This document shows positions 1 to 64,000 of a stretch of DNA of 64,000 nucleotides, in pieces. Position 1 is the first letter of the stretch; every line of letters starts with the position of its first letter. A model generated the notes under the pieces. It ran no database searches. It had not been told where the DNA came from and saw only the letters and a list, made by a program, of their open reading frames with translations. The DNA is from Antedon bifida. Lineage: Eukaryota; Echinodermata; Crinoidea; Comatulida; Antedonidae. The stretch lies in the NCBI GenBank assembly GCA_963402885.1, contig OY727102.1, positions 372,001 to 436,000 on the forward strand. The letters are read 5' to 3'. Both the position numbers and the translations under genes were made by a program.

Positions 1-554
1 ATTTATGTTCGACTATTTAGACATTCCATTAGAATAATTAATAATATGGCAATAGTAAAATATACTACAAGTAGTGAATTGATCTAATATGATGGTAATA
101 CGATTTAATAGATTAAGAGTTGTTTTGTATTTAGTTAACAAAAATAAGATTTCTTTTGTTAATTTGGCCTAATAATATAGTATTTGCTTATCTACATCAT
201 AGTCACTATTGACTATGTCTATACAGGTCTATACATACACTGTTGTGTTTTTACTTTTAGCACAGCAGGTAACTTGTCTCCTCCATTTTCTGATTGTATT
301 ATTCATTTTATAATAAAAGATCATGAATTGTATGAGAGTGTGCTTTTATTTTTTGTTTTAATTACAGTATAGTGTTTTATAAGCTATGTATTTTGTATAA
401 TATTAATAAGTTCTTCCCAGATATCAAAGATGTGTGCACTACTATCTCTCAACAGAGGGCGTAATCTGTAATGGTTCGCTCTTTTTAACACATGGGGAGC
501 GCCATTTATCGCACGTCACACAACACATGTTGTGTATGCTGTCTGGCCGTTAAA
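1..554. other. 5' flank of the C1orf131-like gene
   Basis: No gene is supported here. The stretch is AT-rich until about 420; a more GC-rich patch at about 420-560 sits just before the first coding exon and is the likely promoter/5' UTR region. An in-frame upstream ATG lies at 492, but its context (C at -3) is weaker than the ATG at 555 (A at -3). Confidence 0.4.
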
Positions 555-2848
555 ATGACTTCAGAAAAAGACACGTCACTATTTGACGAACATACTTCCA
601 ACCTAATTCTTAAACGTTTAAATGCTTATGGTAAATTGATAATTCAGTTATTATGTTTTGATTTCTATTGTTAATTTTTTTAAATATTATCTAATATAGG
701 ATAAACAACTGTTTTAGTGTAGGCCCCCTGGTAGTAGGCCTGACTACACTACAGTCTAGCTCGGGTCGGCGGCGGTTCAGAGCAGAGCCAGATTACTTGA
801 ATCCGGGATGTTTCGACCCAAAACGTTTTTTATTATTTAGTGGTAAATGTTATAAACAGCATCGACGTTATCATCCAGTAAATTTAAAAGAATGAACTAA
901 GGAACCAACCAATATAATCATCAGAATGTTATCATTTATTTTTAATTTATTAATAAATTAATGAAGTCTAAAAATACAAACAATGCATCATCCTCCCTAC
1001 CACCAGCATCCATCATGCCATAGTTACTGTAATGATATTTATTTTGCACTTTTTGAAAACATGATATTGAATGGCGGGCATTTAAATAATAATTAGAAAA
1101 TTTTATATGGTAGATAGTTGACCTCTGAACTGACTGAAATGAATTCACACGCAGAGCAACCAAAATGGTCCTTACCTTCATTTGATTAAATTTATTTATA
1201 GGAGATAGTTTACTTGAGGATGATTCCAGCAAAATAATAAGAAAGAAAAATGCAGTTGAAGTGGATAAAAGAAATGAGTCAAAAAAGAGAAAGAAAAAAA
1301 GATCAACTACCATGACAACAAATGATAACGATTTATTAACGCAAAAACACAAATTTACTGACTTTGACAAAGAAATTGAGATGTTCAAAGAATCGGAACA
1401 TTTTAAAAAAGAACACAAGAAGAAGAAGAAAAGAAAGAAGAAACTCAAAACACAAAAAGAAGTAGAAGTGATTGTTTTTAATGACCCATCAAAGAGAAAA
1501 CATACACAGGTATGATTAAATGTAATGACCCATCAAAGAGAAAACATACACAGGTATGATTAAATGTAATGACCCATCAAAGAGAAAACATACACAGGTA
1601 TGATTAAATGTAATGACCCATCAAAGAGAAAACATACACAGGTATGATTAAATGTAATCCCATTGTCAATTTAATAAAACTTATTAAGTTGTAGAATTAA
1701 AGAAAACACAAATTTCAATAAACATTAAGACGTCTGATGTTAGAATTAACAATAAAATATGTCATTCTCAAGCTCTTAGCTATTCTCAAAAAAAGTTGTT
1801 TTGTGTGTGAAATTTACCACTTGCTTGCACTTGCTCATTGAAATCCGGATAAATATTACTTTATAAAAACATTATCTGTGTTAGAACTATTTGCACTTTA
1901 TTTTAAAAGTTAAGTTTGCTTATTAATTCTGTACACAGGATGAAGACACGGTAGCAATGGACTCGAACACTGGCATCATGAGTTTGAAGAAAGCTAAAAT
2001 TGACGTTCATCAGTTTGGTCTCAGTGGATTTGATTACGAAGACAAAGAAAAAATGGAATTGCAACGAGCGATCAGGCTTGGTGCTCAGGTAATTAGAAGT
2101 TCTTAAGCGCTCTGTCTACACTATTAAACTAGTGTGATGTTCCAAATATGGTAGTGATATGACATCATCATGTCCATATATGGGCACATCACATTTTTCT
2201 GTTGTCACATAAAGTTTGATAGTGTAGACAGAGCTTTACACAGTTCTAAAAATTGTTTAAATATCACATGTGCCTGTTTAATGTTTAAAAAGTGCGTATG
2301 AAGATCATGTTTTATTTTTTTTTTCTAGGCACCGAAAAAAGAATATATGAATTACAAACAACTAATAGAAACTAGGAAAAAAGAGCGAGAAACTGAAGCT
2401 AGTCAAAAAGAGATTGTAAGTATGCTTTGACCTGGAGCTATTGTGATAGGACCCTGGAATCAATGCTTTGCCTTGGTAAATTTACCTTGAATTTTAACCA
2501 GTATTTTTTTTTCTCTCGCAGAACCGTAAGCTGGGAATCAAAGTAAGAAAGAATCCAGAGAAAATAGTTTTGAAGTAAGCAACATTTATGACTTGTCTTT
2601 AGAATTAATGAGAACTTAATTATTATTTTTTTTATAGTGGAAAACAAATCAAGCTAATATTAACATCTCCTATATTGATACATTTCAGGAACAAAGGATT
2701 CTGGGTAGATCCAACTCAACAACGAGGTGTTTACATTGATGGGCAAGTTGGGAAGTTCAGGAGGGGTATGCAGATTGTCTCGAAAAAAGATTTAAAAATC
2801 AAATCAAGTAAATCCAAAATGCATAAAAACAGTCATATTAAGTTATAA
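555..2848 (+). CDS. C1orf131: C1orf131/DUF4602-like nucleolar ribosome-biogenesis protein
   Basis: Six coding exons join in frame: 555-630, 1202-1509, 1939-2088, 2329-2415, 2522-2574, 2689-2848 (834 nt, 277 aa). The N-terminal half is very Lys-rich and acidic/basic patchy (KKRKKKR, KKKKKRKKK), as in nucleolar proteins. The conserved C-terminal block carries GFDYEDKEKMELQRAIRLGA, then APKKEYMNYK, KIVLKNKGFWVDP and VGKFRRGMQIVSKKDL, which I recognise as the DUF4602/C1orf131 signature. The human protein is a small-subunit processome factor (known from the family; not shown by the sequence). Start chosen at 555 for Kozak context and because the conserved part does not need the 492 Met. Exon 2 ends in a donor that is tandemly copied four times. 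Convergent with the tectonic gene, 811 bp apart. Confidence 0.85.
1479..1654 (+). repeat. 44-bp x4 tandem array spanning exon 2 donor of the C1orf131-like gene
   Basis: Four near-identical 44-bp units start at 1479, 1523, 1567 and 1611. Each contains the last 31 nt of exon 2, the donor CACAG|GTATGATTAAATG and following intron. The GT dinucleotides are at 1510, 1554, 1598 and 1642. Only use of the first donor keeps the reading frame: extending the exon reads CAG GTA TGA, an immediate stop. Confidence 0.95.
2109..2235. mobile_element. MITE family A, copy 1
   Basis: The element is a palindromic short unit: it opens GCTCTGTCTACACTATTAAAC and closes with the complement GTTTGATAGTGTAGACAGAGC, with internal ATATGGTAGTGATATGACAT and TATATGGGCACATCACAT. 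It lies in intron 3 of the C1orf131-like gene, 20 nt after the donor. No coding capacity. Same family as the copies near 27.4, 35.1, 36.4, 37.9, 41.9, 47.3, 49.7, 56.2 and 57.1 kb. Confidence 0.85.
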
Positions 2849-3659
2849 TGTTGTAAAATAAATAATAAATACAAATATATGCTATACAAGTTTTATTTTG
2901 TAAATGGTTTGTTTTTCTATTCTACAAAATTCTTATAAAAAGTACTGTATCATTTTGTTTTATTCTTCATTCCTTGTTAATTGCACAGTTTAATAAAAAA
3001 AAATAGGAATGAATATTAAATAAGAATCCTCAATAATTTGTCATACAATCATTTACTTCAGAGTAGGGCAAAACATTGACCAATTATAATCAAGGTGGTT
3101 TCTTAATTTACATATTTCAAAATAATATAAAAAGGTTTTTAAACAGGAAGTGAATTCAAAACTGACACTGACACTTCAAATATGTTGATAAAACAACTCT
3201 TTAAACATTTAAAAAGTTACCAGAAAACATTCAAACATTGATCAAAAGTTCTTTAAAATGTTAATTTTTAACAATATATTGGTTGTGGTACTACAGCATA
3301 CAGTTTCTTAATTGTACTTAACAAAGTATCAAGGCTTATAATTAAGAGAGTGAAAATTGGAGTTGTTTAAGTAAAATTTGTGCCTCAGTAGTTAATATGA
3401 GCTACACAGTTGATAATAATTGACCCTGCAGTATCTAGTCCATCACTTGTATCTGGACTCATTTGTTGTTAGCAGAATAATGTTCTGTCGCCTTGTTGTT
3501 ATATAGACATCTATCTCTGCATTAGAACAACCATTCCCTAACTTGTTTTAAACCAACTGCCTGAAAACCAGGAGGGTGCCACACCATCTACGTTTCGCAG
3601 CACCGATACCTCTGGTTTCATTAGACCGCATTTTCACATCATAGTCTCAATCTCTGATT
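2849..3659. other. convergent intergenic region with poly(A) signal
   Basis: Between two stop codons facing each other. AATAAA at 2857-2862, nine bases after the C1orf131-like stop, is the likely polyadenylation signal. The rest is AT-rich and presumably 3' UTR of both genes; no other gene is visible. Confidence 0.5.
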
Positions 3660-6600
3660 TCAGGTGCATAACAAATTAACCATCAACAATAACATAATAG
3701 TTAAGATGTGAACATGTAGTATAGAAGCTGTTGAGAGTGGGTAGAAAAAATCATTGGGCAGTTCCACTTTCCACGGGGGTATTTCAGCAAGGACAGCGTC
3801 TGGATAGGTTGAAACGTCAAGGAATGCTACCGAACTAGCTATCTCGTACTTCTGTCTTAGATTCTCAGTTCCAGCCTGGCAGTACGGTCCTACACACTGC
3901 AAACAAAAATTACAAGTTCTGCTTATATCCTTTTTACTCTTATAAATCAATAAATAAGACGGTATTACACGGAGTACAATTTCACTCTCATGTACTGTAG
4001 ATAGACATGGAAATCGACCATTTTAGTTCACAATGATTTTGCTTCTTACCTGGTATGTAAGTTTACCCGGAATGAATGTGTACTTAACTCCAACAATTTT
4101 AGCTTGTGGATTAGCCAATGAACCAATATTAGCATACAGAATCTCAATGCTTAAAGACAGAATGACATTATCACATTGTCCTGCCACGATGCTCTAGAAA
4201 ATGAAGGAAGTTTACAGTAAAAAGTCAAACTTGATTGTGACTTAATTCACTAATTTCAAAGATCAAAACATCAAATACACTACTCAAAATAAAAGCTACT
4301 AGTGTATTTCTGATACCAATAATGGTAAAAGCTATAGGTATTTGACTAAGTAATAACCTTAACATAATTCAACCAATCAAGACAAGGGTGGATGATGATC
4401 CATTGCGTCATGATTGGTCAATTTACTTGCATTAAAAATGAACTTCTTACTGTGGGTTCAGCAACCGGTTCTTGGATAATAACTGGAACCCAATCTCCTA
4501 CAATTCCCACATCAGAATTGCCAAACATTGCAACATACATAGATTGTGGCATTTCACCTGCAAGTGCTTGCTTTGCTATGGCATTTATTGCAGTACAAGC
4601 CTCAGTGACATCAGAGAACGATACACTGAAATAGAAAATGGTAAAAAGATAGTTGCCTTGCCTCACTGACATCTGAGAACGATAACACTGGGAATAGTCA
4701 ACAGATAGTACAGTTAGTAATGTTTAATTCAACCATTTATCCTTAAAATGGTTGGCAAAGGGGTGACAAGAACACTCAAGTACAATTACATAAGTACGAA
4801 ATAAAACGTAATTACTACGTTTCCAAATGAAATTATTTGAGAATTTAGAAAGAACCTAACCTTATAAGGCAACCTGATCGAATATCCTCTCCAAAGACAA
4901 CCGGTATTCTCGAGTCTGGATCTGAAGAGCAAGTTCCACTTGCTGTAGCGGTCACCACTGTCATACGATTATAGCGGTCTTCACTTAATGATATTGCATA
5001 TGTAATTAATGTTAGTTAAAGACAAATTATAAAAAAAAGTAAAATCCTTTGGGACACCCTATTCAGGGACACTTGTCCACAGTCCTAAAAAGAAAACTTC
5101 AAATATTATTGACAATTAAATGTTATCTAAAACCAAAAAAGTCAAATTTAAAATTCATTATTCAACTTGGATGGCAAATTAAATTTCAATCAAATTTTAT
5201 GCTTAACTGTTTGATTTTGATGCATTGTTTCTCCTGGATGTAGTTGTTGCTGCTTGCATAACTATACTTTTATTCAGAACCCAACACAATTTACCCTTAA
5301 TACTGTAGGAGTGTGTCCCCTGAAATGGTGTTGGCGTTACATACTGTATGTATAATGAAACTGAATACATTTTAAAGTAAAGGATATTTGACGTAGACCT
5401 CCTCGGTACCCTCATCTACACTTTCTTCATACGATGTAAGATTACCAGCAATAAGTGGTTCACCAATCACGTACCCGGGGTTACCACTCCTAGCAAACAC
5501 ATCCTCTTCATCAAACTGAAAGATAAGTATTTATTAGTATTTTATATTCACCTTCCTTGCCTTCCCCAAATAACTTATTTTATTTCAAGAATTATGAAAC
5601 AATTTACTAAAACAAATGATAACTTTTTAAAGCAAGAAATTACATTTTGTTTAAATCGGTAATCAGATTTTACAAATAACTTTTTTTTAAATATTTTAAT
5701 GACTGGTTAATAAACAGAAATATTGGTTTAGTAAACTAAGCTTATATGGCATGCAAACCAAAGAAGAACGAACATAAAATATTGATTCAGTAAACATACC
5801 TTCACAAAGCTTGTTGAGAACTTTTGTAAAAGTGGAAAACTTTCAGCATTCACAGTTGATAAAACAAACAACACTTCAGCATCAACTATACCATCAGTGG
5901 CATTATGGGTAATGGTATAAAGAACTTCTGTCACGACGTTGCTACAAGTCTCTGTAACATTGTTGTATGTCGGCGTTTGAAAAGATGAAATATTACAGGA
6001 AGTGCGTATATCAAGAAGATTCTCGCAAAATGATGGCTGCGCCAATCGAATCGGAACAAACTCTTCTCCGGAGTACAAACTTGGAGTCGTACTTGGTGTC
6101 TGCGTCGATGCGTTAACCTTGGGAGCGTCTGTTGTCACAGGGAAAACTGTTGTCAAATTATAATCTGTTACATTTACAAACATATCTCGAATATAGGCTG
6201 GTACCTAAAATCAAAATATAACACAAAAGCAAATTAAGTTTGTCCTGAAATGGATTCCTTATTTCAGCAGGAAAAGTTTTTTCAAAAAATGTACAACTGA
6301 CCAATGAAAAGTTTAAAAGAAATTTACAACTGACCAATGAAAAGAAATAAAACAAACTTTTTTTAGTGAATATAAATAATTGCTCTATAAATTCCTTAGC
6401 AAGCAAAAAGATATAAAAAACAAACGACTTACAGCGACAATCTTAATTTCATTGTAGTACGAGTAACTCGACAAAGAGGGCAGTGTTTGGCATTCTGTCG
6501 CAAGGTCGGTAACCGTACGAACGCACTCTGTGTTTTCATCAACTAAGTATCCTGTTGAAACAAACAGGGTGTTGTACAGATTTCTTTGAATGAATAAATT

Positions 6601-9465
6601 TACCTTGAATGATTATCGTACATTGAATATGATATAATGTTACTTACTGGCAGGGTTGTTATCAGTACAAGCATTGGTGACAAGCAAAGCTGGTAGACCA
6701 AGGTACCCCAGAGCAATTCCTTTAACTCCCTCAAATAACGTGTAGATTTTATCACCATACTTTAACAATAAAAAAAATATCCATTCATAAACATTCATAA
6801 TATAATACAGGAGTCTAATGTATAGTATGAAAAGTCCTATTAAATAATCACTGAGGCGTGCTATTTCTTATGCTTCAGAGGGTACAGTAAAGTACAGTAC
6901 AAATATTAAATATAAATTATGATATTATAATACATGACAAGTTTCAAGTTTTCTGTTGATTGTAATGCTCAGCACTTAGATACGCCCTGTATTTTTTGCT
7001 ATATAAATTGAACATTATTATTATTTCCATACTGTATGAATCCCAAAGTAGCTGAATGTATTGCCCATGGCAATAAAACTTTGGCTAGCCTGGGTAAAAA
7101 TAATCTTGCTATTGAGCTTGAGATTGGACGGCAAGAATATTAACCACCAAGCTACTATACCACATTGGTTTCAAGGAAGACTTACCCTATAGTAATCACA
7201 AGGAAGACTTACCTTATAGTAATCACCAAATGTTTCATTAGTTTCTGATTGTTTAGCAAAGTTATAAGATCCATATTCTGTAACAAGTTCATCAAAAGTG
7301 TCAATACTGTCCACTGTATCTGGAACTGTGTAATAATTACGATCTTCATCTGAAGAAACAAAACATAATTCAAGTAGTTGAGAATTAAAACAGGAACAAT
7401 GTATATTAAAGCTATAATATGGGCACAGCTCTGGTAGTGGTAGAACAAGAAGATGGATGTCCAGTGTACACATTTGGATTGTGTGCACTTTTCATGCAAA
7501 CTTCCATTATTTCTATCTATCTATCTATCAAAGTTACAAATATGTTCAAATAGTGTACAATATTGTGTGTATTTTGTTGTGATGCTCTTTTTAAAATGTT
7601 GTGATACCAGACAACTAAATAATAAATACTGAGCACTATAATAAATCATTCATTCATTCTTACTGCAGTTAGATTCTACAATAAGAAAAGATAATGCTGT
7701 GCAATATGATTCTGATTTTATTTATTTGTTTTTTACCATATTTTAGATTTGTTTATTATTGTTGTGATTGCGCTTGCCTTGTATACTTTTTAAACGTTTT
7801 TTAAGAAATTGTATTACCACAAATGAATTTGAAATAATACAATTGTATTGTATTGTATGATTCTTACAGTTATCTGTATAAATACAGAATAGGCCGCCAA
7901 CAGTCTCTGTTGTTACTTCGTCATTGTTGATGTTGTAAATTGTTTCTTTTGAGAAACAGACTCTATCTTCATTGCTAAAAATTATAAAGAGAAATTTTAA
8001 AGAATAGTAAGAATGTGAAAAAGATATTATTTGTGAAAAATGTTATATAATTTCATTTGCAGGACTTTTTGAGGGCGCTACTCAAATTACAATACACAAA
8101 ATTAGACACCATTGGGCTGGCTCAAAAGCTCTGGTCAGGCAGATCCATGCTTCACCTTTGACCGCTAAAATAAAATTACTTTTTTGACATCTACTTTTTA
8201 CAGACTAAATCATATTAATACCATATATTAAAAATATTATGTTAGCGCTCCTTCGTTAAAAAAATCCTAGATCCGTCCCTGGGACTGGAAAAGTTTGGTT
8301 TTCAGATTTTTCATTCTCAAAGGGAATCTAAGTGACTGATGGAATTTTATATTTTTAACCATGTTATATAGAATCATGTGAAAATGGTCTTTTACCTTAA
8401 ATCTTGATTGTTACAGAAACTGAAGGTAGAGATATCATCAGCAGAACAATCTGAATCACAACAACAATTCACATCGCAAGCATTGCCAGTCAAATCACAA
8501 GTACATGGCCCAATATCTACAGAATCAAAACAGATATTAAATATATAATGGCCAGTAACAATAAAAATAAAACTATTTTTCATTAATAATATTAAACAAG
8601 AAATATTTCTTACAAAAAACGCTGCTCGACATTTTAAAATTAATCGTTGTTCTTTCTTCAGATATATATTTATGATTAATTATTTGCAAAAATATGGTCA
8701 ATTTTTAACTTTAATGTGCTGTGTGTGTGTGACCTCAACCTGTTGCCATGCAACTGAATACCCTCCAGAGACAACATGACTTCACGGCCGCGTACAAGTG
8801 AGAAAATTCTTCCCAGTCTGTTGATTCGCGTCAACCAATCAAAGGGCGAGAATCTAAAATCGTTCAACCGTGAGCGCTCATAGACTCTCTTTTCACAGAC
8901 ATTTTTTGGGTCCAGCAGCTAGGATCTATAAATTATAGTTGAGTTTACAAAGTCGCAAAACTGTCGGCCTTAGATACTATAACTGCTGCTTGCTTTAGCT
9001 TCTGAATGAGTAGTCCTCATGGGACGTGGCTGGCTAGAGAGCAGCAGCGTGACAGTGAAAATACAAAGATTAAGAATATAATATAACATTGATCATTAGC
9101 CTTATAGGTGCTCAAGGCAATAATAATAGTAATTACTAACCCGTATTTGCTTGTATTGTACTGTATTCTATAGACATTTCTTCAGGCCTAGTAGGTGTTG
9201 TCTGTTGTTGTGGGTCGACGGGCTCCGGGACCGAGGTCGTTTCTCCGCCAGCAGTATCGGTCGTTGGCTCATCGGTGGTTGGCTGGTCACTCGTCATGCT
9301 AGGCTCAACTGTCGTAATATTGGGATTATCGGTACTATTTGTAGTTGAATTCATGTTCTGACTATTTACTAACAAAATAAACGTACATCCTAGGCTTATT
9401 ACCAATAAAAGTAATTCAGGTATGCCTAGGTTTTGCTTCGCCATAGCGACGCACTTTTCCCACAA
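3660..9465 (-). CDS. TCTN: tectonic-family transition-zone glycoprotein
   Basis: Twelve exons on the minus strand join in frame: 9465-9141, 8516-8396, 7974-7868, 7349-7213, 6759-6648, 6551-6433, 6204-5800, 5515-5410, 4978-4861, 4625-4451, 4193-4050, 3896-3660 (2106 nt, 701 aa). It has an N-terminal signal-anchor-like hydrophobic run (LLLLVISLGCTFILLV), a Thr/Ser/Pro-rich linker, the Cys cluster CDLTGNACDVNCCCDSDC (about residues 113-130) and RSGNPGYVIG (about 450-460), both hallmark tectonic motifs, then FGNSDVGIVGDWVPV and a C-terminal hydrophobic tail (about 682-701) suiting a membrane anchor. The length matches tectonic-2 (about 700 aa) better than tectonic-1 or -3, but I cannot assign the paralogue. 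Tectonics act with MKS proteins at the ciliary transition zone. The exon 8/9 joint uses a weak donor (GAGG|GTACCG) chosen because only phase 1 stays open. Confidence 0.88.
4600..4690 (-). repeat. duplicated acceptor/exon 10 start in tectonic gene
   Basis: On the minus strand the exon 10 start, CAG|TGTATCGTTCTCTGATG (exon edge at 4625), has an imperfect copy about 60 bp upstream in the intron, CAG|TGTTATCGTTCTCAGATG, running on into GTCAGTGAGGC against exonic GTCACTGAGGC. The copy has its own AG and about 30 nt of exon-like sequence with an inserted T that shifts the frame. Confidence 0.85.
7173..7226 (-). repeat. 27-bp x2 duplication of tectonic exon 4 donor
   Basis: Two adjacent 27-bp units (7173-7199 and 7200-7226). 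On the minus strand each reads GTGATTACTATA, then AG or GG, then GTAAGTCTTCCTT, so the donor and the last 14 exon bases are copied once into the intron. The genuine exon edge is at 7213; the intronic copy has AGG|GTAAGT. Confidence 0.9.
8220..8285. repeat. fragment of interspersed repeat ending GATCCGTCCCTGG
   Basis: The stretch TTAGCGCTCC followed by AATCCTAGATCCGTCCCTGG in a tectonic intron resembles 62247-62455, where TTAGCGCTCCC precedes AATCCTGGATCCGCCCCTG. Two partial copies of one dispersed repeat; type not identifiable. Confidence 0.4.
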
Positions 9466-9734
9466 AAAAGAAAAATGTTTGTAAACAACCGATAGAGATT
9501 GAATTGAGAGAGGTATATTCAGAACGTCATTCTGACGACTGGAGCATTCTCTACTTCTCTACGGAGCGCCATTTATGCCTTTATTAACTTCAGAAATAGA
9601 AATAGTACTACGGTAAGCGTAAGTAGATCAGCTATCTTCCTATTCTTTATAATAGAAAATAATTAAGGTAATGAATTATTCATGATTTCTGCCAACGTTC
9701 GTCCTGGAAAAAAAAAATACGCCTACGGTAACTG

Positions 9735-10010
9735 GTCCAGTGGATCAAATTTGGCACCGGTGGAGCACAGTGATATAAAATAGAAATAAGTCACTAATTT
9801 AAATATATTTTCGTATGTTAATAACACTGTGCTCAAGTGGACCCAATTTGGCACAAGGAGAGCACAGTGATATAAAATAGAAATAAAATCACTAAAATGT
9901 TATATCTCATTCGTATGTTAATACACTGTGCTCAAGTGGACCCAATTTGGCGCCAGTGGAGCACAGCGATATAACAGAAATAAAGTCACTAAATGTTAAT
10001 ATCTTTTCGT
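9735..10010. repeat. left subterminal array of the 5.8 kb element
   Basis: Three units of roughly 110-125 bp. Each has GTGGACCCAATTTGGC (first copy varied), GGAGCACAGTG, ATATAAAATAGAAATAA, GTCACT and ends ACACTGTGCTCAAGTGG. AGCACAGTG and CACTGTGCT are complements, so each unit is itself bounded by a 9-bp inverted repeat. The same unit lies inverted at the right end. Confidence 0.85.
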
Positions 10011-10313
10011 ATATAACTATTTTTTTTGTAGTTTTTTTTAAGTCGCCTCCATGTATAAACATTTAGCACTACAAACACTACTGATTTCAATATGGTACTA
10101 TATAAAAGAATCATTACAAAATATGATTTATAATTTTTCTTTCGGTAATAAAAAAAAGTGAAATAGATTGAATCATGGTTTTGGTATTTGCCTCTTATAT
10201 ATACAAATATATTTTATAAAAAAATAATATATGACGTATAAATGCATACACATTATGTTGACCATATTCTAGAAAATAATGTAGCGCTTATTAAATAATA
10301 TAAAATTATACTT

Positions 10314-10535
10314 TAAAGATGTATTATCCCCCAAAGACATGAACAATGAAAATTACTAAAATCAAACTTTCCGTAGAAAGAAAAACTCCAAAACAATGTT
10401 TTCACCTATAAAAAGACAAAATAAACGGTTAAATTCAACCAATTTGACTATTTTTGCTTTAAATGTTTTCAGGTAAATTTTTTTTTTCCGAGTATTAAAA
10501 AAATTTTTTTTTTCCGGGAGACAATATATCTTTAA
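10314..10535. mobile_element. MITE family B, copy nested in the 5.8 kb element
   Basis: Starts AAAGATGTATTATCCCCC and ends with the complementary GACAATATATCTTTA. The core has AATAAACGGTTAAATTCAACC and TTTTCAGGTAAATT, shared with copies at 49.99, 52.84, 30.2 and 18.1 kb. No coding capacity. Confidence 0.7.
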
Positions 10536-10809
10536 ATAATACGGTACTTTAACTTCAATCTTTAGATTCGATTGTGAACGGTATATGTAATATGATGCAT
10601 TTATTTGTAAATGTGTTCTTTCATATTAATTGGTCTGGTTTTATTATATATTAACCCACCATATTATATTATGTTTTTTATTCACTAATGTGTACAATGA
10701 CTGTAGCCAAATGATGTATATAGTATTGGTGCTCTTTCTTTGGCTACGGTACCCTAGGGGGAAAAGAGCGTTTTAGACCAGTCACAAACACCTATACACA
10801 AGGTTGTGG

Positions 10810-11060
10810 TAGGCGTAAGTTGATTGATGGAATGTTTGTGAATATTTATTACGTTTAATCATGTGACACGTCATCATAACGAGGCGGTCATTATAATGTG
10901 TGCGCATTGTCCTCGTTCGTTTAAAAGGTGCGGACATTGACTATGTAGGCCAATAGAATGTGGATATCCGTAAGTTGATTGGTGGAATGTTTGTGAATAT
11001 TTGAAGACGTTTGTCATGTGACACGTCTTCATAACGAGGCTATCATTCATAGGCGTATAC
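10810..11060. repeat. about 100-bp direct duplication
   Basis: GTAAGTTGATTG(A/G)TGGAATG, TTTGTGAATATTT, and CATGTGACACGTC(A/T)TCATAACGAGGC occur at about 10816-10890 and again at about 10971-11042. Lies inside the 5.8 kb element. Confidence 0.75.
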
Positions 11061-11409
11061 GTACGCAGTGACGGTGTGCGTTTATACACATCAACAAGTG
11101 TATACGTACGGACATTGAATGTGTACACGTGAGAATGTGTGTATACGCTTAAACCTACTACATACAGAAAATGTGTAATATATTATATTATACAATTATT
11201 ACAGGTTTCAGGTGATGTATTATTTCTTAGAATGACTTCCAAGGAATTGTAATAAAAGTTTTTACGAGATAATAAAAGAAGAGAATTAATGAATTATTAT
11301 TTTTAAAGTATTGTTACATCGATTAAGCATATTTGAATACCTACCTTACATGTTCGACAATACAGTGTCACATATCTCTCTTTAAAAAAAAAAAAATATT
11401 CATAAAAAA

Positions 11410-11495
11410 AAAATATTCGTTGAGGTGGTTCGAACCCCAGCCGATAGCACTCAAACCTGAGCATTACCCGTTACGCCACCAAGTACATGAATGAC
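11410..11495 (-). repeat. tRNA-like (A-box/B-box) fragment
   Basis: On the minus strand GGTGGCGTAACGGGTAATGC and GGGGTTCGAACC resemble the internal polymerase III boxes of a tRNA, but the T stem is imperfect. A related fragment (GAGGTTCGAACCCGGGCC, after the same ATATTCATAAAAAAA leader) lies at about 13135-13190. Probably SINE-derived rather than a tRNA gene. Confidence 0.5.
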
Positions 11496-11580
11496 AAGCT
11501 GATAATAGTCTATTTATACGTGTATTACGTAATTCATCATTACGTCATAAATATCCTATTAATCTTGCTAAAACCAAAAT

Positions 11581-11842
11581 GATCAGTTAGCTCAGTCGTC
11601 TGAGCGTCGTGTTAACAACACGTATGTCGTGGGTTCGATTCCCACGCTGGTCGGTGGAATAGAGTTAAAGGCATGCGGCCACTGTGTTTGGGGTTCACAG
11701 ATCATACGTCCCCCTTTCCACCACACATCATGAGGCGACAACATCAATGCATCTGGTGATGTGGTGGGAACGACCCCAAAAGGCTGTGGCAGGGCCTTAG
11801 TGCTGAGGCAGGGAGAGCACATTTACCATCTTTTTTTTTTGG
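11581..11842 (+). mobile_element. tRNA-derived SINE with intact tRNA-Val(AAC)-like head
   Basis: 11583-11654 folds as a complete cloverleaf: acceptor GATCAGT against GCTGGTC (with wobbles), D arm GCTC...GAGC, anticodon arm CGTG-TTAACAA-CACG (anticodon AAC), T arm GTGGG-TTCGATT-CCCAC. It is followed by about 190 bp of unrelated body ending in a T run, with no terminator directly after the tRNA part, so a SINE is more likely than a free tRNA gene. Confidence 0.65.
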
Positions 11843-11974
11843 CTCTCGCAAACTGCTTCGGTGGTTTAAATTTTATGTTTAGCGCCCTCAATTTATTTTA
11901 ATATAAAAAAAAGGGATTTAATTCTCTTCGTTACGTGTTTAGAAGAGAATTAATTTTATCTCATCGTAGCTTGG

Positions 11975-13905
11975 TATGCCGTGCGTTTGTTATGCAAATG
12001 AGTGTGCACATGTGCTGTGGGAAAGATGGTATTGTTAGTCATTCGCGATCAACACACAACACTGTTCAATTTTTATTTGTTAATCTTTTACATTAGAATT
12101 ATAATTCTACCGTTATCTACCAATATCCGTTTCATGCAAGATATTGTATTGTAGGCCTACTAATATGTTGTGAATAAAAGTTTATGGTAGAATAAATAAA
12201 TAAATATGTTTTAAGCAGATCTTCGAAATTGAAGCATATGAAGTCAAGTTTTTTAAAACCCAACCTAAAATTGGCATCTGGATAGTTGAAATTTAACATT
12301 ATAATTATCAAAGGTGATAATTGTAATTGTTTTCTAAATTATAGAAATATTAAAATTAGTAAGTAGGCTTTTGTGTGCCAACTCTGTTTATATTTCATAA
12401 TTTTGTTTTGTTGAATTACCGTGACGGCCGCGTGCATTGCATGTCTCACACTTGGGAAACAATCACCATTGTATGGCTGGTCCTGAAGACTTTTATATTT
12501 CGTTTCATTTCCGGGGACTAAGCTTTCATCCTTAGCTCTGCCCCAACCATGGTGAGCTTAACTGGAGACTTAATGTTTAATTTCATATTTCAATAAATAT
12601 TTTTTTCAAAATTGTCTTTGCTCAGCCCCAATCATGGTGGGGTAGTGAAGACTCTTATATATCATGTTTCAAAATACTATAGGTGTCATTTCTGAGGACC
12701 TATTTTAAACAGTTTGGTAAGCCATGCGTTGTTATGCAAATGAGTTTGTGCAGGTGTAATGCGGAAGATGGTATTGTTAGTCCTACGCGGTGAACACGCC
12801 ACAAAATTAAATTTAAAAGTTAAATTTTTATTTTGTTAATCTTTATTAGAAATTCAAATCATGTAAAGATACAATTTTCCGGGCGGGAATCTAGAAACTC
12901 TCCTCCTTTAGTTTACAAAAGTAATCTTGAAAAGAACCCCATGTGGAAAATAAGCTTATCCGTTGAAAAGAAGCCACCGTACCCAAGAGTAATAAAAAAT
13001 GAGGAACATTCGGGGTGTATATGGTCTCTATTTAATGGAAAAATGAATGCCATACACTTTTGTTTATGATTTAAGGTCCACTTGCCTAGGCCTGACATTT
13101 TCAACCCTCCAAATATCTCTCTTTAAAAAAAAACCAATATTCATAAAAAAATATCCGTGAGGTTCGAACCCGGGCCAGGTGATACCCAGAATAAACATGT
13201 TTTAAACAGATAGTTTGTCTCCGATGGTTTTTGTATGGGGTTAATGGATAGGGAAATAAGATCAAATATAGAACATTTGCAAAGATGCCGATTTTTTTCA
13301 ATTTCGAAGCTTAGACTAATTCCGCCGCCGGGCTAGGCCTTAGGCATATACGAAGTCGTTTTAAAGTAGAAAACCCCACCTAAAATGTTGAAGTCGCATC
13401 TGGCTGGATAGTTGAAATTTTAAAATTATCATAATTATCATAGGTGACTATGTATAGTAATAAGTATAAGTAAGTGCATTTCTGGGCTCTATTTTCATTG
13501 CTCTGCCTCAACCATGGATGGGCTAGTACTGGAAACTTAATATTTAATTTTATATTTCAATGAATAGGTGCACTTTCCGGGGACAAGCTGATATAATATT
13601 GTCCTGGTGAGTCTTCATAGTTTGTTTCATTCAAATCATGTAACGCCATTTTTTTCGGGCGGGAACCTACTGTATACAGCTCTTTTTTTCAAAATTGTCT
13701 TTGCTCAGCCCCAAGCATGGTGGGGTACTGAAGATTCTTATGCATGTTGTTTGAAAACATAATAGATGTCATTTTCGGGTACCTTGTAGCTCTATTTTAA
13801 ACAGTTTGGTATGTGCGTGCGTTGTTATGCAAATGAGTCTGTGCAGGTGTATTATGGTGAAGATGGTATGTTAGTCATTCGCGGTCAACACGCCACACTG
13901 TTAAA
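11975..13905 (+). repeat. three copies of an octamer-containing block
   Basis: A block with (C)GTTGTTATGCAAATGAGT, then GTGCA(G)GTGT, GAAGATGGTA(TTG)TTAGTC and CGCG(G)TCAACAC recurs at about 11982, 12723 and 13816, with further shared flank (TTTCCGGG, CCCCAANCATGGTGGGGTA). It forms a degenerate large-period tandem repeat inside the 5.8 kb element. Each block has a perfect ATGCAAAT octamer. Confidence 0.7.
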
Positions 13906-14249
13906 TTTTGATGCTATTATTATTTACATTAGAAGATTTTTAAAATCATGTAAATAAAATATTTTCCGGGCGGAAAGCTAGCAGTTCCCCTCGTTTAGTT
14001 TGCAAAAGTAATCTCGAAAAGAACTCCATGTGGAAAAGAAGCCCACACAAGAGTACTAAAAATGAAGGAGCACATGGGCTTCTTTTCGAGGTTTTATGGC
14101 AGTCTATTTAATGAAATGAATGCCATGCAACTTTGTTTCTGATTTTAAAAAGGTCCACTTCCATTCCATTTACAATCCTCAAAATATCTCTCTTTCAAAA
14201 TAAAAGAAAAACAATATTCATTATTTTCCATTTTAAAAAAAATCCACTT

Positions 14250-14520
14250 GCGCCAAATTGGGTCCACTTCAGCACAGTGTATTAACATACGAAAGGATTG
14301 AAACTTGAGTGACTTTATTTCTATTTTATATCACTGCTCCCCTGGTACCAAATTGTGTCCACTTGAGCACAGTGTTTTATACGAAAAGATATTAAAATTC
14401 AGTGACTTTATTTCTATTTTATATCACTGTGCTCCACTGGGGCCAAATTGGGTCCACTTGAGCACATTGTATTAACATACGAAAAGATATTAAAATTTAG
14501 TGACTTTATTTCTATTTTAT
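14250..14520. repeat. right subterminal array of the 5.8 kb element
   Basis: Inverted copies of the 9735-10010 unit: GCCAAATTGGGTCCACTT, (A)GCACAGTGTATTAACATACG, AAAGATATTAAAA, AGTGACTTTATTTCTATTTT. The last unit is interrupted after position 14520 by a LINE fragment and resumes at about 15106 (ATATACGAAACGATATTAAAA ... TATCACTGTGCT). Confidence 0.8.
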
Positions 14521-15105
14521 TTTTTTATTAAACCTTATTTTGTGAGGGTGACCCTAAACAGCATATGCAGACAGTCAAAAAAATATATGGAAAAAGAAAA
14601 ACGGATAAACTATGTTAAAAAAATATAAAAATATATAATATATATGTACTTAAATACAAAAATATAGCCTACAATACTATTATACAAAACGTTGAGTTTT
14701 TTCTTTTGGGATTAAATATTTTTTTAGAGCAGACTTAAAATTATTTATTGTTACCGCATTTCTTAGTTTGGTGGGTAGCAAATTTAGGTATATTGGTGCT
14801 CTAGAGATGAAGCTGTTCTTAAAAGTTTAAGTTTTAGGGAAAGGGACGACAAATTTCCTCTCACTGACAGGCAGCCCAGTTGTAGATGCATGCTAACCAA
14901 AAAACTACAGCAATAGTCAATGTGTGGGAGGATTATAGTGTTATAGAGGAGTATGGATGTGTGTTTATTAATGAAATGACCGAGCACGCGATAAGATGGA
15001 GATGGACAAGCCCAGTTTGGAACGGAGTTTATTTACATGAAAAGAAAAAGATAAATTTGAATCAATGTGAATGCCAAGATGTTTCTGTTTGCCAGTTTGT
15101 GATAT
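14521..15105 (-). pseudogene. decayed 3' end of a CR1/L2-like LINE reverse transcriptase
   Basis: Read on the minus strand this contains ILLYNTIILPHIDYC (from about 14987 down), the typical end of the reverse-transcriptase thumb in CR1/Jockey-type LINEs, and further on, in another frame, SFISRAPIYLNLLPTKLRNAV and NNFKSALKKYLIPK, the usual last residues before the LINE stop. Frame changes show it is dead. The 3' tail ends GGGTCACCCTCACAAAATAAG. It inserted into the right subterminal array of the 5.8 kb element. Confidence 0.7.
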
Positions 15106-15306
15106 GAGTATATACGAAACGATATTAAAAGTAGTGACTTTTATTTCTATTTTATATCACTGTGCTACCCTGGTGCTAAATTGGGTCCACTTGAGCAGTT
15201 ACCGTAGTACTATTTCTATTATTGAAGTTAATAAAGGCATAAATGGCGCTCCGTAGAGAAGTAGAGAATGCTCCAGTCGTCAGAATGACGCTCTGAATTA
15301 TACCTC

Positions 15307-16690
15307 ATTGAAATATCAAAATAACTGTGAATTGCGCCCTCATACTGGCACAACAAGATCTTTTTAGAAAAGTACTGATGTACCGTAGGCACTACATATT
15401 AATATTTTTAATAAAAATGTGACTATAGGCCTATCAGATCCATTTAATTCACACCCCAAAGCAAAGTAGGAAATATATACACATGTATGCATCATGACAG
15501 TTCATTAAGTATTTATGACATTCACATTTATTCAGCAATAAATATATTTTACAATATTGCAGGGATTACAGATAATTTATGACGGTAGGAAAAGATAGCT
15601 TACCTATTTCCTACATTAACCTAATAAATAACCCTATAAATATCTCTCTTTAGATTTTTTCAACCTCTTATTTGAAAAAAATAGTGGGAAAAACTCTTTA
15701 GAAATAGGAACCTTTACAGAAATAGGAATCGGAAGTTTTTCTACCAGCCCGTCTGCCAGGTAACCGGTATTACAAATCACTGTCATTTATTTTATTTAGG
15801 AACTGCAATAGGAACCGGAAGCCAAGTAGGCCGATACTGCGGGTTTTAATCGCGTCTTTCTATTTGTCTTTTTATAGGGCTAATAGGTGAATATGTTTTG
15901 TGGTTTTACATGAAGTGAATAACTTGATTAAAAAACAGGTAGCTGAGTCAACTTCGAATGGGCCTTAGTTAGGCCTAAAGGAAGTTGTTTTTCCAGTTTT
16001 CCAAGCACTGTGAGTCCATCTTATTCTTAATATATTGTATTCGTTTGCTGGCAAATTGGTAGGGAATCTCTCAAAAATTATATTGTAGTAGCATTCACAC
16101 AATTTACGGCATTTCTTTCAACAAAAAAACCCTCTTCTTGCAATGTCGGCTAATCTAAAAAAAAACCCCCACCAATGAATACCGGCCCATGTTCCGTCAT
16201 GAATTAATAAATCACATCCGATTCGTTGACTAGGGGATGAATATCGTTTTGTATTTTAATTCCATTAATTGAAATGAATGTTTAATCTATGTTTTTGTGA
16301 TGACAACGAAAAATCGATATTTCTTATTGTTATGATGAGTGGTTCAGAGACGAAGCAGAAGATTTAGTATTTTGACTTTCGCGCCAATTTCAAAATGAAT
16401 TGCCTTGCGCGGATGAATACCACAGTCTTGTTTTTTCTCTAATTATTTGATTTAAGTCTGAGCAAAACTACTTCATTCTATATTTTAATTAAACCGTTTG
16501 TGTACATTTATTATATTAGAATGCCTTTTATAATTTAATAGTCAAATTTATGGTTGTCGATAATTAAACTACTTTATTATTAGTTATGATACTTGAGTAA
16601 AACGGCCTTTGTCTCCTCTATATCTCCTCACCACACACAAAAACTGACGATGGAAAATGTTGAGTATGCTTTACATAAAACCTAACTAAA
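15307..16690. other. upstream region of the ATAD2-like gene
   Basis: No ORF or recognisable repeat supported. Contains a few TAGGCCTA-type words and presumably the promoter and 5' UTR of the ATAD2-like gene; I cannot place a transcription start. Confidence 0.4.
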
Positions 16691-19600
16691 ATGGTGAAAA
16701 CGAGACATAATGAATGTGTTGAAGATGACGAAGGATCGGCCTTTATTAGCTTGAGGAGTTTAAGAGTTAGTAGACGATCAGGATTACAAGGAAATCAGGT
16801 ATTCTTAGTGCAATCTTCCTACCCTATCTGACTGTCTGTGTGTAGGCTCGTCAAAACGGGACAAGGCCTTGCTAAGCCTTTGTCGATTGGTGGAGCTCTC
16901 CATATTTTTGGCCGACCAGCAAGATGGATTCGAGTAGAAATCTTGCTTTACGAAGGCTTGTTGGTAGGCCTAGCCTAACTGGAAACTCTCTGTAGGCCTA
17001 TTTAAGTATGACGTAAATTAGAAAGTATATATATTTAGTTAGGCCTAGCTAGGCTACACTAGGCCTAGGCTAATTAATAAGCAAATAAACTTAAAACTCT
17101 AGGTAGGGCTAGGCCTAGCCTAGGCCCTAGCTAGAGTAGGAAGGAGGCTAGGCCCCTACTAACTAGGCCCTACAGCTAGGCTAGAGTAGAGGCCCTAAAA
17201 ACTAGACTAGCTAAAGATAGTTAGGTCTAGCCTACTCAGCAGGAGAGGTTCTGGGACGTTTACAATATTATTGGGCTCGACTACCTACCTAGTAGGTCCT
17301 AGTAGCTAGCTAGGACCGCCCATCCATGTCGGGATTGGTATTACCAATTAATAACGAACGGTGAGGTTTTATTAAAATTTCCAGTTCTACTGTGTATACT
17401 CATATTTAATGATTTATGAAAAAACAAATACAACAAAATATTATGGCAATAAATTTTATTAAATTATAATTTCTAATGAAGCTTACAAAACATAATTTGT
17501 CTGTAGGATGAAGATGATAGTAGTCCTGAAATTGTTATGTCAGAAAGAAAAAGACGCCGGATTAGCAGAATTGAGAATAATGAAAAACATCAACAAGTAA
17601 ATTGTACACATGCACCGGAAAATAACGAGGAAAACCCACCCACATTGAAGTAAAATATTTTGCTTTGTTCAAGATTTATTTTTATTATTCATTGTAAAAT
17701 GGAAATGAATTAGAGAACAAGTATATGAATATACAGTAATTAATAAAAGGACATTTATACATTTATATTTAAAAATGTTGAAGAAAAATATTTATTTTGA
17801 CATAAACAAAAATTAATTTTTTAGAAAAAGTAAAATAAAAAGACGTGTAAATCGGGATGAAGATAGTGGAGAGAGTATTTACAGCAATCACACGGTAACA
17901 AGAAAAAATTGGCGGTTACAGAGACGGAATCAGGTGAACGGTACGAGTATGAAAGATGAAGAGGTTGAAGATTCGGTGCGAATAAGAAGAAGTGGTCGTA
18001 GCCGTCGTCAAGTCTACAACACAATGAATACTAAACTACTGGGTAAGACAGCTTTGGCTTGGCATCTAATTAAGTTTGTACATAGGGAAAATATATTTTT
18101 TTACATTTTTTGTTGAATATGCCATTTTAATTTCACTTAATAGTTATTAACTTTAACCAAAAAATTGGATTGAAAAAAAAATAATTTACCAGAAAAAATT
18201 ATAATTTAAAGTAAAAATAGTCTAATTGTCAGACAATGGATTTTTGGTTAAAGCTGTTTGTTTGTTTTTTTTTGCCTTTTATCTAAGTGAAACCATCATT
18301 TTGGTTCCATCTTTGTTTCTACTACCAAATGGCCTATTCGAAGTCTGGTTTTATTAATCTTCATTTTTCATGATTTTTGGGGACAATACATCTTTATTAC
18401 GCTTGTGTTCTCTTCATACTAAATCTTATTTTTGTACAGGGGACTTAATGATGAGTGGAGGAATAAACTTAGCAACAGGACCAACAGATGAAGATGAGGA
18501 GGACCAAGAAGATGAAGAAGTGGAGGAAAGAGATGAGGAAGAAGAAGAAGAAGAGGAGGGTGCTAATAACGAAGGAGAGGCTGCAAGTGATGAAGATGGG
18601 GTAAATAGATTTTTAACATTTTTTTTAATTTGACTAATATATATTTGCCAGTCTTTAAGAAGAATTTCTATTATTATTTTATATGATAATGGACAAATAA
18701 AGATTTTCAGTATTCTGTATTCAAATTTATGTCAATGAAATTAAATGAAAACCATTAAATACTTATGGAGTGATTATTTATTGAAGAAGGAAGCATTAGT
18801 ATTAGTGCTGATGTATTCCGTTACCAATACAAGAAGGAAAGCCAGTAGATAATGGCACTACTCATTGGCATGGTACCAGTGATAATAGTACTCTAAGCCA
18901 ATGATACATTAAGAATATTAACAAATTCCTTAAACCATAATTGCATTTTTATAGGGTTTTTTAATTAACGTTTTTAAAAATATATATACATATTTACCTT
19001 TTTGGCAGGTCCATGACAGTCTTTCTTTCTCCATACTTCTCTATTTAATACTTAAATATGTATTTTTTTTTTTTACTTTTACAAAGTATATGATGTTTAT
19101 ATCTATAAAATTAGGAGTTGGAAAGCATGGATATGTACTCTCGTGTGAAACGACGTCACATCTTGGCAAGGAAAAAGCAGGATGCTTTAGAAAAGGGATC
19201 TGGATCGTCAGATGGAAGCTCAGATGATAGTGATGGTAAGCAAGTTGTTTACTGTTTCCCACCCCTGCCCAAATATGGTCAACACTATGTTTGTCCTCTC
19301 CATCAATGACTTTTTTTAAAATGATAGATGAATAAAAAAAAAAAAAATTTATGAATGAATATTAAATATTTTAAAAGTATATTTATACATTCAACATTGT
19401 GAATTTAAATTTTAAATATTTAAAGATTCTTCAGATGATAGCTCAGATGAGGAGGAGGAAGAAGAAGAGGTGCGCCCTCAACAATCAAATTACAGTCTAC
19501 GAACAAAAAGATCAGTCACGAAGCGGTTTGAAGTTCCAATAGAAGCCCACAAAAAGAGGAACAAAAGGTCGTCACTATTTGATGGTGGCGCATGTTCCCC

Positions 19601-22600
19601 TTTTAGAAGTTACCGCCGACGCAAGCCAGGACCATCTACACCAGTCAGGAGCCCTGTTAAGAGGTAAGGTTTCGACGTCTCCACTTTATTTTTAAAGATT
19701 ATCAATGAAAATTGTTATTATGGCTTTTACAGACGCATAGTAGTGACAGTGAAGACAATTACAGAGCTTTGTTTGAGACAAAGACATTTTTAAATCAACC
19801 AAACACAATTATGAAACAAACAAGATGTATATGATGTCTCAAACTCATTCTTTCCCATTAATCCAGCTCTCAATCTCAAATTGCTTCAAGAAGAATGAAA
19901 TTTGATGGAGAGAGTAAATCTTTACAATTTTTAGAGCATAACTGTTTATGTGATTGTTTTTTCAGAATGAGGCGACGTCATGCCACTCACAATCGTTCTT
20001 CCACAAGTTCTGACTCGTCTGATGATGAACGCAGATTTGAACGGAGGAAAAAGAAAAGCATGGCAAAGGCTAGAATGAGGTGACATTTTTAACAATTATT
20101 TATAGCTGTTTTAATATCCCTATAGTGAAAATCCCATATGGTTCATTTTGAGAATGTTTAGAATAAATTGTTGTCATTTTTTTTTGGTTGTTATAATCAT
20201 TAATTAATAACACATATATGCTACTGCATTCCATATCTATAGTATTATACTAAATGAGTCAATTTTTTTTTTATTATTAAACTTTGTTTAATGAGGGTGA
20301 CTCATAAGAGAAATTTGTAATACCGATGCCTTCACTATTCATACCTGTACAGTATATTATAAATATTTTTGTGTAATTTGTTTTATAAGTATTTTAAATA
20401 TGTTATATATGGTCTTTTTATATTTATATTCTTGCCAAGGAAGACAATTTTCATAATGTAATTTTATTTATTTTATGATGAATAAAATTTTATCTATCTA
20501 TCTATAACAGCTGAGGCTGACATGCATGAGGCCCTCAACACTTAATAGGAACGATACAAACACAAAAAACGGATGACAAAAATGGAAAAAAACAGACCAA
20601 TATATACATATATTACATATGCTCTACCTTGGTATTGAGCACTCTATCTATACATATATTACATATGCTCTACCTTGGTATTGAGCACTCTATCCTAACG
20701 GTCTGTTAATTTCAACCTGAATATATTACATATATATGTAATTTGTAAATATATAGAATTAAAAATAGGAATATAGTTTAAGAAAGGGAGAATCATGTGT
20801 TTTTTTTAGTTTCACAAATATTTTACTTAATGACTGGTTTTCATTTCAGATGCCTCCCAATGAATCTGGCACCTGATGACCTCACAGGTGTAATGAAAGA
20901 TCGTCAGAAGATAGGTAGTAGTTTGGCAGACATCGATCCTATGACTATTGATTCATCGGTAATATTATTCATTTTCTTAATACTGTCGACTCTCAAAACC
21001 AGAAACTCTCTCAAAAGCAGAAACTGTCTCAAAACCAGACATGTCTTGTTGCCAAAAGGTCTTAAATTCTTGTTACCATTCAAAAAGAAACCCAAATTAG
21101 ACCAGTCCAAGAGTGTCCGGCATTGAGAGAGTTGACTGTTGTCTCTAGGACTAGTTTATATTGAATCAATGTTTTACTTTTACAGTTCAAAACAAGTCTT
21201 TTTCCTTTCATATTATTTCATGTTTTTTTTTATTAGGTTACATTTGAAAATGTTGGTGGCCTTGGTAAACATGTTCAAGCACTTAAAGAAATGGTGGTGT
21301 TTCCTTTACTATACCCAGAGGTGTTTGAACGTTTTAAGATCACCCCACCCAGGGGAGTACTCTTCCATGGCCCCCCAGGTACAGGCAAAACCTTAGTTGC
21401 AAGAGCCTTAGCAAATGAATGCCGGCATGGGGATAAGCATGTATCTTTCTTTATGAGGAAAGGAGCTGATTGCCTCAGCAAGTGGGTTGGAGAATCAGAG
21501 AGACAATTGAGACTCCTCTTTGACCAGGTTAGTTATTTCATGTTTCTATGCATTTAATACAACAAGTATGAAAGTGATCAAATGTATAACCAGTATATAT
21601 TTAGTAATGAAAGACTGAAAGATGTGGAAAAGAAAATAAATAAAGTTTGATAGAATGACAGTACTGTATGCCTTAATATGTAATTTGTCAAGTGATTATG
21701 ATGTTGGATGAAAGGAATAAATGATTAAAAAAGACTGAAATAATATTTAGTGTGAATTCTATCATCTTTTAGGCCTGCACGATGCATCCTGCAATAATAT
21801 TTAGTGTGAATTCTATCATCTTTTAGGCCTACACGATGCATCCTGCAATAATATTTAGTGTGAATTCTATCACTACATCTTTTAGGCCTACACGATGCAT
21901 CCTGCAATAATATTTAGTGTGAATTCTATCACTACATCTTTTAGGCCTACACGATGCATCCTGCAATAATATTTAGTGTGAATTCTATCACTACATCTTT
22001 TAGGCCTACACGATGCATCCTGCAATAATATTTAGTGTGAATTCTATCACTACATCTTTTAGGCCTACACGATGCATCCTGCAATAATATTTAGTGTGAA
22101 TTCTATCACTACATCTTTTAGGCCTACACGATGCATCCTGCAATAATATTAGTGTGAATTCTATCATCTTTTAGGCCTGCACGATGCGTCCTGCAATAAT
22201 ATTTAGTGTGAATTCTATCATCTTTTAGGCCTACACGATGCATCCTGCAATAATATTTAGTGTGAATTCTATCACTACATCTTTTAGGCCTACACGATGC
22301 ATCCTGCAATAATATTAGTGTGAATTCTATCATCTTTTAGGCCTGCACGATGCGTCCTGCAATAATATTTAGTGTGAATTCTATCATCTTTTAGGCCTAC
22401 ACGATGCATCCTGCAATAATATTTAGTGTGAATTCTATCACTACATCTTTTAGGCCTACACGATGCATCCTGCAATAATATTTAGTGTGAATTCTATCAC
22501 TACATCTTTTAGGCCTACACGATGCATCCTGCAATAATATTAGTGTGAATTCTATCATCTTTTAGGCCTGCACGATGCGTCCTGCAATAATATTTAGTGT

Positions 22601-25600
22601 GAATTCTATCATCTTTTAGGCCTACACGATGCATCCTGCAATAATATTTAGTGTGAATTCTATCACTACATCTTTTAGGCCTACACGATGCATCCTGCAA
22701 TAATATTAGTGTGAATTCTATCATCTTTTAGGCCTGCACGATGCGTCCTGCAATAATATTTAGTGTGAATTCTATCATCTTTTAGGCCTGCACGATGCAT
22801 CCTGCAATAATATTTAGTGTGAATTCTATCATCTTTTAGGCCTACACGATGCATCCTGCAATAATATTTAGTGTGAATTCTATCACTACATCTTTTAGGC
22901 CTACACGATGCATCCTGCAATAATATTTAGTGTGAATTCTATCACTACATCTTTTAGGCCTACACGATGCATCCTGCAATAATATTTAGTGTGAATTCTA
23001 TCACTACATCTTTTAGGCCTACACGATGCATCCTGCAATAATATTTAGTGTGAATTCTATCACTACATCTTTTAGGCCTACACGATGCATCCTGCAATAA
23101 TATTTAGTGTGAATTCTATCACTACATCTTTTAGGCCTACACGATGCATCCTGCAATAATATTAGTGTGAATTCTATCATCTTTTAGGCCTGCACGATGC
23201 GTCCTGCAATAATATTTAGTGTGAATTCTATCATCTTTTAGGCCTACACGATGCATCCTGCAATAATATTTAGTGTGAATTCTATCACTACATCTTTTAG
23301 GCCTACACGATGCATCCTGCAATAATATTAGTGTGAATTCTATCATCTTTTAGGCCTGCACGATGCGTCCTGCAATAATATTTAGTGTGAATTCTATCAT
23401 CTTTTAGGCCTACACGATGCATCCTGCAATAATATTTAGTGTGAATTCTATCACTACATCTTTTAGGCCTACACGATGCATCCTGCAATAATATTTAGTG
23501 TGAATTCTATCACTACATCTTTTAGGCCTACACGATGCATCCTGCAATAATATTAGTGTGAATTCTATCATCTTTTAGGCCTGCACGATGCGTCCTGCAA
23601 TAATATTTAGTGTGAATTCTATCATCTTTTAGGCCTACACGATGCGTCCTGCAATAATATTCTTTGATGAGATTGATGGCTTAGCTCCTGTACGTTCCAG
23701 TAGACAGGACCAAATTCACAGCTCCATTGTGTCAACATTGCTAGCATTAATGGATGGGCTTGATAGCCGGGGAGAGATTGTCGTGATAGGCGCCACCAAT
23801 CGGATTGATTCTATTGATCCTGCATTGAGAAGACCAGGACGTTTTGACAGAGAGTTTCTGTTTCCGCTTCCTTCAAAAGAGGTAACAACATAAATAAATA
23901 AAACTAGACATGAAACTCGTCACTTTGACGAGTTAGTTATCCGCACCACGACAAACGCCACGTGCACGTCATACGTTGGAATATTGCACACAGATAAAGA
24001 TTATGGCATTATGACAAGAACTGAAGAATATGACATGCTGTTAGTGCTGAATTTTGTGTCATATAGTATATACATGCAAACAGTATAAGCTGTATACATA
24101 TTACATACAGTGTAGAATAGGTGAAATTACGGGACCCGCCATTTATTCCAATTTTTAACATGGCGACGGTATCAAAATGAAACACTTAGATAGCAATTTC
24201 AGAAGGAAATTATCTCAGGAACAACATATTAACGTGTAGAAGAAATTTGAATACGTAAAATATAGATGCGCACCCTTTTAAATGTGATGAACTATTACGC
24301 AAAATATGAAAATACGACTTTTTTTATTCAACTGGCCATATGATGACATCACAACATCCGATTGGCAAAATGTTTACATGAATTCGTATCTACAATCCAA
24401 TAGCTTCCAGAAAACGTTTTAATCGTGATTATCACATTTTATTCTTACGAGCTATTACAGATTAAAATTTACTGTAAAGATGAAATTAATGACCCACGTA
24501 ATTAAAATTTTTAGGCATGATGACGTCATAAAAATTAAAATATTTTTATCTCATGCTAAAGAAAGTTGATTGACCTACACAATATATAAATGTAGGAGAA
24601 AAAGGAATACAGATAAGCGCGATGCGCTCCATTGAATGTGATGAGCAATAACGAAAGAGACAAAAATCCTATATTTTACATTCGTGTGGCCATACGATGA
24701 CGTCACAATGTTTTTTTAGCCTTATTGATGCATGATCCGATATCTACAACTCATCAACTTCTAGATTTTGTAATAAAAATAAACGGTTAACGGTTTACTT
24801 TAGAAACTATGACTGTTTAAAAAAAGACATAATTTTGACGATTTTTTAAGCTTTTTCATAAAAAACGCGCACGAATTGTCTAATTCAACGTGTTCGTATG
24901 GCGTTATTTAAACTGGAAAAGGTCTAAATTGTTTTCAAAATCACTGGGAAAGGCTTGAAAAATATAATTCAAGAGAAAAAAATATGTTTTTAACGCTACG
25001 TGCGCACCGCGCGCATAAAAAATTGCGCGCCCGTGGGAATTTTTGACATGCTCAAAATGACAAGAAACGCGTAAAAAGTTGATTAGAAATTAATTTTGCG
25101 CATTTTGAAATTTTAAATGCGCGTGCGCGCGTAACTTCTTGTCAAACATGCCATTTTTAATCCGTAGAAAGTTTGCCCCTGATATGACTTAAATTTTGTC
25201 AAAGTGTCAATACTAAATGACTTTTGGTTTTTAATCTATGATCAATCATTGAAATTCATAAAATTGCGCATAAGTCACGTTGCGCAACTATGACGTCATT
25301 CAAAAATAGGAGGTGCACAACTTCACGTAAATGCCCATATGTTGTCAAAGTTATGAAATGTTATGTTTACACATTTTAGAGGAACACGAATCACAAAAAG
25401 GAAGGAAGGAAAGAAGAATAATACAGAAAAAAAATATTGATCTCATACAATTACAAGGAGTTATCCGCTTGGTATACCAAGCGGATAACTAATAAAGTAA
25501 AATCATAGCATCCAACAAATTTTAAACTAGTTAGTCCTATTTATAAAATAGAAACGATAATATACATTTTGTTATTTTTTTAAAAATCTTTCACAGGCTC

Positions 25601-28600
25601 GCAGTCAAATCCTATCAATTCATACCAAAGAATGGAATCCCAAATTATCTGAAAGGTTTATCAACGAGGTTGCGGAAAAATCTGTTGGTGAGTTGTTGTT
25701 GATAAACGTTGTCGACAATCATTTGTTCATAATTCTGTTTACATTTTTTAATTTAATATGCTAATGTATTTAAAATAATAATGATAATGTATTTAATATG
25801 TTAATGTATTTAAAATAATAATGATAATGTATTTAATATGTTGTTGTACTTAATATGTTAATGAATTATTGCAGGTTATTGTGGTGCCGATGTGAAGGCA
25901 TTATGTACAGAAGCAGCATTACAAGCACTAAGACGTCAGTATCCACAAATCTATGCATCCAAAGAAAAACTACAACTAGACCTCAGCCAAATACAGATCA
26001 CAGCTAGAGATTTCCACCATGCTATGCAAATCATTGTACCAGCTTCACAGAGGGCGGTCAGTTCTCCCGGTAGAGGTTTATCGGTTGTTGTAAGGCCGCT
26101 GCTAGAATGTAGTTTGCAACAACTTGTAGACCTTACACGTAAGGTTTTCCCACAGTCATGGAAAAAAAGATCTGGTCTTGATATGAAGGGTAAATACTGT
26201 GTCTCCTTTTTATTTTGGTATACAAAATGCATGACATTGGTAATAATAATATAATAATTTTCATACCAGATTTAGTATTTTTATATGGATTATTTTTTAT
26301 ACCAATAATAATGAATGAAGTAAAAAAATTATAAAACAAATTTTTTTGTTAATATAAATAATTATTTTGTAATACATTTTAGAAGAGAAAGTATAAATAA
26401 TCTTGTTAAAATACAAAATTGTTTTATTTTTATTTCAATATATACAGGTTCTTCAGATGCATCAAGCGTTGCCATGGCGTTATTGAATGATGATGAATAC
26501 AGTGATGATGATGCTCCTAGTATATATGACAACAATAAAGGTCGTAGGTCAACAACTGAACTCAATGGACCAATTAACCCGTTTCTTAACTTTGCCTTGT
26601 AAGTCAGTGTTTGGAAGATTTTAAAATGCAGTGATGTAGAGATTTTTACAGGCATAAAAAAATCAGGTTTCACATTTACTTACTGTGTGTAAGAAATTGG
26701 TATTGTATTAGAAACAGTTGTATTTGAAATATTAGGGTTTTTTTTCTTACAGATCAGCCTATAACACACCATCAACATATCAACCTCGAATCCTGATAAC
26801 AGGAGCACGTCACTTGGGTCAAAGTTCACATTTAGCGCCAGCGTTGCTACATAATATGGAGCATTTACCAGTGCACTGTCTAGATCTCCCAGCCCTCTAT
26901 GCTGTCACTGCCAAGTCCCCAGAAGAATCATGTGCTCAGGTGATATAATATAATTTTTTTTTTTTCATCTATAACAACTTTAAAAAGATTTTTTAATCCA
27001 CTAAAAGTTCTCAAAGAACTAGTCACAGAATTGGTAGTTTTAGTTTCTACTTTATACTTCATTAATATATGCCTCGGCAAAAAGGTATGATTTTAATGAA
27101 TTTTTAAAATAATTAATTGTATGGCGATATGTAGAATGTTAATTGGACTGTGTCTTGTACTGCACAATGATTACACATGTACAATTAACCTTAAAATAAT
27201 AAAAAACTAAAAATGAATGATATATATATATAAATATGAATGGTTATCTTCTGTAGGTGTTTCGTGAAGCGCGACGTACTTGCCCAAGTGTAATCTACTT
27301 GCCCCACGTTGTTCAATGGTGGTCAGCTTGTACAGAAACCATGAAAGCCACATTCCTGACCTTGCTAGAAGATCTACCATCAACCACACCCATCTTGTTA
27401 CTTGCTACGTCCGAATCAAGTGATGAAAACATCCCAGAAGAGGTAAGGCTCTGTCTACACTATCAAACTAGTTAAGTGTGATGTGCCTAAATATGTTAGT
27501 GATATGACATCATTATGTCCATATATGGGCACATCTCATTTCATATGTTTAGCAATGTTAACTGGCTTTAGAAACAGAGCACTGCACTGCAGCTTATTGA
27601 CTTGTTGAATTTTAGACAAGTTAAGCAACTTACAATTGTGAACAAGTTAAGCAACTTACAAATGTAAACAAGTTAAGCAACTTATAAATGACAAGTTAAG
27701 CAACTTACAAATGTAAATTTGGATGCATTGGTTATGATTACGATTATACCTTGCAACCTGGACAGTGATATCAATATTATGACCAATTCACTTCAAAATA
27801 CATTTATTTCTCAAAATAAAACGGAAATCTTCTTCTATAGCAATAACAGCAACTTAGCAAAGATGTAATAAGTGTTTAGTAATATTTATCGGGTCTTTTT
27901 CAGATTGATGAATTATTTAGCACCAAATTCCGAGTAAAATATCCAACTGAAGCGGAAAGGAGAGAGTTCCTGAAGGAGTTGATAATCCAGCAGGCATCCA
28001 GAGCACCTCCAAGAAAGAAGAAAGCAGCAACAAGGGCTTTGATAGAACTGCCTGTAGCCCCAGCGCCTGAACCAAAGCGTATGAACCAAACTGAACTAGA
28101 CAGACTTGAGAAGTTTGAGGAGAGTCAGCTTAGAGAATTACGATTGTTCCTGCGTGATGTGGTGTCTAGACTTGCCAAAGAAAAGAAATTTAGGGTATTT
28201 GCTCACCCTGTAGATCCAGAAGAGGTAATACTTTATTCTTAACTTGAAACATTACTTTCTAGTTTGGAAACATCAATCAAAATATATGAATGTAGCCACC
28301 ATGATGTAAAAATGAAAAATATTATTCATGATGTTCAAAACTAACATGAAAAATGTAATTTTAAATGTTTCTATTTCTAGGTTCCTGACTATGAAGAAGT
28401 GGTAAAGACGCCGATGGATCTAGCTACCATGATGTCAAAGATTAACATGAAGAAGTACACATGTGCAAAACAGTTCTTAGAGGACATTGACCTTATCTGT
28501 AGCAACGCACTGGAGTATAATCCAGACAGAAATCCTGCAGGTTGGTACAGCAGCGTCTTTCAATAACATTTATTGCAAATAACTTGTATCCAAAGATGTA

Positions 28601-31600
28601 CTAGGTTCTTTAAACTACACATGAGCTAGATGCTCTGGACCTACGGTTTATTGTTCCTTATCCACCAGAACCTTTGCCCCTTGATTGAACCTAATTGAAT
28701 TGATAAGACCGATTATTTTTATAAAATGATTTACACTTTCTGAACATGTACACATTTGTTATTTCAGATAGGATTATAAGATTCAGAGCATGTGAGTTGA
28801 AAGACACAGCTTATACAATAATAGACGTAGAGATGAACTCAGAATTTGAAAAGTCATGTGTTGACATCATGCATTCCAGAAAAAACAGAGGTAACATTTG
28901 AATCTTGAAAATAAACTTGCGCCTGATTTGTCATTTGACATGTCAAACCTTTGAGCACTCGAAGTAAGAAACAATGTTGCCTGCTTTCTGCCTGAAACAG
29001 TATAGGCCTATTTAACAATACTGACAAATATAAAATAAACAGGAATCTGCTTTGACATATTGTCCCCCGGAAAAATATAAAAAAATATTTCAATAACTTT
29101 ATTAAAACTGTAAAATTGCCTATTTAAAGCCTGATTTTATTAATCTTCATTTTTCATGTTTTTTGGAGACAATACAACTTTAAGAAGTAGAATTGATTTG
29201 AGGGTATTTAGTTATCTTTTCACTTTGTCTACATAACAAGTATAGTTAACAGAGGTGTAGAGTAAAAGCAAAAGTTGCACATAGGATGCTTAACCAACAT
29301 TCCTATATCGACACACTACCTTCCTTTCTATGAACTTATTGCAATTATATTGAATGTGTTAAATAACTTAACTTTTCTTAAAATTTCACATTATAGGTGA
29401 TAGTCCCACCAAGCATATACCAGATTTTTTCAGAGTGTCGCCTAAAAAAAAGACATCCGTAAACCGATTAATGAATCGTGCACATACGCATTCGCCAGCT
29501 TCCCAAGACACGCCCACTATGTCAGATGTGTTGACAGACGAATATGAATTGAGAAGCAGCGGTATGCGCCGAAAAAGGCGACGGCGTTCTGCATGGGCAC
29601 GTGGATTTATACCATCAAACAGAAAAAGAAAATTAACGGAAACTTTTGAAGAAAAAGATACCGAAGAAAAAGAGGAGGATGAAAAGGAAGAGGAAGATAC
29701 AGATAATGAACGCCCTCACAGGACGCGGTTTAGAAATCTACGTAGACCCTCTGCCGTGAGTCCTGTAAAGGCTCTCAGGGATAATAAACCAGAAAGTGCA
29801 AATGCTATTGAACCACATACTGTGTGTGAGAATGAATCACATACTGTGTGTGAGGATGAACCACATACTGTGTGTGAGGATGAACCACATACTGTGTGTG
29901 AGAATGGAACAGTTGAACCTAATGAGGCTGAGATGTCATCACACTCTAGTGGTGCTGATCCACCAATATTACACCCTATTCAGGATGTTGATACAGCAAT
30001 TGTAACAAATGGACCTGAAGTATTACAACAACCTAATGAGGAATGTGATAAAGAATCAAAGAAGGAAGAACATTCTACGGAATGTAATGAAGAAGAAGAA
30101 GTAGAATTGGAAGACAGTGAGCGTGGTCAGTAATTGTCTTTATTATTTGAATTTCATTTATGATTATTAGATTTGATAGTTATTACACTTTTGTTAAAGA
30201 TGTGTCCCCTGAAAAAATATTTTTTTTGTTGAATATGCCATTTTAATGTCACATAATAATTATCCATTTTCACAAAAAATTGGATCAAAAAAAAAATTAT
30301 TTATCTGAAGAAACTGTAGTTTAAGGCAAAAATAGTCAAATTGGCAGCTGTCAGCCAATGTGTTTTGGTTGAATTTAACCATTAATTTGTCATTTTATAA
30401 GTGAAAATATTTTTTTTCTACAGAAGTGATTCACTTTATTAAACTACAAAATAACCTATTCAAAGTATTATTTAATTAATCTTCATTTTTCATGTTTTTG
30501 GGGGACAATACATCTTCTGTATGTTCTTCCTCAATAAGGTCCATAACGGCATATCACATTTATTGTTATTATTTTCAGTGACTCCAATAACTGTACGTAT
30601 GACTAGGTCACGTGGGGCTAGTAAAACAGCCCAGAGGGCGCTGCAGATTTTAGAAGAACCTTTACCAGAATTGGTTGTTGATGTTGTCAAATTACAGGTA
30701 TATAGATTGCATTTGGACATTTACTTGGCAATAAACAATTTTGCAATGGAACATGCCACATGGAAGAAGGAACAAAAACAGTTTCCTATAAGGGTCCTGC
30801 AAATACAATTAATTGAACAATTACACAAACCAATGTAACATCATCATCAGTTAGGTTGTCATCTTGCGAAATGCTTTACTTTGACGCTTTTCACACATTT
30901 TTACCATTTTCCTCCATCACAGGCAGGGTTGCAGTTACATATTTTTGTTAAAGCCTATATAAGGAAGTTACACATTTTAAAAAATGTCTTAAAAATTAAT
31001 AATTACAGAAATTGTTAGAATTAGCTGTCAGTTTGACTGTCAACTATACAGTAAGCAGACTTGAAAGGTTACACAGCGCCCTCAGTCAGTGTATCTACCT
31101 CCATCGTAGGGATTACGATAAAACAAACTTAACCCAGGTAAGTTCATTTCTAATATTCTACGTGGTGTCTCTCTTTCATTGAGCCTGTGCGTTAAAGATA
31201 TAGATGAATTTCCAAAACAATGTTTTTAATGTGATTGGTTCTACTTCTTGCGATAACCACCACACTCTCTTTGTATGATAACCACCACGTCACTCTCTTT
31301 GCATGATAACCACCACACTCTCTTTGTATGATAACCACCCCACTCTCTTTGTATGATAACCACCACACTCTCTTTGTATGATAACCACCACACTCTCTTT
31401 GTATGATAACCACCACACTCTCTTTGTATGATAACCACCACACTCTCTTTGTATGATAACCACCCCACTCTCTTTGTATGATAACCACCACGTCACTCTC
31501 TTTGTATGATAACCACCACACTCTCTTTGTATGATACCCACCACACTCTCTTTGTATGATAACCACCACATTCTCTTTGTATGATAACCACCACACTCTC

Positions 31601-32059
31601 TTTGTATGATAACCACCACACTCTCTTTGTATGATAACCACCACACTCTCTTTGTATGATAACCACCACACTCTCTTTGTATGATAACCACCACACTCTC
31701 TTTGTATGATAACCACCACACTCTCTTTGTATTATAACCACCACACTCTCTTTGTATGATAACCACCACACTCTCTTTGTATGATAACCACCACACTCTC
31801 TTTGTATGATAACCACCACACTCTCTTTGTATGATAACCACCACACTCTCTTTGTATGATAACCACCATGTCACTCTCTTTATATGATTATATGTCCACC
31901 TACTCATTATTTTTTTATAATGTATGTAACTATATATTGCTGAATAAATGTGAAAAATGTGAATTGAAATGATATGTTATGCTATATTTTTCAAAGCTTC
32001 TAAGCTAACTCATTTTCTTTTAGGATATGGAGAATGAGATCTTAAAACTAGCCAGATGA
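16691..32059 (+). CDS. ATAD2: ATAD2/ATAD2B-like AAA ATPase with bromodomain
   Basis: Twenty-two exons join in frame: 16691-16798, 17507-17649, 17825-18042, 18440-18600, 19115-19235, 19426-19663, 19966-20079, 20850-20958, 21237-21527, 23633-23881, 25597-25687, 25875-26189, 26448-26598, 26753-26939, 27257-27442, 27904-28224, 28381-28540, 28768-28890, 29397-30125, 30579-30697, 31009-31137, 32024-32059 (4299 nt, 1432 aa, like human ATAD2/ATAD2B). An acidic/basic N-terminal region precedes AAA1 with Walker A GPPGTGKT (449-456), Walker B IIFFDE (509-514) and RRPGR (567-571). A second, degenerate AAA domain lacks a clear Walker A. The bromodomain covers about 965-1075, with the acetyl-lysine-binding Asn at about 1043 (CSNALEYNP). 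The family binds acetylated histones and helps chromatin turnover. Exon 19 codes four in-frame copies of an 8-residue unit (HTVCEDEP). Intron 9 holds a remarkable array. Confidence 0.95.
17035..17335. repeat. TAGGCCTA-rich block in ATAD2 intron 1
   Basis: Dense overlapping words such as TTAGGCCTAGC, CTAGGCCTAGGC and AGCTAGGCT over about 300 bp, mostly self-complementary. Looks like simple-sequence expansion; no ORF. Confidence 0.7.
18085..18395. mobile_element. MITE family B, ATAD2 intron 3
   Basis: Contains TTTGTTGAATATGCCATTTT, AAAAAATTGGAT, GTCTAATTG and ends TTCATTTTTCATGATTTTTG then GGGACAATACATCTTT, the inverted form of the AAAGATGTATTGTCCCC terminus. Left terminus is eroded. Confidence 0.7.
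20262..20515 (-). mobile_element. LINE 3'-tail fragment in ATAD2 intron 7
   Basis: The plus-strand TTATTAAACTTTGTTTAATGAGGGTGACTC matches in pattern the tail of the LINE at 14521 (TTTATTAAACC...GAGGGTGACC). Downstream is AT-rich sequence ending in (CTAT)n. Non-coding. Confidence 0.45.
20583..20702 (+). repeat. about 55-bp x2 intronic tandem repeat
   Basis: ATACATATATTACATATGCT followed by CTACCTTGGTATTGAGCACT and CTATC occurs twice in succession. Fully intronic; no splice junction involved. Confidence 0.85.
21738..23660 (+). repeat. 34-fold array of ATAD2 exon 10 acceptor and exon start
   Basis: Units of 59 bp (and 53-58 bp variants lacking ACTAC or one T) run from about 21738 to the true exon 10. 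Each unit carries ATCTTTTAG|GCCTACACGATG, C(A/G)TCCTGCAATAATATT and then TAGTGTGAATTCTATC. The part after the AG is the start of exon 10, coding [11 protein letters not shown] count 33 intronic AG|GCC copies (first at 21772|21773) and the genuine acceptor at 23632|23633. A higher-order pattern of three to four unit types recurs (GCCTGC...CGT, GCCTAC...CAT long, GCCTAC...CAT with one T fewer). Most intronic copies read CAT where the exon reads CGT. Confidence 0.97.
23914..25496. mobile_element. 1.57-kb non-coding element with terminal palindrome in ATAD2 intron 10
   Basis: TTAGTTATCCGC at 23931 recurs inverted at the other end (GCGGATAACTAA, ending about 25492). The right end is a perfect 32-bp palindrome whose half is AGTTATCCGCTTGGTA; the left end is preceded by a hairpin CTCGTCA-CTT-TGACGAG. 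The interior is AT-rich with several GCGCGC patches and no ORF. Short inverted ends plus a 3' hairpin would suit a non-autonomous Helentron-like element, but the class is a guess. Confidence 0.6.
25758..25862 (+). repeat. intronic tandem repeat in ATAD2 intron 11
   Basis: About 40-bp units with TTAATGTATTTAAAATAATA and ATGATAATGTATTTAATATG occur twice with a degenerate third piece. It stops about 10 bp before the exon 12 acceptor and does not copy it. Confidence 0.8.
27446..27545. mobile_element. MITE family A, copy abutting ATAD2 exon 15 donor
   Basis: The donor reads GAG|GTAAG and is followed at once by GCTCTGTCTACACTATCAAA, the family A terminus. The TAA of the donor sits where other copies have their TWA flank. 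The right half is missing beyond GGGCACATCTCATTT. Confidence 0.85.
27605..27722 (+). repeat. about 27-bp x4 intronic repeat
   Basis: Unit ACAAGTTAAGCAACTTACAA with ATGTAA or similar spacer, four copies with small differences, inside ATAD2 intron 15. No junction involved. Confidence 0.8.
29120..29185. mobile_element. MITE family B end fragment
   Basis: CTTCATTTTTCATGTTTTTT then GGAGACAATACAACTTTAAG matches one terminus of family B. Only the end is present. Confidence 0.6.
30197..30517. mobile_element. MITE family B, ATAD2 intron 19
   Basis: Opens TAAAGATGTGTCCCCTGAAA and closes GTTTTTGGGGGACAATACAT CTT, inverted termini. Internal TTGAATATGCCATTTTAATG and GCAGCTGTCAGCCAATG match the 49.99 and 52.84 kb copies. 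Non-coding. Confidence 0.8.
31248..31885 (+). repeat. 25-bp minisatellite, about 25 copies, ATAD2 intron 21
   Basis: Unit CTCTCTTTGTATGATAACCA followed by CCACA, highly uniform, with a few 28-bp variants (CCACGT insertion) and CCCC variants. Because 25 is not a multiple of three and no unit has a stop on the minus strand, long spurious ORFs appear there. Not coding; no splice junction involved. Confidence 0.95.
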
Positions 32060-34703
32060 TACAAGCATGTGCTCAACTTGCAAGTACTTCAGTTCTTTTT
32101 AATTTATTTTAGTGTTCACTAGGAAATTATTTTTATTTATAGACAATTATCAGGTGTAGAAAAACTCTTTGTCTCTCTGTTTGTCTTTGTTTAATATGTA
32201 CAATCCATCATCAGTACTGAAACCCCTATTGCTATGTTTTGCATTCTCTCCCTCATCAATTGTAATACTTAATACTTAATAATATTAAAGCCTCTCATTA
32301 GAAAAGAATTTCAAATCCTGGAAGTGGAACTATTTTTGTTATTCAGCCTAAGCAACATTAATAATTGAATAAAGACCTCATTGTATACAACATTTTCTGC
32401 TGAGCAAATCTTTAATGTGTACATTAATGTTGTACTCAAGAGATAATGTCTATAAGTCACCCGAGTAGCATTAACATTGTACTAATGTTGTTGCAAGGGC
32501 AAGTCTTTCAAACATGTACTTAGTACTTGCTCTCTCACATCATTATGTTAGTACTCAGTAAATGCTCTGTTGGCAAGTCTTCCAATATACTTGTTGAATT
32601 AAGACCTTCTATGTCAAACATCAGGGCTCCTAATATATATATATCGTACATGAATTCCAGGACAAATATTGTAGTTATCTGTATGTGCCCAATGGTGCAC
32701 ATGCATTAGTTCTATAAACCAGTAGCTAAGTACTAAACCAGTACCTAACGGTTAGATTTATAAACCAGTAGCTAAGTTGTAAGCATGTACTTGCAATCAA
32801 CAAGTATTTGTTTAAATCAATAATCTGCATTTGATGTTACAAACATTGCTGCTTTTATATTTTGTTTTCAAAGGAAAAAAATTCTTAATTATAACTACCT
32901 CACCGCCTCAAAGTTATTGCAACACTTAGAAAAATAACAAATGTATGTTTTTTTAATTTTTTTTTATTTTAAGAATGTTATTGTTTTTAATATTACCAAG
33001 AACATTTAATTTGTCACATTATAATGTGTATTATCAATTTGCTATAAATTTAATTTATTTTTACAATAGTAATGTAATGTATCTTATTCATTTTACATTT
33101 TTTAAACATTTTTGTCAAATGTAAATGCAGTACTACTAATTACTAATGAAATGGTTTTTCACATACAATCATCAAATGTCAGTAGTGTATTATTATTAAA
33201 AGTATTTGGTTTTGCCTACCTCAGAATCACTTCCCCATCACAGATAACATTCCCTCTGATGGACTCTTTCTAGTTGTGTTCAATCCATCAATACACTATT
33301 GATACTTTGATGATGATATTGTTGTAGACAGTAACCACCTGATTATCTGTACTGTATCTCACATATGGCATTGTATGTCCAGTATCATAGACAATTTCTG
33401 TAATACAGTGTGACATGTATTACATGGAACACCTGTGAAGGTTAGGCTTGTGGCCTATGATACTGGCGTTACATTTTACAGCATTTGCGTATGATACTGT
33501 ACAAAATGATAGATACAGTACTGAGAATCGGCTACAGTAACTATGATGAATTTGTGATTCTAAAATGGCCTCCTCCTCCTCCTCAACAAGAGCGCCCACA
33601 TCTTGATTCAAAGACTCAGGAAATTAAAATGCTGCATAATAGGGTTTCACTTGAATGCATAGATGTGGTACATGTCCTAAAATATTGCTGCATGCATTTT
33701 GAATACAGTTGAGTATCTTAGCTCACATAATTGCGGTGTGTCTATTGTAGAGCTAAGATCGTCATACTATTGTTTGCCGCCATTCCATCATTCATCAACT
33801 ACTTCATCTTAAGAAGTGTATTATTTTGTGTGTGTGCATTGTTTACTGTTGAGATGATTTCTCATTCCATGTTCAATGGCCTTTTTGTATAAATTGTACA
33901 ATAAAGAGAGAGTGGGATATTTGCTCATTTGTAATGTGTGATTCTTGTTTCTGTATACCTTGTGCTGTCGAGTAGTGAACTATCATTGCCACTCAACTGC
34001 TTACTCCTTGATACAGTACAGCCCCTACTTTGGGAGACACATTCAGGGGACACTTTCCATGGCATGATCGAGACGAAATATATGTTTAACACAACTAACC
34101 GCTATTAAAGGACGCATTCCCATTACAAATTCAAATAATCTTTATTGCAATCATAATATTTATAAAATAAATAAGGTTTGATAATTATAATTCATATAAA
34201 TACAAAATAACTCTTATCATAACACGCATACAATTTAAAATTACCCACTACTAAAAGAGCGAGAGGAAATATATGTTTTAACAAAACTACAACCAACCTC
34301 TATTCAGGAGACACTTCAGGAGACACTTCAGGAGAAACTTATTTGGGTCCTGAAGATGTTGCCTTATAGATTTCCTGAAAACTTAGTGAATCAGTTATTA
34401 TTACTCAATAGTTATTTATTTGCACACACATTCAATACAAGAAACAAACAAGTTAACTTCATACATAGAATAAACACAAGGTACAGTACGTATCTTAAGT
34501 GACGTCGGAAATGCACACGATATCTAGGACGGGCTCCGAAGACGTATGTTGAAATATCGATGCGTGCTTTAGAATAAGAATTAATAATATAAAGGACAGT
34601 TTGTAGAAGTGATGTCTTAACATGGAGGTGAACATAATAAATATAATATTTCACTTCCCTGCTAGTAATAAATATACAGTACTCCATAAGTGATGGGGTA
34701 GTA
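32060..34703. other. ATAD2 3' UTR and convergent intergenic region
   Basis: AATAAA at 32368-32373 is a plausible ATAD2 poly(A) signal; another lies near 33900. The stretch 32400-32800 has loose repeats of AAGTACT/ACTAGTGCT-like words (AACCAGTAGCTAAGT twice). Short ORFs here have no family resemblance. The carotenoid oxygenase gene ends at 34898 on the other strand, so part is likely its 3' UTR. Confidence 0.45.
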
Positions 34704-34950
34704 GATGTGTCCTAAACATAATCTGGAACGCTTAGTGAACATGAATGTTCAACGACGGCGAAGAAGTGATGTCCCAAACAAAATCTGGAACGAACATTTT
34801 GTGAATGTCGTAGCCAACGTGAACATGAATGTCTGCTTGCATGCCTACTACGATCATGGGTTGACATGGATATCGACGACGGCGAAGAAGTGATGTCCTA
34901 AACACAATCTGGAACGAACATTCCGTGCATGCCGTAGACAACGTCTACCG
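34704..34950 (-). repeat. three-copy duplication of carotenoid oxygenase C-terminal end
   Basis: On the minus strand the gene's last codons (ATGTTCGTTCCAGATTGTGT then TAG and GACATCACTTCTTCGCCGTC) are repeated about 124 bp further on (34752-34830, coding KMFVPDFVWDI-like, stop lost) and a third, shorter time (34704-34750). The outer copies are 3' of the true stop. Confidence 0.85.
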
Positions 34951-37900
34951 GAATCTCAGCTCGTGCTACTTCAGTAAATGTTTTAGCGTTGAGTATTAAT
35001 AGGAAGGGTGGTTGTTCGCCTTTAAGGTGAATCACGGATGATAGGATAACTCCTATAAATAGAACAGAGTAATCATTTACAAACTAGTAGTCACGTGGTT
35101 CAAAACATAAAGCTCTGTCTACACTATCAAACTAGTCCGACAAAAAAAAGTGTAATGTGCCCAAATATGGTAGTATTATGCTTATATATGGTAGTGATAT
35201 GACATCATTATGTCTATATATGGGCACATCACATTTTGTTGTCACATAAAGTTTGATAGTGTAGACAGAGCTTAAGATAGGAAAGGAAGTGGTGATTTAC
35301 ACTTACCCTCGTCTTCTTGCTGAGCGTTGGGTGATTCAACGAATATCGGCTCAGACGGAAACCAGTCAACCTCTCTCCATGATGTACTGGTCTTGGTCGA
35401 GATGTCCACTTTTAACAACTACATAAAAACAAGTACAATCATATCGGAGACTAGGGGATCGATAGTAGTCATTGGTGTATGGTAGTGAGCAGTGGGAGTA
35501 AAAGAGGCATATCGGAGACTAGGAAATAGCGCCGATATCATGGGTGGTTTAGTCAGTAGCGGAGATAAGAGAGGGGTGAACGGATTTGACAGTTGCGGTA
35601 TTCATGGTTAGGTGATGTTACTGTATTTGTAGCCGTCTTCTTCTGAAAACATATGACTCGAGATCTACATTTACACCATGCTATACCTTTTATATTAGTT
35701 ACTGATTAGTGAGTTTAGTTGGTAGAGAAAAGTAAGAAAGTGTTCTTACGGTTTGTAGTCCGTATCCAAGTCCGTAGAAGTAACGGTATGGTTTACCGTT
35801 ATAAGATGCGTAGTTTATCTGTGGAACTTCCACAGCTGTAAAAAAAATGTTTAGATATCAATTTCATAATTGTATTTTTATAAACTTACAGAACCTCACA
35901 GTGGTATGAGATAAATTAAACAACTCCGATGGAGATTATGAAATCTTCTTTCATGGTTTGGTTCAAATTCATTTCTATACCTACTAGATTACAGCTTGAG
36001 CGAGGGTACAGTAAAACCTATAGATGTGTCATATTTGTTTTTAAAAGATAGACTTAGAAGAGATTCCTAAATATCAATATTATAGTGCGTTATTATTATT
36101 TTTAACAACCAACAGCAGTGTACTCACAAACGTCCGAAATCATTTCTGGCTCTACGTACACATGGTCAATTGATGTTAAATAGGCCCTTGCGTCACTTCC
36201 TGCCAACGTGACCAGTTGCTCTTTTGAAGTTCCAATATTCTAATTGAGATTATTAAAAAAAACATACAAACTGTTACAGCACTCGCATATTCCTTAATTG
36301 AATATGACATTCAGCAGAAGGGCTCAGAATCATCCATGCATTCTGTCCTCAGACAATACGGATGCTCCCTATATTATCAATTTGTACTTTATAGTACATA
36401 GTTTCTAGTTGTAAAACATAAAGCTCTATCTACATTATCAAACTTTATGTGTCAAAAACATGTCTATATATGGACATGATGATGTCATATCACTATCAGA
36501 TTTGGGCACATCACACTTTTTTGTCAAACTAGTTTGGTAGTAGTATTTTTCCGAGGACTAATAAGTTATAGTTACGGTATCCTATGTGTTAACATCCTCC
36601 TAAATACTCTAAATGATAACATTCTCAGCTAGCTTTTCTTTCTATACCTGTTTGTAATCTATATTTACCTCAGCTTCTATAATGGGAAGTACAAATCTCA
36701 TTGGTTTATTATCAGTTTCTGGAATAAACCCTGTTTTCATATTTTTAATCTTGAAAAAGTTCAAAACATCTACATTTTCATAGCAACACATATCGACAAC
36801 AACATGGCCATCTTGTTCAAACGCGTTGACATGATGCAAAGTGAAAAACGCTTTGGCTGAGTAACGCGTTTTTACATGCTCCCCTGTGTCCCTACGAATC
36901 AGGTGAAAATACGTTCTTTTCGCAGGATTCCAATCCAAGCACGAGTCCATTGGGTTACCAAGCAACCTAAACGTTAACGCTCTAAACGCGTTTATTGTTA
37001 ACGGTTGTTCAACAAACACTACAAAGTTTGACGTTATACCGAAGCTATGGAAATATGAAGGATGGATTCCTGGACACGTGATTCTAGACAGCACAGAAGC
37101 ACGATTCAAGTCACCGCCGCCGGATCCTATGGAAATAAACAGACATTCATTTAAAACAATATTGTATTATTTTTTAAAAACACATCATAAATTCTTTGTT
37201 ATCTCTATTTTTCAGTGAACGAGAAAGGAATGTAATTCTCTATTTTGAGAAGTCTCGTATTGTAAGATTTCCATTAAATAATATATCTATTGTAATGCAA
37301 ATCATTTATACACATCGAAGAATATATCTTTGTATAATATGGAGAAAGTAACATTCGTCGTGGAATTTTGGTATTTCGAAAGCCATGGCTATTATGCTTG
37401 GTTTTCACAAGAACGAAACACAATTATACGTAAGTGCAAGCAAATTGACCAATGACAAGCTACAGTTGAATAATCCATTCGTGATTGGTCAAATTACTTG
37501 CGTTGTCTGGCGTTGTTGCGCGCGTCGTCCAGTGTGAACCAATCATAATCCTGGATGATACCATGGATGTGGTAGGGAGAGAAATAATAGCAAAGTAATA
37601 TTCATTCGTCACAAAACAGTTTTGACCAACACCAATTAAGTAAGACCTATACGTCACGAATGTTAATCGTTGGAATGAACATATCACCATGACAACCTCA
37701 CATCTATAAGCAATTAGGCCTTGTACAATTTATGTTTTAAAATTCTAATCATTAATAGTAAGTGGGCTAGTATAACTCTAATTCAAATTCTAATCATTAA
37801 TAGTAAGTGGGCTAGTATAGCTCTAATTAATGGTAATCATCATAACATTAGTTGGTTTCTTTTGTCATTTTTATCTACGAAATTATCATCATGTTCATAT

Positions 37901-39263
37901 ATGGGCACATCACATAAAGTCTGTTAGTGTAGACAGGGCTTAATGATACAAAATATTACGGATTTATTTATAATATAAATAGGGAAGAACGCGCTAGCTC
38001 AAGACAAATGCAACTGTACACGACTATTCATTTTGTTGGAATGACCCTCATATACGATCAGCAGCAGCTGCTCTTTTAAAATAAAGTTAGAATAATCAAT
38101 TGAGGATATTTCCCTTCTCTCTGACCTATTAAAGCAAGCAAGTATAAACACAATACAGTAATACCTTTTATTGTCTTCGGTGGAATTTCAATAATGTTGT
38201 ATCGAATTCGATAATCGACAGAAGTACCCATGTTGTATACTGTTCCATCAGCTGCCGTGTGAGGATGCGCAGTTTGAGCAATCAAGGGAACATACTTACG
38301 AATATCGATCTAAACATGAAAAACAAATTTATTACTGAGAAAATGTTACTTAATAGGTACCTGTATGCTAAGTATGGGTCCTGTATTCTAACTGAAGTAT
38401 TGTAACTTACTGATAATGCTACAACTTACTGATTCTTCTGTATCTAACGTACGGTCATTTATTTTTTGAATTGTGTAGGATTCTGTGAGAGCAAACATAT
38501 CTTTGCCAAGAACCATTAAGTTTACGTTACAATTATCGGTTGCTGGTATTTCAAAATACGACATAAATCGATGAAATAGACTCTTGCATGGATCAGGATA
38601 AGTGACGGTACCAAAGCCAACATTAGTTAATTGTCCACAGCGTTGAGCGCTCTTATACCCCTCACTTTGAATTAGTTTATGGTCGTATGTCACAGCACCC
38701 TGCTTAATTTTGTATCGGTGTATCATGGCAAACCCGTCAAACCAGTGATCAAACTGCTGTTTACCAACTTCGAACTTGCCCGGTCCAAGTCTGAAGAAGT
38801 TGCCACATAGCCATTTTGGAATGGTACCTTAGATGAAATTTAAACACATCAGTGCATATATTGGGAAAAAAAATGTTTTTAAATTAAATATAAATACACA
38901 TAAATTAATTTATATAAAATGAATATTAATAGGCCCAATGCTAAAGTGTCTCTTTACACACGTCACCCAGCAGCCACCGCCGCCTACCGGGTTTATGATT
39001 CATTACTCAAATTAAGTGCATATGTTATAGTATAATGCATGTATTTATCCATTGCAGCAGTGATTATGAAAACACTCGGTTTGAGCAAGCCAAATTGCTT
39101 GATTTGATTTTGGTCGAAATAAAATGTTGAATTGAAAGACGAATAATCGAGTCAATGAAGTCTTACCTGTAACTCGACCTGCTACGGGATGTTGGACATC
39201 TTTTGATATTGATGTGTATGAGATATGAGGGAATGTAATCGGTGCCTTCTGTGAACTTTCCAT
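34898..39263 (-). CDS. BCO: carotenoid cleavage oxygenase (BCO/RPE65/NinaB family)
   Basis: Eight exons on the minus strand: 39263-39167, 38827-38430, 38309-38165, 37126-36669 (or to 36648, also in frame), 36239-36128, 35835-35750, 35418-35307, 35052-34898 (520 or 527 aa, usual family size). An in-frame TAG lies upstream of the ATG. Four iron-ligand His are visible: TAHPH (about 180), FHSFG (240), LHHVNAFE (311-312) and YGMHGMF (512). Other family blocks: RLGPGKFEVG, HWFDGFAMIHR, PQINYASYNGKPYRYFYGLG. It would cleave carotenoids oxidatively in the cytosol to give retinal or apocarotenoids; BCO1, BCO2 or RPE65-like activity cannot be told from this. Cys-to-membrane palmitoylation motifs were not assessed. 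Confidence 0.93.
35111..35272. mobile_element. MITE family A, most complete copy
   Basis: Inverted termini AGCTCTGTCTACACTATCAA and TTGATAGTGTAGACAGAGCT, flanked by TAA on each side (ATAA|AGCT...AGCT|TAAG), a possible 3-bp target duplication. It lies in carotenoid oxygenase intron 7, ending 34 bp from the minus-strand donor at 35306. Confidence 0.9.
36421..36541. mobile_element. MITE family A, truncated copy
   Basis: Begins AAGCTCTATCTACATTATCA after CATA, contains TGGACATGATGATGTCATAT and GGGCACATCACAC, then loses the second terminus after AAACTAGTTTGGTAG. In carotenoid oxygenase intron 4. Confidence 0.75.
37383..37560. mobile_element. MITE family C
   Basis: AAATTGACCAATGAC and GATTGGTCAAATTACTTGCG form inverted arms; outer parts TGGTTTTCACAAGAACG and CGTCCAGTGTGAACCA are weakly inverted. 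The same arrangement is better kept at 61499-61630. In carotenoid oxygenase intron 3. Confidence 0.55.
37733..37832 (+). repeat. about 47-bp x2 intronic tandem repeat
   Basis: AAATTCTAATCATTAATAGT followed by AAGTGGGCTAGTATA(A/G)CTCT occurs twice in succession. No junction involved. A 55-bp end of MITE family A follows at 37886-37940. Confidence 0.85.
37886..37940. mobile_element. MITE family A end fragment
   Basis: TTCATATATGGGCACATCAC, ATAAAGTCTG and TTAGTGTAGACAGGGCT followed by TAA: one terminus only. Confidence 0.75.
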
Positions 39264-40859
39264 CGAAATACGCAACCTGTAGGCCTATGTGAAAATATTA
39301 AATAGAGAGTGCAAGGGAAATCCATATTATATACCACCAAATGATCAAAATAAATTGCCCCAATGTCAGCAAAAATAAAAGATAAGCTTAAATATACAGT
39401 ACTGTAACAGGTGATCAACATTAAATCTGTGCATTATATTAATAAGTAACATTGATTCGGTAGTAGGCCTACTGCACGTCTCGCATCAACGCCTCCGAAA
39501 AATGAAGTCAACATTTATATCAGAATATAATATATTATATTAAATGAGAAAAAATGACGTGATTCTGCTAAAGAACCGTAATAAATCGTCAGCAGAGTGT
39601 AATACCTGATCTTGTTTGGTTCCTCAGCAGAGAATATTATTGATGAGTGACGTACGACGTGACTATGTGTACTGTCAATCCAGTATCTTCTTTAGGGACT
39701 TAATTGGATGAGTACGCATGCGCAAATAAGCAATGTTATTATCATAATTAATTATAATTACTTTTTCCTCATTATATGGTATTGCAGAAATGCCTTGTAT
39801 TGTTTGAATCAAAATCTTTTAAAGGATAATGGAGCAATTTACGAAAACCATTTTTGTTAACGACATATCGAACATAATCGATTGCTTTTGCATGCTATCA
39901 AGCGAAAAGTTCGATAGATAGATCAAACAAGTTAAAACTGCCTCAATATAAGTTTCAGGCATAGCCCATCATGAGGTGAGAATTGTAACAAAGGATAACA
40001 TATATCATTCACAAAATTATATAATAAAACAAATCAGCCAATAGATGTTAACAAACGAAAGGCATAGTTATAAAAACACGCCTTCAAAAGCATAATTGTT
40101 TACAGACAATCTCAACCAAAAAAGATGGTCTTATTTTTTGTGTACCGTTTTTTGTGGATATGAAGTCCAAAATATAAAGAGAAAATTAACTGAATAATTA
40201 TATAAATGTCCGAAACGTTAATTCGTGAGGGTTCACAAAGAGCATATGTAGTTTTTGTTCTGTTCATTTCAGTTTTTTTTTCTTCTAAAATATATTCTTT
40301 TCATTCTTGGTTTTTTTAAATATTATATATTGGAATTTATAAAAAAAGGCATTTTATTTGATTTATCGAGTAATATTATATAAACTAGATGGTTATTTCA
40401 GAGTATTATTAATAGAGGGCGGGCGACTAATATGATTATTTTTGGCACCATTTCTTTTTCTTTTCTCAGCAGCTCATACAGTACACACAGTGCATACATT
40501 AGTATTCATTCGCATTTTGCGAATAAAATATAGTCCAAATAATATTAGTGGAAATGTTTTATAATAGTACGAAACAGAAGTACACTGTATGCAAATAGTT
40601 TTCTACATATTTATATATAGGCCTATATGCCTAAAGGGATAATTGTATCGAAATAGTAATATTTAAGGTCGAAATTTGATAAAAGATGATAAACCGCGGA
40701 TTAATAAATTCATTAAAATGTGTATAGCTAGTTAGACAAGAAACGCATGGTGTTGTAGTAGACCACCGGTCATTTTAACGGCGTGTGTGAGTAGTGGTCT
40801 ATTAAATTCAGTAAAAAATTGTGAAAAAGTCGTGTATTATTAACTTATTTTAAATAAAA
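39264..40859. other. divergent promoter region
   Basis: About 1.6 kb between the divergent carotenoid oxygenase and KHDRBS-like starts. A splice-acceptor-like CCTACAG lies just above the oxygenase ATG, so a 5' UTR intron is possible. No gene and no clear repeat seen. Confidence 0.4.
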
Positions 40860-43800
40860 ATGGATGGCGTAAAGGTAGAATCAGTAGGTAAGTAAATATT
40901 ACATTTTTTAAATTATGAAAAATATGTTTTTCAATGTTATAATAATGAAGTAATGACACCCATTGTTTTGTTGTCTGTGTGCACGATGGATGTGTGGTGT
41001 GTGTTGTTAATGTGAGCTATTGTGGTGAAAGAAAGAAAGAAAGAAAGAAAGCGGGATTTTCATCACATTTTTGTTGTCTGTCTGTAGGCCTACATCGATG
41101 ACTTAAAAGAATGTTGTTTTCTTTACAATTTATTCCCTTTAAAGCTAGCTAGCTAGTGCCACAGTTTATGCTAGTAGGTTCTATTCTAGTCGCAGTAGGC
41201 CTAGATTAAGTAGAGGAGTTGGCCGAGGCTGGCTCGGTAGAGATACAGTGGGTATTGGCCGCGCCGTCATTCACTTCGGCCGCCGTAAAAAATATCCCTC
41301 TAGTCTATGTGGGATCTATAAATGTACTACCACATCATATACTGTAGTATAACCAATTGTTATAATTTGATTTCAGATGGCGATGGTGAACAACAGAGTA
41401 TCATCAGGACATCATCGTCAACAGAGTTGATTGAAGTAAATTCAACAAAACCAATACGGTTAGAAGCTAAGGTCCGCATACCTGTAAAAGAGCACCCAAA
41501 GGTATGCTAATCGGTTAACTGTATATTTCTTTTAACTCTTCTTTACATGGTATCTAGACAGAGTTTTTTTAAAAAGTCAAATTGTTGATTGATTGTTGAA
41601 TATGTTGGGAGAATGTACCAGTTGTGGCTTGGTGGTTATGATGCTTGGCTACCAATCCAAGGCTCCTGGGTTCAAGTCCCGTCACATGTCGGGATTTTTT
41701 CTAAGGACAAAATTACAACTCCACTCCCAAAGACTTGTAATAAGACTTTGTTTATGTAGAGCATCTTGTGTATATGTTTGTCTTGTGAACCTCTGAGGGT
41801 CCCTAATGATCAGCAATTGCTGGTTGGATCACCCTCATGAAATATGGTACAAACAAAAAAAAACAATGTAAAGCTCTGTCTACAATATCAAACTTTTATG
41901 TGACAAAAAATGTGCCCATATTTGAGCACATCACACTTTTTTGTCAAATTAGTTTGATAGTGTGGACAAGGCTTTAGGTGCAACTTTATTGTATGTAATT
42001 TTATGAACATTTTACAAGTTTACAATTTACTTTTAGTTCAACTTTATTGGTAAATTACTTGGACCAAGAGGTAATTCATTGAAGAGAATGCAAGAAGAGA
42101 CAAAAACAAGGATTTCCATATTAGGGAAAGGGTCAATGAGAGATAAACAGAAGGTAAGAAGGCCTCTTGTAAACTTAATCTTGTGTGATAAAATGGTGGC
42201 GTTTTTATTTTTCACTTTCTGTTTTGTGATTTAATATTGTAGAATAATGATGTTCACAATTGACTTTGCTGTGTTTAATAATTGCCAATGTATACCAGAA
42301 TGTTGCATAAAAGAAGACAGCAGCAATTCTCAGCCTTTTTTGCTGTCATGCCATACTTGTAGCCATATTTCCTTTTGACACATTGATTACCAACATGTAC
42401 ACGGAAATTATTTTAGTGAAGCTGTAGCTTGGTAGTTAATGTGCTTGCCTTCCAATCCCAAGGTCTAGGGTTCAATCCTGGCCTAGTGCCAGGGTTGTAA
42501 CTCTCTTTTAACTCCACTCCCTAAGCCTCAAGTACGATAAATTGTTGAGTTAATCGCTGTTGGATGCTGGATGAAATTGATAAAAATAAAAATAATTTTT
42601 GTTTTGTTTTGTTTTTTTTTAAATAGGAAGAAGCATTACGTAATGAAGGAAACCCAAAATTTTCACATTTAAATGATGAATTACATATTCACATAGAGGC
42701 ATACGCACAGGTTGTTGAGGCTTATCAGAGGCTGGCTACCGCTCTTGCTGAAGTCCAGTACCACCTTGTTCCTGTAAGTTTTAGCATTTTTATTCTATCA
42801 TACAATTGTATGATAATAATATCAAACATTATAAGCGTCTTTACCATGAACATGAAAAGACTAACTTTTGAAATAGGTGAGTTTTCAGGACAAATTTGAT
42901 TGCATGATTATCAAACCAAATTGTTGGAACACATTTTTTGATACTTTGTATTTTGTCAGGATAACAATGATGAAATCCGAATAAACCAGATCCAAGAAAT
43001 GGCGATGTTAAAGGGTTCATTTGCAGAACCAATCGTAGGAAGAGGAGGCAGGCGAGGTGGGCCACCGCTTCGAGGTGCTCCACCACCAAGGGGGGGAAGA
43101 GGTATCCCAAGAGGAGGACCATCATTAAGAGGAGGACCAGGTAGAGGAGGACCACCTAGGGCAGGATTGAGAGGTGCAGCACCACCTGGTAGGGGACCAT
43201 TGAGGGGAGGGCCATCAAGAGGAGGAGCTCCACGGGGTGGGTATGGCGGCCATGTTGGCTATCAGGGATCTAATGACTATGTGAGTACCCATTTGACAAT
43301 TTGCTATTTAAATTGGTTTACAACTTTCTTAATTTAATTTATCAACTTTTATTACAATAATTTTGGATTAATATTTGTTCTTGTTTTATTTTCAATGGAC
43401 ATAATTTAGTATGAATATGGCCAGCAGTATGACCAGTCATATGATGACGGATATAACACACAAGGGTGAGTAAACTAAGTGTACTTCCCCCCTCCACTAC
43501 CACTGATTAATATAAGCGTACTTCCCCCTCCACTACCACTGCTTTCATGGGTCCCAAAAATAAAATAATTATAAAAAAAACCTGAAGATAAAAATATAAT
43601 TTTGATCTTATAATAATGCTTAAATAACTTAATACAGTATTTGTAAATCGCGGGATAAGATCTATTAGACATAAATATTTTAAATGGTATGCATCTGTGT
43701 AATGTATAAATTAGCTATATTTAAAGAATATTAATAATAATAATAATAATAATGTATCTGCAAAGTTTTTACACTAATTACAAACAATGATGTCATCAGT

Positions 43801-44652
43801 TACATCACATTTCATACAATTTTACACAAAAATAGAATTCATTGGTGCATCTAAATGGTTAAGTCATCACTGATCAACACCGAAAGTATCATAAACTTGC
43901 AGTTTTCTGGTACAATAACACTGAAAAGTCTATTTTATACATGCTACAATAACACTGGACTATATAAAATATACTAGTCAATAAATAAAAATACATAATT
44001 AAAATAAGTAAAAATTGTAATTTTTTTACAAAAGATTAAAATAAATCTATAAATTTAATATCCTAAACTAATACTTAAAATAAATGTTAATTAATGTTGT
44101 TGTCTTCCTTGTAGCAATGATGGTTACGGTTACGAGGACTACACGGGCAGTGCTATACAAAGCAGTGGTGATGGCTATGGTAAACACACCTACCCTTAAT
44201 AATAATAAAACAACTAAACATGATTTAAAAGAAACAAGCTAGTTTTAGTATTAAACTAAACAAGCTAGTTTTAGTATTAAACTAAACATCATTTAAAAGA
44301 AACAAGCTAGTTTTATTATTTAATATTAAATTAATACATTGAAATAACATTTCACAAATAAACTAAACAAGTAAATGTGTATATTATTAATCATACCATA
44401 CATAAAAACCCAATAGATGACATGTTTTAATGATTGACTAGCCTCAGCAATATGGAACATACTATGGTGTAAAACAAAATGTTTTTTTAATTTTATTAAT
44501 GAAATGTTTTTATTATAATTTGGCCATGACATTTATGTGTTGTTTGTTTTTATCTTGTAGGTGGCGATGACACTTGGAGCCAATCCATGTTGCATACAAA
44601 GGCTCCAACCACCCAAAAGACGAACGCCAGGGCTCACCCGTACACTAGGTAG
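40860..44652 (+). CDS. KHDRBS: Sam68/KHDRBS-like STAR-type KH RNA-binding protein
   Basis: Eight exons: 40860-40887, 41377-41501, 42037-42153, 42627-42773, 42960-43280, 43410-43465, 44115-44179, 44561-44652 (951 nt, 316 aa). The KH domain spans about 40-140: [24 protein letters not shown] loop at 60-63, [16 protein letters not shown]. The long exon 5 codes an RG/RGG and Pro-rich stretch ([17 protein letters not shown]), followed by a Tyr-rich [19 protein letters not shown] tail and a C-terminus ending ARAHPYTR, the Sam68 pattern. The family regulates splicing and nuclear RNA. The N-terminus is short (about 40 aa) and shows no QUA1 dimerisation segment, which family members usually have. The ending CACTAG|GTAGG could also be a donor to a further exon. 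Confidence 0.9.
41616..41845 (+). mobile_element. tRNA-derived SINE in KHDRBS intron 2
   Basis: Head GTTGTGGCTTGGTGGTTATG (A-box-like) and TGGGTTCAAGTCCCGTC (B-box-like), body ACTCCACTCCCAAAGACTTG, tail GATCACCCTCATGAAATATG. Related copies at 42410-42590, 54432-54560 and a 3' fragment at 57875-57955. MITE family A follows at 41871-41974. Confidence 0.75.
41871..41974. mobile_element. MITE family A copy
   Basis: AAGCTCTGTCTACAATATCA at the left, TTTGATAGTGTGGACAAGGC at the right, internally shortened. Confidence 0.8.
42410..42590 (+). mobile_element. tRNA-derived SINE in KHDRBS intron 3
   Basis: GCTGTAGCTTGGTAGTTAAT, CTTCCAATCCCAAGGTCTAG, GGGTTCAATCCTGGC, then TTTAACTCCACTCCCTAAGC: same family as 41616-41845. 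Confidence 0.75.
43466..43550 (+). repeat. about 37-bp x2 intronic repeat near exon 6 donor
   Basis: GTGTACTTCCCCCCTCCACT and CGTACTTCCCCCTCCACTAC, each followed by ACCACTG, begin about 16 bp after the donor. The repeat does not include the junction. Confidence 0.75.
44218..44318 (+). repeat. intronic repeat in KHDRBS intron 7
   Basis: AAACAAGCTAGTTTTA(G/T)TATT appears three times with ACTAAACAT(C/G)ATTTAAAAG spacers. No junction involved. Confidence 0.8.
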
Positions 44653-47317
44653 GCTGCTTGCATCCGACTTGGCTCAGGGTTGTTAAAACCCACATAAACA
44701 TGCATTTCTCTCGCATGACTACTGTTTATTATTTGAATTTTCATACATTGTCCATTGTTCAGTACATCTGTCCCTTAAATTTTTTTGTTATCAAATTTTA
44801 AAAAATCTTAAAATATGTTTAAAAAAAATAAATAAAAGCCTAAAGTTTCAGATAATGTTCGTATCAAATGGGGTTTGGATTGATTGGAGCAACTAAATAA
44901 AATAATTGTTAAAAAATATTAAAAACGAGTAAAAAAAACATTAATAGATTGGTATTGTCTTGTGATAGATAAGCACATTAATTAGTTAAGTTAAAAATGT
45001 CAGATGTTAACTTAAATAGATCATTAATTAGATAAGTCATTAATTATGTAAGTTTAATTAATCATTAATGTAAGGCTCTATAATCATTAATTATGTAAAA
45101 TGTTAAATGTAATTGTAAGTTTGTGTTAGTGAAAGTGATCTTGTAATAAAGTAGGTAAATAGACATAAACATGTTAAATGTAATTGTTGCTCATAATATT
45201 GTTGACTATAATAATAATATACAGATAATATATAATCTGCGTATCCCTATAAAATATAAACGTCCTTTAATTAATAATATGTGGTACTTTATTAATCAGA
45301 ATGAAATCAAGAAATATGTGCTTCAATAACAACTTAAAAGATTATGAATATAAAACCATTCCCCTGAACAGCTTAAATGTTATTATAGAAATGATTATTA
45401 TTTAATTGAATGTTGGGAAATGTAACATTTAAAATCATGTATACTTATTAAGAATATTTTTATCTAAAAAATAATAATACCAACATAAGCCTTGAAAGGT
45501 GTAATACAATCATCTTTTTTTTTAAATTAGAAAATAATTTTTTGTTAACTGAGTGAAATAATTTGAAAATACAAAAGTCGGAGAAACAAATGTCAAAGAA
45601 ACTAGAATTTAACATCATTCTAGATAATAAAAGCGCAGTTTTACAGACAATTGAAGTTTACTAGAAATACAACATTAGTGATATATATACTTATTGTCTA
45701 CTTTTAAATTGCCTGATTACTTGAAACATGTTTGCATGAAAATGTATTGCATTGAAGGTGTATATATACGCTAATTAGTAATCCTCAATAGGTGAGTAAG
45801 AATCAGGATAAATAGAGTAAAACACCTTTATGCTAATGAGGAAAAGGTCAAATACAGGTGCCACTATCTAATATGCTCTTGACTTGTCATTATGCTAATT
45901 AGTAAGTTGACATTACTAGTGTCAGCAATTTGTATTTTGAAGGCAGTATGTTCAGGTTTTAACTTTTGATGGATTGTAATAAAGGTTTTACGCCAAATTT
46001 ATGCATTTAATTCTTTCCTACAAAGTTTAAAACATTCTCAATGGACCAGGTTCGATGGAATTAAGAGAAATCACATTGGTTGTTTCACCTGGTGCGAATC
46101 ACCTGATAAATTTAAATTTAATTTATTATTTTAGCTGAAACGTAATTACTTTATATTCTCTTGGATTTCTTCTAAATAATTTAATAATAATATCCTGGAT
46201 TTATATAGCGCCTAATGTTGTGAAACCTCTAAGCGCTGTACATAAACTAATACGATAAAAGGGATTCCAACCATGCCAAAAAAAAACAAAACAACAAACA
46301 AAACTTCGTCGCTAACCAGGGATCGGTCTAATTGTACCCCGGTCAGCATCAGTTGTGTTTCGGTCATCCCAGCGCCTAACTAGAACTAAAACAATACCAG
46401 TTGTTCATATAGCAGTGTTTCTAATATAAATATTTAAAATATAAAAATAATACTGAATACTGAGGAAGGGCTAGTATTACCCAAAAGGTCTGCAATTTCT
46501 TTCTGGCTGTTTTACTTTATAGTTTTAATTTAGCCTATTTACCAACATTTTTTCCAGCAATTTTCCTTTGTTTTTTTTTAAATATTAAAATATTAAATTA
46601 GTGTAATTGTAGGAAGGCATCTCTTCATCTTCCAAAATAAAATGTGCTAACAATTTGCTAACATTATTAAAAGAAATGATGATAAACAATTACTAACAAA
46701 TCATAATGATATTTTTAAAAAAAGTAACCCATTGTAGTTTTGAGAACAGAAGACTGGATTCCATTACATTCTAAGCATACAGTATTTCATTTAAATACAA
46801 TCATTTTTTATATGTAACATTTCCTGCCGATGGGTAATAGCTGTGATGTGTAACCATGTAACTCAATTATTGTTGAAATTACAGAAATACAACTGATTTA
46901 TGATTCAAGTGACTGCTGCTGAATAACATAATTGCTTCTCTATAGGATAAAAACTAAATCATACTCAAATTAAAAAACTAAATTTTTAAGAAAAAGTACA
47001 GAGTATTTAAAAAGGAATGTTCAATCTCATAATGCATAATAATGAATCTAATTTTTGATGCAGTTAAAAGGTTTGTTTAAAACTAAAATAATTTCACACT
47101 TCACCTGATTAAAATAATATAATAAATAACATTGTAAATGTTACATGAACTGTATCGTAAGCTAAACAAGACTGAATTGGTAACGATGCACTTTCTGACT
47201 ATAAAAAAATACATTGCAGTTTTGATGATGCTCTTTTTACATTATTTACTGAAGAGCTTTTAAATCTTTTTTTTCATAAAGACGGTTAATGTTCCAGTTA
47301 TAACCAATGTTTATGGA

Positions 47318-47525
47318 TACACTATCAAACTTTATGTGACAAAAAATGTGATGTGCCCATGGGCATGATGATGTAGCACTACCATATTTGTGCATATCAC
47401 TACCATATTTGTGCATATCACTACCATATTTGTGCATATCACTACTATATTTGTGCATATCACTTCCATATTTGTGCATATCACTACCATATATGGGCAC
47501 ATCACTTCCATATTTGTGTAGTTTC
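47318..47525. mobile_element. MITE family A copy with internal 21-bp expansion
   Basis: Begins ATACACTATCAAACTTTATG and includes AATGTGATGTGCCCATGGGC; then TTTGTGCATATCACTACCAT repeats about six times before TATATGGGCACATCACTTCC. The internal unit is an expanded version of the family's ATATGGTAGTGATATG. Confidence 0.8.
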
Positions 47526-48464
47526 CTCCTTGAACCACAACCAAGATTGATATTCAGAAGCTAAATAATATTTTTAGTAAATAAAAATAACTTATAATAA
47601 ATGCCTGGTAATGGTACTCTGAGAAGACAAATGATGAACATGCAGTTATTTAATGTTTCGCAATTATCAGTTGAGAACGCTAATAATATTCTTTTAATAT
47701 TTGCTGCTTGTGCTTGTAATATCACATTTTAATACCCCTGCACTGAAAATTAAATTAAAGTTGGATTGTATAAGATCGGTGTGCTACAATATAATTTACT
47801 CTATTTTGGAAATTTAGACCCTTATTTCTTATTCCAGCCGTACCTCAAAACATGATTCTGAACCGACATAGGTTTATAAACATCTGTAAATATAACATTC
47901 CACTTTTTACAGAAACATGTAAAATAAAAGTACAGAGCCGTAGCATTTCAACCTTTTTTTTTAAAAAAAAAGCAGAGATATTATGCTACCCCAAATTTTA
48001 TTTATTTTTTTCTTACAACATTAATAATATCAACATTATCAAGTAATGATTTCCTATAGTAAAAGACATTAATAAATGATTGATAGTATCATTTCATATT
48101 AATAATTAATGGTAATTGATAAATAATTTAATAATTTGTGGTTAATAATTGTATGCATTAATATTGATACTGTAATTCACTGCTGTACCAAAAAACAGCA
48201 AGATTTATAGAAAACACCTTTGGATGATCAAGTTCTACATGTTTAAATAAACTATTTATTTTTATTATATTTCTCCATTAAACACACATATTCTTGGTTT
48301 AAAATAACACTTAACTAAAGGTCAGAGTTCGGCCATAGAGTGAGGCAATAGCAGATAATAATCTTATATGCATTCATTTTGATTACATTTTCAGTGAAGG
48401 ATTTTGGAAATGATGTCCTAAATAGCAGGTAATAACAACTTCTTATATCTATAATGTTGTCATG

Positions 48465-48552
48465 ATGGTGTAGACGTGTTAATGATATTAAAGGCCAGGT
48501 GTGGTCATGGTGGTGTAGACATGTTAATGATATTAAAGGCCAGGTGAAGGCA
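48465..48552 (+). repeat. about 43-bp x2 tandem repeat
   Basis: GTGGTGTAGAC(A/G)TGTTAATG plus ATATTAAAGGCCAGGTG occurs twice. Intergenic. Confidence 0.85.
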
Positions 48553-49677
48553 AAACATTTCTATTGATCATATATTCCAATATTTATCAATCTATAGTTT
48601 CCCCTATGTTTCATAATTTTTGGGTTTTATTTTTGTTACACGATCAGTGGGGGATAGTTCAAATTACACAGTAAAATCTCTCTTTTGTACACAAATCCTG
48701 TAAATAGAGAGGCATTTTAAAAAACCTATGAAAACTAAACGGCGTGGTAAAAAATCATCAAAATGAATAAAAAAAAAACATACAGTAGGCCTAATACTGT
48801 ACAAACATGAATATTAGAATTTTAGAAACTGCAGATCGATATTAAAGGTGACCAGAACAAATAATGATTTTCCTTATAAAAGAGACCAAATAAATGGTTA
48901 AATCAAAATCCTATTGTCTTTTTGAAAATGGGCTCTCAATTGATGTTCTTTTACCGTTTTTTCAGGTTAATATAAATGTATTTTATTGTTCATTCTAGGT
49001 GATGTTGGTCTTTTGTGTGGAGTGTGGTGCTATGGCTAAGGAAATGATTCAACTCTGCAAAAATAATTTTTATATAATGTAAATAGTAAAGACAATTGAA
49101 ACTGTGATACAAAATGTGGTAAAGGATAACCTGTGTTTATATTACATTAAAGTAGAAAGAGTTATGGTTATAACCAAAATATTAATTTACTAATACAGTA
49201 TTTACAAAGCAAACTGATTTAATAATGAAATATAGGAGAAGAATGTTGCCTTTCTGTGTAAGGTAAACCGCAACGTTTTCCACTAGTTAATTGATCGTTT
49301 TATTTTAAAAGCAGGCGAGTTGTTATGCATTTTTCTGTTGAAAAAAAACTTTCATATTCTTTCATGATTTGCAGATTTCTTGTTAGTTTAATATCCTCCT
49401 CATTACGTTTGTGTTTTATTTTGTTATTTTTCTGTAAAGTGGAATTAGTATAAATGTAGATGACTGATCTTTCCAGTATTTTGTGTTTTTTCCAAATGTT
49501 ACACCAACCTTGAAATGTGTTCTGTTTCCTTTTGTATGTATGTCCAGTCTGTGAATGTTCTTTTGTAAAAAAAAAGAAAAATAAAAAAAAACATTGTGTA
49601 CAAAATGATTTTGTGTTTATTGGATTTCATTTTGTTATTCACCCAGCAGAAGAAAAATGCAATTGTATGTAACTGTA

Positions 49678-49793
49678 GGCTCTGTCTACAATATCAAACT
49701 TTATGTGACAAAAAATGTGATGTGCCCATATATGGACATGATTATCATATCGATATCATATTTGTGCACATCACACCTTTTTTGATAGAGCTT
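49678..49793. mobile_element. MITE family A copy
   Basis: GGCTCTGTCTACAATATCAA ... GGACATGATTATCATATCG ... TTTTTTGATAGAGCTTTA. The right terminus is shortened. Confidence 0.8.
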
Positions 49794-49984
49794 TACAGCA
49801 GATTTGTTCAAAAGATAATCTTATTGTTGAATAGTTTGACCCGGAATAAAATTATAGTAAATCGGTTTTGGCATCACTGGAATTTGTTGCTGATCAACAT
49901 ATCCATGGATTAAAGAATAATCCATGACATATATCCAAAATCCGTCTTGGTCAATTTTGAGAATGAATGGTTTGAATTATTTTT

Positions 49985-50265
49985 AAAGATGTATTGTCCC
50001 CCAAAAACATGAAAAATGAAGATTAATTAAATAAGACTTTGAATATGTTATTTTGAAAAAAAAACAAAAAAAATTGTTTTCACTTGTAAAATGTCAAAAT
50101 AAATGGTTAAATTCAACCAAAAATCCATTGGCTGGCAGCCAATTTGACCATTTTTTCAGGTAAATACATTTTTTTTCGATCCAATTTTTGGTCAAAGTGG
50201 ATAACTATTATTTTACATTAAAATAGAACATTCAACAACAAAATTTGCAGAAAGTAAAGATGTAG
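49985..50265. mobile_element. MITE family B, full-length copy
   Basis: AAAGATGTATTGTCCCCCAA at the left; the right end fades at AGTAAAGATGT. Interior: GGTTAAATTCAACCAAAAAT, CCATTGGCTGGCAGCCAATT (itself a hairpin), TTTTTTCAGGTAAATACATT, CGATCCAATTTTTGGTCAAA. Confidence 0.8.
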
Positions 50266-51916
50266 CACGCCACCTGGCGATTGGGTTAAAAAATGTCATT
50301 CATTTGATGTGCAGTGATGTGTGACAAAACAACGGCGGTGTTGTTGACAGTTTTCGTATAAAAAGCAAAGATCTTTGATAAAAAGGTAGCTTTTCTTGAG
50401 GTTTGTTTGTTTATTTATGCATTTTGCAAATGATACTTAGTTTATTATGTAAATAGGAACCACTGAAAAGAGATTTTATTATGTATATATGCCAGTTAAA
50501 GTGCAGGATCTGCACTCTAGCATCACAGTTAGTCCACCACTCTTCTTCATCTTTCATTCTTCTGTCTGTCTCCTCCACGACGCCTCCTTTTCTTCCTTGA
50601 TGCCCCACCACTATAGCTAAGATTAAGACGGTAGATGGTAGGCCTACGTTGTACCTAAACAATTATCAACATACAGAAATGTGTTGTATAATAAGTATGT
50701 TCTAGCCTCTGTATTATATTTTGTGTGTACAAAATTTTATTTAAAGTATTTTTTTAATTATTTAAATTTTTTTTAATTGTTTTAATTTTATTCAATTTTT
50801 GTATTTACAGAATTGTTTTAATTTTGTTTTTAACTACCACTAGATTTTGATATTGATAGTTGTTGGCATTTACGATATTTAAATTGTTCATTTCTGTAGT
50901 AGCCCTAGCTTAGGCATATTTAATAATAATAGTAATAATAATATTTCTCTATAAGAAAAGTATAATATCGAACATTATGACATGTTTGTTGAATCGGGAA
51001 TCGACATAATCACTTTAAAAAATGTCTATCAAATAAATTTGCATCTGCCTTCTGTGTATCTAAAAATATGTTGTTGCGTCAGTTAAAAAAGAATAAATGT
51101 GCTGGTATTTAATACAATTCATTCAAAATTATCAACATTTCTTTTTAGATATAAACACATTTAAATTTATTAAGTATTAATGTGGTAATTATGATACAGT
51201 CTATTAAAAAGTAGTTTTATTTGAGAACAAGCCGCTAATAAATTAATCAATGAGCCAGTGAACAATAGATTTGTGTGCATTTTAAAGGAATAATTATTAA
51301 TGTTGTTTGCATTCAGTTAAAAATTAGTTTGTTCATATGGTATAAATAATTGATATTAAGTCTTGTTCCCTTGCATCAATAATGCTCATTAGAAATAGTA
51401 AATTACAAAGAATTGATTAAGACTTAGATTACATTATAATGTATGAAAGGTAATCAATATTAATAGAATGAATATGAACTGGGTTTCAGGAGTGAGCGGA
51501 AATCAATGTAAACAGCATGTGTAAGAACACGAATAAAAGGATTGAATGATATAACAACAGACTTGAAAAAAACAAAACAAATTCATGAGTGGATACTAAA
51601 TGCTGATCACATGACATCACAAGCGTGTACAGCTGTTGAATTAAGTGTTTGGCTGAAAGTGAATCTGAAATAATGTACTGCACACTTGAAATCCGACGGA
51701 AAGCATCAACTTCAATTATTTGAATCAGAAATTCGTAAAAATACTAAATCACATGACGCCTTCCATTGTCAGGTGACTGGGTGCAACATTCGGTTTTTTG
51801 TGAACAATAAACTTTGCTGACGATTTTGTCTGATGTGCTATTAATAACTGCAGCTTTACAGCAATTTATTCTAAAATTTAATGTATGATTTCATACTACA
51901 TTGTGATTGGCTGAAA

Positions 51917-54900
51917 ATGAGTAAATATCTGTACTTATCGTGTTTTTTAAGCCTCGTACTTATCTTGAGTTCTCAAGGTCATCAATATGGACAATACAGT
52001 TACGCGAGGTCAAATGAAGATGGACGATTGGCCGGAGATGTCCAGAATTGGGCCATTCTTATTCAGAATTATATACTTCAAGTAGGTGTTATTTTCTTTT
52101 TATATATATTTTTGTTATCACGTTATTGATTTATAATTTATAGTATATTACAATGAACATTTTCGCAAGTGTAGCGTAGCCAAATTCTACATGATCCCAC
52201 CTTGCTGTTAGCTACCCATTTATCAAAGACTAAGATAGCAATACAATGCAATAAAAAACTATATTTCCTATTAAAATTGATTGGTGATGGCTAATGAAAA
52301 ATGTCAATGTATTATACCTTACAATAAAACCACATTATATTGGTAACTGTCAATTTAGAATTTATTATGATAATGAGTTCCATAATATGTGGTACCTAGT
52401 TTAGTTAGATAGAAAGGCTTAATTGTAAGATGCTGAACCAATATACTCAATACTGCGATCATTTAAATTATTATGGATTGGCACCTTTGTGTATTATTTC
52501 TTCTAATTGTCTTTGTCGGTTTTCTCTTGGTGTTATTGATTTCTTTGTTTAATTTCTTTTTGTGACTCCAACAAGCATGGAGTGTAATTTTCTATTATGC
52601 GTTGGACCATGAAAAGACAAAAATTAAAATACTTGCATTTTATGTTGTTTTTTTGTTTTTAAAGTAAAAAATGGTACCCATGCTTTTGGTGCAGCAAGAA
52701 TAATATTTTATTAATAAAACATCAATAGTAATATTCTTAATTTTGAAATTTACAGTACACTATAATGTACTTGTGTACTATTATTGCTGTTATTTGTCAC
52801 CTATAACAGTCATGGTATTATTTTTTTAAGCCAGTGTTTTTAAAGATGTATTGTATTTGTCCCCCTGAAAAAAATAATTTTTTAACATTTTTTGTTGTTG
52901 AAATATTCCAATTTAATGTCACAGATATTCACTTTGACCTAAAGTTGGATTTTAAAAAAATATTTACCTGAATAAACTGTAATTTAACTAAAAAAATAGT
53001 CTAATTGACTGGAAGTCAATGAGTTTTTAGTTGAATTTAACCGTTTATTTTGTGTTTTTATAAATAAAAACATTAAATTTGTGTTTTTTTTCTACAGAAG
53101 ATTAACTTTCTTAAAGCTGTGAAATGTCCTATTAAAAATCTTTTTATTAATATCATTTTTCATGTTTTTGGGGTACAGGCCTACAATACATCTTATATAT
53201 TACAAATGTTTTAAAACCTTACCTTTATTTTTACTTACTTTTGTAGGTTACCAGTGATGGCTTGCAAACACAGTGGACTCAAAAGTTCTATGATCTTGCA
53301 AATTATACAATAGATATTAAAAACGGAAGCAAAACTATTGAGAAGGTACAAGGAATTCTGGGAGATTATTTCACAAAGAAAGAGCAAGCAGCAAAGGTAG
53401 AATGATCTCCATCTTCTTTTTCTTTTTTTTTCTTTTTAACAACAGAATAATAATAATAAATAACATTTATAAAGCGCAAGAGACAAAGGTTTCAAAGCGC
53501 TGTGTTTTCCAAGATCTGTGCAAGTAGTAGCGTGTGATTATGCTTCTCTGAAGAGATGAGTTTTGAGTTTAGTTTTAAATGTGATAACAGATTTTGATGA
53601 GCGTTCCAGATCTAAGTCACTTTCAAGATGTGTTTTGTGTAAATAAAAATAAAATTACACGTAAGAATTACGAATTAAATTTAAAAAATAAGCAAAAAGT
53701 CATTGGTGAAATGTAGTTATACCATTGAAACATGTAGGAAACCTGTTCCCCAATAATATAAAGTATAACTTAATAGAGAAAAATTGCAACAAACTGAATT
53801 TATGCCTTTTTGACTTTAACTTTAATATTACTTTTGTTTTGTTCTGCCCTGCTTTTGCTTGGTCGTCCAAGCTGTGACCGGGAATGTACTGTATGTGACA
53901 TTCTTGTGTCTATTTTTTAATAAAGAATGATTTGCTAGAAAAACATTTTGAGTCAGTTCCTGGTATTTGGGACTGTAACAAAACATTTTTAGAATAGTGC
54001 GTTGTACTGGGGATTAAAATCCGGGCACCACTGCTTTACACTAGGGGTGTTGACTGTAAAAAATATATTTGTTCCTTTTATAGAGGATTGTTAAAAAGAT
54101 TGCAGATCTGCACAGCAAATTTACAGCTAATAATTCCTATGAGCATCTATCTGAACTTGACATTGATGAATATAAAGACGCTGATATCCCTAAACGTTTA
54201 CCAGAACCTCTGGTTTTCAACCCGTAAGTACCTAGATAATTACCAAAACCTCTGGTTTTCAACCCGTAAGTACCTAGATAATTACCAAAACCTCTGGTTT
54301 TTAACCCATAAGTACAGTACCTAAAAATTTACCAAAACCTCTGGTTTTCAATCCGTAAGTACCTAGATAATTACCAGAACCTCTGGTTTTCAACCCGTAA
54401 GTACTTAGATAATTACCAGAACCTCTGGTTTGACAGGCTTTCCTTCCAATCCCAAGGTCCAGTGTTCAGTCCTAGTGTGTTGTGTTTGTAACTCACGGCT
54501 GTTTCCTCTCCACTCCCTAAATGAGCATGATCAATCATATTGTATACATCTTGTCATTTCTTGCTTTTGGATGCATATGAAATATGAAATGAATGAAATG
54601 TTGTGGTGGTGGACGGTCTTTAACTTACTTCTTAATAAGTTGTATTTTTGTATCTTTACAGTTACTTTAAACAAACTGTAAGTATGACCAAAAGTACAGT
54701 AAAGATATCTGATGAAGTGCCACGAGACGACAACAAGACGATTCAAACCATCCTGATGTTTCAGGGCCTGGATGAGGTCTTTACAAGTAACTCTAAGAAA
54801 GATCCATTACTAAGGTCAATACACTGTCAATATTGTTATTTTTATGATTAACTACAACAAGACGATTCAGACCATCCTGATGTTTCAGGGCCTGGATGAG

Positions 54901-57900
54901 GTCTTTACAAGTAACTCTAAGAAAGATCCATTACTAAGGTCAATACACTGTCAATATTGTTATTTTTATGATTAACTGGAAGCACGAATTCATTTAAGTT
55001 GAAACATCATCTATCTCAAACTAACTTGAGGCAGGGATACTTATCTAGGAGAACTGTAAATCAGCACTGCAACTTATTATTATGGAAATACCATGTATTG
55101 TGTTTATTGAGTGGCAGTGTTTTTGTTCCACTGAGGATGGTTCTAACTCACAATGTTTCATCCATTTTCATTTCTGATATTAACCCTTGATTTCTTTAAA
55201 CATCCATTTCATTAGATGGCAATATTTTGGGTCTTCTGAGGGGATGGTGTGGACATTTCCAGGTCGTGAATGGGACACAAATTTTGCTGGTTTTTACAAT
55301 GACTACGACCCACGAGTACGGCCTTGGTACATCGCAGCAACGAGTGGACCCAAGGATGTAGTTATTATAATGGACTGCAGGTTGGTTCTGTTCATTTGTT
55401 GGTTCATCTGCAACAAATCAAGTGTAAAACACTGCCATTAGTAACAAGGAAGTCATTCACCATGAGTAAAAAAGATTAAATATAATAAAAATAGGTTCCT
55501 TCAACTACCCATTTAAAATTAAAAATTGGTATCATCCATATTTTACAGCTATTCAATGAAAGGCAAAAAATTTGAAATTACCAAACAAGTGGTAAATGCT
55601 GTACTGAGCACGCTCACAAAACAGGACTATGTGAATGTAATCTGTGCTAGAGCTAGCCATTGGGACGAGGTTGGCAAGTAAGCTATATTTTATTGGTTTA
55701 ATTAAACATTTTATTTATATTGTTTATTTTTTATCACTTTTCTCAACTTTTTCTTTTCATTAGACTTCTTAAGACTACAGAAAACAAACTTTTCTCTGTT
55801 AGAATCCCTGCAATATTGATGTAAATATATATTGCTGTAATGTACATTTAAATTGTATTGTACTTTTAATTTTAAACTTGTTTAGAATGGGTGCAGTGAA
55901 TCGGCGAGACTTGCCATCCTGTGAATCCTTTTTTGTTTCCATAGACTCATTGACTTGCCATCCTGTGAATCCTTTTATGTTTCCATAGACTCATTGACTT
56001 GTCCTTTGAAGGGGATTCCAGCCACTTTGTTTATATTTCTATATTTTTCCTGTTTAGATGGCATTATTATAATACAGAAGTATTAAGTTGTAAGGATGAC
56101 CGCCTTGTACCTGCATCAACAGCACATCGTAAAGATTTAAATGAAAAGACGGGGAACTTGGTACCAGGAGGAACCAGTGAGCTCAAGTTAGTATAAACTA
56201 AAGTTCTGTCTATACTATTAAAAAAAAGTGTGATGTGCCCAAATATGGTAGTAATATGCTCAAATATGGTAGTGATATGACATCATCATGTCCATATATG
56301 GGCACATCACATTTTTTTGTCTCTTAAAGTTTGATAGTGTTGAAAGAGTTTAACACAGTAGTGTTATGTACCTAATTGCAGTACACCCATCAAAGTGTTA
56401 CTTAAATTGGAGTGTCTCCTGAATAGGGGTTACGCAAAGGGGCTGTATGTACATTTGAATAAAACCCAAAACATAATAACCATAGTACATTAAAACTTTA
56501 TTTCTGTATTTATTAAAGGAAAGGTTTTGAGAAGGCCTTTGAACTTTTAACTGGTCCTTCGCGGACTGGTTGTCAAACTTTGATTGTCCTTATTACGGAC
56601 GGTCAAGACACAGACGGTGAGCATGTACGCTGTGGTCCAGGTAAATTATTCTTTTATGGAATTTTCTTTTTTTTTTTTACTTTTTTTGTTAATTTTTTTT
56701 CTTTATTTGACTTCATCCTATCTACAATAATTCAAATATTACAAGGATGTGCTCAATGTTTTCTGTTTTTTCTCTTATCTAGTTATTAATGTGTTCTTAA
56801 TATTTGGTTGTTTAATCTGTAATTTAAAATTCGTGTGAATTTTAGTAAATATTTGACCTATGTTGGAATTTGATGATTCAATTTAAGATAAGCATATTTT
56901 AATTAATAAATAGGTTACTATACAAGGAGTGGATACGTTCCTGGACCTATTTGCCGCTATAACTGGACTAAGGTGTTTGATTTTGTTGAACAAATGAATA
57001 AAAACATGAACCCAAAAGTAAGTATTTTTAATTTTTTGTAAACATTTTATTATATTGTGTCTTTTTTATCTAAAACAAAGCCAGGTATGAAGAAGTGAAA
57101 AATTGTGTTGTGCCCAAATATAGTAGTGATATGTTTAAATATGGTAGTGATATAACATCATCATGTCCATATATGGGTACATCAAAAAAACTTCTGAAGA
57201 CTACACTAATCTCTCACTTGTTAATAAATGTGTTGATTTCAACATTTTCATTTCTGTTCATAGACCAGAATATTCAGTTATCTGACCAATTCTGCTGGCG
57301 AAGAGTTCCCTGGTAAACTAGCATGTGACAACGGTGGTCACATGCGGAAATTGGAGGACGGTACAAATCTCATCTCGCAAATGAGTGACTACTTTGATTT
57401 TCTTGTCACCAACTCAGTAACGCAAGAAGGTCTTTGGACAGCCCCTTACCTGGATGCCTGGGGTCTTGGTTTGATGGTTACATATGCAATACCTGTTGTT
57501 AGTACATCAAGTAAAAAGTAAGTAATAAGTTTGAATTAGGATACAGAAAACACTGGTTATATAGATGAACCTAGGGTAATCATCATCTCAGTTGCCAAAA
57601 TACACTAGTTTGGTTGTTAAAATACATTTTATATAATTTTCTTTTCAGTCCTAACTAATGGTCATGAATTATTATTTTTCATTGGATGATCTTTGTATTG
57701 GTTTGTTTCAGATTATTAGGTGTGGTTGGTATTGACGCAACCCTAGATGAGATTGAGAACCTGATTGTAAGTGAGAAGTGGGGGTCAGTTTATGCATTTC
57801 TTATCAATAAGGAGGGAGAGACAATCTTTCATCCACTTCTCAAACCAAGCAGTAAGGTAAGAAACTACTTAAGTATTTGTAATAAGACTTTGTTTATGTA

Positions 57901-60900
57901 GAGCATCTTGTTTGTCTTGCGAACAGGATTGCCACCTTTAAGAAGGATAATGAATGAATTCGCTTATGGTTATCCTTGGCGATTTACCTAAATATAAATT
58001 TTCTCTTTTTGATAATGAAAATAAAGATGACTGATTACTGTCAAAACCTTTCTAAATAATAAAATGGGTTTATTTATATTTTAGTTATCGGATGATCCAA
58101 TCTTTATTACCATATCAAAGTTAGAACAACGAGATGGAAAACCTGAGGAATTCAGTCAAGTAGAGAATGACATGAAAGCAGGGAAGAGTGGATTTAAATA
58201 CATAAAAGAGGCAGTCCGTGGAGTTCCTAAAGTACGACCAATTGTCGTTTTCTTTTTCTTTAATATTTTTTTTTTTTTTGGTATTCATTTGTATTTATTC
58301 ATAAAGCAAAAAGATTAAAACATGGCAGTAAAAATGGTGAATTGCGTTTCAATTTACAAAATATGTATAAAATTAAAATTACTTTAAAATATTAGAAATT
58401 ACAGCTACAGTATAGGTCATAAAAAAAAAATTGAACATCAAAATACATAAATGAAGAAACTACATTAAAAAGCAAATCAGTTAGACTTAACAGATAATTA
58501 TTTTATATAATAATTATATCATATTTAACCAAAATATTTTAAATGTACAATTTATTCTTGATTATTTAATTTTAGGGTGATTTTTCAGACGGTGTGAAGG
58601 TGTTAATAATGCCAGCCACTTATTACTATACATCTCTCAACCAATCAGATTATTCATTTGCTTTTAGCCTTGCTGATACAGACTCTGTAAGTATTGTCCA
58701 AGAATCAAAATATTCTTCATCTATGATCATTTTTATTTTTAGTAATTACTCAAGTTTCAAGACCCAGTTGAAGTCTTTCCTTTTCAAACAAGTTTTTCAT
58801 TAATTTAAATTATTGTCACTTCTCGTCTATTTTAATTTATGTACAGCGCATTGAGAGCTTGCTGATTATATGCGCTATATAAGAATGAACTATTGTTATT
58901 GTTATTACTCAAGTTTGCACACTGTTTTCTGGATAAAGAATGTATGACATTTCATTTCTGATTTGTTGTAGACGTTATTTATTTCATTTCTGATTTGTTG
59001 TAGACATTATTTATTTAATTTCTGATTTGTTGTAGACATTATTTATTTAATTTCTGATTTGTTGTAGACGTTCCGTCGTTCAAATGAACCTCAAGATAAG
59101 TCATCTCTACCGATGAGTGTTTTCAACATTTTGACCGAGTACAACAGTTCATTGGCTAGGAAACGTTTGAAAAAAGACGGAACAAGTATTTATTGTTTGT
59201 TTTCTATTTTAATTTTCAGAAATTTGTAACAGATTTTCCCCATTTTACTCCTGTAATGTAAATGCATGGAACCAGTTCTCTGTTTACACAAAATCTCTTA
59301 TTTACAACATATCACCATAAATATGTTTTCAATGAAAAAAATGGCCTATGTATTATTTAGTTTTGTATAACACCTACATAAATTCCTGTAATTTGATTGG
59401 ACGATTGTGGGTCACATGGCGTGCAATAGTATGAACTATTTAACGATTGTTAAATAGTACTTTAAAAAAAATATGTTGTGTACGAACATTTAAAAAAAAT
59501 TTTTTTTTTAATACCATTGCTTGGAAACCGAACAGCGAGCCAATTCTGCCGCGATATTACGAGTAATGTGTGTCTTCCCTTGTAGCATGACGGAAGTACA
59601 TTTTTGGAGAAATATGTAATAATTTAGACCCAAAAATTAGCTTTAGATTGTGATGATGTGGTGATTGTTTCAATGTGAATCAAATGTAGACCTAGGCCAA
59701 CCTTTTATTAAATTTAGATGTAATATTATACAAATAATGAATGTTTTAAATAATGAATGGTACAAATAATGGCATGAGGTGAATGGTGAAAGGTTATTAC
59801 ATAGCCTACAGTATGTAAATATGTGAACGTGATTGGTTGAAACTGCATCACCTGACTACCAAAAAGTGATGAAGATATGATTAATGTTTTAAATATGTTA
59901 TTTTCTTCAGTTTTATATAATTTGATGGAGATAAAGGACAATGAGCCTCGATATAAAGGATTAACAGTGACTTATAAACATTCATCAATAAAGTTTGCAC
60001 CAAAGTGTTACTGTAACCCAAACAAGTTCATCTTTGACGATGACTTAGGTCTCAAGACGGTGGTGGCTCATGAGTTTATGAATGGAAATGATAATCCTGG
60101 ATGTCCTAATGGAACCTTTGAGAAGAATATCAAGTAGGCAGCTCAGTACACTTTTATTTATTAAATATTTCTAGTTCCAAGTTTCTTAATCTGATGTACT
60201 GTATTCATTGACATTCTTATTAAGTTTTTAAAGCTTACAGGTTGATATTACTGTACATTCTTGTTACATTCTTATCAACTTGTTGATGTTGATATATTGA
60301 TAATGTATTGTTATCAACTTTTTTAAAGCTGATGTATTAATACTACTGTACATTCTTATCAACTTTCTAAAATCTAATATATTGTTACTACATTCTTATC
60401 AACTTTTTATAGTTGATTTATTGATATTACATTTCTTATCAACTTTTTTTAAAGCTCATATATTAATACCACTGTACATTCTTATCAACTTTCTCAGAGC
60501 GGATGTATTGATAACATCACAGATTGAAGCAATATGGAAGAAGCGTAACTTTGACCTTTTAAAGGATGTCAAGTGGACATATATTGGTTGCCGTAGTGGA
60601 GTATTTAGAACATATCCAGGTCATAGGTCAAGTCGGCCATATGACCCTACAAAGTAAGTACTGCATAGCATATATGTTTAAATAAAAACAAAAATCGCTA
60701 TCAATATCATGCATCAACTGCAAAGTTAGTCATCATCTTGCCATATTAATAAATATTGACTAGGTAGCGCTCGTCAGTTGTTTTTATATTCAATATTTGC
60801 TGTGATAACCCATGATCATGGTCAACTTTGGTATCGCCTTCAGCACTTCTAGTGGATATGTGCGCTTTATAAATTATTATTATTATTTAAATATTTATTT

Positions 60901-63900
60901 TAGACGTCCATGGTATCATCGTGTGATTGTAAGTCCTCACAAAACATCCATATCAACAGCCTACATGGATGCTGCAGGAGCTGGCAAGATTATCAGCATT
61001 TCACAGGCCATCTTTGAGGGAATGCAAACACGCAATAAATCAGAATGTGAAGGCAATGAGGGACAATTGATTATGGGAGGCTGTGTCTGCACTCATGACT
61101 CAGATTGTGCTTCATGTAAGTGACAAAGAACTAATTCAAATGTCAGAAATCCTTTACTTGTAGATTTATAATTTCAGATGTTTATAAATGTTCTTTTTTG
61201 CAGCTCGTTGCTATGTAAGTGATGCCCCAAGTTACACTGACAGATCACGCCCTCGCTGTGCCATGGAAAGAGTGGAAGCTGTCACGTCACTGGATATTCT
61301 TTACAATGATTTTCACAAAGCTGTTTATGAACGAATGGAAGCAAGTGATGGCAACCACTCATGTGAAGCCAAATACCCATGTCCTGATGGAGAACCAGGC
61401 TGTCAAACACGGTTAGTATTATATCAAGTTTAAGGTCAAGCAATGCGGGGTAGCAAGTAGCAAGAAGCTCCACTTAACTCATTTACATAATACAGGTGAT
61501 ATACTCACTAAAGCTTCTTTCCCACTTGGATGCATTGACCAATCACAATGCGGTGGATCACCCAAGCTGTTGCTTATGATTGGTCAACTCACTTGCATTG
61601 TTGTTGCGTTTTGTCTAAGTGGGAACTAAGCTAACATATGTAACTAAGGAATATATTAAATAGACACGTAATACTCCACCAGTATTCATGAGAATAGGAG
61701 AAAAAATATGGTCAGAGTCAGACACATGAGAAGTTCCAGTTAAACTGAGAACAAAGTAAACTAGAATTATTGTAAGCTAAAACAACCACAACTTTTTAGA
61801 ATCCATTCTGAATCATTTTGCCCAAGGATGGTTTTGGATAGTTCAAAATATTTGTTGTAAAACCTTCTATCTCAACATTGCAGGTGCTACTTGTTTGATA
61901 AGAATGCAAATATTGTGATTGATAAAGATTTTTTGGAAGCAACAGCATTGGATGAACGTAAATACAAACGGGTATCACTTGGCAAGAAAGAGGGTGAAGT
62001 CATGCATGACTTGATCTACAAACACCAATTCTTTGTACGAAAAGAACAGATTGATTTCCAAGGATCATGCAGTGTGTCTCCTTACGCACCAAAGGTGAAT
62101 AACCATCAACTCTTAAACATGATATTTATTATTTGCAATTTTGTTTTCATGTTGAGACACAATAGCAATAGCTCTGAATAGATATACAGCTAAAATAAAA
62201 TTATTAACTATTTTATTATATCCATGTTAGACTATTTTAATATTATATGTTAGCGCTCCCTTGTTTTTTCTATAATTATTGTTACTCAATGATAAATGGC
62301 TACATTGACAGCCAGACTACTGTCTGCATCTGTCTCACAGAATCTCTTCTCCCAGAGGTGCTTTAGGGTTTGAGAATGCCCAGTCCGAGTTTCCAAATAC
62401 CCATTTTTTGCTTCCGTCCTCTTTGGTGCGTAAATCCTGGATCCGCCCCTGTAATAGTACTATAAATGAATCATGTGATAAATGCGTCCAATGTCTATAT
62501 TACTTGGTTTCAGGTGAGCCTGAAGGGCATACCAATGACACCTGGTGAGTTGGATGATTACTACAAGACCAAGGGGCCTACCCCTTCCTTCTCAAACTCT
62601 TTTGGATGTATTCAAGATGTTGTTGGTTATCAGGCTAATGATAGTGTTGTAGGTATGTACACACATTATTTACTACATTAAGGAGTTGGGTAGCCAAGTC
62701 GTTAGGACACTTAAAGGTCATACGGAGAAACCAGGGTTCAACTCCCAGTCTACTCAGCTGTAAATGAGTACCTGGTTGAAAATAATAGGGATGATAAGGT
62801 GGCGTTGAAAGGAACTGGCCACCCTACCACATAATGCCAAGGCTTAGTACAATGAGCTCCTAACAGCTCATTTCCCTACGTTCAGAAATGGCAACAGGGC
62901 TTACTTTTATTTACTACAACTTAAGACTAAGGAACCTATTTTTCTCAAATCATTTTTGCTGTATTTAAAATGATATTTTTAAAGCACAAATTAAATCGCT
63001 TCTGAGGTTGATCTGTATGCAATGAAATGTGAAAACTTCACTGTTTGTGTGTGTAATCTAATCTTCTTTAATTATTAAATGATATTTTGATTTGCAGAGG
63101 CCAATGGAATTATAACAGGGAATGTATCAGGGCCGTGCAAGTCTGGTTTCTATTATGTGTCAGCACTCCCCAAGACAAATCTTTACCTGCTTGTTATTGA
63201 GAATTGGCGCAACACCAAGGAAAAAACTAAATACTTCAATTTCAACTGTAAAATTACAAATGCGTAAGTAAAACTTCTTGAATTTTCTTCTTCAAGAAAG
63301 CAGAAACAATAACTGTTATGCAAGATTTTCATACACACTTTATCTGGACCTGTTCATTTTATCTGGACCTGTTCACTTTATCTGGACCTGTTCACTTTAT
63401 TTGGACCTGTTCACTTTATCTGGACCTGTTCACTTTATCTGGACCTGATCACTTTATCTGGACCTGTTCACTTTATCTGGACCTGTTCACTTTATCTGGA
63501 CCTGTTCACTTTATCTGGACCTGTTCACTTTATCTGGACCTGTTCACTTTATTTTGTACTTAATGTCCTTGTTTTATAGACATTTAATTATGTAATTGTA
63601 TGGTTTTACAAAAATCTAAAACATCAATTCGTTTCTTCTGCAACAGTAAAGCATACATTTGATCTATTTCCATATGTCCATTCTTGAATACAATTACAGA
63701 CTTACTGACTAAATTTTGCTGGTTAGACCTTCAATAATTTGTAAATAACAATGTTTTTTGTTGTTTTTTTCAGTATTGCTGGAACAGGAGCTTTTCGTAT
63801 CATCAATGGAACATGTGCACACAATGATGACAAACAGAGTTTAGCTCAACAAGATAAATGTCCCATGATAAATGATATTGAGGTGCCGTGTTTATACAGT

Positions 63901-63981
63901 GGTGCTGATACAACACTCGTACAAAGAAAACTACTACTGTTACTCATCTTTATAACGTTTATTACCTCGTCTTATTTATGA
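51917..63981 (+). CDS. CACNA2D: voltage-gated calcium channel alpha2/delta subunit
   Basis: Twenty-two exons: 51917-52081, 53247-53396, 54084-54223, 54662-54814, 55216-55380, 55549-55677, 56058-56186, 56519-56640, 56914-57017, 57264-57517, 57712-57856, 58085-58231, 58576-58686, 59068-59185, 59911-60133, 60498-60653, 60904-61115, 61204-61411, 61884-62094, 62514-62652, 63098-63263, 63774-63981 (3555 nt, 1184 aa). Signal peptide KYLYLSCFLSLVLILS; VWA_N region; YDPRVRPWYIAATSGPKDVV leading into a VWA domain with complete MIDAS (DCSYS at 256-260, GGTSE, ITDGQD); a Cache-type region after it; a second RPWY-containing region near 804-830; Cys-rich C-terminal half; C-terminal hydrophobic run LLLLLIFITFITSSYL, compatible with GPI attachment or a membrane segment. 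Alpha2/delta subunits set surface number and gating of CaV1/CaV2 channels. The MIDAS reads DCSYS where vertebrate members have DVSGS. CACHD1 is an alternative but usually lacks an intact MIDAS. An ATG at 51881 is in frame. Confidence 0.93.
52842..53195. mobile_element. MITE family B, alpha2/delta intron 1
   Basis: AAAGATGTATTGTATTTGTC CCCC at the left and TTTTGGGG...ACAATACATCTT at the right. It ends about 50 bp before exon 2. A TAGGCCTA-like word has been inserted near the right terminus. Confidence 0.8.
53440..53600. mobile_element. LINE/SINE tail fragment with AAGCGC motifs
   Basis: (AATA)n, ACATTTATAAAGCGCAAGAG, TTTCAAAGCGCTGTGTTTTC. The GCGC/TATAA arrangement recurs at 46190, 58845 (GCGCATTGAGAGC...GCGCTATATAAG) and 60830-60890 (GTGCGCTTTATAAATTATTA), i.e. 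several 3' ends of one dispersed family. Confidence 0.5.
54198..54431 (+). repeat. 42-bp array spanning alpha2/delta exon 3 donor
   Basis: Units beginning TTACCA(G/A)AACC start at 54198, 54240, 54282, 54329, 54371 and (partial) 54413. Each has the exon end CTCTGGTTTTCAACCC, donor GTAAGTACCTAGATAA. Donor GT at 54224 (true), 54266, 54355 and 54397 are kept; the third copy has CATAAG. The last copy stops where a SINE fragment begins (about 54432). Confidence 0.95.
54432..54570 (+). mobile_element. SINE fragment in alpha2/delta intron 3
   Basis: CTTTCCTTCCAATCCCAAGG, AGTGTTCAGTCCTAGTG, TCCTCTCCACTCCCTAAATG: same family as 41616 and 42410, lacking its 5' end. Confidence 0.6.
54730..54977 (+). repeat. 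124-bp x2 duplication of exon 4 end plus donor
   Basis: Unit 1 (54730-54853) has the last 85 nt of exon 4, the donor CTAAG|GTCAAT and 39 nt of intron; unit 2 (54854-54977) is nearly identical (CAAACC to CAGACC). The intronic copy still reads as KTIQTILMFQGLDEVFTSNS in one frame. Confidence 0.95.
55905..55998 (+). repeat. 44-bp x2 intronic tandem repeat
   Basis: GACTTGCCATCCTGTGAATC then CTTTT(T/A)TGTTTCCATAGACT and CATT, twice. In alpha2/delta intron 6; it carries an acceptor-like TTTCCATAG but is not next to an exon. Confidence 0.85.
56201..56350. mobile_element. MITE family A copy, alpha2/delta intron 7
   Basis: AAGTTCTGTCTATACTATTA at the left, AAGTTTGATAGTGTTGAAAG at the right, full internal region. 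It starts 14 nt after the exon 7 donor at 56187. A degenerate copy without termini lies at 57098-57185 in intron 9. Confidence 0.85.
58948..59073 (+). repeat. 32-bp x4 array spanning alpha2/delta exon 14 acceptor
   Basis: Unit TTTCTGATTTGTTGTAG|AC(G/A)TT plus ATTTATTT(C/A)A; AG ends at 58971, 59003, 59035 and 59067 (true). The intronic copies repeat the exon's first five bases. 32 bp is not a multiple of three, so use of an upstream acceptor would shift the frame. Confidence 0.95.
60213..60520 (+). repeat. diverged array spanning alpha2/delta exon 16 acceptor
   Basis: About seven units of 41-50 bp with ACATTCTTATCAACTTT, then TTTAAAGC and TGATGTATTGATA-like words. The true junction reads TTCTCAG|AGCGGATGTATTGATAAC. 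Intronic copies resemble the exon start (GCTGATGTATTAATAC, GCTCATATATTAATACC, GTTGATTTATTGATAT) but most have lost a good CAG. Confidence 0.8.
61499..61632. mobile_element. MITE family C, best copy
   Basis: AGCTTCTTTCCCACTTGGAT and inverted CTAAGTGGGAACTAAGCT at the ends; inner arms GCATTGACCAATCA and TGATTGGTCAACTCACTTGC. In alpha2/delta intron 18. Relatives at 37383-37560 and a piece at 4365-4435 in a tectonic intron. Confidence 0.75.
62680..62905 (+). mobile_element. tRNA-derived SINE (second family) in alpha2/delta intron 20
   Basis: GTTGGGTAGCCAAGTCGTTA and CCAGGGTTCAACTCCCAGTC are A- and B-box-like; the body has GAACTGGCCACCCTACCACA, TAATGCCAAGGCTTAG and CCTAACAGCTCATTTCCCTA. Confidence 0.7.
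63345..63555 (+). repeat. 19-bp minisatellite, about 11 copies, alpha2/delta intron 21
   Basis: Unit CTGTTCACTTTATCTGGAC, nearly uniform. It gives a spurious ORF of Trp/Cys/Leu-rich repeats. It is 80 bp after the donor and does not include it. Confidence 0.95.
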
Positions 63982-64000
63982 ATTTTTCACTTCTTTCTTT

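Follow-up and report, generated by a model that had tools for sequence, protein, structure and literature searches.

The window, that is the whole stretch of 64,000 bp of Antedon bifida DNA which was analysed, contains on its plus strand a gene for ATAD2 which was modelled with 21 phase-consistent exons at 16691..31137, a terminal 3' exon lying beyond 31137 and outside the model. Aligned with the ATAD2-like protein of Anneissia japonica, a comatulid crinoid, the deduced protein shows 74% identity over its full length (1083 identical columns in an alignment of 1473) and 92% identity over residues 400–800. A Pfam search with the first 1096 model residues yielded the AAA, AAA lid, and bromodomain families. 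Exon 9 (21237..21527, plus strand) ends with LRLLFDQ at the phase 0 donor CAG|gttagt, and exon 10 (23633..23881, plus strand) carries Walker B, as seen from the gene model and from an alignment with the solved ATAD2 chain 8h3h. The reading frame is uninterrupted, and the alignment with the Anneissia protein is collinear, no insertion being found at FDQ|AYTMRP. A preliminary description had identified the gene as ATAD2-like and had placed the start of its exon 10 just before Walker B, with which the gene model and both alignments agree.

The acceptor array at intron 9 and exon 10

A tandem array with 34 acceptors and a period of 59, 54, or 53 bp extends from intron 9 into exon 10 (21735..23661, plus strand; TRF and pattern search) and makes up about 1.9 kb of the 2105-bp intron. 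A pattern search of the whole window for TTTTAG|GCCT gave 34 exact sites on the plus strand at 21773–23633, 33 of them intronic and the last one the true start of exon 10 at 23633. All 34 plus strand matches of the acceptor string TTTTAGGCCT in the window are likewise inside the array. Each unit consists of 24–30 bp of the intron end followed by 29 bp of the exon start, giving lengths of 59, 54, or 53 bp. The 33-fold copying of an acceptor and exon start into the preceding intron, each unit holding the intron end, the AG and the first bases of exon 10, and the last copy being the exon itself, had been put forward in the preliminary description and is borne out by this search.

Only four distinct sequences occur among the 33 units between acceptors: type A (59 bp, 17 units), type B (53 bp, 7 units), type C (54 bp, 7 units), and type D (54 bp, 2 units). 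What sets them apart is an insertion of 5 bp (CTACA), a single T, and the alternatives TAC/TGC and CAT/CGT, and they follow each other in the order DAAAAABCABCAABCABC and next DAAAAABCABCAABC, after which the exon begins. In the exon-derived part CAT instead of CGT is found in 26 of the 33 intronic copies, which confirms the CpG-type difference noted beforehand. The remaining seven, all of type C, retain CGT and carry TGC for TAC, and the exon copy with its TAC and CGT is unique. The arginine encoded by this CGT is kept in all five ATAD2 proteins examined (Anneissia, Strongylocentrotus, Asterias, Branchiostoma, and macaque). As all four combinations of TAC/TGC with CAT/CGT are present in the array, there must have been exchange among units or recurrent mutation.

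The sequence CTGAAATAATATT at 21735..21747 (plus strand) forms the left edge of the array. It matches the exonic CTGCAATAATATT in 12 of 13 bases, and its part AATAATATT (21739–21747) recurs in exon 10 at 23653–23661.

Comparison of the array with itself revealed a block of 1013 bp which is present almost twice. At a shift of 1013 bp an exact match of 894 bp joins 21739..22632 to 22752..23645, both on the plus strand, the second copy extending into exon 10 and the match stopping at the CAT/CGT difference of the exon. This near-doubling explains why the unit type of the left edge is found twice. Such an exact match points either to a duplication of very recent date or to a fault of the assembly. 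The array might thus be real and inflated by the assembly, one 1013-bp period being false and the true count being about 16–17 acceptors. In favour of this are the 894 identical bases and the equal unit order in both halves, and one lancelet mirage was apparently misassembled in a draft genome according to PMC3087553. A recent unequal exchange, however, would look identical. Inflation is considered fairly unlikely, and it is compatible with the explanation preferred below.

Expected behaviour in splicing

Acceptors were scored with a weight matrix built from the 68 other acceptors of the window. Seventeen of the array acceptors, including the true site, score 6.16 bits and the other 17 score 6.48 bits. 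The median of the 68 reference sites is 8.37 bits, with 6.16 bits at their 26th percentile. Of the 81 AG sites in 21601–23700, those scoring at or above the 5th percentile of real acceptors number 35, namely the 34 array sites and one at 21604. The expectation that the acceptors are nearly equivalent thus holds by score, as does the expectation that reading on from an intronic acceptor meets a premature stop within one or two units: this is the case for all 33 of them, and only acceptor 34 remains open across the modelled exons. The stop follows after 27 codons from 17 acceptors (in the second unit), and after 11 codons from seven and 17 codons from nine (in the first unit). With an intronic acceptor exon 10 would lengthen from 249 nt to 303–2109 nt.

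No 5' splice site is multiplied by the array. Its GT sites are weak, the best one, AGT|GTGAAT, reaching 2.45 bits, with a median of 7.38 and a minimum of 2.34 bits for the 67 donors of the window. Pseudo-exons of 33–34 nt per unit using AGT|GTGAAT are unlikely, since this score is about that of the weakest real donor. Inspection by eye gave TGTGAAT as a candidate branch point in each unit, its A lying some 18 nt ahead of the exon sequence, or some 23 nt in the 59-bp units.

Exon definition favours short exons, and scanning from the branch point favours the first AG. As these two pull in opposite ways, RNA data on this gene would be informative. With 34 acceptors in the transcript that are about equally strong by score, exon definition with the real donor 249 nt downstream would most likely make the last acceptor the main one. 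Some use of earlier acceptors would yield RNAs containing stops, and such leakage could be considerable, as the next acceptor upstream gives an exon of only 303 nt.

Other duplicated junctions in the window

The analysis covered 136 junctions (69 acceptors and 67 donors) from six genes. They were picked from reading frames after inspection of the gene regions, not from every base of the window. The models of ATAD2 and of a CACNA2D-like gene were checked against Anneissia proteins (the CACNA2D-like protein has 92% identity over 1150 residues). Those of the tectonic-like and RPE65-like genes are based on frames and Pfam, and that of an FSAF1 (C1orf131)-like gene on Pfam. The sixth gene is presumably KHDRBS-like, its tested exon having matched no Pfam family. 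Uncertain sites were omitted: in the FSAF1-like gene the first acceptor (1201|1202), in the tectonic-like gene the donor of exon 8 together with the next exon, in the RPE65-like and KHDRBS-like genes the 5' exons, and in ATAD2 the last exon.

Eight of these 136 junctions, ATAD2 included, are duplicated, four donors and four acceptors in four genes, and the extra copies are in every case intronic relative to the modelled junction. The FSAF1-like gene has a donor-side array of 4 x 44 bp across CACAG|GTATGA (1479..1658, plus strand, junction 1509; TRF and Pfam), whose four copies are identical around the junction. In the tectonic-like gene on the minus strand there are a diverged two-copy acceptor duplication (4597..4700, junction 4625; gapped scan) and a donor-side duplication of 2 x 27 bp at TATAAG|GTAAGT (7172..7226, junction 7212; TRF overlap). 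Four more junctions are on the plus strand. The CACNA2D-like gene has a donor-side array of 5.5 x 42 bp at FNP|GTAAGT (54189..54431, junction 54223; TRF), one copy of which has AT in place of GT, and a donor-side duplication of 2 x 124 bp at PLLR|GTCAAT (54730..54977, junction 54814; TRF). Further along are an acceptor-side array of 4 x 32 bp at TTGTTGTAG|AC sharing at most five exon bases (58949..59072, junction 59067; TRF) and a degenerate acceptor-side array with about six copies of units of about 40 bp before AGCGGATG (60265..60520, junction 60497; TRF and gapped scan). The gapped scan alone recovered six of the 136 junctions. Those at 7212 and 59067, whose copies have too few bases in common to satisfy its rule, were added from TRF overlap and reading.

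These cases raise the possibility that a mechanism linked to transcription or splicing makes the splice junctions of this genome particularly prone to tandem duplication. Tandem arrays are frequent in the window: manual merging of 50 TRF rows left 34 arrays, which cover 6017 of the 64,000 bp. When each array is reduced to a single unit length for random placement, which fits an origin as a single short duplication, 2.3 of the 22 in-gene arrays are expected to span a junction and six do so (P 0.022), or five against 1.5 with margins of 8 bp (P 0.009), the period used for each array having been chosen by hand. Together with the copies at eight of the 136 junctions this speaks for a preference. 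Placement of all 34 arrays at full length, on the other hand, predicts 7.6 junction-spanning arrays with six observed (P 0.83), or 7.0 with five observed at 8-bp margins (P 0.88), and circular shifts and placement within genes agree with this result. Per position, the gapped scan found a near copy at six of 136 junctions as compared to 84 of 800 control positions, 14 of the control hits lying outside TRF arrays. An ungapped scan requiring 28–30 matches out of 40 found one at seven of the 127 junctions remaining after a complexity filter, as compared to 10–11% of gene positions. In addition all junction counts are biased upward, because the ATAD2 array was known beforehand and is included. As full-length, unit-length, and per-position tests disagree, targeting of splice sites is not accepted as established; a preference is possible, and as the explanation of the arrays it is considered doubtful.

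Nature and origin of the array

By its anatomy the ATAD2 array fits the mirages of lancelets, which are described in two reports as tandem repeats across exon-intron boundaries that leave regular splicing undisturbed (PMC3087553, PMC3902484). There they are known on both sides of exons, with unit lengths ranging from 10–72 bp in Adh3 to 150–160 bp, and with haplotypes of six and three units in BflGb6 (PMC3087553, PMC3902484). The PGBD5 repeats are imperfect and the Adh and troponin C mirages are reported to generate no aberrant mRNAs (PMC3902484), although mirage copies might serve as cryptic splice sites (PMC3087553). The array has in common with them that its units span the exon-intron boundary, each combining an intron end with the first 29 exon bases, that splice signals are contained in the copies, with the AG present in 33 of 33, and its units may likewise evolve in concert. 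Duplication of both 5' and 3' exon boundaries in one genome, a further trait of mirages, is found within the window itself. In contrast to the lancelet cases described there, the array comes from an echinoderm, lies in ATAD2, has 34 acceptors, and includes a near-doubled block; RNA behaviour and length variation have been reported for lancelet mirages, whereas the array is known here from one genomic sequence.

Another minisatellite multiplying a splice site is that of human IFI6 (6-16), which has multiple splice donor sites (Turri 1995, as cited in PMC4526556). From what this secondary source conveys, IFI6 differs from the ATAD2 array in that the donor side is affected and repeat units are used as donors in the mRNA, whereas the array concerns the acceptor side and is known from DNA. 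The donor arrays of the window at 1509 and 54223 are closer to IFI6, as described there, than the ATAD2 array is. A literature search, for which most subscription papers were beyond reach, found no crinoid or echinoderm case of a mirage.

The explanation we favour, and regard as likely, is that the array is an acceptor-side mirage and a passenger minisatellite, which arose by local tandem duplication, was enlarged by unequal exchange, and leaves the last acceptor as the one mainly used; it is probably mostly harmless. The starting event would be a short local tandem duplication that joined the 29-base start of exon 10, with AATAATATT at its end, to intron sequence. The intronic partner may have been the same nine bases, AATAATATT, located 25 bases before the intron end, so that the unit would span from just past the intronic AATAATATT to the exonic one. 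A nine-base microhomology at both ends of this first duplication is a possible and the simplest account of the origin, judged from the bases at the two edges; alternatively, the shared AATAATATT could be the worn edge of a first repeat, not a microhomology. Unequal exchange would then have enlarged and homogenised the array, and the exact identity over 894 bp suggests a late in-register near-doubling with the 1013-bp period. Selection would preserve only the exon-proximal copy as coding sequence.

A regulatory dial, in which frequent use of upstream acceptors would let the length of the array set the share of stop-containing RNA and hence the level of ATAD2, appears improbable. The near-equal acceptor scores and the stop after each of the 33 intronic acceptors would suit it, yet lancelet mirages are reported to leave splicing undisturbed, and similar duplications affect seven further junctions belonging to three other genes. 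These seven point to a general side effect of a genome rich in minisatellites rather than a device specific for ATAD2. Even slighter are the chances of a bolder version, in which the array would act as a rheostat that is inherited and changes fast: all 34 acceptors would be sampled, copy number would set the share of the last one, the remaining products would be destroyed, and exchange would tune ATAD2 between individuals, with many such devices perhaps in crinoid genomes. Repeated insertion of an acceptor-carrying mobile element or introner, which repetitive intron sequence with splice signals might bring to mind, was set aside as hardly credible, as the unit includes coding bases of ATAD2's own exon and the acceptor string is confined, on the plus strand of the window, to the array.

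Among tandem repeats of this kind, which have rarely been described and are already known from lancelets, the ATAD2 array is a large one. With eight cases in 64 kb mirages would extend from lancelets to echinoderms. Arrays of this sort are also relevant to the gain of introns by tandem duplication, a route proposed in PMC3087553, and they would hamper gene annotation and short-read assembly. Finally, a single donor followed by 34 nearly identical acceptors, which differ mainly in position and exon context, constitutes a natural experiment and would allow a direct test of whether the spliceosome takes the first or the last among near-equal acceptors or picks one at random.

Repeats in and beside the ATAD2 gene

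Within the coding sequence of ATAD2 exon 19 a 24-bp tandem repeat of about four copies (29809-29906) runs in frame; the ATAD2-like protein of the comatulid crinoid Anneissia japonica has one HNVCENG at this site. A minisatellite of 25 copies of a 25-bp unit follows 3' of exon 21 (31252-31888), and all three minus-strand frames stay open throughout it. This openness probably results solely from the unit itself, which contains no stops.

Inverted repeats and a palindromic element

The tectonic-like gene has at its 5' end a large interrupted inverted repeat, its arms at 9517-10019 and 14243-15298. Each arm contains tandem units of about 95 bp, one 100-bp arm pair is 97% complementary, and a tRNA family match (11581-11653; 50.4 bits) is enclosed between the arms.

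With up to three mismatches allowed, AGTTTGATAGTGTAGACAGAGC had 11 matches in the window (mean 0.00 in 100 shuffles), and the motif search revealed three facing pairs spaced 56-116 bp apart. This is a palindromic, MITE-like element; its sites include 2109-2234, 35112-35271 and 41873-41972, among others, and are intronic wherever gene models cover them.

A duplication in the CACNA2D-like gene

An intron of the CACNA2D-like gene holds a 44-bp duplication carrying TTTCCATAG (55908-56001), with no exon adjoining. It is possibly the leftover of an acceptor duplication.
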